Source: Litoreibacter meonggei (GTDB lineage: Bacteria; Pseudomonadota; Alphaproteobacteria; Rhodobacterales; Rhodobacteraceae). From it: a stretch of DNA of 64,000 nt. The position numbers and the translations under genes were made by a program. The stretch spans positions 359,501 to 423,500 of the forward strand of contig NZ_RCCE01000003.1 in NCBI RefSeq assembly GCF_003663885.1, in the 5' to 3' direction. The notes under the pieces are model-generated. The model saw only the letters and a program-made list of their open reading frames with translations, was not told where the DNA came from and made no database searches. Positions 1 through 64,000 of the stretch are shown here, in pieces. The stretch's first letter is position 1. Each line of letters opens with the position of its first letter.

Positions 1-885
1 CCCGCCAAGAATTTCGGCAAGCATGGTCAATGCAGCCGCGGTTTCTTGATCGCCTGCATCACGCTCGGGTGCGATATAGGTGCGGATCACATAAGGCTGC
101 GCGGCTTGCGGGTCTTCGTAGACAATGCGCCGCTCTGCACGTTGCGGGGGTTCTTCGGGACGCGTACGCGCCTCCAAGCCTACGGTAGGCTCAAGTGGAC
201 CATAGTGCTTCTTGGCCAACGCCTCGACTTCGGCGGGATCAACGTCACCTGCAACGATCAAAACGGCAGCGTTCGGGGCATAATATTTGCGATAAAAAGT
301 GAGCGCATCGTCGCGGCTTAGCTCGGATGCCTCGTGACGCCAGCCGATAATCGGGCGGCCATACGGGTGGTTAAGATACTGTGCGGCCTTGCGTTGCTCA
401 CCGAACAATGCGCCCGGATCGCTATCTGTGCGCTGTGCGCGCTCTTCAAGGATCACCTTGCGCTCGGTCTCCACGTCTTCGCCGGTAAGCCGGATGTTGC
501 GCATCCGATCCGCCTCCATTCCCATCATCAAATCAAGGCGATCCGCCGCGATCCGCTGGTAATAAGCGGTGTAGTCCCAAGAGGTGAACGCGTTGTCCGA
601 GCCGCCATTGGCCTCGACCACTGCGGAGAACTCACCAGCCTCCAGCTTGTCCGTGGCCTTGAACAACAAGTGTTCAAGAAAATGCGCGATGCCGGAGACG
701 CCCGGGGCTTCATCAGCGGCACCAGCTTTGTACCAGAGCATATGCACAACGACCGGCGCGCGGTGATCTTCCAAAACGACGGCTTCAAGGCCATTGTCTA
801 GCGTGAATGTCGTGATCTTCTCGGCCGCTACGGCGGGAAAGGCCATCATGGCCGGAGCAAGCAAGCAGGCAATTAGGCGGCGCAT
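1..885 (-). CDS. M16 (pitrilysin-type) zinc peptidase, C-terminus cut by window edge
   Basis: Reading the minus strand from the ATG at 885 stays open for 295 codons to base 1, so the gene continues beyond the window. Residues 1-21 form a signal peptide ending in an Ala-rich cleavage region, so the protein is exported to the periplasm. Residues 68-72 read HFLEH, the inverted HxxEH zinc site of M16 peptidases, and the flanking sequence (AxGxxDE before it, then LLFKAT) is typical of the processing-peptidase-like subfamily. Only the catalytic N-terminal half is visible. Rhodobacterales usually carry two M16 genes in tandem here, often an active and an inactive one; this is an active-site copy. 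It is the last visible member of the rsmB-to-lspA run. Confidence 0.9.
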   Translation of the reverse strand, partial: MRRLIACLLAPAMMAFPAVAAEKITTFTLDNGLEAVVLEDHRAPVVVHMLWYKAGAADEAPGVSGIAHFLEHLLFKATDKLEAGEFSAVVEANGGSDNAFTSWDYTAYYQRIAADRLDLMMGMEADRMRNIRLTGEDVETERKVILEERAQRTDSDPGALFGEQRKAAQYLNHPYGRPIIGWRHEASELSRDDALTFYRKYYAPNAAVLIVAGDVDPAEVEALAKKHYGPLEPTVGLEARTRPEEPPQRAERRIVYEDPQAAQPYVIRTYIAPERDAGDQETAAALTMLAEILGG

Positions 886-972
886 AGGCATCCCTTCAAA
901 AACACATTTGTAGAGAACATGACATTAGTTGCGGAGAATTCAACCGAAGCCACGGCCTTGTGACTGGCCTGA

Positions 973-1491
973 CTATTCGTAGCCCTCGGGCGGTGCTGAG
1001 TTCGTGCGGACGCCAAGACGGCGTAAACGCTCAAGCTCGGCATATTGATCCAGAGATTGCTTGCGGTAAGCCTTGAAGTAGACGTTCACGTTGAACAGGC
1101 GTTCCAGCAGACGGCCATCGTTCTTGCGGCGGAACTCCAGATCTTCGGTAGCCAGCGCGGTGCGGATATTCGGCGTGACACCGTAGCGCGACGCATAATT
1201 TACCAGACCACCATCACTTATGCCAGCACTTGGGTTGCCGCCTAGCGCCACAACAGCATCGTCAAGTGGTGTGACGTCAGTGCGGTTCGTTCCGCCCTTG
1301 TTCGGCACCGGAAGGGCGGCATAATCGTCCGGAAGCGTAAGGGGCTTGTTGGGCAGCACCGCAAATTCGTCCGGCCCTCCCTCCTGATTGGATTTCACAT
1401 TGAGCAACTGGGGTTGTTTGTTCCGGTCACACGCCGACAGCGCCAGAGCGGCGCTGACCATCCCGACAAGGATCATCGCTTTGCGTTGCAT
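973..1491 (-). CDS. DUF3035 lipoprotein
   Basis: A 172-residue protein with a lipoprotein signal: a positively charged start, a hydrophobic stretch to about residue 20 and a lipobox reading LSAC with Cys21. The mature part is acidic to neutral and Pro/Asp-rich, without membrane segments, and matches the DUF3035 type found downstream of lspA in Rhodobacterales. No enzymatic motif is visible. Its position directly after lspA fits a lipoprotein that needs the same maturation enzyme. Function is unknown; the family call is from memory of this gene neighbourhood. Confidence 0.75.
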   Translation of the reverse strand: MQRKAMILVGMVSAALALSACDRNKQPQLLNVKSNQEGGPDEFAVLPNKPLTLPDDYAALPVPNKGGTNRTDVTPLDDAVVALGGNPSAGISDGGLVNYASRYGVTPNIRTALATEDLEFRRKNDGRLLERLFNVNVYFKAYRKQSLDQYAELERLRRLGVRTNSAPPEGYE

Positions 1492-1559
1492 GAAAGACCA
1501 CTCCTGCTCTTCTTTTGGGGTGTTTTAACCCAATCCGGCGCGGGCGTCACGAGGGTTCT

Positions 1560-2039
1560 TCACCCTTTCGGTTGCTCGCCCTTGGTGTCGTCGAATGCAA
1601 TCAATGCGAAGGCACCCGCAAAAATGAAGATGTCAGCTATGTTGAAAGTGTACGGGTTGCTAATACCACAGCACGACATGTTCAGAAAATCCGCGACTGC
1701 GCCGTAAATCACACGATCCAGCGCGTTTGCCAACGCACCGCCAATTATGGCCCCCGCTCCAAGACGCGTAATCGTCCGGCCAAGGTTGCGGTTACCCCAC
1801 CAAAGCAGGAAGCCCGACACTATTATCGCCAATCCAATCAGCACATAGCGCATGATCTCAGGGCTATCCGAAAGCAGGCCAAAGTTAATTCCGGTATTCC
1901 ATCCCATGCGGAAATTCAGCAACGGGGGAAGCACATCAATCGAGCGTATTTCGATCAGGTTCATTTTGTGAACCACCGCCCACTTGGACAGTTGATCGAC
2001 CCCGAAAACGGCCAGTGCAGAAAGAAGCATAACTCTCAT
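1560..2039 (-). CDS. lspA: Lipoprotein signal peptidase (signal peptidase II)
   Basis: A 159-residue polytopic inner-membrane aspartyl protease that cleaves the signal peptide of diacylglyceryl-prolipoproteins. The family signatures are present: VDQLSK near the N-terminus (residues 14-19), GGALANALDR (100-109), the first catalytic Asp at D117 (AVADF) and the second at D136 in FNIAD. Length matches the family. The start lies 2 nt after the purH stop, so translation is probably coupled to purH. Confidence 0.96.
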   Translation of the reverse strand: MRVMLLSALAVFGVDQLSKWAVVHKMNLIEIRSIDVLPPLLNFRMGWNTGINFGLLSDSPEIMRYVLIGLAIIVSGFLLWWGNRNLGRTITRLGAGAIIGGALANALDRVIYGAVADFLNMSCCGISNPYTFNIADIFIFAGAFALIAFDDTKGEQPKG

Positions 2040-2041
2040 GA

Positions 2042-3628
2042 TTAATGCCTGAAATGGCGCATGCCGGTGAAGACCATAGCCAAACCCAACTCGTCGGCAG
2101 CGGCAATCACTTCATCGTCACGCATGGAGCCGCCGGGCTGGATCAACGCAGTCGCACCCGCTTCAGCAGCGGTCTGCAAACCGTCAGCAAACGGGAAGAA
2201 CGCATCGGAGGCCACTGCGGAGCCAATCGTGCGCGGCTCAGTCAGCTTCAACAGCTCCGCCACGTCTTGCGCCTTGCGCGCCGCGATGCGGGAGCTGTCG
2301 ACCCGGCTCATTTGCCCAGCACCGATGCCGACCGTCGCACCATCCTTGACATAAACGATAGCATTAGACTTCACATGTTTTGCCACGCGCCACGCGAACA
2401 GCATATCGGCGAGTTCCTGCTCGGTCGGTGCGCGCTTGGTCATCACCTTCAGATCGCCCGACCTGATCCGGCCATTATCTTTGTCTTGAACCAGCAACCC
2501 ACCTGACACTTGGCGCACGGTTAGCGCAGCGGCCACGGGATCGGGCAAACCGTCTGTTGTCAGCAAACGCAGGTTCTTCTTCTTGGCAAAAATCGCGCGG
2601 GCGTCGTCGTCCGCACCGGGGGCAATCACCACCTCGGTAAAGATGCCGCTGATTGCATCAGCGGTCGCCCCATCCAGCGGTTGGTTCACCGCGATGATAC
2701 CGCCAAACGCTGATGTCTGATCGCACTCAAACGCCTTTTGGTAAGCCTCAGCCACGGTTGCACCACGCGCCACGCCACATGGGTTGGCGTGCTTGATGAT
2801 CGCTACGGCTGGGCCATCCTTGGGGTCAAACTCGGCGACCAGCTCGAACGCGGCGTCCGTGTCGTTGATGTTGTTGTAAGACAGCTCCTTGCCTTGGTGC
2901 TGCTGGGCGGTTGCAACACCCGGACGGGCAGAGCCATCCGTGTAAAACGCCGCCTGCTGATGCGGGTTTTCGCCATAGCGCAAGGTTTGGGCCAGTGTAC
3001 CCGCAAACGACTTGCGGCGGGGCGTCTCGCCCAATGCACCAGCCATCCAGCCGGAGACCGCAGTGTCATAGGCCGCCGTGCGCGAATACGCGGTCAGCGC
3101 GAGCCGCTGGCGAAAGGCGTAAGATGTCGCGCCTTCATTAGCGCCCATCTCGGACAGCACCGCTTCGTAATCCTGCACATCAGTCACCACATTCACAAAC
3201 TGGTGGTTCTTCGCGGCAGAGCGCAGCATTGCAGGCCCGCCAATGTCGATATTCTCGATGCAGGTCGCGTAATCCGCGCCTTTGGCGACGGTTTCCTCGA
3301 ACGGATAGAGGTTCACCACCAGCAGATCGATCGCGCCGATGCCGTGTTCATTCATTGAACCCACATGACCTTCATCATCGCGCAACGCCAGCAGGCCACC
3401 ATGCACAATTGGATGCAGCGTTTTCACGCGACCATCCATCATCTCAGGGAAGCCTGTCACCTCGGACACATCTTTCACGTCCAAACCAGCGTCACGGATC
3501 GCGGCGGCAGTGCCGCCTGTCGAAAGCAACTCAACACCGTGACCTGCCAAGGCGCGGGCAAAATCAATCAGGCCGGATTTGTCGGATACAGAAAGCAGCG
3601 CGCGGCGCACGGGTACGAGATCGGTCAT
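2042..3628 (-). CDS. purH: Bifunctional AICAR formyltransferase / IMP cyclohydrolase
   Basis: A 528-residue cytosolic enzyme performing the last two steps of IMP synthesis: 10-formyl-THF-dependent formylation of AICAR to FAICAR, then cyclisation to IMP. The N-terminal MGS-like cyclohydrolase domain (about 1-150) starts with [13 protein letters not shown] and contains [10 protein letters not shown]. The formyltransferase domain follows, with [18 protein letters not shown] and the VKSNAIV region. Length is normal. A good ribosome site (AAGGAC) precedes the ATG. It lies 29 nt after the heparinase-like gene and directly before lspA. Confidence 0.97.
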
Positions 3629-3657
3629 AGCAGTCCTTAAAGCTCAAGCAGCAGAGG

Positions 3658-5406
3658 TCAGTTCAGCGCCAGCTCAAGGTCCTCGTCCACATCGCGCAAG
3701 TAAGACGGAGTGTCCTGCGCTTTAGCCAAAGACCAACTGACTTGGCTCGCATACTCCATCACGCGCGAGGATAAAACGATCTGTTTGGACGCACGTGGCT
3801 TTAATCGCCCTTTTTCGAGGTAAACACTGGGTTCAATCGTCATTTTCGCTGCGAATGACGGCCTGAACACCCAAACTTCACCGCTTTTGAGGGCTAATGA
3901 TACTGCGGTTCCGCCCATGTCCAGAGAGGCGTCGACCTCTGGATGCAAATGGAACCGGACCGAATACGGCACGCCCTGAAGTGAGATTTTGTCCATATGT
4001 GCGTCGAACCGAACACGGTCGGGGTCGGACAAGGCAGCCAACGTATCCTCGCCAGTGATCCGCCCGCCGTCGAAGCTAACCTCCATTTTACGAACGTGGG
4101 TCAGGCCATATTCCGTGCAATAGCTATTGTGGCTTGAGATGATTTCAGACGCGTTGTCGGTCACCGTGCGTTGCTCTGTTACCTTCGTGGGGCCGGACGT
4201 CAGGAATTCACCTTGTGGATGCACAGTCAGTTTAGCGGAAGAAACCCCGTCAATGGACAGCGTCGAGTGCGACGGCGTCGCACGCCCCGCCCTGCGCCAT
4301 TCGGCACCGAACGGCGCACCGGATCCGCAATTCACAATCAATGCGCGACGGCCAGACGTTAGCTCGAATGCCAAACTACTGGCATGTGCCGCGCGTGAGG
4401 CATTTCGGGCAGGCGGTGTGCTGACATCAGCGATCATTGTGGTGCGTCCACCTGACAGCCGCGCGTAGCCCATGGCCAACCCTTCCAAATGGGCCGCCTT
4501 CACACCGGAATTGGCCAAGGCATGGTCCAATCGGCCTTCCAGACCGCGACCACCGCCATTAAATCGGGCCAAACCTCCATCCGCATGACGCAATGCGCGC
4601 AGGGTGGGCGCAATCCTCTCAATAGCATCCAAATGGGCAGGCAATGGCGTGCGCTCTGCCTCGGTCAAAGCCGCCGCTGCCCATGTCAGCAGGGTAAAAA
4701 CCTCCAGCAATTCTTCTGGATTTCGCGTTGGGATTCCGCCTTCGGCATCAATCTGATCCGCACATTCACGCGCAAGCGCGTTGGTTGACGGCGCCGCATA
4801 TCGTTCCATGCCGCCAAGGCTGAGCGATGCATATAGTAGCCCCGTCAACGCCTCAAAACGCGGCAGACCGCGCGATGCGACGGCCCAGCGCCGCCCGAGA
4901 TAGGCCGTCTGGTGCGCCAGCGATTTGTAGTACAGGTCATTGGTCTCAGGCGCCTGGCCGTTCATCAGAAACAGCGCGTGGTTGATCCAGCGGATCAGCC
5001 TGCGTCCCGTCAGATCCGGCGACCACCCTAACCCGCGACCACGACCAAACCGTTCAATCCACTCATGCATCCAAGCCTGCGCCATCAACCGCGACTTGCG
5101 GTCCCCGACCGAGGCAAGATCGTCGAGCCAGGTGAAGCCGTTGAGTTCCGCCTCATACATGGCATCCGGCGGCGTGATTTCCCAAAGGGACCGCCCTTCC
5201 GCCTGCACCAAATGGCCGCCAAACTGGAAATTTCCGGCGGCAAGCTGTTTGCCCTTGGCAAACGATCCAATCGTGCGAGGCTCAGGTTGCGAGACAAAGC
5301 CCGTCGCCTGCGCCCGCATGGCGCTCAGCCGTGCATGCACCTTGTCCATAAACGTTATGCTGCGCTCCACCCCGATGGATGGCGCGACTTTGGCCTCAAT
5401 GCTCAT
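3658..5406 (-). CDS. Heparinase II/III family protein
   Basis: A 582-residue protein. The first half is helical (alpha/alpha toroid type), and the second half, about 320-560, is the beta-rich heparinase II/III C-terminal domain. No signal peptide is evident, unlike secreted lyases of this fold. In Rhodobacterales such a gene typically sits between rsmB and purH. The substrate is unknown: the fold covers polysaccharide lyases for heparin, alginate and other uronides, and I cannot assign catalytic residues with confidence. A cytoplasmic location, if true, would argue against degradation of extracellular polymers. Confidence 0.82.
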   Translation of the reverse strand: MSIEAKVAPSIGVERSITFMDKVHARLSAMRAQATGFVSQPEPRTIGSFAKGKQLAAGNFQFGGHLVQAEGRSLWEITPPDAMYEAELNGFTWLDDLASVGDRKSRLMAQAWMHEWIERFGRGRGLGWSPDLTGRRLIRWINHALFLMNGQAPETNDLYYKSLAHQTAYLGRRWAVASRGLPRFEALTGLLYASLSLGGMERYAAPSTNALARECADQIDAEGGIPTRNPEELLEVFTLLTWAAAALTEAERTPLPAHLDAIERIAPTLRALRHADGGLARFNGGGRGLEGRLDHALANSGVKAAHLEGLAMGYARLSGGRTTMIADVSTPPARNASRAAHASSLAFELTSGRRALIVNCGSGAPFGAEWRRAGRATPSHSTLSIDGVSSAKLTVHPQGEFLTSGPTKVTEQRTVTDNASEIISSHNSYCTEYGLTHVRKMEVSFDGGRITGEDTLAALSDPDRVRFDAHMDKISLQGVPYSVRFHLHPEVDASLDMGGTAVSLALKSGEVWVFRPSFAAKMTIEPSVYLEKGRLKPRASKQIVLSSRVMEYASQVSWSLAKAQDTPSYLRDVDEDLELALN

Positions 5407-5471
5407 ATCACCGACTTTTCGCCTGCTTCTTTTGCCACGTTTCTACGCGGGCAAGGCGGGCCTGTCACCGA

Positions 5472-6767
5472 TTATTCAGGCTTGCGCAGCGCAATCATGA
5501 AAAAGCCGTCCATTCCGCCACGGTCCGCCCAGTAGCTGGGGGACAAACGCAACCCGCCAACGCGGCTGCCCCATTCGGGCTCAATGCCTTTCAGGTCCGG
5601 CTCGATCTCGGTCAAACCATGCCGTGCCATCGCGGTTTTGGCCTGACGCTCGCCCTCGTCAAACAGCAAGGAGCAGGTGCAAAAGACCAAGCGCCCACCG
5701 GGCTTCAACAGGCTCACCGCCGTGTCGATCATATCCGCTTGCAGCGCGAACAGCTCGTTCAGCTGCGTGCCGTCCTTGGCATAGGGCAAATCAGGATGAC
5801 GGCGGATGGTGCCGGTGGCCGAGCACGGCGCGTCCAAAAGGATCGCGTCATAAAGCACATCGTCAGGAGCGTTCAGCGCGTCCTCGATCATCAGCTTGGC
5901 AGTCAGTCCGGTGCGTTGCAGGTTCTCTTCCACCCACGCCATCCGGTCGGCTGAAATATCCAGCGCAGTCACATCGGCACCGGTCGCCGCCAGTTGCATC
6001 GTTTTGCCACCGGGCGCGGCGCACATGTCCAATACAGCCTCGCCCTTTTGGGCATTCAGCATACGTGCAGCAATGGCCGCGGCGGCATCCTGAATCCACC
6101 AAGCACCCTCTGCAAAGCCCGGAAGCTCCGTCACTTGGACCGAGCGATCAATGCGCAAGGACCCAGTCGGCAGCAGCTCAGCGCCCAACTGCTCGGCCCA
6201 ATGCTCGGCCTTCTCCTCGTCGCGTAGGGTAATATCCAAAGGTGCCCCAGCGAGATGCGCGGCTTCAATTGCCTGCACAGTCGCCTCATCGAACAAATGC
6301 ACCACGCGCGGGCGCAGCCATTTCGGCATCGGGGAGGCGGGAATATCCGCCCACATCTGCGGACCCTCAGTCGCAACTTTACGCAACACAGCGTTCGCCA
6401 GTCCCGCCATGCGAGGCGAGCGGCCGGAGCGCTTCATCAGGTTCACCGCACTGTCCACGACACCGTGCGGGGCTTCGCCCTCGACGCACAGCTCCACCAC
6501 CGCCAAACGCAGGATATTCAACGCCACTTCGGGCGGCATCTTCTCGACGAATTGCGAGATCACCACATCGGCCCGCCCCAACTCCCGCAAGGTCGTCGTC
6601 GCTAAACGTTGTGCGCGGGCGCGATCAGCGGGTTCCAGACGGTCCAGAACACCACTGCCCAGCAGAACGGAAAGCTGTTCTTTTTCCTCCAGTACGCCCC
6701 GAAGCAGTTGAACCGCTGCACGGCGGGCATGAAGTCCGGAAGAGGGCGAGGTGTGGTCTTGCGTCAT
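5472..6767 (-). CDS. rsmB: 16S rRNA m5C967 methyltransferase (RsmB/NOL1/NOP2/Sun family)
   Basis: A 431-residue SAM-dependent RNA cytosine-C5 methyltransferase. The N-terminal 130 residues form a NusB-like RNA-binding domain. The C-terminal Rossmann domain carries DMCAAPGGKT (SAM site), LDAPCSATGTIRRHPD with the releasing Cys and FCTCSLLFDEGE with the attacking Cys. I chose the ATG at 6767 because it has an AAGGAG ribosome site 6 nt upstream; the reading frame stays open to 6896, but that extension would overlap the divergent DUF1674 gene. Closely related RsmF-type enzymes are the alternative, but the NusB-like domain favours RsmB. Confidence 0.92.
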   Translation of the reverse strand: MTQDHTSPSSGLHARRAAVQLLRGVLEEKEQLSVLLGSGVLDRLEPADRARAQRLATTTLRELGRADVVISQFVEKMPPEVALNILRLAVVELCVEGEAPHGVVDSAVNLMKRSGRSPRMAGLANAVLRKVATEGPQMWADIPASPMPKWLRPRVVHLFDEATVQAIEAAHLAGAPLDITLRDEEKAEHWAEQLGAELLPTGSLRIDRSVQVTELPGFAEGAWWIQDAAAAIAARMLNAQKGEAVLDMCAAPGGKTMQLAATGADVTALDISADRMAWVEENLQRTGLTAKLMIEDALNAPDDVLYDAILLDAPCSATGTIRRHPDLPYAKDGTQLNELFALQADMIDTAVSLLKPGGRLVFCTCSLLFDEGERQAKTAMARHGLTEIEPDLKGIEPEWGSRVGGLRLSPSYWADRGGMDGFFMIALRKPE

Positions 6768-6827
6768 ACTTGTCTCCTTGCCCATGGGCCGTATATCAAG
6801 TGCAGGACCGGAACAAGGACGTGGGAC

Positions 6828-7001
6828 ATGACAGACAAACAAGACCTGCCCCCAGAGGCCCTTCGCGCATTGGAAGAGGCCGCTGCGCGCAGACAAGCCA
6901 AGGGTGATCTGGAGTTACCAAACGAGCTAGGCGGTCGCGACGGGCCAGAGCCTGTGCGCTATGGCGATTGGGAACGTAAGGGGATTGCGGTCGATTTTTG
7001 A
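6828..7001 (+). CDS. DUF1674 protein, SDHAF4-like succinate dehydrogenase assembly factor
   Basis: A 57-residue protein whose C-terminal half (ELGGRDGPEP then RYGDWE and a terminal VDF) is the DUF1674/Sdh8 signature. The family in mitochondria (SDHAF4) binds flavinylated SdhA and promotes assembly of complex II; the bacterial members are presumed to do the same. The gene is divergent from rsmB with 60 nt between starts. Its last 123 nt are repeated 679 nt downstream (7558-7680), see the separate entry. Too short for most gene callers but clearly conserved. Confidence 0.85.
   Translation: MTDKQDLPPEALRALEEAAARRQAKGDLELPNELGGRDGPEPVRYGDWERKGIAVDF
6879..7001 (+). repeat. Direct repeat copy A: 3' end of the DUF1674 gene
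   Basis: These 123 bases align without gaps to 7558-7680. The last about 75 bases differ at only a few positions, while the first about 45 bases are more diverged. The repeat ends exactly at the stop codon (TGA here, TAG in the other copy), and no similarity is seen beyond it. Confidence 0.85.
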
Positions 7002-7072
7002 CGGCGAACGCAGCATCAAACCCTCACCGACCTGTCTGCGCGCTTCAACTAACCCTTAAGCAACGTGCTTCA

Positions 7073-7086
7073 TTGACTTCGGTCAA
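7073..7086. promoter_or_regulatory. Short UUCG-loop hairpin in the leader of the membrane-protein gene
   Basis: TTGAC and GTCAA arms enclose TTCG, giving the extra-stable C(UUCG)G tetraloop in RNA. It lies 70 nt before the start at 7156. It could be a weak terminator for the DUF1674 transcript, although no T-run follows, or an operator. Seen directly; function inferred. Confidence 0.3.
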
Positions 7087-7155
7087 GGTGTCACTCCCAA
7101 GACCGACTATGCTGGTTTCGTTACGACAACCTTTCTAATGCAAAGGAGTTGAGCG

Positions 7156-7536
7156 ATGTCCCAGTCTCCACGTTGGGTGCGCCCTGTGGCGGTTGTCGCC
7201 GCAGTTTTCGGCCTACTGACAATCTACTCTGGCGGTACTGCCCTGTTTGGGAGTGCTGCCAGCAAAGCTGCGGTGGGCGACGCAGTTCCCCTAGTCCTAT
7301 GGTTCAATTTTCTAGCTGGGTTCGCTTACGTGATAGGCGCGGTTACGCTCTTTCAGTTTGCACCAGTTGCGCTGCGAATTGCTTGGCTTATTGGACTTAG
7401 CACTCTGTTGGTGTTCGCAATTTTTATCGTCTTGGCCATTACCGGCACCCCGTTTGAATGGCGCACAATTGGCGCGATGGTGTTGCGGTCCGGTTTCTGG
7501 TTGGCAATTGCGGTCGCGCTTTCAAAAGGGTCCTGA
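7156..7536 (+). CDS. Small integral membrane protein of unknown function
   Basis: A 126-residue protein with four predicted transmembrane stretches (roughly residues 10-32, 50-68, 74-95 and 104-121) separated by very short loops. A strong AAAGGAG ribosome site precedes the ATG at 7156. I do not recognise the family. The base composition is visibly lower in G+C than in the flanking housekeeping genes, and the gene is bracketed by the DUF1674 direct repeats, which suggests that it was inserted as a unit. Confidence 0.7.
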   Translation: MSQSPRWVRPVAVVAAVFGLLTIYSGGTALFGSAASKAAVGDAVPLVLWFNFLAGFAYVIGAVTLFQFAPVALRIAWLIGLSTLLVFAIFIVLAITGTPFEWRTIGAMVLRSGFWLAIAVALSKGS

Positions 7537-7554
7537 GAAAAGTACGAAGTGAGA

Positions 7555-7680
7555 GTGGCCGCCGCCCGTAAGAAGGCCAAGAGTGATCTGGAATTGCCAA
7601 TTGAGCTAGGCGGTCGCGACGGGCCAGAGCCTGTGCGCTACGGCGATTGGGAACGTAAGGGGATTGCGGTCGATTTTTAG
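7555..7680 (+). pseudogene. Duplicated, headless 3' end of the DUF1674 gene
   Basis: The frame from a GTG at 7555 to the TAG at 7680 encodes 41 residues that reproduce the C-terminal signature of the gene at 6828 (DLELP, ELGGRDGPEP, RYGDWE, terminal VDF) but lacks its first 15 residues. No ribosome site is evident before the GTG. The frame is the same as that of the membrane protein ending at 7536, so stop readthrough would append it to that protein. The conserved motif is intact, so expression of a short product cannot be excluded, but a duplication remnant is the simplest reading. Confidence 0.6.
7558..7680 (+). repeat. Direct repeat copy B of the DUF1674 3' end
   Basis: The partner of 6879-7001 at an offset of 679 nt. 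Together the two copies flank the membrane-protein gene. This resembles the way some integrating elements leave a duplicated 3' end of their target gene, but no integrase is present. Confidence 0.85.
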
Positions 7681-7773
7681 GGGGGACGTATTGAGTCCTA
7701 CTAAGTCATTCATTCCATTCCCAGGCGTCGCATCCACAACTGGGCCTAAAGTGCTACCCATAGTGACCAAAAT

Positions 7774-8394
7774 CTATTCATTGCAGTCACTCAACATCCT
7801 CGCCAACACATCTTTCGACTCATCAAATACCGCCAAGCCATAGATATGCGTCGCAAAACAAGTATCACTTACGGGAAAGCCTACTTCATCCGCATCGCGA
7901 TCGAAAAAATAGAGAAACAGCCTAAGCGGTCGGGTTGGTCCATCAAATTGTGCAGATAGGTCAAACGTTTTAGCAACGGCTCTAGGATCGGTCAGAATTA
8001 CGGCTTCTAGGTTTTCAATCTCATCGTAGATTGGAAGCTTCCGAAAATCCGCCTGCGATTTCAGAAAAATTATTGCCAAATCTGCCTCTGATAGAGCAAC
8101 TGGTTGAGCGATGTCGTCTAACAATTGTGCAGAGTCAGCAGCAAGAAACTCCGGTCTAAAACTGTCCGGTGCGTTCCAATAGGCTACTTTTAATCTAGCT
8201 TGGGTCTTCCAAGTGAAGTTTGGAAGTTTGCGAAGTTCTAGGCCAAAAATATCGTGCGCATACCCAGGAATGGTAAAGGCGGCCAATGTGAGTGCGCCAA
8301 GTAGCGTTGGAAGTCGCGCGAATGACACCAATCTTTGCGACAGCCCCAATCTGAAAAAATGGGAAAAACCGCCGATTTGCAATTCGTTTCTCAT
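7774..8394 (-). CDS. Unknown exported protein
   Basis: A 206-residue protein. Residues 25-46 form a hydrophobic segment ending in an Ala-His cleavage-like site, consistent with a signal peptide after a long charged lead; alternatively the true start is internal. The rest is soluble and contains two Cys near the C-terminus (in DTCFATH and SDCNE) that could pair in the periplasm. No family is recognised. The ATG at 8394 directly abuts the dapB stop at 8395, so it is probably co-transcribed with dapB. Its G+C is clearly lower by eye than that of dapB, suggesting foreign origin. Confidence 0.6.
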   Translation of the reverse strand: MRNELQIGGFSHFFRLGLSQRLVSFARLPTLLGALTLAAFTIPGYAHDIFGLELRKLPNFTWKTQARLKVAYWNAPDSFRPEFLAADSAQLLDDIAQPVALSEADLAIIFLKSQADFRKLPIYDEIENLEAVILTDPRAVAKTFDLSAQFDGPTRPLRLFLYFFDRDADEVGFPVSDTCFATHIYGLAVFDESKDVLARMLSDCNE

Positions 8395-9195
8395 CTAAAG
8401 CCCCAGCACATCCAGCATATCGTATTCGCCCGGACCTTTGCCCTGCCCCCAGAGCGCTGCCTTGAGTGCACCGCGCGCAAACACCGCGCGGTCGGTTGCT
8501 AGGTGGCGCAAGACGATGCGTTCGCCGTCGGCGGCGAAGATAACGTCGTGCTCTCCGACCACATCCCCACCACGGATGGCCGCAAAGCCGATGTCGCCGC
8601 GTTTGCGTGCGCCTGTGATGCCATCACGGCCACTGTCTTTGACGTCGTTCAAGTCAACACCGCGCCCCTCGGCGGCGGCCTCGCCCAGCATCAGGGCGGT
8701 GCCAGACGGCGCGTCGACCTTGTGGCGGTGATGGGCCTCGACCACTTCGATATCGTAATCCTCGTCCAAGGCGGCGGCGACCTTCTTGGTCAGTTGCACC
8801 AAAAGGTTCACCCCAAGGCTCATGTTGCCCGCCCGCACAATCGGCGCGTGGCGGGCGGCGGCTTTGATCTTGGCGAGATCACCGTCGCTAAGCCCGGTAG
8901 TCCCAATCACATGTACCGCGCGGGCTTGTGCGGCCAGCTCTGCCATAGCGACGGAGGCGGCAGGGGAAGTGAAATCAATGATGGCTTGCGCGTCTTTGAC
9001 GACCTCGATGGCGTCGGACACCACGGGCACGCCCATCTCGGACTGACCCATGGCGACGCCCAGATCTTGGCCAACCCACGGGTGGCCTTCGCGCTCGGTC
9101 ACGCCGACAAGATGGGCGTGGTCCGACGCCTCAACGACCTTAATCAGCATTTGCCCCATACGGCCGGATGCGCCTGTAATCACGATGCCAGTCAT
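8395..9195 (-). CDS. dapB: 4-hydroxy-tetrahydrodipicolinate reductase
   Basis: A 266-residue cytosolic NAD(P)H-dependent reductase of the lysine/diaminopimelate pathway. Residues 8-15 (GASGRMGQ) form the nucleotide-binding turn, GTTG is at 98-101, and HHRHK at 155-159 carries the catalytic His and Lys, followed by DAPSGTA, which binds the substrate. Length is normal. The ATG at 9195 has a GAGGG site upstream; the open frame to 9624 is not needed and would run into rbfA. Divergent from rbfA. Confidence 0.96.
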
Positions 9196-9274
9196 TGAAA
9201 AACCCTCATATACTATAGCCCGAACGGTGTAGGACCTGTTGCAAGGGGCTGGCAAGGGGCTTAAGTGCGGGCGT

Positions 9275-9691
9275 ATGGCCAAGAAATCAAAATTCGCGGG
9301 CGCAGGCCCATCGCAACGGCAACTTCGTGTGGGCGAGCTTATCCGCCGCACCTTGTCGGAGATCCTGAGCCGTGGAGAAATCCACGATCCGGACCTGAAC
9401 CGCATGTCGATCACCGTGAGCGAGGTGCGTGTGACGCCTGATTTGCGCATTGCGACGGCGTTCGTGCTGCCCTTGGGCGGTAAGAACCAAGAAGAGGCGA
9501 TTGCGGCCCTTGCCCGCAACAAAGGGGAAATCCGGCATGCGATCACGAAGCAGATGTCGGTGAAGCATTCGCCCGACATCCGGTTCCTGATCGACGACAC
9601 ATTCGACCGCATGGACGAGACCAACCGGTTGTTCGCCCAAGAAGGCGTGCGCCGCGACTTGGCTGCGGGTGACGATGCTGGCGAGGATTAA
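9275..9691 (+). CDS. rbfA: 30S ribosome-binding factor A
   Basis: A 138-residue KH-like protein that binds the 30S subunit during late maturation of the 16S 5' end. The family core is visible: [27 protein letters not shown], and [17 protein letters not shown] near the C-terminus. I chose the ATG at 9275 because the protein then begins with the basic stretch usual for the family. The truB gene two genes downstream fits the common rbfA-truB linkage, here split by an exported protein. Confidence 0.95.
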
Positions 9692-10409
9692 ATACGCCCT
9701 GCTGGCGTGCCTCCTTGCAGGCCCCGCTTTGGCGGACGGGTGTCGCGACCTGACGCATCTGGGCGACAGCTATACGGTGTGCACCGTTGAAAACCCTGAC
9801 ACGATCAACCTTTGGCTGAATGACAACGACGGGTTTGTCATCGGCGAGTTTTTTGCCCTGCAAGAGCAATTGGCAGAGCAAGGCCAAACGCTGACCTTCG
9901 CGATGAATGGCGGGATGTACCATGAAGACCGTCGCGCTGTTGGGCTGTTCATTGCCGACTTCAAAGAACAAGCGCGCATTGTGACCCGCGAGGGGCCGGG
10001 CAACTTTGCCCTGCTGCCGAACGGGGTGTTTTGCGTCGCGGGCCAAACGGCGCAGGTAATCGAGAGCCGTGCTTTTGCGGCCAATCCCCCTGACTGCCGC
10101 ATTGCGACCCAATCGGGGCCGATGCTGGTGATTGAAGGCAAGTTGCACCCCAAGTTTACCCCCGACAGCACCTCCAAGAAGCGGCGCAATGGCGTTGGCG
10201 TGGACAAGCAAGGGCGGTCGCATTTTGTGGTCTCGAACGGCTTCGTGCGCTTCCATGACATGGCGACGCTGTACCGTGACGTGCTGGACAGCCCGAATGC
10301 GCTGTTCCTCGATGGAACCGTGTCGCGCCTGTATTCCGCCAAGCTGGGCCGGTCCGACGCCGGTGCGCGGATGGGGCCGATTATCGGGCAGGTTCTGCCG
10401 TCGCAATAA
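9675..10409 (+). CDS. Phosphodiester glycosidase (NAGPA-domain) family exported protein
   Basis: About 244 residues. An N-terminal signal peptide ([12 protein letters not shown]) is followed by a domain with [32 protein letters not shown] and a C-terminal [10 protein letters not shown], matching the NAGPA/COG3698 family of phosphodiester glycosidase-like proteins. NAGPA in animals removes GlcNAc from a GlcNAc-phosphate diester; bacterial relatives are thought to act on envelope or teichoic-type phosphodiesters. Substrate here is unknown. The start overlaps the rbfA 3' end by 17 nt, so translation is likely coupled; GTG at 9669 is an alternative start. Confidence 0.82.
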
Positions 10410-10472
10410 GCTAGGGATTGACGCCCCGCACGACCCGCAATAGCACCCGATCGTTGAGCACAGGAGCACATC

Positions 10473-11387
10473 ATGGGACGCCGCAAAAAAGGCCGCGACA
10501 TTTCGGGTTGGGTTGTCATCGACAAACCTGCCGGGATCACTTCCACCGCCGTGGTGAGCAAGGTGCGCTGGGCGTTTGACGCCAAGAAAGCGGGCCACGC
10601 TGGCACGCTTGATCCTGATGCGACTGGCGTTTTGGCGATTGCCCTTGGGGAAGCGACCAAGACGGTGCCGTTCGTGACGGACGCCATGAAAGCCTACCGT
10701 TTTACTGTGCGACTTGGACGGGCCACCAACACCGATGACGCGGAAGGCGAAGTCGTGTCTGAAAGCGATGCCCGCCCGTCCGATGATGAGATCATCGCCG
10801 CCCTACCCGCGTTTACGGGCGACATCATGCAGGTTCCGCCGCAGTTTTCTGCTGTGAAAATTGACGGGCAGCGCGCGTACAAGCTGGCCCGCGATGGCGA
10901 AGACGTCGAAATCGCTGCGCGTCCGCTGTTTGTAGAGTCCCTGACCTTTATCGAGCGCCCCGACGAAGATCACGTCACGCTAGAGATGGTGTGTGGCAAG
11001 GGCGGCTACGTGCGCTCCATCGCGCGCGACTTGGGCGAAGCGTTGGGTTGCTTTGGTCACGTTCGCGAATTGCGCCGGATTTGGTCGGGGCCGTTTGACG
11101 TTGAAGACGGCGTGACGCTGGAAGAGCTGGAAGCTGTCGCCAAAACCGACGCGATTATGGAATTTCTTGGACCGCTCGAAATCGGCCTAGTTGACCTGCC
11201 GGAACTACCCACCACCGAAAGTGGTGCGGTGAAACTGCGCAATGGCAATCCGGGCATGGTGATCGGGTCTGGCGTGCAATATGGCGACGAAGCTTGGGCC
11301 TCGCTGAACGGTCAAGCGGTCGCCGTGGGCCGCTATAAAGCGGGCGAGTTGCACCCTTCGCGGGTTTTCGTGGTTGGTAACCTGTAA
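10473..11387 (+). CDS. truB: tRNA pseudouridine-55 synthase
   Basis: A 304-residue enzyme isomerising U55 in the T-loop of tRNAs. The start [13 protein letters not shown] and the catalytic motif [14 protein letters not shown] (nucleophile D47) are diagnostic; [22 protein letters not shown] and [12 protein letters not shown] follow as in the family. A CAGGAG ribosome site precedes the ATG. The C-terminal extension of about 60 residues resembles a small PUA-like domain. Confidence 0.96.
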
Positions 11388-11566
11388 CAATCTCGACCCG
11401 TTCGACCGCTGCCTCACGCAGATGTGGGGGTTTGTTTCATGAAAACCCACCGAATTGTAACAAACCACGCCGCATCATCGCGCAGACCACGCAATCGCGT
11501 GAGGTATCTGTTCGAAAGCGCACATCGCAGACAAGATGGCCCCAACACGTAATTCTGGAGCACATC

Positions 11567-12034
11567 ATGCAACGTCAAATCTGGACTATCCTTCTTGCGG
11601 GCGCCCTTAGCACCGTCGCGTTCGATCTTTTCGGGCAGGGGCTGTCCCCTGCCTTCGGGTTCGCCAAGCTGGCGCCTGTGGGCCTTGCCACAGCGACACT
11701 TAAAACCGTCTTCGGGAGCATCCCAAAGGGTGCGGGGGATATCCTGCACATTCTGACGGGCATGTTCGTCTACTCGCTGGGCTACTTGCTGGTGGCGCGC
11801 CCTATTCAACAAAAGATCATCCCACGCCTGCACTGGGCGATTACCGCGACGGCTTACGGCATCGGGCTTTGGATCTTCGCGCTGTATTTCGTGGCCCACC
11901 TGATCGCTGGCAACCCTCCGTTCCTAGGCTTCACGGGCATCACTTGGGTCGCCTTCTGGGGACACATTGTCTATGCGCTGGTCGCCGTCTACGTGATCGA
12001 GCGCGGCCCGTTTGCGGATAAAGCAGAGGCTTGA
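11567..12034 (+). CDS. Small integral membrane protein, unknown function
   Basis: A 155-residue protein with about four hydrophobic segments (near 8-27, 58-75, 88-110 and 122-142). A GGAG ribosome site lies 6 nt before the ATG. No catalytic motif is visible; a His-containing segment (GDILHILTGM and YFVAHLIAG) lies in or near the membrane. Upstream, 11388-11566 is non-coding as far as I can see. A 10-bp hairpin just after the stop may end its transcript. Confidence 0.65.
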   Translation: MQRQIWTILLAGALSTVAFDLFGQGLSPAFGFAKLAPVGLATATLKTVFGSIPKGAGDILHILTGMFVYSLGYLLVARPIQQKIIPRLHWAITATAYGIGLWIFALYFVAHLIAGNPPFLGFTGITWVAFWGHIVYALVAVYVIERGPFADKAEA

Positions 12035-12043
12035 ACCAAGCGT

Positions 12044-12069
12044 CATGGGCTGGCACAACCCAGCCCATG
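12044..12069. promoter_or_regulatory. Perfect 10-bp hairpin covering a start codon
   Basis: Arms 12044-12053 and 12060-12069 are perfect inverted repeats around a 6-nt loop. No T-run follows, so it is not a canonical terminator. The right arm contains the ATG at 12067 of the DUF1643 gene, so folding of the mRNA would hide the start codon. Confidence 0.5.
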
Positions 12070-12573
12070 ATTACCCGCACACATATGAAGGACGACGCGG
12101 CCTCGACGGCGGTCTATTCGAACTGCGAACGCTACCGCTATATGCTGTCGCGCGTTTGGGATGCGCAGGGCCGTAAGGTCTCTTTCGTCATGTTGAACCC
12201 CTCCACTGCGACGGAAGTGCAGAACGACCCGACCGTCGAGCGCTGCGAGCGCCGCGCGCGCGCCTTGGGGTTCGGGGCGTTTCGTGTGTGCAACATTTTT
12301 GCGTGGCGCGACACGGACCCGTTCAAGATGAAAAAAGCCGCCGAGCCGATTGGGGCTGCGAATGATGCAACCATTACTGACGCTTGCACTTGGGCAGACA
12401 CGGTGGTCGCTGCGTGGGGCACCCACGGGGCGCATTTGCAGCGCGGCCCACAGGTCGAAGCGCTGATGCGCGCGACGGGCAAGCCGCTGTACCATCTGGG
12501 GCTGAGCAAAGCCGGCCACCCCAAGCATCCGCTCTATATTGCCTACGTCAAGCAGCCGGAGCTTTGGGATTAA
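12067..12573 (+). CDS. DUF1643 family protein
   Basis: A 168-residue soluble protein with the DUF1643 hallmarks: RYMLSRVWD, FVMLNPSTATE, NDPTVERC, FRVCNIFAWRDTDP, and a C-terminal GHPKHPLYI. The biochemical role of the family is unknown. Start at 12067 is chosen over a TTG at 12031 and an ATG at 12085; the N-terminus is the least certain part. The gene follows the membrane protein by 32 nt. Confidence 0.8.
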   Translation: MITRTHMKDDAASTAVYSNCERYRYMLSRVWDAQGRKVSFVMLNPSTATEVQNDPTVERCERRARALGFGAFRVCNIFAWRDTDPFKMKKAAEPIGAANDATITDACTWADTVVAAWGTHGAHLQRGPQVEALMRATGKPLYHLGLSKAGHPKHPLYIAYVKQPELWD

Positions 12574-12631
12574 CCGACTTGATCGCTCCTTCGCTTCGCG
12601 CTCCTATGAGGGCGCAATATCGGAGAGCATC

Positions 12632-13534
12632 ATGACCGCATCGAACCTACCGGGATTTACCCGCCACACCATCAACGTCGGCGGGGTTAATATATCCGTG
12701 CATGTTGCGGGCAATGGTCCGGCTTTGATGCTGCTGCACGGCTACCCGCAAAACCATATGTGCTGGCTGAACATTGCCCCGCATTTCGCCAAGGACTTCA
12801 CCTGTATCGTGCCGGACCTGCGTGGCTACGGGGACAGTGACGCGCCTGAAGATATCAGCGCGGACCATTCGACATATTCCAAACGGCAGATGGCACTGGA
12901 CCTGATTGGTGTGCTCGATTACTTGGGGCACGACCGCGCCCATGTGCTGGGTCACGACCGCGGCGGGCGTGTGGCGTATCGCTTTGCGTTGGATCACCCT
13001 GACCGGCTGGATCGACTTGGCATTATCGAGATCGTGCCCACTGGTGATTTCTGGCGGTCTTGGAATGCCGAGCTTGCCTATAAGGCGTATCACTGGACGT
13101 TTCTGGCGCAGCCGCATCCGCTGCCCGAGAGCATGATTAACGCGGACCCCGTATCCTATATCGACCACACCTTAAAAAGCTGGGTCAACGCAAAGTCGTT
13201 GGACATCTTTCCGAAACCCGCGCTGGACAGCTATCGCGCGCAGGCACTGGATCCCGCCCGCATTCATGCCATGTGTGCTGACTACCGGGCAGGTGCGACG
13301 TTTGACAGGCAGCTGGATGAGGCAGACCGTGTGAATGGGAAGAAAATCGCGGCACCACTGCGCTTCTTGTGGGCCGAGGGTGGTTTTCCGGGGCAGACCG
13401 GCAACCCCGAAGGGCTTTGGAGCAACTGGGCAGATCAGGTGAGTGCGCAATCTTGCGTCAGCGGGCATTTCGTAATGGAAGAAAACCCCGAAGCGGTACT
13501 CGACTGCTTCGGGGCCTTTTTCGGGTCGGACTGA
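12632..13534 (+). CDS. Alpha/beta hydrolase, fluoroacetate/haloacetate dehalogenase type
   Basis: A 300-residue alpha/beta hydrolase. The oxyanion region is LLHGYPQ, the nucleophile elbow GHDRGGR gives D109, and the histidine is H279 in SGHF. From what I recall of the fluoroacetate dehalogenase RPA1163 (D110, R111, R114, H155, W156, Y219, H280), the equivalents here are D109, R110, R113, H154, W155, Y218 and H279, all shifted by one. These residues bind the carboxylate and the halide. The third triad member is E133 where RPA1163 has Asp. The reaction would be hydrolytic removal of F or Cl from a 2-haloacetate; an epoxide-hydrolase-like role is the alternative. Confidence 0.85.
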   Translation: MTASNLPGFTRHTINVGGVNISVHVAGNGPALMLLHGYPQNHMCWLNIAPHFAKDFTCIVPDLRGYGDSDAPEDISADHSTYSKRQMALDLIGVLDYLGHDRAHVLGHDRGGRVAYRFALDHPDRLDRLGIIEIVPTGDFWRSWNAELAYKAYHWTFLAQPHPLPESMINADPVSYIDHTLKSWVNAKSLDIFPKPALDSYRAQALDPARIHAMCADYRAGATFDRQLDEADRVNGKKIAAPLRFLWAEGGFPGQTGNPEGLWSNWADQVSAQSCVSGHFVMEENPEAVLDCFGAFFGSD

Positions 13535-13546
13535 GTAGTTGGCGGG

Positions 13547-14677
13547 TTAAGCCGCAACTGGTGCCGTCAGGTTCAGGGAAGCAACCAGTTCGATATCTGT
13601 AACCACCAAATCTCCGGGTGTCGTGACCTTGAGGACCACTTCGCCGTCAAGAGTGATGTCTGCCGAGCCGTCTGCATTGGTGACAATAGCAACGACAGGC
13701 GCGGCGGCTGCGGCGCTACTATATCGCAACTCGATAGTGTCTTCGTCAGGATCGAAGTCTGTCACGACCCCAGCCGTTCCGGCATTGATGAAGGTCCCCG
13801 TGGCGAACGTGTCAGCGCCGTCTCCACCAGTGGCGACGTCACTATTGCCAATATATATGAAGTCATCGCCTTCGTTACCGAACAGTTGATCGCCGTCATC
13901 CTCTTCGTCGCCAGTGGTAAGCGAGAAGGCGGTGCCGACGACGACGTCGTCACCTTGGCCGCCGCGCAGCGTGTCTACGCCCAAGCCACCGCCCAACTCG
14001 TCATTGCCAACCCCGCCACCGACGATGTCGTTGCCGTCGCCGCCAGCTAGGAAGTCGTTGCCTGTACCACCGGCAAGAGTATCATTTCCTGCACCACCCA
14101 AGATTGAGTCGTCGCCCGCTTTACCCTCAATGACATCATCACCTGCGTCACCAGCCAAGCGATCTTGCCCGCTGCCACCGTCGATTGCATCATTGTCGTC
14201 ACCGCCAGAAATCAGGTCATCACCCGCGCCGCCGCGGATAGTGTCATCACCTGCGCCACCCATAATAGTGTCTGCGCCGTCTACACCCGCGAGAATGTCG
14301 TCGCCTGCGCCGCCCGCAATCCGGTCGTCGCCATCGCCACCATTGATTTTGTCGTCGCCGTCTTCACCCGCTATGTCGTCGTTACCAAAACTGCCGCGAA
14401 GGTCGTCGTTTCCGTCGCCGCCAAGCACGGTGTCATCGCCGCGTCCAGCTGCAATTGTGTCGTCACCCGCAAGGCCAGAGATCACATCATTTCCGGCGTG
14501 GCCTTCCATGATGTCGATATCCATGGTGCCGGTCAGCACATCGTCACCGTTGGTGCCGACAAGATCGTTGGGGTCTACGGGATCAACCGGTGCAACATCA
14601 TCGCTGTCAGAATCAAAAATCACGCCAAGCAAACCAACAAGTGCTAATAGACCTACTACTCCGAACATCGTATTCAT
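13547..14677 (-). CDS. RTX (haemolysin-type calcium-binding repeat) protein with N-terminal anchor
   Basis: A 376-residue, extremely acidic protein. Residues 3-20 are a hydrophobic helix followed directly by an Asp-rich linker. From about 35 to 270 there are more than twenty nonapeptides of the GGxGxDxLx type, which form calcium-bound parallel beta rolls. The C-terminal about 80 residues contain a DFDPDEDTIEL block seen at the end of many type I-secreted RTX proteins. No enzymatic domain exists. It may be a surface or secreted calcium-dependent structural protein. No type I secretion genes are in the window. Confidence 0.85.
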   Translation of the reverse strand: MNTMFGVVGLLALVGLLGVIFDSDSDDVAPVDPVDPNDLVGTNGDDVLTGTMDIDIMEGHAGNDVISGLAGDDTIAAGRGDDTVLGGDGNDDLRGSFGNDDIAGEDGDDKINGGDGDDRIAGGAGDDILAGVDGADTIMGGAGDDTIRGGAGDDLISGGDDNDAIDGGSGQDRLAGDAGDDVIEGKAGDDSILGGAGNDTLAGGTGNDFLAGGDGNDIVGGGVGNDELGGGLGVDTLRGGQGDDVVVGTAFSLTTGDEEDDGDQLFGNEGDDFIYIGNSDVATGGDGADTFATGTFINAGTAGVVTDFDPDEDTIELRYSSAAAAAPVVAIVTNADGSADITLDGEVVLKVTTPGDLVVTDIELVASLNLTAPVAA

Positions 14678-15037
14678 TCCCCCTGAGGACGGTTACAAAA
14701 CAAACTTTGTTAATCATATGTTAAGATTTGAGGGGGCTGCCAGATAAATCGCCTCATTTAGAACAAACTTTTGCCACACTCCCCTCATTGTTTCCGAAAG
14801 CGAGACAGAATGATCATGGGCTTGATTTTATGTCATATTTTTGGGCAAAATCGCACGATTCCAGCATGACCCCGACAGGAATACCCGCCTTGGCATGCTG
14901 CAAAGATTCGGGCTTCCCTTTCGCGCGCATTCGCCCTATACGCGCCCATCCGCAATAGGTTTGCGGTGCACTCCATGGGCCCTGCTGGACGACATCCCGG
15001 CCTGCGCCATCCACACTAACTTACAAAGGAGACCCCG
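14678..15037. other. Intergenic region between the RTX gene and rpsO
   Basis: These 360 bases separate two divergent genes, so they must contain both promoters and the rpsO leader. The part next to the RTX gene is AT-rich. A strong AAGGAG ribosome site lies at the rpsO end. I find no tRNA, no convincing small gene and no obvious -35/-10 pair that I would defend. Confidence 0.5.
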
Positions 15038-15307
15038 ATGTCGATTACTCCAGAGCTCAAAGCGAGCCTTATGAAAGAATACGCAACGAAAGAGGGCGAC
15101 ACCGGTTCGCCTGAGGTTCAAGTTGCAATCCTGACGTCACGCATCACCACGCTGACCGAGCACTTCAAAACCCACAAAAAAGACAACCACGGTCGTCGTG
15201 GTCTTTTGAAAATGGTTGCTCTGCGTCGTAAGCTTTTGGATTACACCAAAGGCAAAGACGAAGCACGCTACCAAGACCTAATCAAACGCCTCGGCATTCG
15301 TCGCTAG
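15038..15307 (+). CDS. rpsO: 30S ribosomal protein S15
   Basis: An 89-residue primary 16S rRNA-binding protein. The family signature [14 protein letters not shown] and the conserved [19 protein letters not shown] are intact, and the length is exactly that of the family. A strong ribosome site precedes the start and a clear terminator follows at 15379. In many bacteria rpsO is followed by pnp; here rsmJ lies between them on the other strand, so the two are separate transcription units. Confidence 0.98.
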
Positions 15308-15378
15308 ACAATTCCAGCGTTCGGTGTGGTCGGTTTCCTAGGAAACTTGCGTACCGCTACAGGTTGAAATCAATAGAA

Positions 15379-15404
15379 CGCCCGCCTCACTTGGCGGGCG
15401 ATTT
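15379..15404 (+). terminator. Rho-independent terminator of rpsO
   Basis: An 8-bp GC stem (15379-15386 with 15393-15400) and a 6-nt loop, followed by ATTTTA. It lies 72 nt after the rpsO stop. Confidence 0.75.
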
Positions 15405-15458
15405 TACATTTCAGGCGCTGTATCCTGTCGATTTGGCCCTAACGAAGCGCCCCGCCTG

Positions 15459-16061
15459 TCAGCCGGTCATAAAAACATCGTAGCGCGTTGATTTCCCCAG
15501 TATTTGATGGGAACACGCTCGTATCCCCTCGATTGCGTCCGCCTTTGCTGGCCACTTCAAAACCACTCGATTGCGTGCGTTCGCAAGCGCCACGCGCACC
15601 AAATCAGCGGCGTCATCATCCGTTCCAACAATTTCGCGAACCTGACGTAGCTCGCGCTTCACCAAAGCAGAATTTTTGCGCGGCGGGTGCATCGGGTCGA
15701 TCAGGATTGCCTCACAAGACAGGTCAGGCAGCACGTCTTTCGCATCGCCTTTCAACAGTGTCATGCGGCTAACAATATCGCGAAACTCGCCCCCTTCTTT
15801 GAGGGCGCGGTCCATGCCCTGCGCCAACAACGCATGCATGTGCTCCGATCGCTCGATCAAGGTGACCTGTGCCCCCAGAGACGCCAGCAAGAATGCATCG
15901 CGACCCAAACCGGCCGTTGCATCGACAATGGCAGGCGTCTTGCCCGCGCGTAGCCCCATGGCTTTCGCCAGTGCTTGCCCCCGCCCCCCTCCGAACCGGA
16001 GGCGATGCGCGACAGCCCCGCTGACAAAATCAACGCGCAACTCTCCTGCACTCTGCGTCAT
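15459..16061 (-). CDS. rsmJ: 16S rRNA (guanine1516-N2)-methyltransferase
   Basis: A 200-residue SAM-dependent methyltransferase. The RsmJ pattern is clear: VDFVSGAVAHRLRFGGGRGQ at the start, DATAGLGRDAF as the SAM motif, LIDPMHPPRKNSALVK as the catalytic region, and KSTRYDVF at the C-terminus. It is shorter than the E. coli enzyme because the N-terminal subdomain is missing; I saw no upstream start that restores it, and short versions seem usual in this group. It lies antiparallel between rpsO and pnp. Confidence 0.88.
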   Translation of the reverse strand: MTQSAGELRVDFVSGAVAHRLRFGGGRGQALAKAMGLRAGKTPAIVDATAGLGRDAFLLASLGAQVTLIERSEHMHALLAQGMDRALKEGGEFRDIVSRMTLLKGDAKDVLPDLSCEAILIDPMHPPRKNSALVKRELRQVREIVGTDDDAADLVRVALANARNRVVLKWPAKADAIEGIRACSHQILGKSTRYDVFMTG

Positions 16062-16405
16062 GCTCGGTTCATCACAAATTTCCGCATTGCATTCAAAAGC
16101 CTCCTTCCTAGGCTCGTAACCGATTTTCTTCGGCTGTCATATGCTCCGAATGCCGATTTTGAAGTTCAAACACTTGGCGAGCCTGCACAGCCTAACTACG
16201 CAAATTAGGGTTGTTGGGCGGCTTTGGCGCTCTGCCTAAGCTCCCCACTTCCCAAACGGCTCAAACCCCTATATAGCCCGCACATCTGAGACTGTGCGCC
16301 CTGACCCTAGGCGTATGCATAAAGGATAGGGGTCGGCGGCAATGGGGCCGCCATTTACACGGGAGACCCGGAACGCCGGGAGTGCTCCCATATAGGAAAC
16401 GACAC
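16062..16405 (+). promoter_or_regulatory. pnp promoter region and structured leader
   Basis: This 344-nt non-coding stretch separates divergent rsmJ and pnp. A TATATA at 16270 is a possible -10 element without a convincing -35. Near the gene two hairpins are visible: GGCGGC/GCCGCC (16335-16352) and a nested GGGAG..CTCCC with CCCGG/CCGGG inside (16361-16389). In E. coli the pnp leader hairpin is cut by RNase III and mediates PNPase autocontrol; a similar role here is inference. Confidence 0.4.
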
Positions 16406-18538
16406 ATGTTTAACGTGACTAAAAAATCCATCGAGTGGGGCGAAGAAACGCTGACACTCGAAACCGGCAAGATTGCCCGTCAAGCTGACGGCTGCGTGAT
16501 TGCCACTTACGGCGAGACCTCCGTTATGGCCGCCGTGACTTTTGCCAAAAAGCAAAAGCCGGGTCAGGACTTCTTCCCGCTGACCGTTCACTACAACGAG
16601 AAATACTACGCCGCGGGTAAAATCCCAGGCGGTTTCTTCAAGCGTGAGGCCCGCCCCACCGAGAAAGAAACACTGACATCGCGCCTGATCGACCGTCCGA
16701 TCCGCCCGCTGTTCGTCCCCGGCTTCAAAAACGAAGTTTTGGTGATCTGTACTGTTTTGTCCCACGATCTTGTTAACGACCCTGACATGGTTGCAATGAT
16801 TGCGGCCTCCGCTGCGCTGACCATTTCCGGTGCACCGTTCATGGGCCCAATCGCTGCCTGCCGCGTGGGCTTTGAGGATGGCGACTACATCCTGAACCCC
16901 GAACTCGATGACATGCACAACCTGCGCTACAACCCAGAGCAGCGTTTGGACCTTGTTGTTGCAGGCACCAAAGACGCCGTGATGATGGTTGAATCGGAAG
17001 CCTACGAGCTGTCCGAGGAAGAAATGCTTGGCGCTGTTACTTTTGCACACGAGCAAATCCAACCGGCTATCGACCTGATCATCGACTTTGCAGGCGAATG
17101 CGCCAAAGAGCCGTTTGACTTCACGCCTCCTGACTACTCCGACCTGTACAAGGCCGTTGCCAAGTCTGGCGAAAAAGCCATGCGTGCTGCTTATGCGATC
17201 TCCGACAAGCAAGAGCGCACCGCTGCGGTTTCTGCTGCAAAAGAGACTGCAATGTCGAAGCTCTCCGAAGAGCAACTGGCTGACGAGAACCTTGGTTCGG
17301 CGCTGAAGAAACTCGAATCCACCGTCCTGCGTGGCGACGTGGTGAAGAACAAGAAGCGTATCGACGGTCGTAACCTCGACGAGATCCGCGACATCGTATC
17401 CGAAGTTGGCTTGCTGCCACGGACCCACGGTTCCGCCCTGTTCACACGTGGCGAAACCCAAGGTCTGGTTGTCACCACTTTGGGTACCGGCGACGACGAG
17501 CAGATGATCGACAGCCTGCAAGGCATGTATAAGTCGAACTTCCTGCTGCACTATAACTTCCCACCCTACTCGGTTGGTGAAGTGGGTCGTTTCGGCCCTC
17601 CAGGTCGTCGTGAAATCGGTCACGGTAAACTTGCATGGCGCGCCCTTCAGGCCGTTCTGCCAGCCCCAACCGACTTCCCGTACACGATCCGTCTGGTCTC
17701 CGAGATCACCGAATCCAACGGCTCCTCTTCGATGGCGTCCGTTTGTGGTGGCTCCTTGTCCATGATGGACGCTGGTGTGCCTTTGAAAGCGCCGGTTGCC
17801 GGTGTGGCCATGGGTCTTATCCTAGAAGAAGATGGCTCCTACGCGGTTCTGTCGGACATTCTGGGTGACGAAGATCACCTAGGCGACATGGACTTCAAAG
17901 TGGCTGGTACCGAAAACGGCATCACCTCGTTGCAGATGGACATCAAGGTTGCGGGCATCACGCCTGACATCATGTCCAAAGCACTGGATCAGGCCAAAGC
18001 TGGCCGTTTGCACATCCTTGGCGAGATGAACAAAGCGCTGTCCTCGGCTGGCGACTTCTCGGTTCACGCCCCACGCATTGAGACCATGCAGATCCCAACG
18101 GATAAAATCCGCGAAGTGATCGGGTCCGGTGGTAAAGTCATCCGCGAGATCGTGGAAGTGTCTGGTGCCAAAGTGGACATCAACGACGAAGGCGTCATCA
18201 AGATCGCGTCGCCGAACGGCGAAGCCATCAAGAAAGCCTACGACATGATCCACTCGATCGTGGCAGAGCCTGAAGAAGGTGCGGTCTACACCGGTACCGT
18301 TGTGAAAATCGTCGACTTCGGCGCTTTCGTGAACTTCTTCGGCAAACGCGACGGTCTGGTCCACGTGTCCCAGATCGAAAACCGCCGTTTGAACCACCCT
18401 TCGGACGTCCTGAAAGAGGGCCAAGAAGTGAAGGTCAAACTGCTGGGCTTCGACGATCGCGGCAAGGTTCGCCTATCGATGAAAGTTGTCGATCAGGAAA
18501 CTGGCGAAGAGGTCAAAGAAGAGAAGAAAGAGGACTAA
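16406..18538 (+). CDS. pnp: Polynucleotide phosphorylase
   Basis: A 710-residue phosphorolytic 3'-5' exoribonuclease and part of the RNA-decay machinery. Two RNase PH domains (about 12-140 and 320-455) flank the all-helical linker. The second has the FFCN-related core with [25 protein letters not shown] domain (about 550-612, with [12 protein letters not shown]) and an S1 domain (about 620-690, with [19 protein letters not shown]) complete the protein. Start at 16406 gives the family N-terminus MFNV; the frame open from 16382 is upstream leader. Confidence 0.98.
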
Positions 18539-18565
18539 TCCTCCCCTTTCTTTCCAACAACTTGT

Positions 18566-18595
18566 GGCCCCGGTGGAAACGCCGGGGCCTTTTTC
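18566..18595 (+). terminator. Rho-independent terminator of pnp
   Basis: GGCCCCGG (18566-18573) pairs with CCGGGGCC (18582-18589), extended by a G-T pair, and is followed by TTTTT. It lies 27 nt after the pnp stop. Confidence 0.85.
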
Positions 18596-18750
18596 GTGAC
18601 TCTCCGGGATATTCGGCGATAGATTGCGCGTGACGAGGTCAACTTACCCCACGTTATACTCGGCTTCGGCCCGAAGATGCTTCCTAGACGCGCTTTGTCT
18701 GCCTAGCCTTTCAGTAGGGTCTGCAAGGATTCTGAAACTGGGAGGAAATA

Positions 18751-19686
18751 ATGAAATCATATCTGATAGGAACGGTCATCGCCGCATGCGTGGCGACTTC
18801 AGCCGCGGCATCGACGCTGACCAACACGTTCACAAGCTTTGTCGTTCTGGGTGATAGCCTCAGCGACAATGGCAACCTGCCGCCCACAGCTGCTCCTCCA
18901 CCACCTTACTTTGCAGGCAAGTTTACCAATGGCGACGTCTGGAACGAAGCCATTGCAGCTGAGTTCACCGCAGCTGGCCTGCTGTCACAGAACTTTGCCT
19001 TTGGCGGCGCAAAAACGACTAGCGGCGGTTTCGCCCCTCCGTCACTTGACGAACAGGTGGCCCTTACATTCTCGAACATCCCACCCGCGGCACTGGGCGA
19101 CAATCCACTGTTTTCCATATGGGCGGGGGCGAACGACATATTCGGACCATTGGATGCAGGAACGCCAGAACTGGCGCCAGCAATTGCAGAGGCTGCGGCT
19201 GACAACGTGGCTGCCACGATCTTCGATTTGTCTTTACTTGGTGTCGACGATTTCCTCGTGTTCAACCTTCCTGATATTGGCCAAACCCCATCCTATCCCG
19301 GCGATGCTGACGCCAGCTTAGCCAGTGCTGTGTTTAACACGAAGCTGGCCGATAATATTTTAGGTCTTGAGGCAATCGGGCTGAACATTATCGAGGTCGA
19401 CATTGCATCACTGTTTAAGGACGCAGTGGCAAACCCAGCCTCGTATGGTTTAACCAATGTGGACGATGCCTGTGTCTTCAACTTGTTTACAACTTGCGAT
19501 CCAAACAGCTGGCTGTTTTGGGATACCGTCCACCCCACAGCCTTTGGGCACAAAATTGTGGAGACGGAAGTTCGGGCTGTCTTGAACGCCGAACTGTCAG
19601 CCGTACCGGTACCCGCGGCCCTTCCTCTGCTGTTTGCAGGGATTGCCGCGCTCGGCCTTTTTGGCCGTCGCGGAAAAGTAGCTTAA
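18751..19686 (+). CDS. Secreted SGNH/GDSL hydrolase with VPLPA-CTERM-like sorting tail
   Basis: A 311-residue esterase/lipase-like protein. Residues 1-20 are a signal peptide. Block I is GDSLSDNGN (34-42, nucleophile Ser36), block III has WAGANDIFG, and block V is DTVHPTAFGH with the catalytic Asp and His. The C-terminus (285-311) has the three-part VPLPA-CTERM layout: a VPVPAALPL motif, a hydrophobic helix (LLFAGIAALGLF), then GRRGK. Such tails are thought to be recognised by exosortase-type enzymes and to direct surface display. No exosortase gene is in the window. The substrate is unknown. Confidence 0.88.
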   Translation: MKSYLIGTVIAACVATSAAASTLTNTFTSFVVLGDSLSDNGNLPPTAAPPPPYFAGKFTNGDVWNEAIAAEFTAAGLLSQNFAFGGAKTTSGGFAPPSLDEQVALTFSNIPPAALGDNPLFSIWAGANDIFGPLDAGTPELAPAIAEAAADNVAATIFDLSLLGVDDFLVFNLPDIGQTPSYPGDADASLASAVFNTKLADNILGLEAIGLNIIEVDIASLFKDAVANPASYGLTNVDDACVFNLFTTCDPNSWLFWDTVHPTAFGHKIVETEVRAVLNAELSAVPVPAALPLLFAGIAALGLFGRRGKVA

Positions 19687-19709
19687 AAACGAAGCGAAAC
19701 GCGTTGCAA

Positions 19710-19736
19710 GGGCCCAGCTTTACGCCGGGCCTTTTT
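19710..19736 (+). terminator. Probable terminator of the SGNH hydrolase gene
   Basis: A stem of GGCCC/GGGCC extended by GC with one mismatch, loop TTTAC, then TTTTT. Confidence 0.6.
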
Positions 19737-19846
19737 GCATAGCAGGCAATCACGTGGCTGTTATTGCCCCTTTCAGCAATTCTCCGCTACAATGTGGAAA
19801 CATCGCCGCCGCTCTGACGTTTAGCGGGGACAGGAAGGGACACGAA

Positions 19847-20407
19847 ATGATCAACCGCCGCACATTGCTGACCACATCTTTGGCCGCAGCAGCCCTTGGA
19901 ACGCCTGCGCTCGCGCAACGCAAGCCATGGGTCATGCCGGAGCAATTCAAACCCCGTGTGATCACCTTGCAAGGTGATTTGCCGGCCGGTGAGATCCATG
20001 TCGACCCGCGCGCTTTCGCTCTTTACTGGACACTGCCGGAAGGCAAAGCCATCCGCTATACTTGCGGCATTGGCAGAGCAGGGCTTTATGAGTCTGGCAA
20101 GTTCCACGTTGGGGCCAAGAAGCACTGGCCAGCATGGACGCCAACCCAGGAAATGATCGAACGTGACCCGGGTTCCTACAAGAAATTCGAAGACGGGATG
20201 CCAGGCGGCCCTAACAACCCACTTGGGTCACGCGCGCTGTATCTGTTCACGCCGGGCAAAGGCGACACTTTCCTGCGTATCCACGGCACGTCTGCACCTT
20301 GGACAATTGCCTCTGCGGTTTCCAACGGTTGCGTGCGGTTAACCAACGCCCATATCGCGCATCTGTATCAGCAAGTGCCTCAAGGCGCGCGCGTCGTGCT
20401 GCACTAA
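19847..20407 (+). CDS. L,D-transpeptidase (YkuD family), Tat-like signal
   Basis: A 186-residue periplasmic enzyme that forms 3-3 peptidoglycan cross-links or attaches proteins to peptidoglycan. The N-terminus NRRTLLTTSLAAAALG is a twin-arginine-type signal ending at ALA. The YkuD active site is complete: HGTSAP supplies His and SNGCVRL supplies the catalytic Cys. The ATG at 19847 has a good AGGAAGG site and gives the signal peptide; the frame is open to 19754 without it. The family frequently appears in several copies in Rhodobacterales. Confidence 0.92.
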   Translation: MINRRTLLTTSLAAAALGTPALAQRKPWVMPEQFKPRVITLQGDLPAGEIHVDPRAFALYWTLPEGKAIRYTCGIGRAGLYESGKFHVGAKKHWPAWTPTQEMIERDPGSYKKFEDGMPGGPNNPLGSRALYLFTPGKGDTFLRIHGTSAPWTIASAVSNGCVRLTNAHIAHLYQQVPQGARVVLH

Positions 20408-20424
20408 GCAAGCATCGTAAACGT

Positions 20425-20449
20425 AAAAGGCCGACCCATCGGGTCGGCC
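20425..20449 (-). terminator. Terminator of the peroxiredoxin gene
   Basis: A perfect 9-bp stem (20429-20437 with 20441-20449) and 3-nt loop. Read on the minus strand it is followed by TTTT. The plus gene ending at 20407 may share it. Confidence 0.75.
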
Positions 20450-20470
20450 CTCATGTCGTCCAAAATACGC

Positions 20471-21121
20471 TTAGGCTGGCGCTTTAACCGTCCGCAGGTA
20501 GGGCAACACTTCTGTAACATTGCCAAATTTAGCGGTCGCGTCCTCGGTGCTGACAGCTGGTGGTACGATCACGTCTTGGCCCAACTGCCAGTTAGCAGGG
20601 GTCGCCACACCTTTGGCGGACATCTGCAAACCGTCCAATGCACGCAGGATTTCCGCAAAGTTACGACCGACGGTCATTGGGTAGGTCATGGACAGCTTTA
20701 ACTGTTTATCCGGCCCCACGATAAAGACAGACCGCACGGTGGCGCTGTCAGCAGGCGTGCGACCGTCGGGCAAATATGCCTCTGCGGGCAGCATGTCGAA
20801 GGCTTTGGCCATCTTGAGGTCTTCGTCGGCAACAATTGCGAATTCAGCCTTGGCGTTGGCCACTTGCTCGATGTCGCGCTTCCATTTGACGTGCTCTTCG
20901 ACGCCATCAACCGACACGCCAAGAACTTTTGTGCCACGCTTGGCCCACTCGTCTGCGAGTTGCGCGACCGCGCCGAACTCAGTTGTGCAAACAGGGGTGA
21001 AGTCTTTTGGATGCGAGAAAATAACTGCCCAGCTGTCGCCCACGAAGTCGTGCAGGCTAATGTCGCCCTGATCAGTCGTCACCGTGATGTTCGGAATAGT
21101 GTCGTTAATGCGCAGGCCCAT
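20471..21121 (-). CDS. 1-Cys peroxiredoxin (Prx6 type)
   Basis: A 216-residue thiol peroxidase. The peroxidatic Cys45 lies in DFTPVCTTE, the signature of the Prx6/AhpC-like group, and RSVFIVGPDKQLKLSMTYP plus TPANWQLGQDVIVPP are typical of the extended C-terminal region that Prx6 has and 2-Cys enzymes lack. It reduces H2O2, organic or lipid hydroperoxides in the cytosol. The ATG at 21121 follows a GGAAGGGGA site. It is divergent from the aldehyde dehydrogenase gene with 80 nt between starts. Confidence 0.93.
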   Translation of the reverse strand: MGLRINDTIPNITVTTDQGDISLHDFVGDSWAVIFSHPKDFTPVCTTEFGAVAQLADEWAKRGTKVLGVSVDGVEEHVKWKRDIEQVANAKAEFAIVADEDLKMAKAFDMLPAEAYLPDGRTPADSATVRSVFIVGPDKQLKLSMTYPMTVGRNFAEILRALDGLQMSAKGVATPANWQLGQDVIVPPAVSTEDATAKFGNVTEVLPYLRTVKAPA

Positions 21122-21201
21122 GGCGGTCCCCTTCCATTTGTGGTTTCTGTTCCCAATATAATACCGACAAATACCATACACACCCCCGAACGGAGCATCC
21201 C

Positions 21202-22629
21202 ATGTCCAATCTCAAGAATTTCTACATTAACGGTCAATGGGTCGCACCCTCTGCGGCGAACGACTTTGATGTAATCAATCCATCTAACGAAGAAGTTTGC
21301 GCGACGATCTCTCTGGGTAGCGAAGCCGACACCAACGCCGCCGTCGCAGCAGCGCGCGCAGCCTTTGAAAGCTGGGCCTTCACGCCAAAGGCCGAGAAGA
21401 TGGCGCTGCTCCGCAAGCTGCTCGATATCTACAAAGCGCGCTCCGAGGAAATGGCGCAAGCCATGTCAATGGAAATGGGTGCGCCAATCAAGCTATCCCG
21501 CGCCCAACAGGTCGGTGCCGGATCCTGGCACCTGGAAGGCTTTATCAACGCGTTCGAGAAGTTCGAGTTCGATACCCCCTACACCGCCACCGAGATGACC
21601 CTGCGCGAGCCTATCGGCGTCTGCGCTCTTATCACTCCGTGGAACTGGCCGATGAACCAGATCGTGCTGAAGGTCATTCCGGCCATTGCGGCTGGTTGCA
21701 CAGTGGTGCTGAAACCGTCCGAAATTGCGCCGCTGTCAGGCGTTCTGTTCTCGGAGTTCATGGACGAAGCTGGCTTCCCCGCCGGCGTCTACAATATGGT
21801 CAATGGCGATGGTCCGGGCGTTGGCTCGCAGCTCTCCGCGCATCCCGATGTCGACATGGTATCATTCACCGGCTCCTCTCGCGCGGGCAAGCTGATTTCA
21901 AAGTCCGCTGCCGACACGCTGAAGCGCGTCTCGCTGGAGCTAGGTGGCAAAGGTGCGAATATCATTTTCGCAGATGCGCGCGACAATGCCCCGGCTGATG
22001 GCGCAGCGCGCTGCTTCCGCAACACAGGCCAATCTTGCAACGCACCTACTCGGATGTTCGTGGAAGCCTCTCGTTTCGCCGAAGCCGTAGAGCAGGTGAA
22101 AGCCACTGCTGAAGCCACCAAAGTTGCCCCAGCATCTGAGGACGGAGGCCACATCGGCCCGCTGGTGTCCGAGATGCAGTTCAACAAGGTGCAGGACCTC
22201 ATCCAAAAAGGTATCGACGAAGGGGCAACATTGTTGGCAGGCGGCACAGGTCGCCCAGATGGTTTGAACCGAGGCTACTACGCCCGCCCAACGGTCTTCA
22301 CCGACGTGACACCCGACATGACGATCTACAAAAAGGAAATATTTGGTCCTGTTATGTGCCTGATGCCGTTCGACACGGAAGAAGACGTCATCGAGATGAC
22401 CAATGACACGCCTTACGGCCTGACCAACTACATCCAGACCGAAGACACCGAAAAACGTCGCCGTGTGGCGCGTCGCTTGCGGTCCGGCATGGTGGAAACC
22501 AACGGATCCGGCTTTGCCCAAGGCTCGCCCTTTGGCGGCTACAAGCAGTCCGGAAATGGCCGCGAGGGCGGCGCGTTCGGGATTGAGGAGTTCCTTGAGG
22601 TAAAAGCGGTTTCTGGCTGGAACGACTAA
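21202..22629 (+). CDS. NAD(P)-dependent aldehyde dehydrogenase
   Basis: A 475-residue member of the ALDH superfamily. N148 (PWNWP), K171 (LKPSE), the general base E246 (ELGGK) and the nucleophile C279 (NTGQSC) are all present, followed by the EIFGPVM and PFGGYKQSGNGREGG motifs. Length is normal. The specific aldehyde cannot be read from sequence; the group is broad and includes many detoxification enzymes. The 195 nt after it show no gene. Confidence 0.93.
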   Translation: MSNLKNFYINGQWVAPSAANDFDVINPSNEEVCATISLGSEADTNAAVAAARAAFESWAFTPKAEKMALLRKLLDIYKARSEEMAQAMSMEMGAPIKLSRAQQVGAGSWHLEGFINAFEKFEFDTPYTATEMTLREPIGVCALITPWNWPMNQIVLKVIPAIAAGCTVVLKPSEIAPLSGVLFSEFMDEAGFPAGVYNMVNGDGPGVGSQLSAHPDVDMVSFTGSSRAGKLISKSAADTLKRVSLELGGKGANIIFADARDNAPADGAARCFRNTGQSCNAPTRMFVEASRFAEAVEQVKATAEATKVAPASEDGGHIGPLVSEMQFNKVQDLIQKGIDEGATLLAGGTGRPDGLNRGYYARPTVFTDVTPDMTIYKKEIFGPVMCLMPFDTEEDVIEMTNDTPYGLTNYIQTEDTEKRRRVARRLRSGMVETNGSGFAQGSPFGGYKQSGNGREGGAFGIEEFLEVKAVSGWND

Positions 22630-22824
22630 ATTCATCGCTGTTGCGCTACTTTTTAGTGCAACAGCGGCCGACTTTCGCGACAATCATTTGGTGAATGTTG
22701 ATGACGGTTTGGGCAATGGAATTTGTTCTGGCTTTCAAAATTTACACGAAAGAGGTTTAACGTCATCGGGGTTTGATTTCGCTGCCGACAGTTGAGACAC
22801 TGCCAAAAATCTTAGGAGCTAAAC

Positions 22825-23178
22825 ATGTCCGGATACCTAACCACCCATGTCCTAGACACCGCCCGTGGCTGCCCAGCTGAGGGGATTAAAATTGATCTCT
22901 ACCGCATCACCAAAGGCGAGCGTGAGCACCTAAAAACTGTTGTGACAAACGATGACGGTCGTACCGACGCGCAGATATTGCCATCTGATGAATTCGAGAT
23001 CGGCACTTATGAGCTGGTGTTTCATGCGGGCGATTATCTGGACCGCACCGGAACGCCGCCCGAGGAACCTCGCTTCCTGAATGTCATTCCCCTGCAATTT
23101 GGCATGTCTGAAGCACTACACTATCACGTGCCTTTGCTTCTAAGCCCGTTTGGCTACTCGACCTACCGCGGGAGCTAG
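22825..23178 (+). CDS. uraH: 5-hydroxyisourate hydrolase (transthyretin-related)
   Basis: A 117-residue homotetrameric enzyme that opens 5-hydroxyisourate to OHCU in uric acid degradation. The start [16 protein letters not shown] with catalytic His8, the central LYRI, and the C-terminal YRGS signature are diagnostic, and the length matches. No other urate-pathway gene (uricase, OHCU decarboxylase, allantoinase) is visible here, so the gene is isolated from its pathway in this window. Confidence 0.95.
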
Positions 23179-23195
23179 TCACCGGGCTTTGCCTC

Positions 23196-24482
23196 TTAGT
23201 CTACAGCAAGACCGCTTGGCACTCGGACGGGAATCCCGAAGACGGGGGACCCAAGCGAACTTCCTGTAAGCGCAGTCAGAAACGCAACTAGATATCCAAT
23301 CTCGGCGTCAGACAACGACGGACTGCGTGGTGTTAGCACGCGCTGTTGTCGCGCGATTTCTGCACTGTCTTGCCATATCAAGAAGTCTGCATGTTGCAGC
23401 CAACGAACCTCTGGCAATTTCGCCTTGGTTGGCGTCCATGTTTTAAACATGGCTTGTGGGTCCACGTGCTGGCGGATCATATCTGCCAACGTTTTGTGCG
23501 CTCCGTTATGCCCGTAAGGCGCACTGAGGGCGACGTTGCGCAGCATCGGTGTTCGGAACTTATACGCGTCCTCTAACCGGTCGCTTTCGCCCAACCGCCC
23601 AACGTCACGGGCGATCAGATCAAACTTGCGCGTCCGGCCCGGACCAAATGGCGGTAGGCCAATGGCGTGGAAGCTTTGGTCCGAAAGCAACGGCCCGCTG
23701 TGACACGATGCGCATCCGGCCTTGCCATAGAACAGATCGAACCCGCGTTTTTGCGCGCCGTTCAATGCGCTTATGTCACCCGCCAAATACTGGTCAAAGG
23801 GGCTGTCGATACTTTGGAATTCGACCGCTTGGAACGCCGCCAACGCGTTGGCGATATCGACAATCGTGACATCCTCGGGGGTGGTGACATGGTCAAAGGC
23901 ATCAACGAAAAGCTGCCCGTATTCGGGAATGATCCGCACCCTTTTGGCGATGATCAGCCAGCCGTTGTCGATCCGGTCGTTGACCGCGCCCGCGACCTCG
24001 TTTTCACCGGAGCCTCCGGCCATTTCCGTCTCGGACGTCAGCGGGAATAGCGCTTGCGCGGCAAGAACCGTGTCGATGCCATCCGGCAGCCATTCCTCGG
24101 CGGGGGTGTTAAAGCCGTTGCCATAAGTCTCCGCGCGACTGATCCGCCCGTCATGCATCAGCGTGTGCACATCGCGCGCGCCCAGGTTCCATAAGGCAGG
24201 CGCGTTTCGTGGGACGCGCCGTTCGATCCGGCTATCACCAACGCCAGCATTGCGGTCGGTGCCAAGGCCCGCACCACCCTCACCAATCCCCAAGGACCAA
24301 CCGTCCGAGGTGCCAAACTTGGGATGGTGACAGGTGCCGCAGCTGATATTCTTGTTCCCCGACAGTATTTTATCGTAGAATAAAAGCTGCCCAAGCGCCG
24401 CCTGATCTTGGTCGCCGGGATTGAAATCAGCGGCTGTCAAAGCAGTCGGAAAAGGATCGGCGAGCACTATCGCTGGTGCCAT
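23196..24482 (-). CDS. Di-haem cytochrome c peroxidase / MauG family protein
   Basis: About 428 residues from the ATG at 24482. Two haem c sites are visible, CGTCHHPKFG near residue 48 and CASCHSGPLL in the second half, with the intervening NAPALWN, HDGR and TPMLRNVALSAPYGHNGAH of the bacterial peroxidase family. It would act in the periplasm, reducing H2O2 or oxidising a protein partner. The start is doubtful: the visible signal core (FFFVAMAPAIVLA) begins upstream of this ATG, yet no ATG, GTG or TTG is found in frame close by. Either a short signal is used or the upstream part is altered. It is divergent from the Sel1 gene with only 27 nt between starts. Confidence 0.85.
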   Translation of the reverse strand: MAPAIVLADPFPTALTAADFNPGDQDQAALGQLLFYDKILSGNKNISCGTCHHPKFGTSDGWSLGIGEGGAGLGTDRNAGVGDSRIERRVPRNAPALWNLGARDVHTLMHDGRISRAETYGNGFNTPAEEWLPDGIDTVLAAQALFPLTSETEMAGGSGENEVAGAVNDRIDNGWLIIAKRVRIIPEYGQLFVDAFDHVTTPEDVTIVDIANALAAFQAVEFQSIDSPFDQYLAGDISALNGAQKRGFDLFYGKAGCASCHSGPLLSDQSFHAIGLPPFGPGRTRKFDLIARDVGRLGESDRLEDAYKFRTPMLRNVALSAPYGHNGAHKTLADMIRQHVDPQAMFKTWTPTKAKLPEVRWLQHADFLIWQDSAEIARQQRVLTPRSPSLSDAEIGYLVAFLTALTGSSLGSPVFGIPVRVPSGLAVD

Positions 24483-24509
24483 CGCAACGAAGAAGAAAGC
24501 CGCGCCCCA

Positions 24510-24977
24510 ATGAGAACCCTGATTGCCTTGCTGCTGAGTGTGTCGCCAGTTTTTGCCGACATCGAGAACGCGCGCGACCTTATGGAGAGCGGTGAGTTTA
24601 CCAAAGCCTATGACGAACTTGCCCCAGCGGCCTTGGCCGGAAATGCCGATGCGGAGGAGCTGATCGGCATCATGTACGCGATGGGATTGGGGGTGGAGCG
24701 CGACGACGAGCGGGCGTTTGAATGGTATTTGCGCAGCTCCATGAAGGGGCATCCGGGCTCGCAATCCGCAATCGGCTGGTATTATGAGGTCGGGCGCGGT
24801 TTGCCGAGCCCTGATCTGACCCGCGCTTATATGTGGTACACGCTGTCGGCCATTGGCGGCGATCCCGACGCGGCGATCAGCCTTGAGGAAGTGGTCAAGA
24901 AAATGACGCCTGAGATGATCAAGAAAGCGCATGTACTTGTCGCCGACTATAAGGGCTGGATGTACCCGTTCAGGTAA
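24510..24977 (+). CDS. Exported Sel1-like repeat protein
   Basis: A 155-residue protein with a clear signal peptide (MRTLIALLLSVSPVFA) and Sel1-type repeats: AGNADAEELIGIMYAMGLGV, RAFEWYLRSSMKGHPGSQSAIGWYYEVGRGL and RAYMWYTLSAIGGDPDA. Such repeats form a helical solenoid for protein contacts. The protein probably works in the periplasm as an adaptor. The gene runs divergently from the di-haem peroxidase, so the two may be jointly regulated. Confidence 0.8.
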   Translation: MRTLIALLLSVSPVFADIENARDLMESGEFTKAYDELAPAALAGNADAEELIGIMYAMGLGVERDDERAFEWYLRSSMKGHPGSQSAIGWYYEVGRGLPSPDLTRAYMWYTLSAIGGDPDAAISLEEVVKKMTPEMIKKAHVLVADYKGWMYPFR

Positions 24978-24981
24978 ATGA

Positions 24982-25006
24982 GGCAGCGCGATTAGGTCGC
25001 GCTGCC
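24982..25006. terminator. Bidirectional hairpin between the Sel1 gene and the TRAP operon
   Basis: A perfect 10-bp stem (24982-24991 with 24997-25006) with a 5-nt loop lies between two convergent stop codons. T-runs are weak on both sides, so strength is uncertain. Confidence 0.55.
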
Positions 25007-25016
25007 CCGCTTGGTC

Positions 25017-26072
25017 TTAATTCAGGTCGCGTGCGTAGCCGGCAGTAAGATCGGCCTCGGCCTCACCCACGGCCGCCACCAAGGCGTCCAGAATTTCACC
25101 GCCACCGTCGACATTGCCACGGAACCAGTCTTGAACCGGAGCCGCTGCTGCCGCGAAGGCTGCTTTCTCTTCAGGGGTCGGCACGTAGAGATCACCGCCG
25201 CCTGTGACAAACGCTTCATAGGCTTCAATCGACTTGCGCTTGGGCGACGCAAATGTCGCCTGCTGCAACTGGCTGAACCCGTCGACCACGACGCGACGCA
25301 GGTCTTCCGGCATTGCCATGAAGTTGGCGTTCGACATCCACCATAGCGCGCCCATGTAGGCGTGACCGTCCAGAGTCATATACTGTAAACCCGCATCCGG
25401 GAATTTCATCCCCATGATGTCGGTGATGCCGTTTTTGGAGCCTTCCACGACGCCGGTTTGGAACGATGTGAACAGCTCCGGCCAAGGGATCGGCGTCGGG
25501 GACGCGCCCATCGCGCGGACCAGTTCTTGCGGCAGGTCGGCCACAACGGTGCGGATTTTCAGGCCTTCCATGTCGGACGGCTTGGCCACGCGGCGCTGTG
25601 TGTTGGCAAAGTTGCGCCAGCCGCCGGTGTTGCCGATGGTCATCAGGCGGATCGCGCCGTCAGATGTCTCCAACGCCATGTCGCGCATTTTGCGGGTGAA
25701 GTCACCTGTCAGCACGGCTTCTGCCACACGGTCGTTGGCCATCAGATATGGCAGGTCCAAAACCTGCACATATGGGAAGATGCCCGCCGCACCACCTGAC
25801 GTGGAGATATAGACGTCGATGGAGCCTTCCGCCACGCCTTCAAGGCATTCCGCGCCGGTCGCGCAAAGTTGCGTGCCGATGAACAGCTCCACGCCCACGC
25901 GCCCGTTGGAGGCCGCTTCGACGTAGTTCTTGAACACGACAAGACCGTCATAGTCCTCGTCATTCTCGTTGGAGTTGGCCGTGGCGCGGATGGTGAAATC
26001 CTGCGCCCATGATGCGAGCGGGGTCGCCAGAAGCGCAGCAGTCATTGCCACTTTGGTTAGGTTTTTCAGCAT
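25017..26072 (-). CDS. dctP: TRAP transporter substrate-binding protein (DctP family)
   Basis: A 351-residue periplasmic binding protein with a signal peptide to about residue 23 (ending ASWAQ). The DctP fold is shown by GNTGGWRNFANTQRRV, the helix with MEGLKIRT, and PWPELFTSFQTGVVEGSKNGI. The ligand usually contacts an Arg in the KIRT motif, which is present. It delivers substrate to the DctQM permease encoded just upstream. Context suggests a sulfonated sugar; no direct evidence for ligand. It is the last gene of the six-gene minus-strand run. Confidence 0.92.
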   Translation of the reverse strand: MLKNLTKVAMTAALLATPLASWAQDFTIRATANSNENDEDYDGLVVFKNYVEAASNGRVGVELFIGTQLCATGAECLEGVAEGSIDVYISTSGGAAGIFPYVQVLDLPYLMANDRVAEAVLTGDFTRKMRDMALETSDGAIRLMTIGNTGGWRNFANTQRRVAKPSDMEGLKIRTVVADLPQELVRAMGASPTPIPWPELFTSFQTGVVEGSKNGITDIMGMKFPDAGLQYMTLDGHAYMGALWWMSNANFMAMPEDLRRVVVDGFSQLQQATFASPKRKSIEAYEAFVTGGGDLYVPTPEEKAAFAAAAAPVQDWFRGNVDGGGEILDALVAAVGEAEADLTAGYARDLN

Positions 26073-26136
26073 TGTGTCCTCCCTATGGATGCTGTTGGAG
26101 ACGCTTTTGCGCCTTTATTGATTGTGTCTACGGTGG

Positions 26137-27666
26137 TCACGGTGATGGGCTTATGCAAGCCGAGAAACCGACCTCGGGGCCGCAGCCCAGAAAACCGGCA
26201 AGATATGGCACCGTCATGGAAATGGCGGGGACATAGGTGATGAGGAAAATTACGACGACCTCTACCGCAAGGAACGGCAGAATGGCCCGCGAGATTGTTT
26301 CGACCTTCTCGCCGGACACCGACGAGGCCACGAACAGCACCAGCCCCATGGGCGGCGTCGCAAGGCCGACGGTCAGGTTCACCGACATGATGATCGCGAA
26401 ATGTACGGGGTGCACGCCAAGGTCGACGAAGATCGGGCCAAGGATTGGCCCGAGGATGATGATGGCCGGCCCCGCATCCAGAAACATGCCGACGATGAAC
26501 AGCAAGATGTTGATCAAGAACAGCAGCACCAGCGGGTTGTTGGACAGGGACAGGATGTAGTCCGACAAAATTTGCGGCGCGTAGGACAGCGACACGACCG
26601 TTTTGAACGACACCGCCGCCCCCACCAATAGCAACACCGCCGAGGTTGATAAGGCCGAGCGCGTCAGCACGTCGATCAGGTCGCGCCCGTTCATGGAGCG
26701 CAGCACGAAAAAGCTGATGATCAGCGCGTAGGCCACGGCGACAGCAGACGCCTCGGTCGGGGTGAAGACGCCAATGAGGATGCCACCCAGAATGATGATG
26801 GGCGTTTGCAGCGGTGCGACGGCTTTCTTGCAGACCAACCGGAAGTCGTTGGAGACGCGGGCCTTGGTGGCTTGGGCGATGGCATGCGCGATGGGCAGTG
26901 CTACGCCGAAGATCAGCCAGCCGTTGACCTCCATCGGGAACATCCATGTTACCAAACCCGATACCGCATAAAGGATCCCCGCGATGTTGATGCGGATCAG
27001 CACAAAGCTGACAGCGGATTCCAGTGGTGTAATGGATTGGTCCTTGCGCACGATACGCTCGGCCTTGGGCAGGTCATAGCGGTCCGCCATCAAGCGCACC
27101 ATGACCATGAGGCCAACGCCCACCAAGATGCCCGGCACGATGCCCGCAAGAAACAGCGAGGCCACGCTTTCGCCCATGACATAGGCGTAGATGATCATGA
27201 TGCCCGACGGCGGGATGATCGGCCCGATGACCGAACTTGCCGCCGTGATCGCCGCCGCGAATTTGCGGGTGTAGCCGTTCTTTTCCATCGCCGGAATAAG
27301 AGTGGAGCCAAGGGCAGATGTATCCGCCACCGCAGAGCCGGACAGGCCCGCGAACAAGATGGACGCCAAGATATTCACATGGGCCAGCCCGCCGCGCAGA
27401 TGCCCCATGAAGGCTTGCGAAAACTCGACGAGGCGCAGCGTGATGCCGCCACGATTCATGATCTCGCCCGCCAGCATGAAGAACGGCAAAGCCATCAACG
27501 GGAAGCTGTCCATGCCATTATAGAGGTTGCGGTAGAGGCCCGCGACGACGTTGCGTTGATCACCTTCCAGCATGATCAGCGCGATGGGCGAAGCCAGCAG
27601 CGCGAAAATCACCGGCAGGCCGATCATGATCAGCAGCAAGAAGATGGGCAGGAACCAAAGGAGCAT
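26137..27666 (-). CDS. dctM: TRAP transporter large permease (DctM family)
   Basis: A 509-residue inner-membrane protein with more than twelve hydrophobic segments. The N-terminal half has MALPFFMLAGEIM and SGSAVADTSALGSTLIPAM, and the C-terminal half has FLDAGPAIIILGPI and VGLATPPMGLVLF, all DctM hallmarks. It uses the sodium gradient. It is longer than the usual about 430 residues because the region of roughly 200-290 contains an extra stretch with two hydrophobic segments and a charged loop. The start overlaps the dctQ stop by one nucleotide. Confidence 0.93.
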   Translation of the reverse strand: MLLWFLPIFLLLIMIGLPVIFALLASPIALIMLEGDQRNVVAGLYRNLYNGMDSFPLMALPFFMLAGEIMNRGGITLRLVEFSQAFMGHLRGGLAHVNILASILFAGLSGSAVADTSALGSTLIPAMEKNGYTRKFAAAITAASSVIGPIIPPSGIMIIYAYVMGESVASLFLAGIVPGILVGVGLMVMVRLMADRYDLPKAERIVRKDQSITPLESAVSFVLIRINIAGILYAVSGLVTWMFPMEVNGWLIFGVALPIAHAIAQATKARVSNDFRLVCKKAVAPLQTPIIILGGILIGVFTPTEASAVAVAYALIISFFVLRSMNGRDLIDVLTRSALSTSAVLLLVGAAVSFKTVVSLSYAPQILSDYILSLSNNPLVLLFLINILLFIVGMFLDAGPAIIILGPILGPIFVDLGVHPVHFAIIMSVNLTVGLATPPMGLVLFVASSVSGEKVETISRAILPFLAVEVVVIFLITYVPAISMTVPYLAGFLGCGPEVGFSACISPSP

Positions 27667-28262
27667 CAGTCAGCCCCCGCCAGTGCGTCGTTATTAATCA
27701 CCGGCAGCTTGTCGGCCTGCCCGAGCAGCGTGACCACCTGACGGATGATCAACTCGATATTCACGAGGATAAGCAGATTCACCCCGACCCAGAGCGCCGC
27801 GTATTGATAGTTGTTCTGGAATTTTGCACCGCATTTTCCGATCTCGATGCCAAAGGGCCAACGCAATGACGACGAACACCCCCGGCCCGACAAGGTGTCG
27901 ACGTGGTTGTTGAGCCCGCGATCCCACGCGATAAAAAGCACCCATAGCGAAATGCCAAGCAGCAGGATGCCTAGCAACTGCGCCAGAAGTCGCGGCAGAG
28001 CGGCTTCCAGCATGTCGATGGCGACGAACCCGCCCTTGCGGTAGGCCAGCGGCGCCACCAGCCCCGTCATCCAAAGCATGCCAAAGCGTGCGCCTTCTTC
28101 GGTCCAGTTGGGGGCGTCGTTCAAGGCGTAGCGGAAAAACACCTGCCCAAGGATAAGGCAGACCATGATCGCCAAGGCGGTGATCCCGATCCAACGGCCC
28201 ATCGCCAAAACGCGGCTATTGACCCAATGAAGCAGACCGGCGGCTGCCAACAGTATCTGCAT
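27666..28262 (-). CDS. dctQ: TRAP transporter small permease (DctQ family)
   Basis: A 198-residue protein with four hydrophobic helices and the DctQ landmarks QVFFRY, the WTEEGARFGMLW stretch, and GGFVAIDML. It forms the membrane complex with DctM. The insert between helices 3 and 4 (about 118-150) contains two Cys and is longer than usual. It is 23 nt after the flavin reductase gene and overlaps dctM, so the enzymes and the importer form one operon. Confidence 0.9.
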   Translation of the reverse strand: MQILLAAAGLLHWVNSRVLAMGRWIGITALAIMVCLILGQVFFRYALNDAPNWTEEGARFGMLWMTGLVAPLAYRKGGFVAIDMLEAALPRLLAQLLGILLLGISLWVLFIAWDRGLNNHVDTLSGRGCSSSLRWPFGIEIGKCGAKFQNNYQYAALWVGVNLLILVNIELIIRQVVTLLGQADKLPVINNDALAGAD

Positions 28263-28285
28263 CTTTTTCCTCCCCCCGACCCTAA

Positions 28286-28801
28286 TCAGTGCGCCGTAAA
28301 ACGCCCCACCTGTCCTTTGTAGAAGGCAAGTGGATCGCCCTCTTCGCGCATCTCGGCGCGGTTTACCTGACCAAGCATGATCACGTGATCGCCGCCCTCA
28401 TAGACGGCAGTTTTTGTGCATTCAAACCGCGCCAGACAGTTCTCTAGCACCGGTACACCTTCCGCGTTCAGCTTCAGATCGCGGTCGTTCAAAGCATAGA
28501 CGTCTTTTGCCACGGCCCAGCACAAATCGTCCTGATCCGCCGACAAGACGTGCACGGCATAGCTCGTGGCGCTCTCGAAATAGGAAAACCTGCGCGAGTT
28601 TTTGTCGGGCGACCACAGCACCAAGGGCGGCGACAGGGAGACCGACGAGAAGCTGTTTGCTGTGATTGCCGCCACGCCGTTTTCGGTGGCCGCCGTCACA
28701 ATTGTCACGCCTGTCGCGAACCGCCCGAACGCGTCACGCAGCAGACGGGTGTTGCTGTCATCCGGCACAAACGCATTCGAAACAGGGGCGTGAAGCGACA
28801 T
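28286..28801 (-). CDS. Flavin reductase (HpaC-like), probable partner of the monooxygenase
   Basis: A 171-residue split-barrel NAD(P)H:FMN reductase. Family signs are FGRFATGVTIVTA, GVAAITANSFSSVSLSPPLVLW, RFSYFESATSYAVHVLSADQ and the terminal GDPLAFYKGQVGRF. It should supply FMNH2 to the LLM-type monooxygenase two genes upstream. In the sulfoquinovose monooxygenase pathway this corresponds to SmoA, whereas classical alkanesulfonate systems use the flavodoxin-like SsuE. The ATG at 28801 overlaps the stop of the aldo-keto reductase by one base, so the two are translationally coupled. Confidence 0.9.
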   Translation of the reverse strand: MSLHAPVSNAFVPDDSNTRLLRDAFGRFATGVTIVTAATENGVAAITANSFSSVSLSPPLVLWSPDKNSRRFSYFESATSYAVHVLSADQDDLCWAVAKDVYALNDRDLKLNAEGVPVLENCLARFECTKTAVYEGGDHVIMLGQVNRAEMREEGDPLAFYKGQVGRFTAH

Positions 28802-29691
28802 CACGCGACCTCCCGACCCAAGGCGGCTTCATAGAGTGAGAACCATGTTTCACGGTCCAACTGCACCTTCAGCGCGTCCGAGATTTTGGCAATGCGCTCC
28901 AAGTTATTGGTCCCCAATACCGGCAATATATTTGCGGGGTGGTGCAGCAAGAAGGCCACGGCAACCGCTGCACGGTCCACGCCTTGGTCCGCCGCAATGG
29001 CGTCCAACCGATCCGCAACATCGCCTTTGCCCGTCATCAGGCCACCCCCGCCAAGCGGTGACCACGCCATGAGCGGCTGACCTTGACGTTGGTGGAATGC
29101 GATATCGCCGTTGGTGAACGGCGCGACCTCGGCCAATGAAATCTCGATCTGGTTGGTGGCCAGTTGCGTCTTCATACCCGCTTGCAAAAGCTCCCAATCA
29201 TAGGGACGGAAATTCGATACGCCGACGCTGCGCACCTTGCCGCTTTGCACAAGATCATCAAGCGCGGCCCCCGTCTCGTTGTGGTCCATCAGCGGATCAG
29301 GGCGGTGGATCAGCAGCAGGTCGATATGGTCGATGCCCATGTCACGCAGGGAGCAATCGACCGAATATTCGATGTGTTTGCGCGATGTGTCATAGTGCTT
29401 TACCCGCGCGTCCGAGTAGCGGCCAGCGGGGGCAACGATATCGCATTTCGTTACAATCTCCATCTTCGCGCGCAGCGACGGGTTCGCCTTTAGCGCCCCG
29501 CCAAGAACGGCCTCCGCGACGTAGCCGCCATAGATGTCGGCTTGGTCGAACGTGGTGATGCCTTGATCCAGACAAGTCTGAATTTTTGCCTCCACATGGG
29601 TAGGGGACGTATCGGCGTCGTCTGCCACGCGCCACATGCCATAGACAAGGCGGCTGAAGGTAAGGTCGGACGTGAGGGAAACGCGATCCAT
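28801..29691 (-). CDS. Aldo-keto reductase (YdhF-like), candidate 6-oxo-sugar reductase
   Basis: A 296-residue NAD(P)H-dependent reductase of the (beta/alpha)8 AKR fold. The tetrad is complete: D49, Y54, K82 and H129 (in ADIYGG, IVTKCD and LLIHRPD). SVGVSNFRP and the C-terminal LGTNNLERI are also typical. The N-terminal pattern LVYGMWR with DDADTSP resembles the YdhF group, to which I believe SmoB of the sulfoquinovose monooxygenase pathway belongs; SmoB reduces 6-oxo-glucose to glucose. ATG at 29691 overlaps the monooxygenase stop by one base. The function is inferred from context. Confidence 0.88.
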   Translation of the reverse strand: MDRVSLTSDLTFSRLVYGMWRVADDADTSPTHVEAKIQTCLDQGITTFDQADIYGGYVAEAVLGGALKANPSLRAKMEIVTKCDIVAPAGRYSDARVKHYDTSRKHIEYSVDCSLRDMGIDHIDLLLIHRPDPLMDHNETGAALDDLVQSGKVRSVGVSNFRPYDWELLQAGMKTQLATNQIEISLAEVAPFTNGDIAFHQRQGQPLMAWSPLGGGGLMTGKGDVADRLDAIAADQGVDRAAVAVAFLLHHPANILPVLGTNNLERIAKISDALKVQLDRETWFSLYEAALGREVA

Positions 29692-30845
29692 TAGCGGCGG
29701 ACTCCTGCGGCAAGTGGGGTTGCGGGGGACGTTGATGGAACGCGGCCATAGGCTTCGGGCAAGGAGCAGGTTTTCATCTGCGGCAGCACGCGGGTCCCGA
29801 AATGTTTGGCCTCGTCGATATGTGGATAGCCCGACAGGATGAACGCACGGATACCCATCTTCTGATACGTCTCCAGCTTGGACAGCACCTGATCGGTCGA
29901 GCCCACGATAGCCGCTCCACAGCCAGAACGCGCACGGCCAACGCCAGTCCACATATGTGGCTCAATATAGCCATGGTCATCGGCCACGTCGCGGTTTTTG
30001 GCTTGGTGACTGACGCCCAAGGACTTGGCATCAAGGGCGCGCTCGCGGATAGTAGCACCCTGATCGTCGTCCAGTTTGGACACGATGTAGTCTGCGTATT
30101 CCTTCGCCTCCGCCTCGGTGTCGCGCACGATGACATGCGTGCGCAGCCCGTAGTCCAGCGTGCGGTTGTGGCGCGCGGCGGCCTCGTTGGCGGCTTTCAT
30201 GCGGCCTCCGAGTTCCTCGATCTTTTCGGGCCACATCAAATAGACGTCGCAATACTCGCCGCACAGCTCCAGCGCGTCGGGGGAGTAGCCGCCGAAATAC
30301 AGCATCGGCCCACCGGTTTGGTATGGGCGCACGGGATCGGTGGTCAGGCCTTTGAAATCGTAGATTTCGCCAGTGTGGTTAATCTCGTCTTGGGTCCACG
30401 CCTGCTTGAGGATTTGCACCACCTCGCGGGAGCGTTGGTAGCGGTAGGGGCTTGGCTCTTTTTGGCCCGGGAAGTCGGAGGAGATGATGTTAACCGTCAG
30501 CCGCCCTTCCAACATGTGATCAAGCGTAGCCAGCGTGCGGGCCAGCATGATCGGCTGCATCTCACCGCAGCGCACGGCGGCCAGCAGGTTGATCTTGGAT
30601 GTGATTGGGGCGCAGCCTGCAACGAAGCTCAGCGTGTCTTGGCCGACTTGATAGGACGACGGGCAAAGGATGTTGCGAAAGCCTTGATCTTCGGCGGTTT
30701 TCACGATGTCCGAGCAATGCGCCCAAGACGATCGAAGATCGCCGTCTGGCACACCCAAAAACTGATAGTCATCAGAGCACAGGGCCGAGAACCAAGAGAC
30801 CTCTGCCGCGTTCAAATCTGGTGATGTCACCGGAACAACTGTCAT
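29691..30845 (-). CDS. FMNH2-dependent monooxygenase, SsuD-like LLM family (candidate sulfosugar monooxygenase)
   Basis: A 384-residue luciferase-like monooxygenase. It follows SsuD of E. coli along its length: PMLYFGGYS, YLMWPEKIEEL, YGLRTHVIVRDTEAEA, MWTGVGRARSGCGAAIVG and FILSGYPHIDEA match the SsuD segments, including the Arg region before CGAAIVG that is essential in SsuD. Such enzymes cleave the C-S bond of sulfonates with O2 and FMNH2, giving an aldehyde and sulfite. With the flavin reductase and the AKR it reproduces the SmoC-SmoB-SmoA enzyme set. A strong GGGAGGA site precedes the ATG. It is the first gene of the operon, divergent from gntR. Confidence 0.92.
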   Translation of the reverse strand: MTVVPVTSPDLNAAEVSWFSALCSDDYQFLGVPDGDLRSSWAHCSDIVKTAEDQGFRNILCPSSYQVGQDTLSFVAGCAPITSKINLLAAVRCGEMQPIMLARTLATLDHMLEGRLTVNIISSDFPGQKEPSPYRYQRSREVVQILKQAWTQDEINHTGEIYDFKGLTTDPVRPYQTGGPMLYFGGYSPDALELCGEYCDVYLMWPEKIEELGGRMKAANEAAARHNRTLDYGLRTHVIVRDTEAEAKEYADYIVSKLDDDQGATIRERALDAKSLGVSHQAKNRDVADDHGYIEPHMWTGVGRARSGCGAAIVGSTDQVLSKLETYQKMGIRAFILSGYPHIDEAKHFGTRVLPQMKTCSLPEAYGRVPSTSPATPLAAGVRR

Positions 30846-30880
30846 GTGATTCCTCCCAAAACCCCGTCGCAATTTCTTCT

Positions 30881-30930
30881 TGCGTAACGCTGTCCTTGAT
30901 GTAGATCAATGGGGTATCAATTTTTACGCA
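30881..30930. promoter_or_regulatory. Candidate GntR operator in the divergent promoter region
   Basis: The 101-nt gap between the monooxygenase gene and the regulator contains a palindrome, TTGAT-GTAG-ATCAA (30896-30909), nested between the arms TGCGTAA (30881-30887) and TTACGCA (30924-30930). Both are seen directly. A role as binding site for the adjacent GntR/UTRA protein is inference. Confidence 0.4.
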
Positions 30931-30946
30931 CGGAGGCGGCCCGCAG

Positions 30947-31657
30947 ATGTATGAGCGTCACGACAGCCCAGCCGCCCTTCCGATTTACGCTCAGGTCAGC
31001 GAAGTATTGATCCGCGAGATTGCGTCAGGACGGTTGGCGGATGGTCAACGATTGCCGCCAGAACGGCAGCTGGCCGCAGCGCATCAAGTGACCGTTCGCA
31101 CCCTGCGAAAGTCCCTGAAAATGCTGGAGAACAAGGGGCTTCTGGAACGCGTTCAAGGCTCGGGTAACTACGTCAGGTCCAATCCTGAAGCGCAGAGTAT
31201 CTATTCGATGTTCCGGATTGAACTTCTGGCGGGGGGCGGACTGCCGACGGCGAAGTTTTTGGACATATGCGAGTGTGAGAAACCTGCGGAGCTGCCAAAA
31301 TTTGGCACATCCAAACACGCGACGCGTATGCGGCGATTGCGGTTTCTCAACAAGGTGCCGGCGGCCCTGGAGGAAATATGGCTCGACGCGGACAGCGGAG
31401 CTGTGCTGCCGGAACAGGCGTCGGATTCTCTTTATCACTACTATCAGGTGAAGCTTGGCTTCTGGATCACGCGGGCCGAAGACTACGTCAGCATAGGGCA
31501 GACGCCGGACTGGACGCCGCCCGAGTTTGGCAAGACCGCTGGCGCGACAACAGGCTTTATCGAGCGTTTGAGCTGGGAGCAAAAACCGCGCCCCGTCGAG
31601 TATTCGCGCACTTGGTTTGACACTGACACCGCACGATATGTGCAACGACTGAAATAG
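30947..31657 (+). CDS. GntR-family regulator with UTRA domain (HutC type)
   Basis: A 236-residue transcription factor. The winged-helix domain (about 10-78) contains YAQVSEVLIREIASGRL, LPPERQLA and RTLRKSLKMLENKGLLERVQGSGNYV. The UTRA ligand-binding domain follows (about 90-232), with RMRRLRF, EEIWLD and ERLSWEQ. HutC-type proteins are mostly repressors released by a small metabolite, often a sugar phosphate or pathway intermediate. It probably controls the divergent monooxygenase-TRAP operon and its own operon with the Gfo/Idh/MocA gene 10 nt downstream. Confidence 0.92.
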   Translation: MYERHDSPAALPIYAQVSEVLIREIASGRLADGQRLPPERQLAAAHQVTVRTLRKSLKMLENKGLLERVQGSGNYVRSNPEAQSIYSMFRIELLAGGGLPTAKFLDICECEKPAELPKFGTSKHATRMRRLRFLNKVPAALEEIWLDADSGAVLPEQASDSLYHYYQVKLGFWITRAEDYVSIGQTPDWTPPEFGKTAGATTGFIERLSWEQKPRPVEYSRTWFDTDTARYVQRLK

Positions 31658-31667
31658 GGAATTCGAC

Positions 31668-32774
31668 ATGGCTCAACAGGTCAATTACGGCGTCATTGGA
31701 TGTGGCATGATGGGGCAAGAGCACCTTCGCAACATCGCGCTTCTGCCTGACACACGCGTGTCCGCGATCTTCGAGCCGGATGCGGAGATGGCGGCGGAGA
31801 CCTTGGAATTTGCGCCGACCGCAACCGTTGTGGACAGCATTGACGCGCTGTTGGAAGTGGCGGATCTGGACTGCATCCTGATCGTCAGCCCCAACTTCCG
31901 GCATGTCGAGCAACTGGAGGCCTTGGCCGAAAAACGCCCCCTGCCCGTTTTGGTCGAAAAGCCCCTGTTCACCGACCCGAACGACGTCCAACGTATGGAA
32001 GCGTTTCGCGCGCGCTACCCCGCACCCGTTTGGGTGGCGATGGAGTATCGCTACATGCCACCCATCGCCGCATTCTTGGCAGAAGCAGCCGACGCCACGG
32101 GCGGGGTCAAAATGCTGACAATCCGAGAGCACCGCTTCCCGTTCCTGCCCAAGGTTGGTGACTGGAACCGGTTCAACCGCAACACCGGCGGCACCTTTGT
32201 CGAGAAATGCTGCCATTTCTTCGACTTGATGCGTCTGGTGATCGGGTCCGACCCTGTCCGCGTCATGGCGTCGGGGGGACAAGATGTGAACCACTTGGAC
32301 GAGACTTATGACGGCGAGACTCCGGACATTTTCGACAATGGCTATGTGATCGTGGATTTCGAATCCGGTGCGCGCGCCGTTCTGGAACTGTGCATGTTTG
32401 CCGAAGGTGCACGCTACCAAGAGGAAGTGTCCGCCCTTGGGCCAAGGGGCAAGATCGAGGCATTCGTACCCGGCCCCGATCGTTTCTGGCCGGAGCATTT
32501 GGGTGCCGCGCCCGTTCCTCAAGTGATTATCAGCCCGCGCGATCCGAAGGGCCCGTATGTGCGTGACGTTCCAGTGGACCCGACCATTCTAGATGCAGGC
32601 GATCACAACGGATCAACGTTCTACCAGCACCAAGGCTTCGTCGATCTGGTCCGTGGCATTCGCAGCGCGCCGGAGGTGGATCTGAATGACGGTATGATAG
32701 CGGTCATCATGGGGATGGCCGCCCAGACATCGATGAATGAGCACCGTGCGGTCCGTATCGACGAGTTCACCTAG
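31668..32774 (+). CDS. Gfo/Idh/MocA family enzyme, candidate NAD-dependent sulfoquinovosidase (GH188 type)
   Basis: A 368-residue protein. The Rossmann part starts GVIGCGMMGQEHLRN (8-22), and EKP is at 97-99 in VLVEKPLF. The C-terminal substrate domain has DWNRFNRNTGG and VEKCCHFFDLMRL (178-190, with K180 and H183), typical of the catalytic face. Most relatives oxidise a sugar hydroxyl with NAD(P)+. Some (GH188) use bound NAD+ transiently to cleave sulfoquinovosides; I suggest this role because of the adjacent sulfonate monooxygenase set. An ordinary sugar or inositol dehydrogenase remains possible. Confidence 0.85.
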   Translation: MAQQVNYGVIGCGMMGQEHLRNIALLPDTRVSAIFEPDAEMAAETLEFAPTATVVDSIDALLEVADLDCILIVSPNFRHVEQLEALAEKRPLPVLVEKPLFTDPNDVQRMEAFRARYPAPVWVAMEYRYMPPIAAFLAEAADATGGVKMLTIREHRFPFLPKVGDWNRFNRNTGGTFVEKCCHFFDLMRLVIGSDPVRVMASGGQDVNHLDETYDGETPDIFDNGYVIVDFESGARAVLELCMFAEGARYQEEVSALGPRGKIEAFVPGPDRFWPEHLGAAPVPQVIISPRDPKGPYVRDVPVDPTILDAGDHNGSTFYQHQGFVDLVRGIRSAPEVDLNDGMIAVIMGMAAQTSMNEHRAVRIDEFT

Positions 32775-32859
32775 ACGCGCTGCACAGTTTCTCTGCGTTC
32801 ACCAAGGTTGCTCTGTCCATGCGACCGAATAAACTGGCTTGCAAAGAGGAGCTCCAGCA

Positions 32860-33441
32860 ATGCAGAAAATTCAGTCACAGGGCATCCATCATATTACGTT
32901 GATGGGCGCTGACAGGCAGACATCGATTGATTTCTGGGAAGGCGTGTTGGGAATGCCCTTCGTATTCGAACAGCCCAATCTGGATGACCCAAACGAAGAC
33001 CACTTGTATTTCGACCCCGGCGACGGGCGGTTGATCACCATCTTCACCAATGAGACCCGCACGCGCGCGCATGGCCGCACGCCGACTGATGCTGGATGTG
33101 TGCATCATCTGGCAATCAACGTCAGCCTCGCCACTTTCCGCCAAATCGAGATTCGCCTGAACGACCGTGCCATCCCGCATTCCGGCCATAAAGATCGGGG
33201 CTTCATGGATAGCATCTATTTCAAAGATCCGCTTGGCTTCTTGATCGAATGTGCCTGCTACAAGTTTGAGCCACCCCTCGGATGCACCCACGCAGACGTG
33301 ATGATCCAAGCCCATAAACTGCGTTTGAAAGCCGGTGATGACAGTATCGGTGAAATCCATCTTGCGGATGCGATTGAGGTGCTCGTCGCTCGCTCACAAG
33401 ACTCGCTCTCGACCGACCGCAGCCCGAAGGCGCCTTATTAG
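32860..33441 (+). CDS. VOC (glyoxalase/dioxygenase) superfamily protein
   Basis: A 193-residue two-module VOC protein. The likely metal ligands are in GIHHITLMG, in CVHHLAINV, and Glu in GFLIECACYK, an H-H-E set as in type I extradiol dioxygenases and related enzymes. The region after about residue 140 is a tail without clear fold. The start at 32860 has an AGAGGAG site. It follows the Gfo/Idh/MocA gene by 85 nt on the same strand, so it may or may not belong to the same transcript. Its reaction cannot be read from sequence. Its 3' end overlaps the convergent RluA gene by 4 nt. Confidence 0.75.
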   Translation: MQKIQSQGIHHITLMGADRQTSIDFWEGVLGMPFVFEQPNLDDPNEDHLYFDPGDGRLITIFTNETRTRAHGRTPTDAGCVHHLAINVSLATFRQIEIRLNDRAIPHSGHKDRGFMDSIYFKDPLGFLIECACYKFEPPLGCTHADVMIQAHKLRLKAGDDSIGEIHLADAIEVLVARSQDSLSTDRSPKAPY

Positions 33442-34085
33442 AACGGCACTTTTGCTTTAAACTCGACAGCCCTGCCCCCTTGCGGATGGCGTAGTTTGAG
33501 GCTTTCGGCATGCAACATCATGCGCGGATACAAGTCGGCATCATCGGAGTAGAACGGATCGCCTAGAATGGGATGGCCCATGGCTTGCATATGCACTCTG
33601 AGTTGGTGCGAGCGCCCAGTATGCGGTGAAAGCCGCATCCTCGTGGTTCCGTCCTTCACTGCGCCGCGACGCCACTGCGTAACCGCCTGCTTGCCATGCT
33701 CAAAGTTCACATGTTGAAGCGGCCTGTTCGGCCAGTCGACAACCATAGGCAAATGGATTTCACCTGTCTTACCCTGCACTTCGCCATGCACCAAAGCCAT
33801 GTATGTTTTCTTGGTGTGGCGGCGCTCGAACTGAAGCCCCAAATGCCGCTGCGCCGATTTCGTCAGCGCAAAAACCATGACGCCAGACGTGTCTCTATCT
33901 AGGCGGTGAACAAGTAGTGCCGTCGGGAAAACCTGTTGAGCACGCGATATCAGGCAGTCGGCTAAATGCGGTCCTTTTCCAGGCACCGACAATAGACCTG
34001 CGGGCTTATTGACCAACAAAAGCTCGGAATCCTCGTGGATCACATCCAATGGATCGGAGGGCGGACTATAGTCGCTACTTATCAC
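33438..34085 (-). CDS. RluA-family RNA pseudouridine synthase
   Basis: A 215-residue enzyme with the catalytic HRLDRDTSG (nucleophile D63), preceded by LLVNKPAGLLSVPG and followed by the PHTGRSHQLRVHM motif. No S4 domain exists, as in the short RluA type that acts on U32 of tRNA and U746 of 23S rRNA. The start is a GTG at 34085 that overlaps the 3' end of rarD by 11 nt, so the two are probably coupled. The exact target is uncertain. Confidence 0.87.
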   Translation of the reverse strand: MISSDYSPPSDPLDVIHEDSELLLVNKPAGLLSVPGKGPHLADCLISRAQQVFPTALLVHRLDRDTSGVMVFALTKSAQRHLGLQFERRHTKKTYMALVHGEVQGKTGEIHLPMVVDWPNRPLQHVNFEHGKQAVTQWRRGAVKDGTTRMRLSPHTGRSHQLRVHMQAMGHPILGDPFYSDDADLYPRMMLHAESLKLRHPQGGRAVEFKAKVPF

Positions 34086-34986
34086 GGTTTCGCACCATAG
34101 AGTATGTGTACAGAACCAGTGCAGCCCAGATCATCGGAAATGCAATGCCCCGTGCTGTCCCGAACGGCTCGCCGAAGACAAACACCGCCACAATAAAGAT
34201 CATTGTCGGGGCAATATACTGAAGGATCGCGATGGTAGACAGCCGCAACCGTTTGGCACCATTGGCATAAAGCATCAGGGGAACGGACGTGACGACGCCG
34301 CATCCTAACAACAACCACATGTCAGTCGAAAAATGGCTTTCCCCGGTCCCGCCAAGATAGGCCCAATACCCTATGGCCGGGATCGACAAAATCAAAACTT
34401 CCAGCAAGAATCCTTGGTTTGGGCCAATGGGCAGGGACTTCTTGAAGAACGCGTAGAAACCCCATGTCACAGTCAAACCGATCGCCGCAAGCGGCAAGCG
34501 ACCTGCATCAACGGTAAGGACAACCACAGCCGCAAAGGCGAGTGCAATCGCGGCCCATTGCAGGCGTGTTAGACGTTCTTTTAGCAACGCAAAGCCGAGG
34601 AACACCGAAAACAGGGGGTTAATGTAATAACCGAGTGCTGCGTCCAATGTGTGATTGGTACTGATAGCCCACAAATATATACCCCAATTTACCGAGATCA
34701 GCGCCGCTGTTACGCATCCCATAGCAAGTATTTTGGGCGAGGTTAGAGCCTCTTTTATGTCCTTTGTGCGCCCGAGAAAAATCAACACCAATCCGGCGAC
34801 CGGGATCGACCAGATCACACGGTGGGCAACCACCTCGGCTGCCGACACATGCGAGAGCGCCTTCATGTAGAGCGGAAGAAACCCCCACAGGAAATACGCT
34901 GAGACGGCAAATGCCAACCCTGCGGGGCTGTCGTCCGATTGAGCGGGAATATCATTAAAACGGGCCATGGTCTCATTCATCACCAT
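34075..34986 (-). CDS. rarD: RarD protein, EamA/DMT-superfamily transporter
   Basis: A 303-residue inner-membrane protein with ten hydrophobic segments. The start of the domain, SAYFLWGFLPLYMKAL, and SVNWGIYLWAI, LGYYINPLFSVFLG and ERLTRLQW are characteristic of the RarD subgroup. Substrate is unknown; the name derives from a chloramphenicol phenotype in Pseudomonas. Several ATGs lie near the start (34986, 34980, 34968), so the N-terminus is uncertain by a few residues. It follows the betaine-type operon by 19 nt on the same strand. Confidence 0.85.
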   Translation of the reverse strand: MVMNETMARFNDIPAQSDDSPAGLAFAVSAYFLWGFLPLYMKALSHVSAAEVVAHRVIWSIPVAGLVLIFLGRTKDIKEALTSPKILAMGCVTAALISVNWGIYLWAISTNHTLDAALGYYINPLFSVFLGFALLKERLTRLQWAAIALAFAAVVVLTVDAGRLPLAAIGLTVTWGFYAFFKKSLPIGPNQGFLLEVLILSIPAIGYWAYLGGTGESHFSTDMWLLLGCGVVTSVPLMLYANGAKRLRLSTIAILQYIAPTMIFIVAVFVFGEPFGTARGIAFPMIWAALVLYTYSMVRNRDK

Positions 34987-35005
34987 GGCCCGACAGTTGC
35001 AAGGC

Positions 35006-37447
35006 TTAGACTTTCACGCGTTCCGATTTTGGATCATAAAACGGCTTGGACGAGACCTCTGCTTTTACGCGCGTGCCCGCGACGTCGATCTCGTAGGTGG
35101 ACGCCAGAACATCCGCTAAGGCTTCACCCCGACACGGGATGTAGCCCATGCCCATTGCGGCGCCCAAATGGTGGCCGTATGAGCCGGAGGTCAAATAGCT
35201 GACGATCTCGCCATCGCGCATAACTGGCTCGGCGTGGTAGAGAAGTGGCTCGGCATCGGTTAACTTAAACTGCAGCAACCGCATGTTTAGGCCCTTCTCC
35301 GCTTTCTCCAGCACGGCTTCACGCCCTATGAAATTCGGTTTGTCCTTCTTCACAGCAAAGCCAAGTCCCGCTTCCATCACATGGTCCTCGGAGGTGATAT
35401 CGTGGCCAAAATGGCGGAAACCCTTTTCCATTCGGCAACTATCCATCATGTGCATGCCACACAACTTCAGGTCCATGCCCCGTCCGGCGTCGCGAAGCGT
35501 CTCGAAGACATGTGCCGCTTGATCTGCGCCGACATAAATTTCCCAACCCAATTCCCCCACATAGGTGACGCGATGCACACGAGCGAGGCCCATGCCGATC
35601 TCGATCTCTTGCGCAGTGCCGAACGGGTTTACGGCATTCGAGAAATCAGCAGGTGAGACCTTCTCAAGCAAAGTGCGGGCATTCGGGCCCATCACAGCCA
35701 AAACGCCCTCGCTAGAGGTCATGTCGGTGATTACAACGTTAAAGTCGCCGATATTGCGGCGCATCCATATCTCATCTGCAAGCCGCGTAGCCGCAGGCGT
35801 TACCACCAGATAGGCCGTTTCAGACAGCCGTGTGACCGTCACGTCAGCCTCAATTCCAGCCTGCGCATTCAGGAATTGCGTGTAAACGATCTTGCCAACA
35901 GGCACGGAATAATCCCCGCCACCGACATAGTTCATAAACGCCTCAGCGTCGCGCCCTTCGACCCTGATCTTGCCGAAAGAAGACATATCATACATGCCGA
36001 CATTGCTGCGGATCGCGTGGTGTTCGCGGGCTACGTTGTCGAAGAAATTTTGCCGTTTCCACGAATATTGGTATTCACGCTCCTGCCCTTCATCCGCAAA
36101 CCAGTTGGCTCGTTCCCAACCGGCAAGTTCGCCCATGACGGCTCCATTTTCGACGAGTTGCTGATGAAACGGCGTGCGACGAACGCCACGTGCTGTCTTC
36201 TTTTGCAGATAGGGAAAATGGTCTGCATAGAGCAGTCCTAGAGTCTCTTTGGAGCGCTCGAACAGATAGGTCCGGTTCCCCTGAAACGGCTGCATCCGGC
36301 TGATATCCACATCGCCCAGATCGAAAGGCTTCTGCCCCGCATCCATCCATTGCGCCAGCGCGGAGCCCGCGCCGCCCGCAGATTGTATTCCGATAGAGTT
36401 AAAACCTGCCGCGACCCAGAAGTTATCCAGCTCCGGCGCAAGGCCCAGATGGTAAGCGTCATCGGGGGTGAAGGATTCCGGGCCGTTGAAGAAGGTGTGA
36501 ATGCCAGCCTCCGCCAGCATCGGAAGGCGCTCGACCGCCGCCTCCAAGATCGGCTCGAAATGGTCAAAATCTTCGGGAAGTTGATCGAACTCGAAGTCTT
36601 TGGGTATCTCTAACTTCCACGGCTTCGACACCGGTTCGAACGCGCCCAGCAGCATCTTGCCTGCGTCTTCCTTGTAGTAGGCACACTCGTCCGGCACCCG
36701 CAGTACCGGCATTTGCGTGAGGCCGGGTATCGCTTCGGTGACGATGTAGAAGTGCTCACACGAATGCAGCGGCACGTTGACGCCTGCCATTTTACCCACT
36801 TGATAGCCCCACATGCCGCCGCAATTGACGACGTGTTCGGCTTGGATAGAGCCTGTTTCACCGTTCTTATCCTGCCAGCTCACCCCCGTGACGCGACGGC
36901 CTTCTTTGTGGATATCGGTGACCAGATATCCCTCTTTTACCAACGCGCCATTCTGGCGCGCACCTTTGGCCAAAGCGTGCGCAATATTGGCAGGATCGCC
37001 CTGCCCGTCGAGCGGCAGATAGACACCCCCGGTAACCCCATTGATGTTGAGATGCTCGTAGCGGTTTTTTACCTCTTGAGGTGAAATAGGCTCTGCTTCA
37101 ACGCCGAAAGACCGCGCCATGGCGGCTTGGCGGTTGATCTCTTCCAGCCGTTCTTCGGTCAATGCCACGGTTATAGAGCCGCACCGTTTGAAGCCCGTGG
37201 CGACGCCTGTTTCGGCCTCCAGATCGCCATAGAGTTCTTGCGAGTATTTCGCGAGCTTGGTCATATTTTTCGTCGCGCGCAATTGCGCGATAAGACCAGC
37301 GGCATGCCAAGTTGTGCCGGATGTTAGTTGCTTGCGTTCCAACAAGATCACATCTTTCCAGCCAAGTTTGGCCAGATGATAGGCAACCGAGCATCCGATA
37401 ACGCCCCCGCCAATGATGACGACACGTGCATGCGTGGGAAGTGTCAT
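35006..37447 (-). CDS. FAD oxidoreductase + GcvT domain protein, dimethylglycine/sarcosine dehydrogenase-like (copy 2)
   Basis: An 813-residue two-part enzyme. The N-terminal DAO-type FAD domain has IIGGGVIGCSVAYHLA (11-26) and TTWHAAG (45-51); the His48 position corresponds to the residue that covalently holds FAD in dimethylglycine dehydrogenases. The middle has FTPDDAYHLG and the GIQSAGGAG turn. The C-terminal half (about 430-800) is a GcvT-like folate domain with VTRLSETAYLVV, GELGWEIYV and CGMHMMDSCRMEKGFRHFG. It probably oxidises an N-methyl group and hands formaldehyde to THF. The ATG overlaps the methyltransferase stop by 4 nt. Confidence 0.9.
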   Translation of the reverse strand: MTLPTHARVVIIGGGVIGCSVAYHLAKLGWKDVILLERKQLTSGTTWHAAGLIAQLRATKNMTKLAKYSQELYGDLEAETGVATGFKRCGSITVALTEERLEEINRQAAMARSFGVEAEPISPQEVKNRYEHLNINGVTGGVYLPLDGQGDPANIAHALAKGARQNGALVKEGYLVTDIHKEGRRVTGVSWQDKNGETGSIQAEHVVNCGGMWGYQVGKMAGVNVPLHSCEHFYIVTEAIPGLTQMPVLRVPDECAYYKEDAGKMLLGAFEPVSKPWKLEIPKDFEFDQLPEDFDHFEPILEAAVERLPMLAEAGIHTFFNGPESFTPDDAYHLGLAPELDNFWVAAGFNSIGIQSAGGAGSALAQWMDAGQKPFDLGDVDISRMQPFQGNRTYLFERSKETLGLLYADHFPYLQKKTARGVRRTPFHQQLVENGAVMGELAGWERANWFADEGQEREYQYSWKRQNFFDNVAREHHAIRSNVGMYDMSSFGKIRVEGRDAEAFMNYVGGGDYSVPVGKIVYTQFLNAQAGIEADVTVTRLSETAYLVVTPAATRLADEIWMRRNIGDFNVVITDMTSSEGVLAVMGPNARTLLEKVSPADFSNAVNPFGTAQEIEIGMGLARVHRVTYVGELGWEIYVGADQAAHVFETLRDAGRGMDLKLCGMHMMDSCRMEKGFRHFGHDITSEDHVMEAGLGFAVKKDKPNFIGREAVLEKAEKGLNMRLLQFKLTDAEPLLYHAEPVMRDGEIVSYLTSGSYGHHLGAAMGMGYIPCRGEALADVLASTYEIDVAGTRVKAEVSSKPFYDPKSERVKV

Positions 37448-38325
37448 GTTGGAGTTCCTTTAAAGCGTCGCGATAGCTCGCGAATATGGGCTGGGCCAAC
37501 TTCACAGCAGCCACCGATTAGCGTCGCCCCTGAGGCCACCCAGCGATCTGCAAAGTTCGCGTAGACTTCTGGCGTCAGATCATTGCGTGCGGACAGCATG
37601 TCTACTGTCGCGCCAACCTCCGAGAAGTCACTGCTGATCCCAGTGAAGCCATTGGCGTAGGCTCCGAGGGGTATGCGACAACCAGCCAGCAACGGCACAG
37701 CCTGCGTCACTGACTCCGGCGTTGAACAGTTTATCAACACGGCGGTGGGCGCGTATTCTGCTAGCAGCGGCAATATCTCGATCAACTGCTCGCCAGATCG
37801 AAGCTTCGTCCCATCTTCATCATCGACAGAAACCGCAACCCAGACGGGCTTGCCTGTAACACCACCCCCCATCAACGCGCCTTTGAGTTGATCGACAGAA
37901 GCCATGGTTTCGAAGATATGCGCATCGACGAGCGGTGCCTGAATTTTTGCAAGTTTCGCATAAACCTCAGCAGCTTGTTCCGCCGGAGGAGCCTTGTCAG
38001 GCTGATATGAGAAACCCAGCGGTCCAAGTGCCCCAAGAACCTGCCCAGACCCCTGCGCATCACGCGCCTCGCAAGCCAAAGTGCAGGCGAGGATTTCAAG
38101 TGATTCCAACTGTCCTAAAATTCCGTGCGCCTCGAAGCGATCTGGCAGGACCGAATAGCTGTTAGTTGTCGCAACTTCCGCACCGGCAGCGAAATAGTCG
38201 TCATGCACCGCGCGCACCATTTCAGGATTGTCTATTAGGGCTTGAACGGACCAAAGCGACGTCGCGCGACCTGCCCGCGCGATCAACTCTTGGCCCATTC
38301 CCCCGTCTAGAATCGTGACACTCAT
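37444..38325 (-). CDS. Homocysteine S-methyltransferase family protein (betaine- or S-methylmethionine-dependent)
   Basis: A 293-residue (beta/alpha)8 zinc enzyme. ILDGGMGQEL is the family start; the zinc ligands C200 (INCSTPES) and C273-C274 (GGCCEVGP) are all present. It moves a methyl group from a donor to homocysteine, making methionine. Because it lies between two dimethylglycine-dehydrogenase-like genes with 4-nt overlaps on both sides, glycine betaine is the most plausible donor; S-methylmethionine (MmuM) or a dimethylsulfonium compound are alternatives. ATG 38325 is chosen because of the ATGA overlap and the normal N-terminus. Confidence 0.9.
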   Translation of the reverse strand: MSVTILDGGMGQELIARAGRATSLWSVQALIDNPEMVRAVHDDYFAAGAEVATTNSYSVLPDRFEAHGILGQLESLEILACTLACEARDAQGSGQVLGALGPLGFSYQPDKAPPAEQAAEVYAKLAKIQAPLVDAHIFETMASVDQLKGALMGGGVTGKPVWVAVSVDDEDGTKLRSGEQLIEILPLLAEYAPTAVLINCSTPESVTQAVPLLAGCRIPLGAYANGFTGISSDFSEVGATVDMLSARNDLTPEVYANFADRWVASGATLIGGCCEVGPAHIRELSRRFKGTPT

Positions 38326-40775
38326 GCGCGGATTCGCGTGTTTTCGGGATCCCATAGCGGTTGATCTTCCTGAACCACTGCTTTGCAACGCACGCCAAAT
38401 ATTTCCACTTCGAGTTCGGTGCCGGGTTTAGCGGCTTCCGCCTTCACCACGCCCAAAGCAATGGACTTGTTCACGCGGTAGCCCCAGTCTCCGGAGGTAG
38501 TTTCCCCGACGATTTCACCCCCCGACCAAACAGGCGACATGTAGGGCGCATCAGCGTCGCCTGCGTCAACTATCAGGGTAACAAAGCCCTTCTTAGAGCC
38601 TTGTTGCACCTCGCTGGCCAAAGCGGCCTTGCCCGGGAAGTCCTGTTCTTTGTTCAAGCGCAGGAACCGATGCAAACCGCCTTCCAGCAAGGTGTAGTCA
38701 GTGGAGAGATCGCCTTTCCACGTCCGATACCCCTTCTCTATCCGCATGGAGTTCAACGCGTACATTCCAAACGGGATTGCGCCCGCGTCGCGAAGGGCCT
38801 CATAGACCACCGCGCTATCGTCGAACGACGTGTGCACCTCCCAACCCAGTTCGCCTGCGAAGGAGATACGCATTAGCTTGGCGGGCTTACCCGCGACCGT
38901 GGCGTCTTGAACGGTCAACCAGCCAGCAGTCAGGTCAGCGTCCTGGACCAGCCCCTGCATCAGTTCGCGCGATTGCGGCCCTGTAACCAACGCGGTCGAC
39001 CAATCGCGGGTGATGTCAGTCATAGTAAGCGACCCATCGGTGGGTAAACGGCTTTGCAAAAACTCGAAGTCATGCCATTGCGCCACAGCAGCTGTCATGA
39101 TCCAAAAGTCGTCCTCAGCCCAACGGATGATCGTCACTTCTGTCACGATCCGACCGCGACTGTCGGTGAAGTAGCCAAGGTTCATACGGCCTGTTTTGGG
39201 CAGCGCGCCCGCGATTTGTCCGCGCAGCCACTCAGCGGCACCTGCACCCGTCAGCGTGTAGCGAGAGAAGCCCGGCATATCGAGCACGCCGGTGCCAGTC
39301 GTGCAGGCTTCAACCTCCTCCTTGATACGCTGTTCCCATGGGCCTTTGCGGCCCCATGTCTGGGTCGCCTCTTCGGACGTGTCATCCCCGCCTTTGGCGA
39401 ACCAATTCGCGCGTTCCCAGCCGTTATAGGCGCCCATTTGCGCGCCGGACGCTAACAACGACGCGTGGTTCGGCGACAACTTCTTATCGCGACCAGCGGG
39501 CCATTCATGTCGCGGGAAGTGCATCGCGTATTCATGGCCGTAAGTCTCTAGTGCCTTCGCGTGACAGTAGTCATGGTCGGCAAAGTCGGTGTAGCGGCGC
39601 GGATCGACGGACCACATATCCATTTCGGTCTCGCCGTGCATGATCCACTCGCTTAGCACCTTGCCCGCGCCGCCGCCTTGGGCGATGCCGAAGGTGAAAC
39701 TATGGCCCTCGAAGGCGTTTTTGACGCCGGGCATGGGGCCAATCATCGGCAGGCCATCGGGGGCGTAAGGAATTGGGCCGTTGATGTTGCGGCCAACGCC
39801 CGCCTCGCCGAGCAGCGGGACGCGTGCCATGGCATCTTCGATATAGAATTCGAGCCGCTCCAGATCGTCGGGGTAGAGTTGGAAGGAGAAATCCTCCGGC
39901 ATAGGGTCGTCTGGCGTGACCCAATGGGCTTTGCAATTGCGCTCGTAGGGACCAAGGTTGAGGCCGTATTTATCCTGACGCAGGTAGTAGCTGATGTCGA
40001 CGTCGCGGACGAGCGGCACCTTGTGGCCTTTTTCCTTGGTCCAAGCTTCCAGCTCCGCGATTGGTTCGGTCAGGAAATACTGGTGGGACATGACGACCAT
40101 CGGCACGGTGCGGCCACCGAAGGGCTTGAACATCTCGCCCACGCGCTGCGCGTAGTAACCGGCACAATTGACGACTATTTCGGCTCTAATATCGCCCTTT
40201 TCGGTCTTTATGATCCACTCGTCGCCATCTCGATCAAGGCCAATAATGGGGCAGAACCGCTCGATGCGCCCCCCTGCGGCGCGCGCACCTTTGGCCAAGG
40301 CTTGTGTCAGCTGCGCCGGGTCAATGTCACCGTCGAGCGGATCTGACATGCCGCCCGCGAGGTCGTGAATTTCGAGAAACGGGTGGTGATCATGCAACTC
40401 CTTCGGGGTCAGAATGTCCATTTGTAGACCCTGATAACGGGCTTGAGAGGCAACCTTCTCGAACTCCTGCATCCGCTCTTTCGTGTGCGCCAGTCGCAAA
40501 GAGCCCGTGACGTGGTAATTCATTGGATAGTCCACATCCTCGGCCAGCGTGCGGTACATCTCCAACCCAAAGCGCTGCATGTTCATCACAGCCCAGTTGG
40601 GCGCGAAGTTCGGGCAGTTGCCAGCCGCGTGCCAAGTGGAGCCCGCCGTAAGTTCGTTCTTTTCCAGAAGAACACAGTCGGTCCAGCCTGCTTTCGCGAG
40701 GTGATACAATGTCGACGTGCCGACCACCCCGCCCCCGATAATTACGACCCGTGCGGTTGTTGGAAAATCACTCAT
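38322..40775 (-). CDS. FAD oxidoreductase + GcvT domain protein, dimethylglycine dehydrogenase-like (copy 1)
   Basis: An 817-residue paralogue of the enzyme at 35006 with the same architecture: FAD domain with IIGGGVVGTSTLYHLA and STWHAAG (H49 as likely flavin-linking residue), a middle section with GGGAGKVLSEW, and a C-terminal GcvT domain with FAGELGWEVH and RIEKGYRTWKGD. It should demethylate an N-methylated amino acid such as dimethylglycine or sarcosine with transfer to THF. Sequence identity to copy 2 looks moderate, not recent. It overlaps the GFA gene upstream by 8 nt. Confidence 0.9.
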   Translation of the reverse strand: MSDFPTTARVVIIGGGVVGTSTLYHLAKAGWTDCVLLEKNELTAGSTWHAAGNCPNFAPNWAVMNMQRFGLEMYRTLAEDVDYPMNYHVTGSLRLAHTKERMQEFEKVASQARYQGLQMDILTPKELHDHHPFLEIHDLAGGMSDPLDGDIDPAQLTQALAKGARAAGGRIERFCPIIGLDRDGDEWIIKTEKGDIRAEIVVNCAGYYAQRVGEMFKPFGGRTVPMVVMSHQYFLTEPIAELEAWTKEKGHKVPLVRDVDISYYLRQDKYGLNLGPYERNCKAHWVTPDDPMPEDFSFQLYPDDLERLEFYIEDAMARVPLLGEAGVGRNINGPIPYAPDGLPMIGPMPGVKNAFEGHSFTFGIAQGGGAGKVLSEWIMHGETEMDMWSVDPRRYTDFADHDYCHAKALETYGHEYAMHFPRHEWPAGRDKKLSPNHASLLASGAQMGAYNGWERANWFAKGGDDTSEEATQTWGRKGPWEQRIKEEVEACTTGTGVLDMPGFSRYTLTGAGAAEWLRGQIAGALPKTGRMNLGYFTDSRGRIVTEVTIIRWAEDDFWIMTAAVAQWHDFEFLQSRLPTDGSLTMTDITRDWSTALVTGPQSRELMQGLVQDADLTAGWLTVQDATVAGKPAKLMRISFAGELGWEVHTSFDDSAVVYEALRDAGAIPFGMYALNSMRIEKGYRTWKGDLSTDYTLLEGGLHRFLRLNKEQDFPGKAALASEVQQGSKKGFVTLIVDAGDADAPYMSPVWSGGEIVGETTSGDWGYRVNKSIALGVVKAEAAKPGTELEVEIFGVRCKAVVQEDQPLWDPENTRIRA

Positions 40776-41151
40776 CTTCTTGCTCCTCCTGCCGGACTTG
40801 GTCCGTGATTTCGTAGTAATCGCCTTGATCGGCGGTAAATATGTGGCGCTCTAGCTTGAGGCCCGTCGGTCCATCCATCGCCCCTAAGGCGACACCGGTA
40901 TCTGCGTCGGCATCAGACTTCCAAAACAGGAAAGAGCCGCATGTGGGGCAAAAGCCGCGCTTTGCCGAGGGGCTGGATTGGTACCACTTCACCTCGCCCA
41001 GTACGCGCAACTTGTCGTCGTCGATCTGCACCGCGGCCCAGTAGTGGCCTGATTGCTTGCGGCATTGGGTGCAGTGGCAGGCTGCTGGGTCGCGCGCGGC
41101 GCCGTCTGCTTCGAAACGCACATTCCCGCAAAGACAGCTTCCTGTCAGCAT
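40768..41151 (-). CDS. GFA (glutathione-dependent formaldehyde-activating / CENP-V fold) protein
   Basis: A 127-residue zinc protein. Cys residues in GSCLCGN, ACHCTQCRKQSG and FCPTCGSFL provide the two zinc sites of the GFA fold. The founding member was proposed to speed formation of S-hydroxymethylglutathione, although that activity is disputed. In this operon it could handle formaldehyde that escapes from the demethylating enzymes. It begins at the overlapping stop of the LysE gene and overlaps the next gene by 8 nt, so it is firmly part of the operon. Confidence 0.88.
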   Translation of the reverse strand: MLTGSCLCGNVRFEADGAARDPAACHCTQCRKQSGHYWAAVQIDDDKLRVLGEVKWYQSSPSAKRGFCPTCGSFLFWKSDADADTGVALGAMDGPTGLKLERHIFTADQGDYYEITDQVRQEEQEDE

Positions 41152-41771
41152 TAAACTCTCCCCGGTACTGGTGAGCTGCCGAGCAACACGCCGTAGACAA
41201 TGAAACACAGCGCCATGACGCGGCGCACCCAGACGTTGAGCACGGCACCCATTGCGGCACGGCCAAGGCCGGCGCCGATGGCGGTGAAGCTGGTGTAGCT
41301 TAGGGTGGTGATTGCCAATGCGGTGGGCATGATGACCCACATTTGCGACCAAACGGGAATGTCGGGCTGCACGAATTGGGTGAAAGCCGCGAAGTAGCCA
41401 GCCACCGACTTGACGTTGATCGTCGCAATCAAAAATGCCCGCCCGTAAATAGAGCGTGCAGAGACATGGCGCGGTGTCACGGGCTTGCCAGCATTCAACA
41501 GGCCCCTGACTCCTAGGAAAACCAAAAACCCAGCGCCGATGAGCTTGCCCCAGAAGAACGCTTCGGGGGCCTGTGCCAATAAAGCTGTGACGCCAGCGGC
41601 TGAAAGGAGCAGGAACAGGGTCGCTTGTGTCAAGATTCCTAAGACGCCCCACAGAGACCGCTTAAATCCGTGGGCCATGCCATTCTGGATACAATTCACC
41701 GCATTTGGCCCCGGCGTGGATACGAAAACCACCCAGAACAGCGCGAATATGATCCATCCCTCCCAAGACAT
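41151..41771 (-). CDS. LysE/RhtB-family exporter
   Basis: A 206-residue inner-membrane protein with about six hydrophobic segments. The N-terminal STPGPNAVNCIQNG contains the TPGPN signature of the LysE/RhtB amino-acid exporters. In this operon it may export excess amino acid, for example methionine or glycine formed by demethylation. The start follows the regulator stop by one base. Confidence 0.88.
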   Translation of the reverse strand: MSWEGWIIFALFWVVFVSTPGPNAVNCIQNGMAHGFKRSLWGVLGILTQATLFLLLSAAGVTALLAQAPEAFFWGKLIGAGFLVFLGVRGLLNAGKPVTPRHVSARSIYGRAFLIATINVKSVAGYFAAFTQFVQPDIPVWSQMWVIMPTALAITTLSYTSFTAIGAGLGRAAMGAVLNVWVRRVMALCFIVYGVLLGSSPVPGRV

Positions 41772-41772
41772 C

Positions 41773-42345
41773 TTAGTACACCGGCGGGGCGATAACCCAA
41801 ATCACCACGGCGGGCGTCGAGTATGGGTTCATCCAGCGAAAAGGCTCTCCACGGATGCGGAAGCTATCGCCGACGTTTAACGTGAAGTTGGTGCCAGCAA
41901 TCCATAGGTCGAGCTTGCCGGACACCACATAGCCCACTTCCTGCGTGGGTCGGCTAACAGGCTCTATTATTGTGCTATTCGGCTCGAATGTGGAATGAAC
42001 CACCTCAAAGTCGTCTGTCAGATCGGGGGACAGGAGTTCCTCGGTCAACCCAGCCTCATGCGAGCCAATGGGGCGGCGGGACGCGGCCCTGACGATGAAC
42101 CCCTGCTCGTCGGCAGCGGATGCCGCCTGCCGGAACAGGCTCGAGACTGACACGTTGAGCGCCTTTGCCATATGACGCAGGTCCGTGATCGACGGCTCGG
42201 ATAAATCGCGCTCCACCTGACTGAGCCACCCGACCGAGCGATCTAAGGTTTCTGCAAGTTCGGCAAGGTTCAGCCCGCGCGCCTTGCGTAGCGCGCGAAG
42301 GTCGGCGCCTAAGGTGATTGCTTTGCTGGGGTGAGAATGCTTCAT
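41773..42345 (-). CDS. XRE-family regulator with C-terminal cupin domain
   Basis: A 190-residue transcription factor. Residues 12-65 form the helix-turn-helix (LRALRKARGLNLAELAE, SVGWLSQVERDLSEPS). The C-terminal cupin (about 105-185) has PTQEVGYVVSGKLDLWI and VGDSFRIRGEPFRWMNP. This type commonly senses small amines, amino acids or betaine-like ligands in front of catabolic operons. It is the first gene of a six-gene overlapping operon, so it probably controls itself too. Confidence 0.92.
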   Translation of the reverse strand: MKHSHPSKAITLGADLRALRKARGLNLAELAETLDRSVGWLSQVERDLSEPSITDLRHMAKALNVSVSSLFRQAASAADEQGFIVRAASRRPIGSHEAGLTEELLSPDLTDDFEVVHSTFEPNSTIIEPVSRPTQEVGYVVSGKLDLWIAGTNFTLNVGDSFRIRGEPFRWMNPYSTPAVVIWVIAPPVY

Positions 42346-42427
42346 TTGGCTTTCGTGAAATTTTGTGTCTTTTTTTCACCAAAGTACAAAACTCACGAGT
42401 CGCGCAAGAAAAATTTAGGCGCGAGGG

Positions 42428-42880
42428 TCAAATTTTACCAAAAACGTCTTTCAAGATTTGCGCCATCTGGTCTGCGTCTTGTTGCGTGAACGCGTCGGGC
42501 AGATCGCTATCAATATCAAAAACAGCGATTAGCTTGCCGGACTTACCCCAAACCGGCAGCACAAGCTCGGAACGAGTGGAAGAGGCGCAAGCGATATGTC
42601 CCGGGAACGCGTCCACATCGGGCACCAACTGGGTTTCTTCCAGTCGCGCCGCAGCACCGCATACCCCGCGTGCGAAAGGGATAACCAAGCAACCGTGACC
42701 ACCCTGATACGGGCCGATCTTCAATAACTCAGGTGCGACCACACGGTAGAAACCCGTCCAGTTGAAGCGGTCATCCGAGTGGTGCACCTCGCAAGCTACA
42801 GTCGCCATTAATGACACGGCGTCAACTTCGCCGTCGGTCAGCGCGGCCACGGTTTGGGCCAGCGACGTGTAGTCGACCAT
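42428..42880 (-). CDS. msrC: Free methionine-(R)-sulfoxide reductase (GAF domain)
   Basis: A 150-residue single-GAF-domain enzyme that reduces free methionine R-sulfoxide using thioredoxin. The three functional Cys are at positions 64, 74 and 98; as I recall, the E. coli enzyme has Cys84, 94 and 118, so spacing is identical. NWTGFYR, GPYQGGHGC and GHIACASSTRSELVLPV are diagnostic. The ATG at 42880 overlaps the thiolase stop by one base, so it is co-expressed with thiolase. Position near a methionine-forming operon may be coincidental. Confidence 0.93.
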   Translation of the reverse strand: MVDYTSLAQTVAALTDGEVDAVSLMATVACEVHHSDDRFNWTGFYRVVAPELLKIGPYQGGHGCLVIPFARGVCGAAARLEETQLVPDVDAFPGHIACASSTRSELVLPVWGKSGKLIAVFDIDSDLPDAFTQQDADQMAQILKDVFGKI

Positions 42881-44046
42881 CAAACGCGCTCGATCGCGAT
42901 GGCTGTCCCTTCGCCACCGCCGATGCAAATCGCGGCGACCCCGCGCTTGAGGCCGCGCGTCTCCAATGCGTTGAGCAACGTCACGATGATACGCGCACCG
43001 GACGCCCCAATCGGGTGGCCCAAGGCACAAGCGCCGCCGTTAACGTTCACAATATCGCGCTCCAGCCCCATCTCGTGCATGAAGGCCATTGGCACGACTG
43101 CAAAGGCTTCGTTTACCTCCCAAAGGTCAACATCAGAGACGCTCCACCCGATGCGCTCCAACAGTTTACGGGCCGCAGGCACGGGTGCCGTCGTGAACAG
43201 GCTGGGCGCTTGCGCGTGGTTGGCATGTCCCACAACACGGGCGCGCGGCGTGAGGCCATGTGCTTTGACCCCAGCTTCAGACGCCATGACCAGTGCAGCA
43301 GCACCGTCAGAAATCGACGATGAGTTCGCCGCCGTGACAGTGCCACCATCGCGGAAGACGGGTTTAAGCTGCGGAATCTTCTCGGGACGCGCTTTGGCAG
43401 GCTGCTCATCCTCTGACACGGTGAATGGCTTGCGTCTGCCGACTTCTACCGCAGTAATCTCTGCCGAGAACGAGTTATTCTCCTGCGCCGCCAACGCGTT
43501 CGACAGGGAGCGCAGCGCGTATTCATCTTGCGCGTCGCGGGTGAACTGGAACGCCTCGGCGCAATCCTCGGCAAAAGTGCCCATCAGACGGCCCTTATCA
43601 TAGGCGTCTTCTAACCCATCAAGGAACATCGAGTCCTGAACCGCTTGGTGGCCTATCCGCGCACCACCCCGCATTTTTGGTAGCAGGTACGGCGCATTGG
43701 TCATGCTCTCCATTCCACCCGCGACCATCGTCTGCGACTGGCCAAGGGCAAGTTGGTCGAAGGCCATCATCGCGGCCTGCATCCCGGAGCCGCACATTTT
43801 ATTGAGCGTCGTGGCAGGCACTTCTTCCCCAAGACCCGCTGAAAAACCGGCTTGCCGCGCGGGTGCTTGGCCCTGACCCGCAGGCAGGACACAGCCCATC
43901 AGCAATTCGTCCACAGTTGCAAGGCCAGATTGCTGCATCGCTGCTTTTATTGCGGCTCCACCAAGCTGTGGGGCGTCAACGCCACTAAGAGCACCTTGGA
44001 AACCGCCCATCGGGGTCCGGCTCGCGCCAGTGATATATACAGACAT
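42880..44046 (-). CDS. Acetyl-CoA C-acetyltransferase (thiolase)
   Basis: A 388-residue thiolase. The nucleophile C85 is in NKMCGSGMQ; GHPIGASGAR supplies the His, and CIGGGEGTAIAIE near the C-terminus supplies the second Cys. Start TGASRTPMGGFQGAL is typical. It condenses or cleaves acetoacetyl-CoA; it may be biosynthetic (polyhydroxybutyrate) or degradative, and no reductase or PHB synthase is adjacent to decide. Confidence 0.95.
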   Translation of the reverse strand: MSVYITGASRTPMGGFQGALSGVDAPQLGGAAIKAAMQQSGLATVDELLMGCVLPAGQGQAPARQAGFSAGLGEEVPATTLNKMCGSGMQAAMMAFDQLALGQSQTMVAGGMESMTNAPYLLPKMRGGARIGHQAVQDSMFLDGLEDAYDKGRLMGTFAEDCAEAFQFTRDAQDEYALRSLSNALAAQENNSFSAEITAVEVGRRKPFTVSEDEQPAKARPEKIPQLKPVFRDGGTVTAANSSSISDGAAALVMASEAGVKAHGLTPRARVVGHANHAQAPSLFTTAPVPAARKLLERIGWSVSDVDLWEVNEAFAVVPMAFMHEMGLERDIVNVNGGACALGHPIGASGARIIVTLLNALETRGLKRGVAAICIGGGEGTAIAIERV

Positions 44047-44143
44047 TTTGAAACACCTTTGCTGATAGTGACCCCTGAATGCATACCGAATGGTAACGTT
44101 TGGCGTCTAGTCCAAGACCCTGAAAAGATCAGGAGAGTGGACC

Positions 44144-44497
44144 ATGATGCAGATAAACGAAACCTCAAGCGGCGTTCTCGTCCTGACTTTGACGGCGAAA
44201 CGTATTGATGCCGCCAGTGCAGTCCATTTTAAAGACGATTTTCGAGAGGCAACAGCCGCGCATAGCGGGCGTGTCGTCATGGACCTCGGATCCGTCACAT
44301 TCATGGACAGCAGTGGGCTAGGCGCGATGGTCGCCGCATTGAAGGCCATGGGTGGGCGCAAGCTGGAGCTGTGCAAAATGACTGCCGCGGTGGACAAGGT
44401 TTTCCGACTGACCCGGATGGATAAAGTTTTCCTTTTACACGCAGACGTCGAACACGCCTTAAGTTTTAATGACTCTAAAGATGTAGACGCCGCGTGA
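44144..44497 (+). CDS. STAS-domain anti-sigma factor antagonist
   Basis: A 117-residue protein of the SpoIIAA/RsbV type. The phosphorylation loop FMDSSGLGAMVAALKAM has the conserved Ser57. In partner-switching, the unphosphorylated form binds an HATPase-type anti-sigma factor; the kinase domain is encoded next, overlapping by 4 nt. No sigma factor or PP2C phosphatase is adjacent. Confidence 0.92.
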   Translation: MMQINETSSGVLVLTLTAKRIDAASAVHFKDDFREATAAHSGRVVMDLGSVTFMDSSGLGAMVAALKAMGGRKLELCKMTAAVDKVFRLTRMDKVFLLHADVEHALSFNDSKDVDAA

Positions 44498-44976
44498 CCA
44501 GTTTGGCCCGAATGCCAAGCTCTTTTGGTGCGCCACGCCTACATTTCGAAGAAACGATCAACGCAGATCCCATTTCTGTGCGCGACGCGATTCTGGAAAT
44601 CATGAGACGGATTCAACACGAATTTCCGGCGCAATCCGAAGGCATTGTCAGCACTGAAATCGTGCTGGCTGAGGTATTGAACAATATCGCTGAACATAGT
44701 TATCAGGACTCAAATCTTGGCGATATTATCGTTTCGGTGTTGTGTACAGATGTCATGATCTCTTTTGAAACAAGAGATTATGGCTTGCCTATGCCCGGAC
44801 TAACCCCGCCCGAGACTGAGCTTGAGGCGCTACCCGTGGGGGCAGAAGACCTGCCAGAAGGTGGATTTGGCTGGTTCTTCATACGCAGCCTGTCGTCCCA
44901 TATGGAATACCTGCGCACGGGATCACAAAACATCTTTTGTGTGCAGATTCCCACGGCACCTGAAACTGACAACTAA
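44494..44976 (+). CDS. RsbW-like HATPase (anti-sigma serine kinase)
   Basis: A 160-residue protein of the GHKL ATPase fold. The N box lies in EIVLAEVLNNIAEHSYQ, the next motif is ETRDYGLPMP, and the G box region is EGGFGWFFIRSLS. Such proteins phosphorylate the STAS partner and sequester a sigma factor or another regulator. The GTG start at 44494 shares GTGA with the STAS stop, so translation is coupled; ATG at 44512 is an alternative start. The true partner of this module is not visible. Confidence 0.9.
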   Translation: MTSLARMPSSFGAPRLHFEETINADPISVRDAILEIMRRIQHEFPAQSEGIVSTEIVLAEVLNNIAEHSYQDSNLGDIIVSVLCTDVMISFETRDYGLPMPGLTPPETELEALPVGAEDLPEGGFGWFFIRSLSSHMEYLRTGSQNIFCVQIPTAPETDN

Positions 44977-45257
44977 CAACTCAATAGCCGCGAACTGTTT
45001 CCAAAATGAGAACAGTTCACAGATGGGCCACAATTATCGCGCCGAAAGACCAATATTTGCTCGTTGAGGTGACATATTCGAATGCGACACGTCGGGGGTA
45101 GCTGCAGAGCTTCACTCGGCGTCGCGTTTATCAGCCCCCACCCAGATGCGCGACGCCGAGGACCATTCTTGCACTGCCCCCATCCCTGCAATCGCCCATA
45201 GACTTTCGCGGATCGCCGCTTATCCTCATTCCGGCAACAGCAAGGGATGCGATTTAG

Positions 45258-46838
45258 ATGCGCGATTTTCAACAGCCCGGACGATCCACAGTCTTTTCGA
45301 CAAACGGAATGTGCGCCACCTCCCATCCACTGGCCGCCAAAGTCTCGATACAGATGTTGGAAGCAGGCGGGAACGCCGTCGATGCCGCGATTGCCGGAGC
45401 AATATTGTTGGGCCTGTGCGAGCCTCAGATGACCGGAATAGGCGGTGATTGCTTCGTGTTGCTCGATAAACCTGGCGAAGCAGACGTCATCGCCTTGAAT
45501 GGCTCAGGACGGGCACCGAAAGGACTATCCGCGGCCAATATGCGCGACAACAAGCTGACAAACGTCCCAATCGACTCGGTTGAAGCAGTAACCCTCCCGG
45601 GTGCAATCGACGCGTTTTGCCGACTCAGTCGAGATCACGGCAAACTGGGGATGAAGGCACTCCTCGCTCCGTCCATTTACTACGCAGAGGTCGGCGTTCC
45701 AGTTAGCCCGCGGACCAGTTTCGATTGGGCCCTGGCTGCAAATACGCCGAAGGGAGTGGCGGTCGACTACTATCTTTTGGGCGGCAAAGCTCCAAAACCC
45801 GGCCAGCTATTCCGCTCACCACAGCAAGCTGAGGTGTTGAGACGCATCGCCGAATTCGGGCGTGCCGGATTTTACGAAGGCGAAGTAGCAGAAGACATGG
45901 TGGCGTCACTGCAGGCCGCAGGGGGCACACATACTCTTGAGGATTTCGCGGAAACTTTTTGCGAATACACGACTCCGATCACTGGCTTCTACAAGGGGAC
46001 GGAGTTGGTCGAGCATCCACCGAACGGGCAAGGTGCCACGGCAATTCTGATGAACAACATCCTTGGCCATTTTGATTTGGCGTCGGTGGCTCCATTGGGC
46101 TCAACACGCGCTCATATTGAAGCAGAGGCTACGAAACTGGCATATGATGCGCGTAACCGTTTCCTAGCTGACTTAGATTTCACAACCTGCACCGAACACA
46201 TGCTCGCGCCGGAAACCGCCCGAAAGTTGGCAGCGTTGATTGATCCCAAAAAGGCCATGGCCAATCCACACAAACTTTCCGAACAAGTGCACAAGGACAC
46301 TGTTTATATTACCGTGGTCGACAAGGATCTCATGTCCGTGTCATTGATCTATTCGATCTTTCACAGCTTCGGCTCTGGTATCGCGTCAAACAAGTTCGGC
46401 GTTTTGTTTCAGAATCGTGGGTGCGGCTTTACGCTTGACGAAGGCCATCCGAACGAGGCGGCTGGTGGTAAACGGCCGATGCATACTATTATTCCCGGGA
46501 TTCTGCGTCAGGATGGAGACGTCGTTATGCCATTCGGCGTGATGGGAGGTGCCTATCAACCAGCTGGGCACTCCCGCTTTTTAACCAACATCGTTGATTT
46601 CGACATGCACCCTCAGGCCGCTATTGATGCCCCCAGAAGCTTTTTCGATGCGGGCGAGCTAAGGGTAGAACGTGGTTATTCCGACATGGTCAGGCAGGAA
46701 CTAAGTGATTTGGGCCATACAGTTGTGACACCAGACGGCCCGATTGGTGGTGCTCAGGCGATTTTCATCGACCGTGCGAATGGCGTCCTTCACGGCGCCT
46801 CTGATCCACGAAAAGACGGTTGCGCCTTAGGCTACTAG
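45258..46838 (+). CDS. Gamma-glutamyltransferase family protein
   Basis: A 526-residue Ntn-hydrolase. ATSHPLAAKVSIQMLEAGGNAVDAAIA and EPQMTGIGGDCFVLL are family hallmarks, and the autoprocessing nucleophile is T348 in KDTVYITVVDKD. The C-terminal GGAYQPAGHSRF completes the family signature. No signal peptide is visible at the chosen start, so it may be cytoplasmic, like some glutathione hydrolases or cephalosporin acylase-like members. The 281 nt upstream hold no recognisable gene. It overlaps hspQ convergently by 4 nt. Confidence 0.92.
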   Translation: MRDFQQPGRSTVFSTNGMCATSHPLAAKVSIQMLEAGGNAVDAAIAGAILLGLCEPQMTGIGGDCFVLLDKPGEADVIALNGSGRAPKGLSAANMRDNKLTNVPIDSVEAVTLPGAIDAFCRLSRDHGKLGMKALLAPSIYYAEVGVPVSPRTSFDWALAANTPKGVAVDYYLLGGKAPKPGQLFRSPQQAEVLRRIAEFGRAGFYEGEVAEDMVASLQAAGGTHTLEDFAETFCEYTTPITGFYKGTELVEHPPNGQGATAILMNNILGHFDLASVAPLGSTRAHIEAEATKLAYDARNRFLADLDFTTCTEHMLAPETARKLAALIDPKKAMANPHKLSEQVHKDTVYITVVDKDLMSVSLIYSIFHSFGSGIASNKFGVLFQNRGCGFTLDEGHPNEAAGGKRPMHTIIPGILRQDGDVVMPFGVMGGAYQPAGHSRFLTNIVDFDMHPQAAIDAPRSFFDAGELRVERGYSDMVRQELSDLGHTVVTPDGPIGGAQAIFIDRANGVLHGASDPRKDGCALGY

Positions 46839-47164
46839 TTGAAGTCAAACTGAAGTGGGTACTTCCCGCGCCCGTCGTAGTCACCAAACATGGCGCTCAG
46901 GTCGGGATGGTCAATCGGCTCACCCGTCAAGTCGGCGGCAAGGTTTTGCTCCGACACATACGCTACGTAGTAGCTGTCATCATTCTCGGCGAGCAGATGA
47001 TAGAACGGTTGATCCCGGTTCGGGCGGCTCTCTGCTGGAATGTTATCATACCACTCTTCAGAGTTGGAAAACTCCGCATCCACGTCAAAAATTACCCCTC
47101 GAAAGGGATGTTTTTTGTGGCGCACGATCTGGCCTAAAGTGAATTTTGCCCGCGTTTTTAACAT
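46835..47164 (-). CDS. hspQ: Heat shock protein HspQ (YccV/HemiM-like)
   Basis: A 109-residue protein. AKFTLGQIVRHKKHPFRGVIFDVD, PNRDQPFYHLLAEN and YVAYVSEQNL are the family features. In enteric bacteria HspQ is a specificity-enhancing factor of the Lon protease and binds hemimethylated DNA. The ATG at 47164 gives the normal N-terminus; the open frame to 47317 is not needed. It is divergent from the AEC permease gene. Confidence 0.93.
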   Translation of the reverse strand: MLKTRAKFTLGQIVRHKKHPFRGVIFDVDAEFSNSEEWYDNIPAESRPNRDQPFYHLLAENDDSYYVAYVSEQNLAADLTGEPIDHPDLSAMFGDYDGRGKYPLQFDFN

Positions 47165-47249
47165 AACATTGCAACCTTTACCCCTCGTAGATAGACCCTC
47201 GGCAGGTGGTTTGTCCATGAATGGACAGTGCTTTTTAAGGAAACAGTCT

Positions 47250-48131
47250 GTGAACCTAATTTTTACGGTGTTGGAGATTGTCGCCCCGGTGTTCATCCTT
47301 GCAGCCATCGGCTTCACTTGGGTGAAGCTTGGGTTTGACTACCGAATCGAGTTCGTAACACGACTGGCAATGACCCTGTCGGTGCCGTGCCTGATCTTCT
47401 CTGCGCTTATGAGAACTGAGATCGCACCTGATGCGCTAACCACCGTTTCACTGGCCGCCGCGGCCGCTTATGGCCTTGTAACTGTTGGATGTTTTTTGCT
47501 TGTTAAGCTTGGGCATATGGATGTCCGCACCTACCTTGCTCCTTTGATTTTTGGCAATACGGGTAACCTGGGTCTGCCCTTAGCCCTGTTTGCCTTTGGG
47601 GATGAGGGGCTTGGCTACGCGGTCGTCATTTTCGCCATTATGGCGATTTATTCGTTCACGTTCGGCGTTTGGTTGGTATCCGGCGGTGGATCTATCACGA
47701 AAGTCATCAAGGAGCCTTTGGTCGGCGCAACTCTTCTCGGTGCGGTATTTCTCGTCATGGACTGGGAAACACCGCGGTTTTTGACAAACTCCATTGATCT
47801 GATCGGCCAGATGGCGATTCCCATGATGCTGATCACCCTTGGGGTGGCGGTCGCTCGGTTGAAACCACGCGGCGTGACGAAAGCTGTCACCGCGTCTATT
47901 CTGAAGGCCTGCATTTGTATTGCCGCCGCCACGGCCGCAGGTTTGTGGTTTGAATTACCTCAGATCCCGTTTGCGGTGCTGATTCTACAGGTCTCCACAC
48001 CCGTTGCCGTTACATCTTACCTGTTGTCAGTGAAGTACGAGGCCGACAGCGATGCCGTTGCAGGCCTAGTTGTAGTGTCCACCTTGCTGTCGGTCATCTA
48101 TATCCCGCTCACATTGGCGTTTTTGGTCTGA
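47250..48131 (+). CDS. AEC (auxin efflux carrier) family transporter
   Basis: A 293-residue membrane protein with about ten hydrophobic segments. Motifs typical of AEC permeases include FGNTGNLGLPLALFAFGDEGL, PMMLITLGVAVARL and STPVAVTSYLLSVKY. The bacterial members move malate, malonate or other organic anions. The GTG start at 47250 has an AAGGA site 8 nt upstream; an earlier in-frame start lies inside hspQ. Confidence 0.87.
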   Translation: MNLIFTVLEIVAPVFILAAIGFTWVKLGFDYRIEFVTRLAMTLSVPCLIFSALMRTEIAPDALTTVSLAAAAAYGLVTVGCFLLVKLGHMDVRTYLAPLIFGNTGNLGLPLALFAFGDEGLGYAVVIFAIMAIYSFTFGVWLVSGGGSITKVIKEPLVGATLLGAVFLVMDWETPRFLTNSIDLIGQMAIPMMLITLGVAVARLKPRGVTKAVTASILKACICIAAATAAGLWFELPQIPFAVLILQVSTPVAVTSYLLSVKYEADSDAVAGLVVVSTLLSVIYIPLTLAFLV

Positions 48132-48226
48132 TCACGACGATTGGACGGTTTGCCTAAGGCAGGTTTTGCGCTAAGATTTGAAAAAGCCAAAGAGGCAAAA
48201 AGCCCAAATCAAGGCGAGCAGGTACC

Positions 48227-48811
48227 ATGAAAAAACTCTTTACCGCGTTAGCGTTCGTTCTATTCGTGGCCGCATGTGGCGGTGGTGGCGGCAGCGCGCC
48301 GCGCAATCTCGATAACGCGTGCTCAATCGTGTCGCAGCGCGCCGGCTGGCTGAAGGATATGAAGGCCGTGGAGCGTAAATGGGGCGTTCCGGTCCATGTG
48401 CAAATGGCGACCATCCACCAAGAAAGCAAGTTCGTGAGCGATGCGCGAACACCATTCCGCTACGCAATCGGAGTGATACCTATGGGGCGCCAAAGCTCGG
48501 CTTACGGATTTAGCCAAGCCCTTGATGCAACTTGGAAAGAATACCAGAAAGACCAAGGCCGCTATAGCGCCAAACGCGATAAGTTCCGCGACGCGGTCGA
48601 CTTTATGGGTTGGTATATGAATGGCAGCACCGACCGGCTGGGCATCTCCAAATACGACGCGCGCAACCAGTATCTTGCCTATCACGAAGGCAGAACGGGA
48701 TTCGCACGTGGATCATATAACCGAAAGTCATGGCTGCTGCGGGTATCTCAAGCGGTTGCGGATCGGTCGGATATGTATCGCTACCAGCTAATCAGCTGCG
48801 GCAAAGCGTAG
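48227..48811 (+). CDS. Lipoprotein with lytic-transglycosylase-like (SLT) fold
   Basis: A 194-residue protein with a lipobox (FVAAC, Cys17) followed by a Gly linker. The SLT-like catalytic block is QMATIHQESKF, in which the Glu after HQ is the likely acid, and SAYGFSQALDATW carries the GxSQ signature. It presumably cleaves peptidoglycan near the outer membrane; the family in this group is short. It is convergent with lolA, 4 nt between stops. Confidence 0.85.
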   Translation: MKKLFTALAFVLFVAACGGGGGSAPRNLDNACSIVSQRAGWLKDMKAVERKWGVPVHVQMATIHQESKFVSDARTPFRYAIGVIPMGRQSSAYGFSQALDATWKEYQKDQGRYSAKRDKFRDAVDFMGWYMNGSTDRLGISKYDARNQYLAYHEGRTGFARGSYNRKSWLLRVSQAVADRSDMYRYQLISCGKA

Positions 48812-48815
48812 GGCC

Positions 48816-49421
48816 TTAGTTAAGCCCTCTCGCCTGTATTTCCTGGGGAATATTGAACGGTCGCGCGCCGATCTTTACGCCCTTCTGCAGACCACCCAAA
48901 ATAACCGTGGTTTCGCCACCCGCGTCGTTTGTGATTACCCACTGGCGCAACTCGATCGGGTTTGACGTGAACTTCAGCTGAATGTTCCCGTATTCTGGAT
49001 GCTGTGGATCCTGCAATTTCACCACGGTTGCGGTTCCATCGTCGCGATGCCCGACAACCATGTTGGAGCGGTTGAAATCAACGTTCCTAGCCAAGATAAG
49101 GTTCAGCGGAGTCCGTTTGAGTGGAAACTGCTCGGGAGGTACGTTCGATTTCGGGTCAAAAACAGCAACCTGACTACCACCTGCAATGACAAGGCTGTCG
49201 TCAGGCGGGGCGTAGTCAAAACGGACGCGCCCAGGGCGCTTGATGAGGATTTCACCAGTGGTGACCGATCCATCTTCATTTATTTGCGTAAAGTCGCCCT
49301 TCGCAGTCTGGAAGCTGTTCAGAAAGCTAGAGATTTGCGAAAGCGAAATCTTTTCGGCCATTGCTGGCACCGCCAAAGCGAGCGACAGGACTGGGGCAAG
49401 GATCAGGTGTTTTATCATCAT
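48816..49421 (-). CDS. lolA: Outer-membrane lipoprotein carrier protein LolA
   Basis: A 201-residue periplasmic carrier with a signal peptide ending at about residue 22 (VPAMAEK). The LolA core is visible: FNSFQTAKGDFTQIN, GEILIKRPGRVRFDYAPP and the DDGTATVVKLQ stretch. It ferries lipoproteins from the LolCDE complex to LolB. Either of two ATGs (49421, 49418) can be used; the second has the better distance from the GAGGG site. It is downstream of ftsK. Confidence 0.92.
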   Translation of the reverse strand: MMIKHLILAPVLSLALAVPAMAEKISLSQISSFLNSFQTAKGDFTQINEDGSVTTGEILIKRPGRVRFDYAPPDDSLVIAGGSQVAVFDPKSNVPPEQFPLKRTPLNLILARNVDFNRSNMVVGHRDDGTATVVKLQDPQHPEYGNIQLKFTSNPIELRQWVITNDAGGETTVILGGLQKGVKIGARPFNIPQEIQARGLN

Positions 49422-49503
49422 TCCCTCAAGATAAGCAAAAGGCCGGGGATTTAAACCCTCGGCCCTTCACGAAGCTGACATACAGCGCAATATTGCGCAT
49501 GAG

Positions 49504-52293
49504 TTAGTGTTGTTCTGGCACCAAAATCTCACGCTTCCCAACGTGATTGGCCTGAGAAACAACGCCTTCTTCTTCCATTTGCTCAACCAGACGCGCGGCT
49601 TTGTTATAGCCAATCGCCAGTTTGCGCTGGATATAGGATGTCGAGCATTTGCGGTCTTTCAACACGATCTGAACCGCCGTGTCGTACAAAGCATCCTCAC
49701 CATCAGTGTTACCGCCAAGGCCTAGAACCATGTCAATATCACTGGATTTTTCGTCGGCCGGGCCTTCGACCACACCCGACATATATGTCGGTGGTCCGAA
49801 AGACTTGAGGTGATTGACGATTTCCTCAACCTCTTCGTCAGACACAAACGGGCCGTGGATGCGGGTGATTTTCGAGCCGCCAGCCATATAGAGCATGTCG
49901 CCCATACCCAGCAGTTGTTCTGCACCCATTTCACCAAGGATAGTTCGCGAGTCAATTTTCGACGTCACCTGGAAGGAAATCCTTGTGGGGAAGTTGGCCT
50001 TGATCGTACCGGTGATGACATCCACCGACGGGCGCTGTGTGGCCATAATCAAGTGAATCCCCGACGCACGCGCCATTTGCGCCAAGCGTTGGATGCAGGC
50101 TTCGATCTCTTTGCCTGCAACCATCATCAGGTCGGCCATCTCGTCCACCACGACCACAATATATGGCATGGTTTCCGGCTGGAACTCCTCGGTTTCAAAG
50201 ATCGGCTCTCCGGTTTCGTCGTCGAATCCAGTCTGTACCGTCCGCGTGAACATCTCGTTTTTGGCAAGCGCGTCTTTCACGCGGCTGTTGTAACCGTCGA
50301 TGTTCCGCACGCCCATCTTGGACATTTTGCGATAGCGTTCTTCCATCTCCCCAACAGTCCATTTCAGGGCTACGACCGCTTTTTTAGGATCGGTCACAAC
50401 AGGGCTTAGAAGGTGCGGGATGCCGTCATAGACGCTGAGTTCAAGCATCTTGGGGTCGATCATAATCAGGCGGCATTCCTCTGGCGTCAACTTATACAGC
50501 AGCGACAGGATCATCGTGTTGATCGCCACCGATTTACCGGAGCCGGTTGTACCCGCAATCAGCAGGTGAGGCATCTTAGCTAGGTTCGCGACGACAGGCT
50601 CACCACCAATGTCTTTGCCCAGCGCCAGCGGCAGCTTCTGGTTGCCATCGCCAAAATCACGAGCTGCAAGGATTTCACGCAGCACGACCATTTCGCGCTT
50701 CTCGTTTGGCAACTCGATTCCGATCACAGTACGACCCGGAACCGTGGAGACACGTGCCGACAAGGCCGACATAGAGCGCGAGATATCGTCAGACAGCCCG
50801 ATCACACGGGACGCTTTCAAACCCGGTGCGGGCTCCAGCTCATACATGGTGACGACAGGACCGGGACGAACCGATACGATTTCCCCTTTTACGCCGTAGT
50901 CGTCCAGAACGGCCTCTAGCATCCGCGCGTTTTCTTCCAAAGCTTCGTCGCTCAGAACATGGCGCTCCACGGTGGAGGCGCTGGTCAAAAGGTTCAACGG
51001 AGGCAGTTCGAAATCGGAGTTGTTGTCTTCAAACTGAAGTTTTGGTTGGGCCTCGGCAACTGCGCGTTTAGATGGCGCTACAGGCTTGCGAACGGGTTGT
51101 TTCACGACCGGTTTGGTCAACGGCGCACCCATACGGCTAATAGCGGGCGCTGGCGGAACAGACTCAATCAACTCTTCTTCGTCTGCATATTGGGACGGAG
51201 CTTCGCGCAAAGCCGGCTCGATCCGCAATGGATCCGGGCCGCGTCCACGTGTCAATTTCGGCTCGGCGCGCATTGCCGGTTCATCGGTGTATTCCAGAGG
51301 TTTTGTCCGGCGGGCGCGATTTTTGATCACATCCGAAATCTTGGACCTAATACGATCTTCCGGCTCGATGTCATCGTGGATCATCGCAGGCTCGTCGTCA
51401 TACTCGGGCTCACGCGGCTTCAGGCCGGGCAAGCGCGCGAGCAAACTTGGCTTGGTGACGGGTTGCTCAACTTCGATCTGAGGCTGACCAACCGGCTGGG
51501 GTGCGTGTACAACGGGTGTCCGGCGCAAGGATGGTCCAGCAATGGGGGCGTCTTCGTCATAGGCCTCTGCCGCAGCGGTCAGCCGTGCTTCCTTGCGTTG
51601 AACACGAATGTCATTGGCCTTAGCCGCGGCGAGAACTGCACCTTTGCCGGTTGAACCAAGAATTTTCATGATGCTCGCATAGGTCAGGATAACGCCGACT
51701 AGCATGAATCGAGCGACCGACTTGATTTCGGAGCGGTCAAAACCAAGCACAAAGAGAGACAGGAACAACAGGCCGAAGAACACGATAAACGCCAAGACTT
51801 TTAGACCGAACGTGGCGCTGATCGGAGCGACACCAAGGATCGCGCCCAAAACGGTGTCACCGAACAGGCCACCAAGTCCAAAGGAATGGGTCCACTCGCT
51901 TACCGGAACATGGGTAGAGGCGTAGACCGAAGCCAGGGCGACAGCCAATGGCGCGAAAATCAAACGGCCAACCGCACGCTCTTCGCCGCGGTGCATAACG
52001 AAACGCAGGCCCCAGACGACGGCAACAAAAGGAATGGCCCATGCCCCGAACCCGACGATGATAAACAACGGGCTAGCAAGATAGGCACCGAAACGGCCCA
52101 ACCAGTTCTTGGCAGGCTCGTCTGTAGCAGACATCCAGCTTGGGTCTTCTGGCACGTAAGACAGCAGCAACATCGTCACCATGACACCAAGCGCCAACAG
52201 CCCGAAGCCAAAAAGCTCTTTGCCTCGTTTTTCGATTGCCGCCTGCATGTCGCTGTCCAAAAACGGATCGCGTGACCTTGCCTGATACGCCAT
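49504..52293 (-). CDS. ftsK: DNA translocase FtsK
   Basis: A 929-residue septal motor. Four membrane helices lie in the first about 190 residues, followed by a Pro/Glu-rich linker to about 460. The ATPase has Walker A GTTGSGKS (near 580) and Walker [14 protein letters not shown], then [23 protein letters not shown]. The C-terminal gamma winged helix ([25 protein letters not shown]) reads KOPS sites. Together with XerCD it resolves chromosome dimers at division. The start is just after the aminotransferase gene (16 nt). Confidence 0.97.
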
Positions 52294-52309
52294 AACTACT
52301 TCCTCACCT

Positions 52310-53482
52310 TCAACCGTATATGCAGCTCTTGAGGCGGGTTAGCCCCGGCTGCAGTTCGTTCATTGGGGCAACCAAGGCCACCCGGATATATTTCGTGCCG
52401 GGGTTAGACCCCTGATAGTCGCGACCCAGATACGCACCGGGTAATACTTTAACGCCTGTTTCGCTCCACAGCTTTTTCGTAGCCTCTTCGCCATCCTTGA
52501 CCGGAAGCCATAAGAAGAAACCAGCTTCGGGCGCTAGGTAGCCGTCAACGTCGCCAAACAGTGTATCGCTAAAGTCCAGTTTTTCGCGGTAAAGTGCGCG
52601 GTTCGCTTCAACATGCTCTTCGTCCGCCCAAACCATTTCCGCGACGCGCTGCAAAGGCAGCGGCAAGGGAGCGCCAGCATAGGCCCGCAGCGCCTTTAGT
52701 CGTTTGATATTTTCGGGGCCACTTGCTGCAAAGCCAGACCTGAGACCCGCCAAATTAGATCGCTTCGACAGTGAATTGAACAAAACCACCCGCTCTGGGT
52801 CCAAATCCTTACCCGCTGTCAGCGCCCCCATCGGCGCGGAGGAGCGGTAGATCTCGGAATAGCACTCATCGGCAAAAATCTTGAAGTCGTACTTCTCAGC
52901 CAAGGCAAGCAAGTCGGCCCAATATTCTGGAGACGCCACAGCGCCTTGCGGATTGGAGGGCGAACACAAATAGGCGATCGCGGTGCGGTTCAGAACATCT
53001 TCGGGTAGAGCGCCAAAATCAGGCAAGAAGCCTGTTTCCAACGTTGCAGGCACATAGATCGGCTCCGCCCCTACAGCTAGTGTTGCAACCGCATAGACTT
53101 GATAAAACGGGTTCGGCATTAATACGACCGGTGTTCCGTTCTTTTCCTCGGGGCACAGAGCCAAGGCCGCGTTGAACAACCCTTCGCGGGTGCCGTTAAG
53201 AGGCAAAACCTGCGTCTCACCATCAACTGCTACGCCGTATCTGCGGGCGATCCATCCAGCAATCGCGGACTGCAATTCCGGCGTTCCATCATTCGGCGGG
53301 TAGCCGCCGAACCCTGAAGCATGGGCTACAATGATGTCAGTAATCCAGTGAGGGAAGGGATGCTGAGGCGAGCCAATCGTCATATCCACTGGCACCCCAC
53401 CCGACTCAAGCCCGGCGAGAAGCGACCGCAAACGCGGAAATGCATATGGTGGCAGGTTCGAAAACCGCTCAGGAAAGGTCAT
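52310..53482 (-). CDS. Class I/II PLP aminotransferase (DapC-like)
   Basis: A 390-residue PLP enzyme. [21 protein letters not shown], the [12 protein letters not shown] turn, [10 protein letters not shown] and [17 protein letters not shown] with the PLP Lys are all present. The order of motifs resembles N-succinyl-diaminopimelate/aspartate aminotransferases. The precise substrate cannot be deduced, and no pathway gene is adjacent. The gene is likely co-transcribed with ftsK and lolA. Confidence 0.9.
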
Positions 53483-53595
53483 TTGGACCTACTATTACTG
53501 CCTCAAGGATCGGGATCATTTTCGCCCCGTTTGTCCCAAGCTACCCCAATGCGCGGGGGGCGGTCCAGAAAAAGCACCGCAATTTCAGCAATGTG

Positions 53596-53611
53596 GTCAC
53601 ATGCCTGTGAC
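53596..53611. promoter_or_regulatory. Perfect inverted repeat in the intergenic region
   Basis: GTCACA and TGTGAC arms surround TGCC. A short T-run follows on the plus strand, but no plus gene ends here, so it is more likely a protein site or incidental hairpin than a terminator. Confidence 0.25.
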
Positions 53612-53622
53612 TTTTTGGCCCA

Positions 53623-54954
53623 TTAGCTGAACGCAGCCTCTGCCGCGGCGCCCAAGCGAAGCAAACGCTCCTCCGAGTTTGGCGCGCCAAGGAACATAAT
53701 CCCCGTTGACGACAATCCGGTTGGCAATGTGATGCCAGCTGACCCCATCAGGTTGCCAACCCTAGTATTGCGCAGCGCCAGCAGATTTTCAGTGACGTAG
53801 TATTCGCTATCAGTCAGCAACCGCTCGGCGTTTGGCGGCAAAATAGGCGATGTGGGCAATATAACTGCGTCATAGCCTGCGATGCGTTCATTCCAGATGA
53901 CTCGAAGCGCTTCGAGTTTACGCCAGCCAGCGACATAGTCTGGTCCAGATATTTGGCTGCCTGACCGGAAGCGCTCTAGAATTTCGGGGAACATTACGCT
54001 TGGATTTGCGTCGATCACGTCTTTCCAAATACCATAGGCTTCTGGCGCGAAAAGCGTGCCTGACAGGGCCAACGCATCCGCTACCTCGGGAGCTTCCTTG
54101 CGTTCAATGACAGCACCCGCCGCCTTGAGACGCTCGACCGCGCTCTCGAAGCCCGCCTTTGGTTCTGGGCGGATGTCGTCAAACGCGACTGACTCTAGGA
54201 TCATCAACCGCATGCCGTCCAACGACACGCCATTTATGTCCGCTACTTTACCGCCCTCTAACGCAGCCAGCAGGTGCGCCGCATCCTCAACCGAGCGACA
54301 CAACGGACCGACGGAATCAAAGCGGGCGCAAAGAGGCACCACGCCCTTGACGCTTACTCTACCGACTGTCGTCTTCAACCCGACAAGATCGTTCCACGCG
54401 GCAGGGATGCGAACTGATCCGCCCGTATCAGACCCTATTCCTGCGGCAGCCAGCCCAAATGCGACGGAGGTGGCCGCACCGGAAGACGATCCGCCTGCGA
54501 CCGCGTCCACGTCATTCACACAAGGCGACGTGGCCGTGACAGGGTTTAGGCCAAGCCCCGAGAAGGCCAGTTCAGACATATGGGTTTTGCCAAGGCAAAC
54601 AGCTCCGCCATGCGATGCGTTGACCAGCACTTCTGCATCGGAGTCAGGAACGCGGCCTTTCAGCAATGCGCTACCTGCTTCTGTTCCGGTGCCAGCCGTA
54701 TCGAACAAGTCTTTCCACGAGATCGGAACGCCATCTAGCAACCCTCGGCGCTGCCCCATGTCTGCCCGGACCTTCGCAGCGGCAGCCTCGGTCCTTGCCC
54801 GACCTTCGGTCAAGCGAGCGTAAATACGATCGGAAAATTCATGACCCCGCGCCGCGTCCAGATACAACTCGGTCAGGGCAACCGGATCAATCTCTGCGGT
54901 ATCGATCCCGCGACCCAAGTCGCTTGCTGTCATAAACAACCATTTATCCGACAT
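53623..54954 (-). CDS. Amidase signature family hydrolase
   Basis: A 443-residue serine hydrolase. The catalytic Lys81 lies in DGVPISWKDLFD, AGGSSSGAA near residue 155 supplies the cis-Ser, and GIGSDTGGSVRIPAAW has the nucleophile. The fold is the amidase signature type; substrate may be any amide, and GatA-like tRNA amidation is unlikely because no gatB/C are nearby. ATG 54954 is chosen for its AAGGAA site and the divergence from ubiH. The frame open to 55041 overlaps ubiH. Confidence 0.92.
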   Translation of the reverse strand: MSDKWLFMTASDLGRGIDTAEIDPVALTELYLDAARGHEFSDRIYARLTEGRARTEAAAAKVRADMGQRRGLLDGVPISWKDLFDTAGTGTEAGSALLKGRVPDSDAEVLVNASHGGAVCLGKTHMSELAFSGLGLNPVTATSPCVNDVDAVAGGSSSGAATSVAFGLAAAGIGSDTGGSVRIPAAWNDLVGLKTTVGRVSVKGVVPLCARFDSVGPLCRSVEDAAHLLAALEGGKVADINGVSLDGMRLMILESVAFDDIRPEPKAGFESAVERLKAAGAVIERKEAPEVADALALSGTLFAPEAYGIWKDVIDANPSVMFPEILERFRSGSQISGPDYVAGWRKLEALRVIWNERIAGYDAVILPTSPILPPNAERLLTDSEYYVTENLLALRNTRVGNLMGSAGITLPTGLSSTGIMFLGAPNSEERLLRLGAAAEAAFS

Positions 54955-55039
54955 CACCAATTCCTTGTGCTGATTTGGCGCGAGGGTAGCGGCAGCACAA
55001 CGCATGGACAATCCCAACCAGCCCTCCATATTGAGAGGC

Positions 55040-56266
55040 ATGAATTATGACAGCGATATCGCCATCGTCGGCGGAGGCCTGAACGGCTGTGCCCTTGCCA
55101 TTGCGTTGGCCAGCGGTGGCCTTTCCGTCACATTGATTGACAGCTTGGCTGTCGACACGCTGAAGGACGACAGTTTTGACGGTCGATCCTATGCGCTTGC
55201 CTTGGCGTCCAAACGCTTGCTGAGCGCCGTCGGCGTATGGGACGGCATTGCCACTGATGCCCAACCGATGTTGGAGATCAAGGTCACAGATGGGCGCGCT
55301 GGCGAAGGCCCCTCGCCGTTTTGGATGCACTTTGACCATACCGAAATCGAGGAAGGCCCAATGGGGTTCATGGTCGAGGATCGCCATTTGCGCCGCGCCT
55401 TCCTTGAGAGAATTGCCTCGGATGATCACATCATCCACGTCACACCAGAAACTGTGATCGCCCAATCGGTCGATCAGGTAGGTGCAACTGTTTCTCTGGC
55501 TTCCGGCAAGACCATCCGCACGCGTCTGCTGGTTGGCTGCGATGGACGGCGCAGTGGTGTGGCCGAACGGGCCAATATCGGACGCAGCTTCAAAGACTAT
55601 GGCCAGACAGCCTTGGTCGCGGCGATTGGGCATGAGTTGCCTCACAACGGAATTGCTCATCAGTTCTTTATGCCGGCTGGTCCTTTGGCAATCTTGCCCT
55701 TAACGGGTAACCGTAGCTCTATTGTGTGGGCCGAAACGCATGAGCGGGCGGCGGAGCTTTCCGGCCTCGACGATGACGCGTTCATCGAGGCCTTGCGCCC
55801 TGCGTTTGGGGATTTTCTGGGTAACATTCACGTCACCGGGGCGCGGTTTTCCTATCCGCTGAATCTGACTCTAGCTGACCGGCTGGTTGATACACGGCTC
55901 GTTTTAGTCGGCGACGCGGCGCATGGCGTTCACCCAATTGCCGGCCAAGGATTGAACTTGGGTCTTCGGGATGTCGGCGCACTGGCACAAGTACTTGTTG
56001 ACGCCCGTAGACGCGGAGAAGACGTCGGAGCAGACGCAGTTCTGGCGCGATATGAAGACTGGCGGCGCTTCGACACCACAACATTGGCAATGGCGACAAA
56101 TGGATTCAACGAATTGTTTTCAAACGATAATCCATTATTGAGAGCAGGTCGCGATATTGGGATGGGGCTGGTCAACGCCTTCCCCGCCTTGCGCCGAAGC
56201 TTCATTCGCGAAGCCGCCGGATTGACCGGAGACCTGCCCCGCTTGCTTCAGGGGCGCGCGCTTTAA
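55040..56266 (+). CDS. ubiH: UbiH/UbiF-type ubiquinone biosynthesis FAD monooxygenase
   Basis: A 408-residue flavin hydroxylase. [18 protein letters not shown] is the FAD-binding turn, [12 protein letters not shown] the middle motif, and [22 protein letters not shown] the strong family signature. It hydroxylates the benzoquinone ring of ubiquinone precursors. Distinguishing UbiH from UbiF or the UbiL type is not possible by eye. ATG at 55040 has a GAGAGG site. The stop overlaps the Trm112-like gene by 4 nt. Confidence 0.9.
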
Positions 56267-56442
56267 TCGAGCTTGCGCGCCTCGTCGACCAGCATGATGG
56301 GGATACCACCTCGTATGGGAAAGGCGAGTTTTGCGCCCTTCGAAACCAACTCTTGTTTCTCAGCATCGTAGGACAGCGTGGCCTGCGTGATCGGGCAGAC
56401 CAAACCTTCAAGCATATGACGGTCAAAGTTGGGGTCGGTCAT
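56263..56442 (-). CDS. Trm112-like zinc-ribbon-type small protein
   Basis: A 59-residue protein translated from the ATG at 56442. Its pattern, [17 protein letters not shown] at residues 10-26, [21 protein letters not shown] and a terminal EARKLD, is the Trm112p/YcaR family. The second pair of zinc cysteines is absent, as in most bacterial members. Trm112 partners activate methyltransferases in eukaryotes; the bacterial role is unsettled. It overlaps the Lon-domain gene by 4 nt and the ubiH 3' end by 4 nt. It is small enough to be missed by gene callers. Confidence 0.9.
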
Positions 56443-57086
56443 TGAAGTATCTCCTCGGTAGAGCCGCCTCGTAGCGAAAATTCGATCAGCGTTACCAGCG
56501 TTTCACGGCGCGTCGTCAGCGACGGCGCTTCAAGCAATGCTTGCTTTTCTTCTGGCTCGAACGGGCAGAGCATGGACAAGGAATTGATCAGTAACTCGGT
56601 GTCTGCATCTTTCAGGCTTTCCCAATCGGTGCGCAGGTCATGCGCGTCGAAGAACTTTTCAAGAGAATTCAGAAACTCTACGCGGTCAAACCCTGCATCT
56701 TGTTCAGTTGGCCCCAAGTCCCGCTCGAACCCTGCCCAACTCACCTCCGCCTTACGGTACGGGCTGAAACCATCGACTTCTTTGGAAATCCGAAAGCGGG
56801 AGATCCCTGCCAAAGTCACCATGTATCGCCCATCTTCTGTCTCGGAAAACTGGGTCACACGCCCTGCACAACCGATTGCATGAAGTTGTTCCTCGCCCTT
56901 CGGTCCATTGTGCGGCTGAACCATGCCGATAAGTCGATTAGACGTCTTTAGGACGTCTTCAAACATCTGCAAATAGCGAGGCTCAAACAAGTGCAATGGC
57001 AGCCTTGCACGTGGCAGCAGGAGTGCACCCGGCAACGGAAAGAGCGGGATAGTATCGGGAAGGTCAGCTGAGTTCATCATACGCAT
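56439..57086 (-). CDS. Lon N-terminal (substrate-binding) domain protein
   Basis: A 215-residue protein with [26 protein letters not shown] at the start, the signature of the LON substrate-binding domain, and no protease part. GMVQPHNG and GCAGRVTQF are also conserved. Such stand-alone domains may bind unfolded proteins or regulate Lon; the function is unproven. The neighbours, a Trm112-like protein (4-nt overlap) and a thioredoxin/TPR protein, suggest a protein quality-control or assembly unit. Confidence 0.9.
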
Positions 57087-57107
57087 GGACCTAGCTCGCG
57101 CGCCTCT

Positions 57108-58025
57108 TCAGACAAATATCATCGACGATAATTTGCGGCGACCGTTCAACACGATCGGATCATCCGCTTTCAGTGCATCAAAAACCGTAAACAACTGTGA
57201 CTTGGCGGCCCCGTCATTCCATTCGCGATCACGTCGGAACAACTCCAGCAAGTGATCGACCGCGCCTTGAGCGTCTCCTGAAGCATGCAATGCGACGGCC
57301 AAATCCAACCGTGCCTGATGGTTGTCAGGATCGGCGTCAACAGCGGCTTGAAGCTCCGTTGTTGGGCCAGTCTCCGCTGCCTGCAACAGCAGTTCTAACT
57401 GCGCGCGGACGGCCTCAATCTCGGGTAGGCCGTTCAACTCTTCCGGCGCGTTGGCGAGCAGCGTCGATGTTTTTTCTAGTTCATCCATCGCCATATGCGA
57501 GCGCATTAGCCCTGCATATGCGGCGGGGTTGTTCGGCTCTTCGCCCAAGATGGCCGCGAAGGTTTGCGCGGCGTCGACGGCAGCGCCCTCTTCCAGCATG
57601 GCTTCAGCAGCCGCGATGGCCTCGCCCAGCCCTTCGTCAACTTCACCGCCGGACTCGGCAATCAGTTTGTCGATAAAAGTCTTGATCTCGCTCGCCGGCA
57701 AGGCGCCTTGAAATGCGTCGATCGGCTTGCCTTTGTAGAAAGCATAGACGGTAGGGATCGACTGAATTTGCAGTTGGCCGGCGATTTGCTGATTTTGGTC
57801 GACATCGACCTTCACCATTTTTACAGCACCCTTGGCTTCTTTAACCCCGGCCTCCAACGCCGGGCCAAGCGTTTTGCATGGGCCACACCACGGAGCCCAG
57901 AAATCAACGATTACAGGCACTTCGTGGCTGGCCTCGATCACATCAACCATGAAGGTCGCTTCACTTGTGTCTTTGATCAGGTCGCTACCACCGGCGGAAA
58001 TTCCGCCTACGTTTAGTTCAAGCAT
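57108..58025 (-). CDS. Thioredoxin with TPR-like C-terminus (CnoX/YbbN type)
   Basis: A 305-residue protein. The thioredoxin domain (about 20-130) contains VIVDFWAPWCGPCKTLGP with CGPC at 47-50. The C-terminal part (about 140-300) is helical and carries TPR-like repeats (GEEPNNPAAYAGL, DPDNHQARLDLAVALHASGD). This architecture matches the YbbN/CnoX chaperedoxin, which protects substrates from over-oxidation and delivers them to GroEL. In E. coli YbbN has SxxC instead of CGPC; here both Cys are present, so it may be redox-active. ATG at 58025 follows a GAGGA site. Confidence 0.92.
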   Translation of the reverse strand: MLELNVGGISAGGSDLIKDTSEATFMVDVIEASHEVPVIVDFWAPWCGPCKTLGPALEAGVKEAKGAVKMVKVDVDQNQQIAGQLQIQSIPTVYAFYKGKPIDAFQGALPASEIKTFIDKLIAESGGEVDEGLGEAIAAAEAMLEEGAAVDAAQTFAAILGEEPNNPAAYAGLMRSHMAMDELEKTSTLLANAPEELNGLPEIEAVRAQLELLLQAAETGPTTELQAAVDADPDNHQARLDLAVALHASGDAQGAVDHLLELFRRDREWNDGAAKSQLFTVFDALKADDPIVLNGRRKLSSMIFV

Positions 58026-58078
58026 GGTTTTGTCCTCGGTGTTTAAGCTCAGTTGCCCTGTATATGTGCGCTCTTTGC

Positions 58079-58867
58079 TCAAAGATCAAATGTCGCGAAA
58101 ACTGGCGCGTGATCAGAGGGTTTTTCCCAGCCCCGCACGTGCCGCACAACCCGTGAGGAATGGCCGGACGACGCAATGTCAGAGGTTGCCCAAACATGAT
58201 CCAGCCGGCGGCCTTTGTCAGCGGCATCCCAGTCTTTGGCGCGGTAGGACCACCACGAATAAAGCTGCCCCTCCGGAATATCGTTACGGGTCACGTCAGA
58301 CCAGCCGCCTGCGTCCATCACCTCGTTGAAATGTTCAACCTCGATCGGGGTATGGCTCACCACCTTTAGTAGCTGCTTGTGGGACCAAACGTCATCCTCA
58401 CGAGGTGCGATATTCAAATCCCCGACGAGAATTGACTTGGTTGGCTTATCCGCATGAAAGGCGTCGCGCAGCTCGGTCAGGTAGTCGAGTTTGTTGCCAA
58501 ACTTCTCGTTGATGTCACGGTCCGGCACATCACCGCCCGCCGGGATGTAATGGTTGTGGATGGTCACGCCATTCTCAAGCCGTGCGGCGACATGGCGGGC
58601 ATGGCCCAACGAAGCGTAGTCCTCGGCACCAGCTTCAACAATTGGCAAGCGCGAGATAATTGCCACACCGTTATACCCCTTCTGGCCGCGTGCAACCATG
58701 TGGGAATAGCCAATTGCGTGCAGCCCTTCGAGCGGGATATTGTCCACGGGACTTTTGCATTCCTGCAGGCACAACACGTCAGGCGCTTCCTCGCGGAGTA
58801 GTTTTAGAACCAACTCCTCTCGCAACCGAACCGAGTTGATGTTCCAAGTAGCGAGAGTGAATGACAT
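58079..58867 (-). CDS. xth: Exodeoxyribonuclease III
   Basis: A 262-residue AP endonuclease and 3'-5' exonuclease of base excision repair. LATWNINSVRLRE at the start, CLQECKSP with the metal-binding Glu, GDLNIAPREDDVW, and the terminal SDHAPVFATFDL with the catalytic His are all intact. Length is normal. It precedes the thioredoxin/TPR gene by 53 nt. Confidence 0.96.
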   Translation of the reverse strand: MSFTLATWNINSVRLREELVLKLLREEAPDVLCLQECKSPVDNIPLEGLHAIGYSHMVARGQKGYNGVAIISRLPIVEAGAEDYASLGHARHVAARLENGVTIHNHYIPAGGDVPDRDINEKFGNKLDYLTELRDAFHADKPTKSILVGDLNIAPREDDVWSHKQLLKVVSHTPIEVEHFNEVMDAGGWSDVTRNDIPEGQLYSWWSYRAKDWDAADKGRRLDHVWATSDIASSGHSSRVVRHVRGWEKPSDHAPVFATFDL

Positions 58868-59012
58868 GAGTTTTCTCCGATGTGACCTGTTGCAAGGTTA
58901 GTCCGACGCTTGCGCCAGCACCACAAGGAAACGAAGAAAGCCAATTCCGCAATCAGCCATACCATGCGTCGTGCCAGTCCCTCACCTTGCAGGATACATC
59001 AGCGTGCACATC

Positions 59013-59042
59013 CAAAAAAAAGCCCGAGCATAAAGCTCGGGC
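59013..59042 (-). terminator. Terminator of the response regulator gene
   Basis: An 8-bp stem (59022-59029 with 59035-59042) and 5-nt loop, followed on the minus strand by a run of eight T. It lies about 70 nt after the regulator stop. Confidence 0.85.
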
Positions 59043-59111
59043 CAGTCCAACAGGGAGAATACCGCAACATAACCCCGTTGCGGTCAGGGGAGCTTTGATT
59101 GAGGTCAAACC

Positions 59112-59798
59112 TCACGAATTCAGTTTATAGCCTCCAGATTCGGTCACAAGAAGGCGCGCATTTGACGGATCTGGTTCTATTTTCTGACGAAGGCGGTAAA
59201 TATGTGTCTCAAGTGTGTGCGTTGTCACACCGGCGTTATAGCCCCACACTTCGTGCAACAGGACATCACGCGCCACCACGCCATCGGTCGAGCGGTAGAG
59301 AAATTTCAGAATATTCGTCTCTTTTTCAGTCAGACGGATTTTCTTCTCATCCTCGGTAATCAACATCTTCATAGAAGGTTTGAACGTGTATGGCCCAAGC
59401 TGGAACACTGCATCTTCGGACTGTTCGTGCTGGCGCAATTGGGCGCGGATGCGGGCCAGCAGAACAGGAAACTTAAACGGCTTGGAGACATAGTCGTTGG
59501 CGCCGGCATCAAGGCCCAAAATAGTATCTGAGTCGCTGTCATGCCCCGTGAGCATCAATATAGGGCATTTCACGCCTTGTTTACGCATCAAGCGACAAAG
59601 TTCACGCCCGTCTGTGTCTGGCAAACCGACATCAAGAACGACAAGATCGTAGATCGCCTCTTTTGCCTTCAGCATCGCGTCGGCGCCATTTCCGGCTTCA
59701 AACACGTCGAAATCTTCTGTCATGATCAATTGCTCGGACAGTGCCTCACGCAAGTCCTCGTCATCATCAACAAGCAGGATTTTTTTGAGTGTCGTCAT
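59112..59798 (-). CDS. OmpR-family response regulator
   Basis: A 228-residue two-component regulator. The receiver (1-120) has the acidic pocket DDD at 11-13, phosphoacceptor D56 (VVLDVGLPDTDG) and K in SKPFKF. The winged helix (about 135-226) has IRLTEKETNILKFLYR and HTLETHIYRLRQKIEP. No sensor kinase gene is adjacent, so it is an orphan in this window. It is conserved near ribA in Rhodobacterales in my memory, but the function is unassigned. Confidence 0.93.
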   Translation of the reverse strand: MTTLKKILLVDDDEDLREALSEQLIMTEDFDVFEAGNGADAMLKAKEAIYDLVVLDVGLPDTDGRELCRLMRKQGVKCPILMLTGHDSDSDTILGLDAGANDYVSKPFKFPVLLARIRAQLRQHEQSEDAVFQLGPYTFKPSMKMLITEDEKKIRLTEKETNILKFLYRSTDGVVARDVLLHEVWGYNAGVTTHTLETHIYRLRQKIEPDPSNARLLVTESGGYKLNS

Positions 59799-59952
59799 TG
59801 TTCAATGTCCTCTTTTGTTGAGTACAAGATGTGCCCTGCCACCAAAGTAAACAACTCACGGGCCCGTTATTCACAGCCTCGTGTCGCAATGGGGGTGTTT
59901 TGTTTCAACTTTCTTTCGTTTGGAGTAGAAGTGGGCTGACAATGTTACAAGA

Positions 59953-61041
59953 ATGAGCCCCATGACACTGGCACCTGACACAATTGAGCTAGCCGCCCGC
60001 GCCCGTGCTGACCTACGAATGGGCGTTCCAGTGGTCATTGGATCATCTCTCGTGCTTGCAGCAGAGACCCTTGGAGAAGGGCGTCTGAAGGCGCTGCAAA
60101 TCTCTGGAATGCCCCTTGTGTTGGCTATTACGGACTGGCGTGCGCGTACGCTGAAGGCCCGTGCCTATGATACTGACCTTGCTCGAATCATCGTTCCAAC
60201 GGACGCACCGGTGGATTGGATTGTCGCTATTGCCGACCCCGCTGATGATTTGAACGCCCCAATGAAAGGGCCGCTTCAAACACTGCGTGATGGATCCGCC
60301 GATGACGCGCGCCTAGCAATTCAGCTGACCAAAGACGCACGGTTGTTGCCCGCTGTTGTCATGACGCCGCTGGACTCCCCGTTTGAATATGCGGCGCGCC
60401 ACTGTCTAACGGCGCTTGATGCAGATGCATTGGCCCGTATTTCTGCGACACCTAGCCCGCTTCACCCTTTGGTTAGCGCCCGTCTCCCGTTGGAGGTCAG
60501 CGAAGCAGGACGTTTGCATGTTTTTCGCCCTGAAGACGGCGGAGAAGAGCATTATGCGATCGAGATCGGCCAACCATCGCGATCAGCACCAGTGTTAACG
60601 CGGCTACATTCTGCATGTTTTACCGGCGACCTCCTTGGATCCCTTAAATGCGATTGTGGGCCGCAGCTTCGCGGGGCTCTCGCTCAGATGGGGGCGGAAG
60701 GGCAAGGTGTGTTGCTCTATCTAAACCAAGAGGGCCGCGGCATCGGACTCGCAAACAAAATGCGCGCCTATTCACTGCAGGATCAAGGATTCGACACCGT
60801 CGAGGCCAACCACCGGCTTGGATTTGAAGATGACGAACGCGACTTTAGGATCGGTGCTGGAATTTTGAAATCTATGGGATTTAGCAAGATCAAGCTTCTG
60901 ACCAACAATCCCGCCAAACTTGCGATGCTAGAGGCCAATGGTCTGGAAGTAGTCAAGCGTGTACCCTTGAAGGTTGGCGAAACCCGCCATAACGCCGACT
61001 ACCTCGCCACCAAGGCCGCGAAATCGGGACATCTTTTGTGA
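59953..61041 (+). CDS. ribA: GTP cyclohydrolase II with N-terminal extension
   Basis: A 362-residue enzyme for the first step of riboflavin synthesis. The C-terminal half (about 165-350) has the RibA signatures: RLHSACFTGDLLGSLKCDCGPQL with the three zinc Cys, NQEGRGIGLANKMRAY, and LLTNNPAKLAMLEANGLEV. The N-terminal about 155 residues do not show the DHBP synthase (RibB) motifs and look like a degenerate or distinct domain. Start at 59953; GTG and ATG choices nearby are less likely. The stop shares GTGA with the next gene. Confidence 0.93.
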   Translation: MSPMTLAPDTIELAARARADLRMGVPVVIGSSLVLAAETLGEGRLKALQISGMPLVLAITDWRARTLKARAYDTDLARIIVPTDAPVDWIVAIADPADDLNAPMKGPLQTLRDGSADDARLAIQLTKDARLLPAVVMTPLDSPFEYAARHCLTALDADALARISATPSPLHPLVSARLPLEVSEAGRLHVFRPEDGGEEHYAIEIGQPSRSAPVLTRLHSACFTGDLLGSLKCDCGPQLRGALAQMGAEGQGVLLYLNQEGRGIGLANKMRAYSLQDQGFDTVEANHRLGFEDDERDFRIGAGILKSMGFSKIKLLTNNPAKLAMLEANGLEVVKRVPLKVGETRHNADYLATKAAKSGHLL

Positions 61042-61535
61042 CCACGGATGACTTGGTTGTAACCCGTTGGGCTACACGTTTCATGGGAAGGCTTTTTTCT
61101 TGCAGCATTGGCAAGGGCGGTCTCTCAAGCGACAAACGCGAAGGAGACGGTGCGACGCCTGCCGGTGTGCTTCGGATAGCAGGTATGCTTTATCGCCCTG
61201 ATCGATTGGAAGCACCAACGACGTGGGCCCGACCAATTGGCCCCGCAGACCTTTGGTCCGATGATCCAACCGCCGCCGACTATAACCAATTGGTGCGGGC
61301 GCCGTATGCCCCGAGTCATGAGGCGTTGCGACGCGCTGATCCACTCTATGATCTGATTCTTTTGACGGACTGGAATTACCCGGTGTCGGTTCCCGGTTTG
61401 GGATCGGCAATTTTCATTCACCGCTGGCGCAAACCGCGACATCCCACCGAAGGTTGTGTAGCCTTTTCACCCGGAGATTTGCTGTGGATCGCACAAAGGG
61501 TAAATCTCGGCACCCGCGTGGTTGTCAGGCCTTAG
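61038..61535 (+). CDS. L,D-transpeptidase catalytic-domain protein (YkuD), ribA-coupled
   Basis: A 165-residue protein from a GTG start at 61038 that overlaps the ribA stop by 4 nt (GTGA). The YkuD site is H128 (FIHRW) and C140 (TEGCVAFS), with the GREGDGATP-like region near residue 38. It has no signal peptide, unlike the L,D-transpeptidase at 19847, so its location is unclear. The family has been seen joined to ribA in this group. The 3' end overlaps the convergent YggS gene by 11 nt. Confidence 0.85.
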   Translation: MTTDDLVVTRWATRFMGRLFSCSIGKGGLSSDKREGDGATPAGVLRIAGMLYRPDRLEAPTTWARPIGPADLWSDDPTAADYNQLVRAPYAPSHEALRRADPLYDLILLTDWNYPVSVPGLGSAIFIHRWRKPRHPTEGCVAFSPGDLLWIAQRVNLGTRVVVRP

Positions 61536-62184
61536 TCGGGACACGCTCTCCAAAGATCGCAGATCCCACACGCACGTAGGTAGCACCTTGCGCGATGGCC
61601 TGCTCGAAGTCGCCACTCATGCCCATGCTTAACTCTGGCAGTCCGTTGCGCTCGGCCAGTTTTCTTAGCAGTGCAAAATGCACGGACGGGTCTTCGTCGA
61701 CCGGCGGGATGCACATCAGGCCAATCACTGGTAGGTCGAGCTTCTGACACGCTGCGATGAAGCTATCGGTTTCTTCGGGCAAGACACCCGCTTTCTGATC
61801 TTCTTTTCCCGTGTTCACTTGAATGAACAGCTTGGGACAACGCCCCAGCTCGTCCCTTATCGCAGCTATCCGTTTGGCGAGCTTTAGCCGATCAAGTGTA
61901 TGGAAATAATCGAACAGTTCCACCGCTTGTCGCGTCTTATTGGTTTGGAGCGGACCCAAAAGGTGAAGCTCTACACCATCATACTTGCTGCGAAACTCTG
62001 GCCATTTGCTTGCGGCCTCCTGCACGCGGTTCTCGCCGAATATCCGATGACCTTGCTCAAGCACCTCCTCGACACGGTCATTTGGTTGAACCTTGGAAAC
62101 TGCGATCAAACCGGTGCTGCCACGTGGCCGACCGGCACGTTCTTCTTCTGCTGCGATGCGGTTTCGAATATCTGATAGCGACAT
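61525..62184 (-). CDS. YggS-family PLP homeostasis protein
   Basis: A 219-residue single-domain PLP-binding TIM-barrel protein. GLIAVSKVQPNDRVEEVLEQG includes the PLP Lys; FGENRVQEAASKW, HLLGPLQTNKTRQAVE, FIQVNTGKEDQKAG, GLMCIPP and LSMGMSGDFEQAI are conserved. It buffers PLP and affects amino-acid metabolism; no enzyme activity is known for most members. Confidence 0.94.
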   Translation of the reverse strand: MSLSDIRNRIAAEEERAGRPRGSTGLIAVSKVQPNDRVEEVLEQGHRIFGENRVQEAASKWPEFRSKYDGVELHLLGPLQTNKTRQAVELFDYFHTLDRLKLAKRIAAIRDELGRCPKLFIQVNTGKEDQKAGVLPEETDSFIAACQKLDLPVIGLMCIPPVDEDPSVHFALLRKLAERNGLPELSMGMSGDFEQAIAQGATYVRVGSAIFGERVPTKA

Positions 62185-62234
62185 GGACAGCTCCCGGAAG
62201 TTGGCACGCCCTTATCCAACATAGACCTGCACAA

Positions 62235-62262
62235 AAGAAAAGAGCGGGCCTAAGCCCGCTCT
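62235..62262 (-). terminator. Terminator of porin 1
   Basis: A perfect 9-bp stem (62241-62249 with 62254-62262) and 4-nt loop, followed on the minus strand by TTTCTTTT. Confidence 0.8.
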
Positions 62263-62288
62263 CTCTAAATCAGTAGGTTTGGTAGAGC

Positions 62289-63272
62289 TTAGAAGCTCAG
62301 GCCAAGACCGATCGAAGCCGATTTTTGTGTTGGGCCAGCGCCGACTTTGCCGGAACCGTAACCGAAGTGAGCAACTGCACCGCCGCCTAGGTCGTAAGCT
62401 GCAGCCAAGCCGAAGCCTTTTTGGTCGTTGGCAGCGACAACGCCGTCATACTTGCCGTAGTTGGCGTGGACCGAGATCGCGCCGGTTGTGTAACCAACAC
62501 CAACACCGATGTGCTTGTCGAAGACCGAGTTGGTCATGTCTGTGTACTCGATGCCAGCGGCCAGGCCGTTAGCGAAAGTAGCGGACACGGAAACACCGGT
62601 TGCTTTTGCGTCAGTCGCGGTGCCAGGAGCGCCGTCAGCTGCGCGCTGGTGACCCAAACCGAAGTTTACAGTCGTGCCGGACAGGTCCAGAGCGTATTTG
62701 AAACCGATCGCATAACCGATGCCGGTGTTTACAGCGTTCGAACCGTTGTCGTCTTCCAAGGAGACTGCAACGCCCCAAGCGCCCGATGTGTAATCCCAAC
62801 GCAGGATTTGGCCATCGTTGCCGCCATCAAGATACGCGCCGTTGTAGCCAGCGTGTGTGGTTTCGTCGTCAGCGATGGAACCTGGGTTGCCAACGTTACC
62901 GGCATCAGTCAAAGCCCAGTCCAGAGCGCCGTCTGTGTCGCCCATCGTCACGGTGCCGAAGCCGCCGGAGATGAAGATCGTTGCGCCGCCATCGTCGGAG
63001 TTGTTCTTCGTTGCAGCTTGGTTGCCGCCTTCGTCCAGATCAACGGACGCGCCGAAGGTCAGGCCGTTGTCAGTTTCGCCGGACATGGTGAATGTCACGT
63101 CGATGTCGGTGAAGAATTGTGGGTCACCAGGGTTTGCTGCGCCCTTAGCGGCTGCGAATGCGGCGTTGTACTGGTATACGCCCATTTCGGCGCGACCGGA
63201 CAGAGCAACATCTGCTGCAGCCAGACCAGCTGTGGAAACCAGCGCGGTGGATGCGATAAGGATCTTTTTCAT
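62289..63272 (-). CDS. Gram-negative porin, Rhodobacter type (porin 1)
   Basis: A 327-residue outer-membrane beta-barrel. A signal peptide ends at about residue 20 (LVSTAGLAAA), then DVALSGRAEMGVYQYN starts the first strand. Alternating aromatic strands and an acidic, variable loop region (about 60-150) follow, and the protein ends in LGLSF, the C-terminal Phe that guides barrel assembly. It forms trimeric diffusion channels. The 3' part is nearly identical in DNA to the gene at 63470. A terminator follows at 62235. Confidence 0.95.
   Translation of the reverse strand: MKKILIASTALVSTAGLAAADVALSGRAEMGVYQYNAAFAAAKGAANPGDPQFFTDIDVTFTMSGETDNGLTFGASVDLDEGGNQAATKNNSDDGGATIFISGGFGTVTMGDTDGALDWALTDAGNVGNPGSIADDETTHAGYNGAYLDGGNDGQILRWDYTSGAWGVAVSLEDDNGSNAVNTGIGYAIGFKYALDLSGTTVNFGLGHQRAADGAPGTATDAKATGVSVSATFANGLAAGIEYTDMTNSVFDKHIGVGVGYTTGAISVHANYGKYDGVVAANDQKGFGLAAAYDLGGGAVAHFGYGSGKVGAGPTQKSASIGLGLSF
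62501..62774 (-). repeat. Near-identical block shared by the two porins (copy in porin 1)
   Basis: This segment matches 63682-63955 at a constant offset of 1181 nt with very few differences, while sequence outside it differs more. It covers the middle of the barrel. Such a sharp block within diverged paralogues suggests recombination. Confidence 0.8.
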
Positions 63273-63412
63273 GACAATATGCCTCTTAAGTTAGTGTGCC
63301 AAAGATTCGGCACGTATATTTCCTTACCTTGGATAAGAGAAAACGCCGCCGGGCAAAAGTGGCAGAAAAATTGTAAGGCGAATTCGGCGCTTTTTTGCAA
63401 CATATTTACGAA

Positions 63413-63442
63413 CGAAAAAAGGCGGGCCTGCTGGCCCGCCTT
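63413..63442 (-). terminator. Terminator of porin 2
   Basis: An 8-bp GGCGGGCC/GGCCCGCC stem (63421-63428 with 63433-63440) with 4-nt loop, extended by AA/TT, followed on the minus strand by a T-run. Confidence 0.85.
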
Positions 63443-63469
63443 TCTAAGATAGTCGCTTGGTGGGTGAGC

Positions 63470-64000
63470 TTAGAAGCTCAGGCCCAGACCCAAGGACATG
63501 GATTTTTGGCTTACGCCAGCGCCGACTTTGCCGGAACCGTAACCGAAGTGCACAACTGCACCGCCGCCCAGGTCGTAAGCAGCAGCCAAGCCGTAGCCTT
63601 TTTGGTCGTTGGCGGCGACAACGCCGTCATACTTGCCGTAGTTGGCGTGGATCGAGAACGCGCCGGTTGTGTAGCCAAGGCCAACACCGATGTGCTTGTC
63701 GAAGACCGAGTTGGTCATGTCTGTGTACTCGATGCCAGCGGCCAGGCCGTTAGCGAAAGTAGCGGACACGGAAACACCGGTTGCTTTTGCGTCAGTCGCG
63801 GTGCCAGGAGCGCCGTCAGCTGCGCGCTGGTGACCCAAACCGAAGTTTACAGTCGTGCCGGACAGGTCCAGAGCGTATTTGAAACCGATCGCATAACCGA
63901 TGCCGGTGTTTACAGCGTTCGAGCCGTTGTCGTCTTCCAAGGAGACTGCAACACCGAAGGCGCCCGATGTGTAATCCCAACGCAGGATTTGGCCATCGTT
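63470..64000 (-). CDS. Gram-negative porin (porin 2), N-terminus cut by window edge
   Basis: The frame is open from the stop at 63470 to the window end, giving 176 C-terminal residues that are close to porin 1: identical through most of the visible barrel and differing mainly in the last 60 residues (for example GLGYTTGAFSIHAN versus GVGYTTGAISVHAN, and a different VSQKSMSLGLGLSF end). The start lies beyond 64000. Two adjacent paralogues with separate terminators suggest separately regulated porins. Confidence 0.93.
   Translation of the reverse strand, partial: NDGQILRWDYTSGAFGVAVSLEDDNGSNAVNTGIGYAIGFKYALDLSGTTVNFGLGHQRAADGAPGTATDAKATGVSVSATFANGLAAGIEYTDMTNSVFDKHIGVGLGYTTGAFSIHANYGKYDGVVAANDQKGYGLAAAYDLGGGAVVHFGYGSGKVGAGVSQKSMSLGLGLSF
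63682..63955 (-). repeat. Near-identical block shared by the two porins (copy in porin 2)
   Basis: The partner of 62501-62774. Confidence 0.8.

Follow-up and report, generated by a model that had tools for sequence, protein, structure and literature searches.

A predicted sulfoquinovose monooxygenase locus with a TRAP importer in Litoreibacter meonggei and its relatives

Sulfoquinovose (SQ) is a sulfosugar of plants and algae, and in the sulfo-SMO pathway of Agrobacterium and Novosphingobium the sulfoquinovosidase (SQase) is a GH31 enzyme. Sulfo-SMO clusters with GH188 were reportedly described from roseobacters by Liu in 2023. The sulfo-SMO (or sulfo-ASMO) pathway is documented from Agrobacterium tumefaciens and Novosphingobium aromaticivorans (PMC9594981), where SmoC, SmoB and SmoA turn SQ into 6-dehydroglucose and sulfite and then glucose, and where A. 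tumefaciens employs an ABC importer. In marine roseobacters GH188 is near-universal in sulfo-SMO clusters, and its pairing with SMO is thus already published for these bacteria (Kaur 2023, PMC10755693). Sulfo-EMP2 (PMC12890257) proceeds without C-S cleavage, unlike the SMO pathway considered here. The window, by which we mean the whole 64,000-nucleotide stretch of DNA from the marine bacterium Litoreibacter meonggei that was analysed, shares the SmoC/SmoB/SmoA chemistry of the first system and belongs, with its smo genes and GH188 together, to the roseobacter group; it has a TRAP importer, however, where A. tumefaciens has an ABC importer, and GH188 where Agrobacterium and Novosphingobium have GH31. 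We read positions 25017–32774, with a probability of roughly 0.8, as a complete cassette for the utilization of SQ (sulfoquinovosyl glycerol) served by a TRAP importer.

Six genes on the minus strand, smoC-smoB-smoA-dctQ-dctM-dctP, diverge from a gntR gene and a Gfo/Idh/MocA gene on the plus strand, as a first-pass annotation of this DNA had stated. That annotation had also described single-base overlaps within a monooxygenase, aldo-keto reductase and flavin reductase series followed by dctQ-dctM-dctP, and the junctions read so: TAATG at SmoC/SmoB, and TGATG at both SmoB/SmoA and DctQ/DctM. A profile search assigned the families, in order, as Bac_luciferase, Aldo_ket_red, Flavin_Reduct, DctQ, DctM, DctP, GntR+UTRA and GFO_IDH_MocA. 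Relatives repeat this gene order, and the cluster is therefore not a product of chance; whether the arrangement was new had been left open, and it proves to be widespread in the family and hence not special to this genome. Two conserved neighbours lie alongside, a Sel1-repeat protein (24498–24977, plus strand; PF08238, 2.9e-15) and an open reading frame for a MauG-like di-haem cytochrome c peroxidase (23196–24932, minus strand, start position provisional; PF03150, 5.3e-35), for which 42 of the 80 named SMO loci (the best of 583 confirmed candidates) have a homologue by tblastn.

The sequence supports the reading of this region as a sulfo-SMO locus with SQ as its presumed substrate, in keeping with what had been proposed at first pass. 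The predicted FMNH2-dependent sulfoquinovose monooxygenase, smoC (29691–30845, minus strand, 384 aa), is the sole PF00296 match in the window's genome at E ≤ 0.001, and its best phmmer matches are 7OLF (1.2e-206) and 7OH2 (1.7e-198), which we take to be characterized SmoC enzymes whose database entries bear generic names, followed by MsuD (4.5e-52) and SsuD (3e-50). The open reading frame list opens at a TTG at 30872; the ATG at 30845 lines up with residue 1 of 7OLF. The aldo-keto reductase gene smoB (28801–29691, minus strand), whose ATG shares one base with the smoC stop, encodes a predicted 6-dehydroglucose reductase that matches 7BBY (2.7e-126) and 7BBZ (3.1e-126), presumably the characterized SmoB, far above YdhF (5e-60). 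The predicted FMNH2 supplier, smoA (28286–28801, minus strand), starts on a base shared with the smoB stop; it is a flavin reductase (PF01613, 4.7e-34), its nearest solved relative is 4XHY (2.5e-38), and it is named SmoA by family and position only.

All three TRAP subunits stand together in the operon by profile search: dctQ, the small permease (27666–28262, minus strand; PF04290, 7.7e-17), dctM, the large permease (26137–27666, minus strand, 509 aa; PF06808, 2.7e-110; TIGR00786 over its cut-off), and dctP, the solute-binding protein and proposed receptor for SQ or an SQ glycoside (25017–26072, minus strand; PF03480, 1.1e-48). They are found instead of the ABC importer for SQ glycosides that is part of the first-described sulfo-SMO set. 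The first-pass suggestion of TRAP in place of ABC extends well beyond this genome, since DctP occurs in 57 of the 80 named loci, a majority among the nearest named relatives; being the best of 583 confirmed candidates, the 80 are biased toward close relatives. Presence, here and in the DctP-only loci discussed below, means a tblastn match covering at least 35% of the query, gene integrity aside. Arg174, Cys70 and Cys76 of DctP are invariant across all 62 aligned homologues, and Arg174 was equated by eye, from the GLKIR motif, with the anion-binding arginine of TRAP receptors (SiaP Arg147). The ligand cannot be read from structure, because the 50 best fold matches are only 17 to 24% identical and are generic TRAP receptors. 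The top match, barely ahead of the others, is the isethionate receptor IseP (8T9T), likewise a sulfonate TRAP receptor, yet one of 22% identity whose substrate is a C2 sulfonate and not a sugar. The DctP model has a mean pLDDT of 81 but falls below 50 at residues 198–206 and 216–220, and is therefore too weak there for naming a ligand.

Across 394 genomes drawn evenly from the family, SmoC (E ≤ 1e-80) occurs in 166 and DctP (E ≤ 1e-90) in 144, with both in 111, SmoC only in 55, DctP only in 33 and neither in 195 (Fisher p 4e-27, uncorrected for relatedness). The two genes lie less than 7 kb apart in 93 of the 99 both-gene genomes with comparable coordinates, the other 12 being left out of the count. 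Plasmids carry the pair as well: all 10 plasmid records with DctP (at least 67% identity) also hold SmoC, the starts 3.3 to 4.7 kb apart, and Ruegeria sp. TM1040, a laboratory strain, bears the whole cassette on its megaplasmid. On the other side, 55 of the 166 SmoC genomes and 4 of the 14 plasmid records with SmoC are without this DctP.

A further line of evidence comes from the 33 loci with DctP only, all of which were examined and 29 of which contain at least one SQ-type gene. Twenty-one are sulfo-EMP2-like, with an SQ isomerase, SF kinase, SFP aldolase and GH188; two have the isomerase, kinase and GH188, five have SmoB and/or SmoA, and one has GH188 with GntR. A clear SQ gene is absent from the remaining four (L149, L168, L175 and L178, the last on a 3.6-kb contig), and in two of the DctP-only genomes (G149 and G209) every DctP is a distant one, at about 50% identity. 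In relatives, then, the same TRAP importer and GH188 sit beside the isomerase, kinase and aldolase of sulfo-EMP2 (PMC12890257). The DctP tree interleaves EMP2- and SMO-linked receptors, with at least two label changes forced by supported branches; it comprises 80 rows, 14 of them EMP2-linked, after L134, L137 and L147 were lost to a full-length filter, stands without four EMP2-like loci (L172, L174, L177 and L179), and labels L113–L119 SMO by default, L117 without a check for an adjoining SmoC. In the window's genome no SQ isomerase matched at 1e-10, in a search with the L133 isomerase as query and no positive control. A Rieske oxygenase was also considered as a replacement for SmoC, given its presence in two of the five SmoC-less loci (L173 and L180), yet it is not a simple replacement, because at least 10 SmoC-bearing genomes, as counted by eye among the matches listed, have homologues of 59 to 77% identity at a distance of about 3 kb from SmoC.

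One importer is thus common to two unrelated SQ pathways, and on that basis we argue that its cargo would be SQ or an SQ glycoside. It is unlikely, though worth weighing, that the enzymes degrade SQ while the TRAP system imports some other anion of the same diet, whether sugar acid or short sulfonate, and SQ enters elsewhere. TRAP receptors mostly bind carboxylates (PMC4646407), TRAP systems are the proposed route by which Taurinivorans takes up taurine and sulfolactate (PMC10507020), and some DctP orthologues lie away from SQ genes (L164, L168, L175 and L183–L185); in at least four SmoC genomes (L164, L183, L184 and L185) the TRAP system is on another contig than SmoC, with no smo gene in the surrounding 12 to 20 kb. 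Against this, the importer travels with both SQ pathways and with GH188, it occupies the place that an ABC sugar importer takes in 7 of the 80 named loci (the best 80 of 583), 8 of these 80 having an ABC sugar-binding protein and not this DctP, and rare sulfonates are bound by the same TRAP arginine (the same 2015 paper, PMC4646407). We therefore favor import of SQ or its glycosides, and think it likely, somewhat less firmly than the reading of the cassette as a whole, that the clade marked by invariant Cys70, Cys76 and Arg174 is a dedicated SQ/sulfoquinovosyl glycerol importer, the first TRAP system for a sulfosugar, swapped as a module between SMO (sulfolytic) and EMP2-like (sulfoglycolytic) pathways, borne by chromosomes as well as plasmids and giving way in some loci to ABC importers. 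No assignment of a TRAP system to SQ was found in the literature covered, and the main text of Kaur 2023 (PMC10755693), in the portion available and apart from its figures, does not mention a TRAP importer.

The Gfo/Idh/MocA gene (31668–32774, plus strand) is a predicted GH188 NAD+-dependent sulfoquinovosidase, with phmmer matches to 8ZN9 (3.6e-164), ArSqgA (8QC3, 3e-105) and FlSqgA (8QC2, 2e-104) that rule out an inositol or sugar dehydrogenase. ArSqgA contacts SQ through Arg166, Leu170 and Lys172 at the sulfonate and through Lys107, Tyr136, Glu189, His193 and His321 (PMC10755693). In an alignment to 8QC3 the window's protein has the identical residue at each of the eight positions, which were matched up visually with chain numbers offset by 13 from those of the paper; the motif was recovered in a separate pattern search. 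A glycosidase is therefore not missing from the locus, a point that the first-pass annotation had overlooked. The strict motif occurs in 81 of 100 loci (L032–L111 and L130–L149), and some of the 19 loci without it nonetheless have a GH188 match by tblastn, because the pattern permits no substitution. A C6 sulfosugar other than SQ, for instance sulfofucose or sulforhamnose, is an improbable substrate: a Paracoccus is known to catabolize sulfofucose, but the sulfofucose clusters rely on different enzymes and on ABC import (PMC12421959), the eight GH188 residues are the SQ contacts of ArSqgA, and SmoC is very near 7OLF and 7OH2. General alkanesulfonate scavenging for sulfur by an SsuD/MsuD-type enzyme without a sugar role can be dropped, since the top NCBIfam model, the SsuD model TIGR03565, scores 226 bits, far under its cut-off of 518, 7OLF (1e-206) outranks SsuD (3e-50), and the locus also holds a SmoB relative and a sulfoquinovosidase.

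Under the SQ reading, DctP would take up SQ or an SQ glycoside in the periplasm, Arg174 holding the sulfonate, and DctQM would carry it inward on an ion gradient. GH188 would free SQ from glycosides by NAD+-dependent oxidation-elimination, SmoC would cleave the C-S bond with O2 and FMNH2 from SmoA to give sulfite and 6-dehydroglucose, and SmoB would convert the latter to glucose. The sulfite would presumably be dealt with by genes elsewhere than in the locus; a YeiH-type exporter was not found in the window's genome. The gntR-type regulator with its UTRA ligand domain (30947–31657, plus strand; PF00392, 2.3e-17; PF07702, 1.3e-17) may act at the palindrome TTGATGTAGATCAA (30896–30909), a putative operator in the divergent promoter, and would repress both arms until an SQ metabolite binds. 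This TTGATN4ATCAA pattern occurs once in the window against 0.03 expected, and 53 of 81 loci, the window counted among them, have it in their divergent region. If the TRAP system carries SQ or its glycosides, import driven by an ion gradient, not by ATP, would be a main route in this group, and the DctP clade would serve as a marker gene for SQ uptake, whatever the degradation pathway.

The locus at 25017-32774 had been read in the first-pass annotation as a sulfosugar-monooxygenase operon with a TRAP importer, and all of the genes that it listed are present among the window ORFs on the strands it gave, with one-base overlaps at the smoC/smoB, smoB/smoA, and dctQ/dctM junctions. A PDB search bears out the sulfosugar-monooxygenase reading. 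SmoC matched 7OLF (1.2e-206) and 7OH2 (1.7e-198), generically titled structures that we take to be SmoC, far ahead of 7JV3 (4.5e-52; presumably MsuD) and the SsuD structures 1NQK and 1M41 (3e-50). SmoB matched 7BBY and 7BBZ (about 3e-126; also generically titled and presumably SmoB) ahead of YdhF-like proteins (about 1e-60), and SmoA belongs with the HpaC/FerA-like flavin reductases. No gene of the 3.95-Mb genome other than the monooxygenase matched PF00296; the nearest named genomes among the best 80 of 583 named SMO loci, those of Litoreibacter, match SmoC at 95 to 96%. The presence and divergent position of the Gfo/Idh/MocA gene were also called correctly, but its identity as a glycosidase was missed: its PDB matches (8ZN9, 3.6e-164; 8QC3, 3e-105; 8QC2, 2e-104; beyond these, distant dehydrogenases only) mark it as GH188. 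The available text of Kaur 2023 (PMC10755693) gives PDB codes and sulfoquinovose (SQ) contact residues for the GH188 NAD+-dependent sulfoquinovosidases ArSqgA (8QC3) and FlSqgA (8QC2). The ArSqgA residues Lys107, Tyr136, Arg166, Leu170, Lys172, Glu189, His193, and His321 are all identical in the window protein (8/8; 8QC3 alignment, by eye), and a motif search recovers them. Because the same text reports GH188 as near universal in sulfo-SMO clusters of marine roseobacters, the smo and GH188 part of the window is of an already known kind.

The TRAP solute-binding protein, DctP, co-occurs with SmoC in the Rhodobacteraceae. The 394 genomes sampled from this family include 166 with SmoC (E <= 1e-80) and 144 with DctP (E <= 1e-90) (both, 111; SmoC only, 55; DctP only, 33; neither, 195), an association with a Fisher p of 4e-27, relatedness ignored. 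Where both coordinates were listed, the two genes lie less than 7 kb apart in 93/99 genomes (median 4651) and on different contigs in six. Three of those six DctP contigs (L181, L182, and L186) are only 4 to 8 kb long, and L182 carries SmoB and SmoA; the 12- to 20-kb stretches around DctP in L183, L184, and L185 hold no smo gene, which argues against strict DctP-SmoC linkage.

All 33 loci from genomes with DctP and without SmoC were taken in (20 + 13) and scored by tblastn. An SQ isomerase, a PfkB kinase, a LacD-like aldolase, and GH188 occur together in 21 (L130-L143, L145, L147, L148, L172, L174, L177, and L179), and two more (L171 and L176) have isomerase, kinase, and GH188 with no matching aldolase. 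SmoB and/or SmoA stand without SmoC in five (L169, L170 [SmoA only], L173, L180, and L144 [SmoB only]), whose genomes (G040, G048, G126, G359, and G226) were negative for SmoC at 1e-20 in a search without a positive control. L146 has GH188 and GntR, and a clear SQ gene is absent from L149 (kinase match only), L168, L175, and L178 (a 3.6-kb contig). In L133, the operon runs DeoR regulator, dctQMP, MauG-like protein, PfkB kinase, aldolase, isomerase, GH188, aldose epimerase, and aldehyde dehydrogenase; the isomerase matches NF048012 ("sulfoquinovose isomerase") at 252 bits against a cut-off of 700, and the GH188 protein matches 8QC3 at 1e-116. By their gene families, loci of this type appear sulfo-EMP2-like. 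One species of the genus from which the window comes pairs the TRAP importer with such a pathway (L130); its genome (G171) gave no SmoC match in the family search at E <= 1e-80. A Rieske oxygenase alpha subunit lies near the smo genes at L173:3510-4673 (-; PF00848) and L180:10505-11611 (+), and in no fewer than 10 further genomes, judged by eye among the matches listed, a homologue stands ~3 kb away from SmoC; the oxygenase may have an accessory role in SQ metabolism or a related process.

A class-wide draw of 385 genomes added nine DctP matches from outside the family. Six have 76 to 84% identity: L160 and L162 are EMP2-like, L161 and L163 lie beside SmoC, and G584 (DctP contig, 3.2 kb) and G700 carry SmoC on another contig, with no smo gene on the 17-kb G700 stretch, L164. 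At 39 to 50% identity, L165 has isomerase, kinase, and aldolase, L167 kinase and aldolase, and L166 no SQ-pathway gene matched by tblastn. DctP also occurs on ten plasmid records (E <= 1e-100, >=67% identity), all with SmoC, the two starts being 3.3 to 4.7 kb apart. The full smo-TRAP-GH188 order is found on all three that were inspected (L191-L193), a set made up of plasmids from Ruegeria sp. TM1040, Rhizobium sp. SL42 (root nodules), and Paracoccus seriniphilus (plasmid typed as mobilizable). SmoC without a window-type DctP is on four more records, one from Marinovum and three from Spirosoma/Emticicia (51 to 53% identity).

By tblastn, the best 80 of 583 named SMO loci hold SmoB in 77, SmoA in 77, GH188 in 76, GntR in 80, and DctP in 57, with GH188 in all 57 DctP-bearing loci. 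Eight of these 80 (L045, L046, L047, L048, L051, L062, L074, and L088) encode the sugar-binding component of an ABC importer, and none of the eight has a tblastn match to DctP. In all except L062 it directly follows smoA and is itself followed by a pair of permeases, an ATPase, and a putative sulfate exporter of the YeiH type (families from L045 only). At L045:9891-15728, the ABC importer occupies the TRAP position. The L045 binding protein is a further candidate sulfosugar receptor, as its matches among solved structures are only weak (best, 6.7e-08). Neither binding protein was matched in 15/80 loci, some cut by contig ends, and three of these (L035, L065, and L078) keep DctQ alone. YeiH is in 24 of the best 80 and was not found in the window's genome, which has a SoxC-type sulfite dehydrogenase adjoining SoxB, plus MsrP. 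The 101-base divergent promoter carries TTGATGTAGATCAA at 30896-30909, a palindrome type found once in the window against 0.03 expected and nine times in the whole genome; it is a putative operator, inferred to bind GntR. A gapped palindrome lies within the divergent region of 53/81 loci, and it tracks the regulator, not the importer, since five ABC-type loci (L045-L048 and L074) also have it.

Several neighbors were observed. Beside the TRAP genes, 23196-24977 encodes a di-haem peroxidase of the MauG type and a Sel1 protein; by tblastn, MauG homologues occur in 42 of the best 80 of 583 named SMO loci and in 16 of the first 20 DctP-only loci (L130-L149), and in L133 the MauG ORF directly abuts the kinase gene. 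A VOC (glyoxalase-superfamily) gene (32839-33441), 3' of GH188 on the same strand, had no match in those best 80 at the thresholds used. At 35006-40775, a homocysteine S-methyltransferase-like ORF lies between two long FAD-dependent, dimethylglycine-dehydrogenase-like ORFs (by eye, ORF list).

Arg174 and the Cys70/Cys76 pair are invariant in 62/62 aligned DctPs; according to the accessible part of PMC4646407, this arginine is present in 96.8% of such receptors and contacts carboxylates, rarely sulfonates or phosphates. The DctP model (pLDDT 81) has as its best fold match by E-value the isethionate receptor IseP (7.4e-22, 22% identity), with close runners-up (4P8B, 1.1e-21; sialic acid receptors, about 3e-21), and this modeled likeness is a weak pointer to a sulfosugar cargo. 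We found no assignment of a TRAP importer to SQ in the literature as partly available; Liu 2023 and the Kaur 2023 supplement may show TRAP genes. In the sections of text at hand, TRAP importers are proposed for taurine and sulfolactate (PMC10507020), ABC importers for SQ are discussed (PMC12421959), sulfoquinovose and a TRAP transporter are mentioned separately (PMC11236759), "trap" denotes mass-spectrometry equipment (PMC11659671, PMC6278857, and PMC11968277), and TRAP is not mentioned (PMC12890257, PMC13372026, and PMC9594981).

On a DctP tree of 80 rows, 14 EMP2-linked rows are interleaved with SMO-linked rows, requiring a minimum of five label changes, at least two of them forced by supported branches, against an average of 13.1 for shuffled labels. 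We infer from this interleaving of sequences that the TRAP importer probably switched its partner pathway more than once, the labels nonetheless being clustered. Because it is used with two unrelated SQ pathways, the TRAP system is supported as a candidate sulfosugar importer, and it is this importer that makes the locus worth attention, whereas the sulfo-SMO/GH188 remainder is ordinary.
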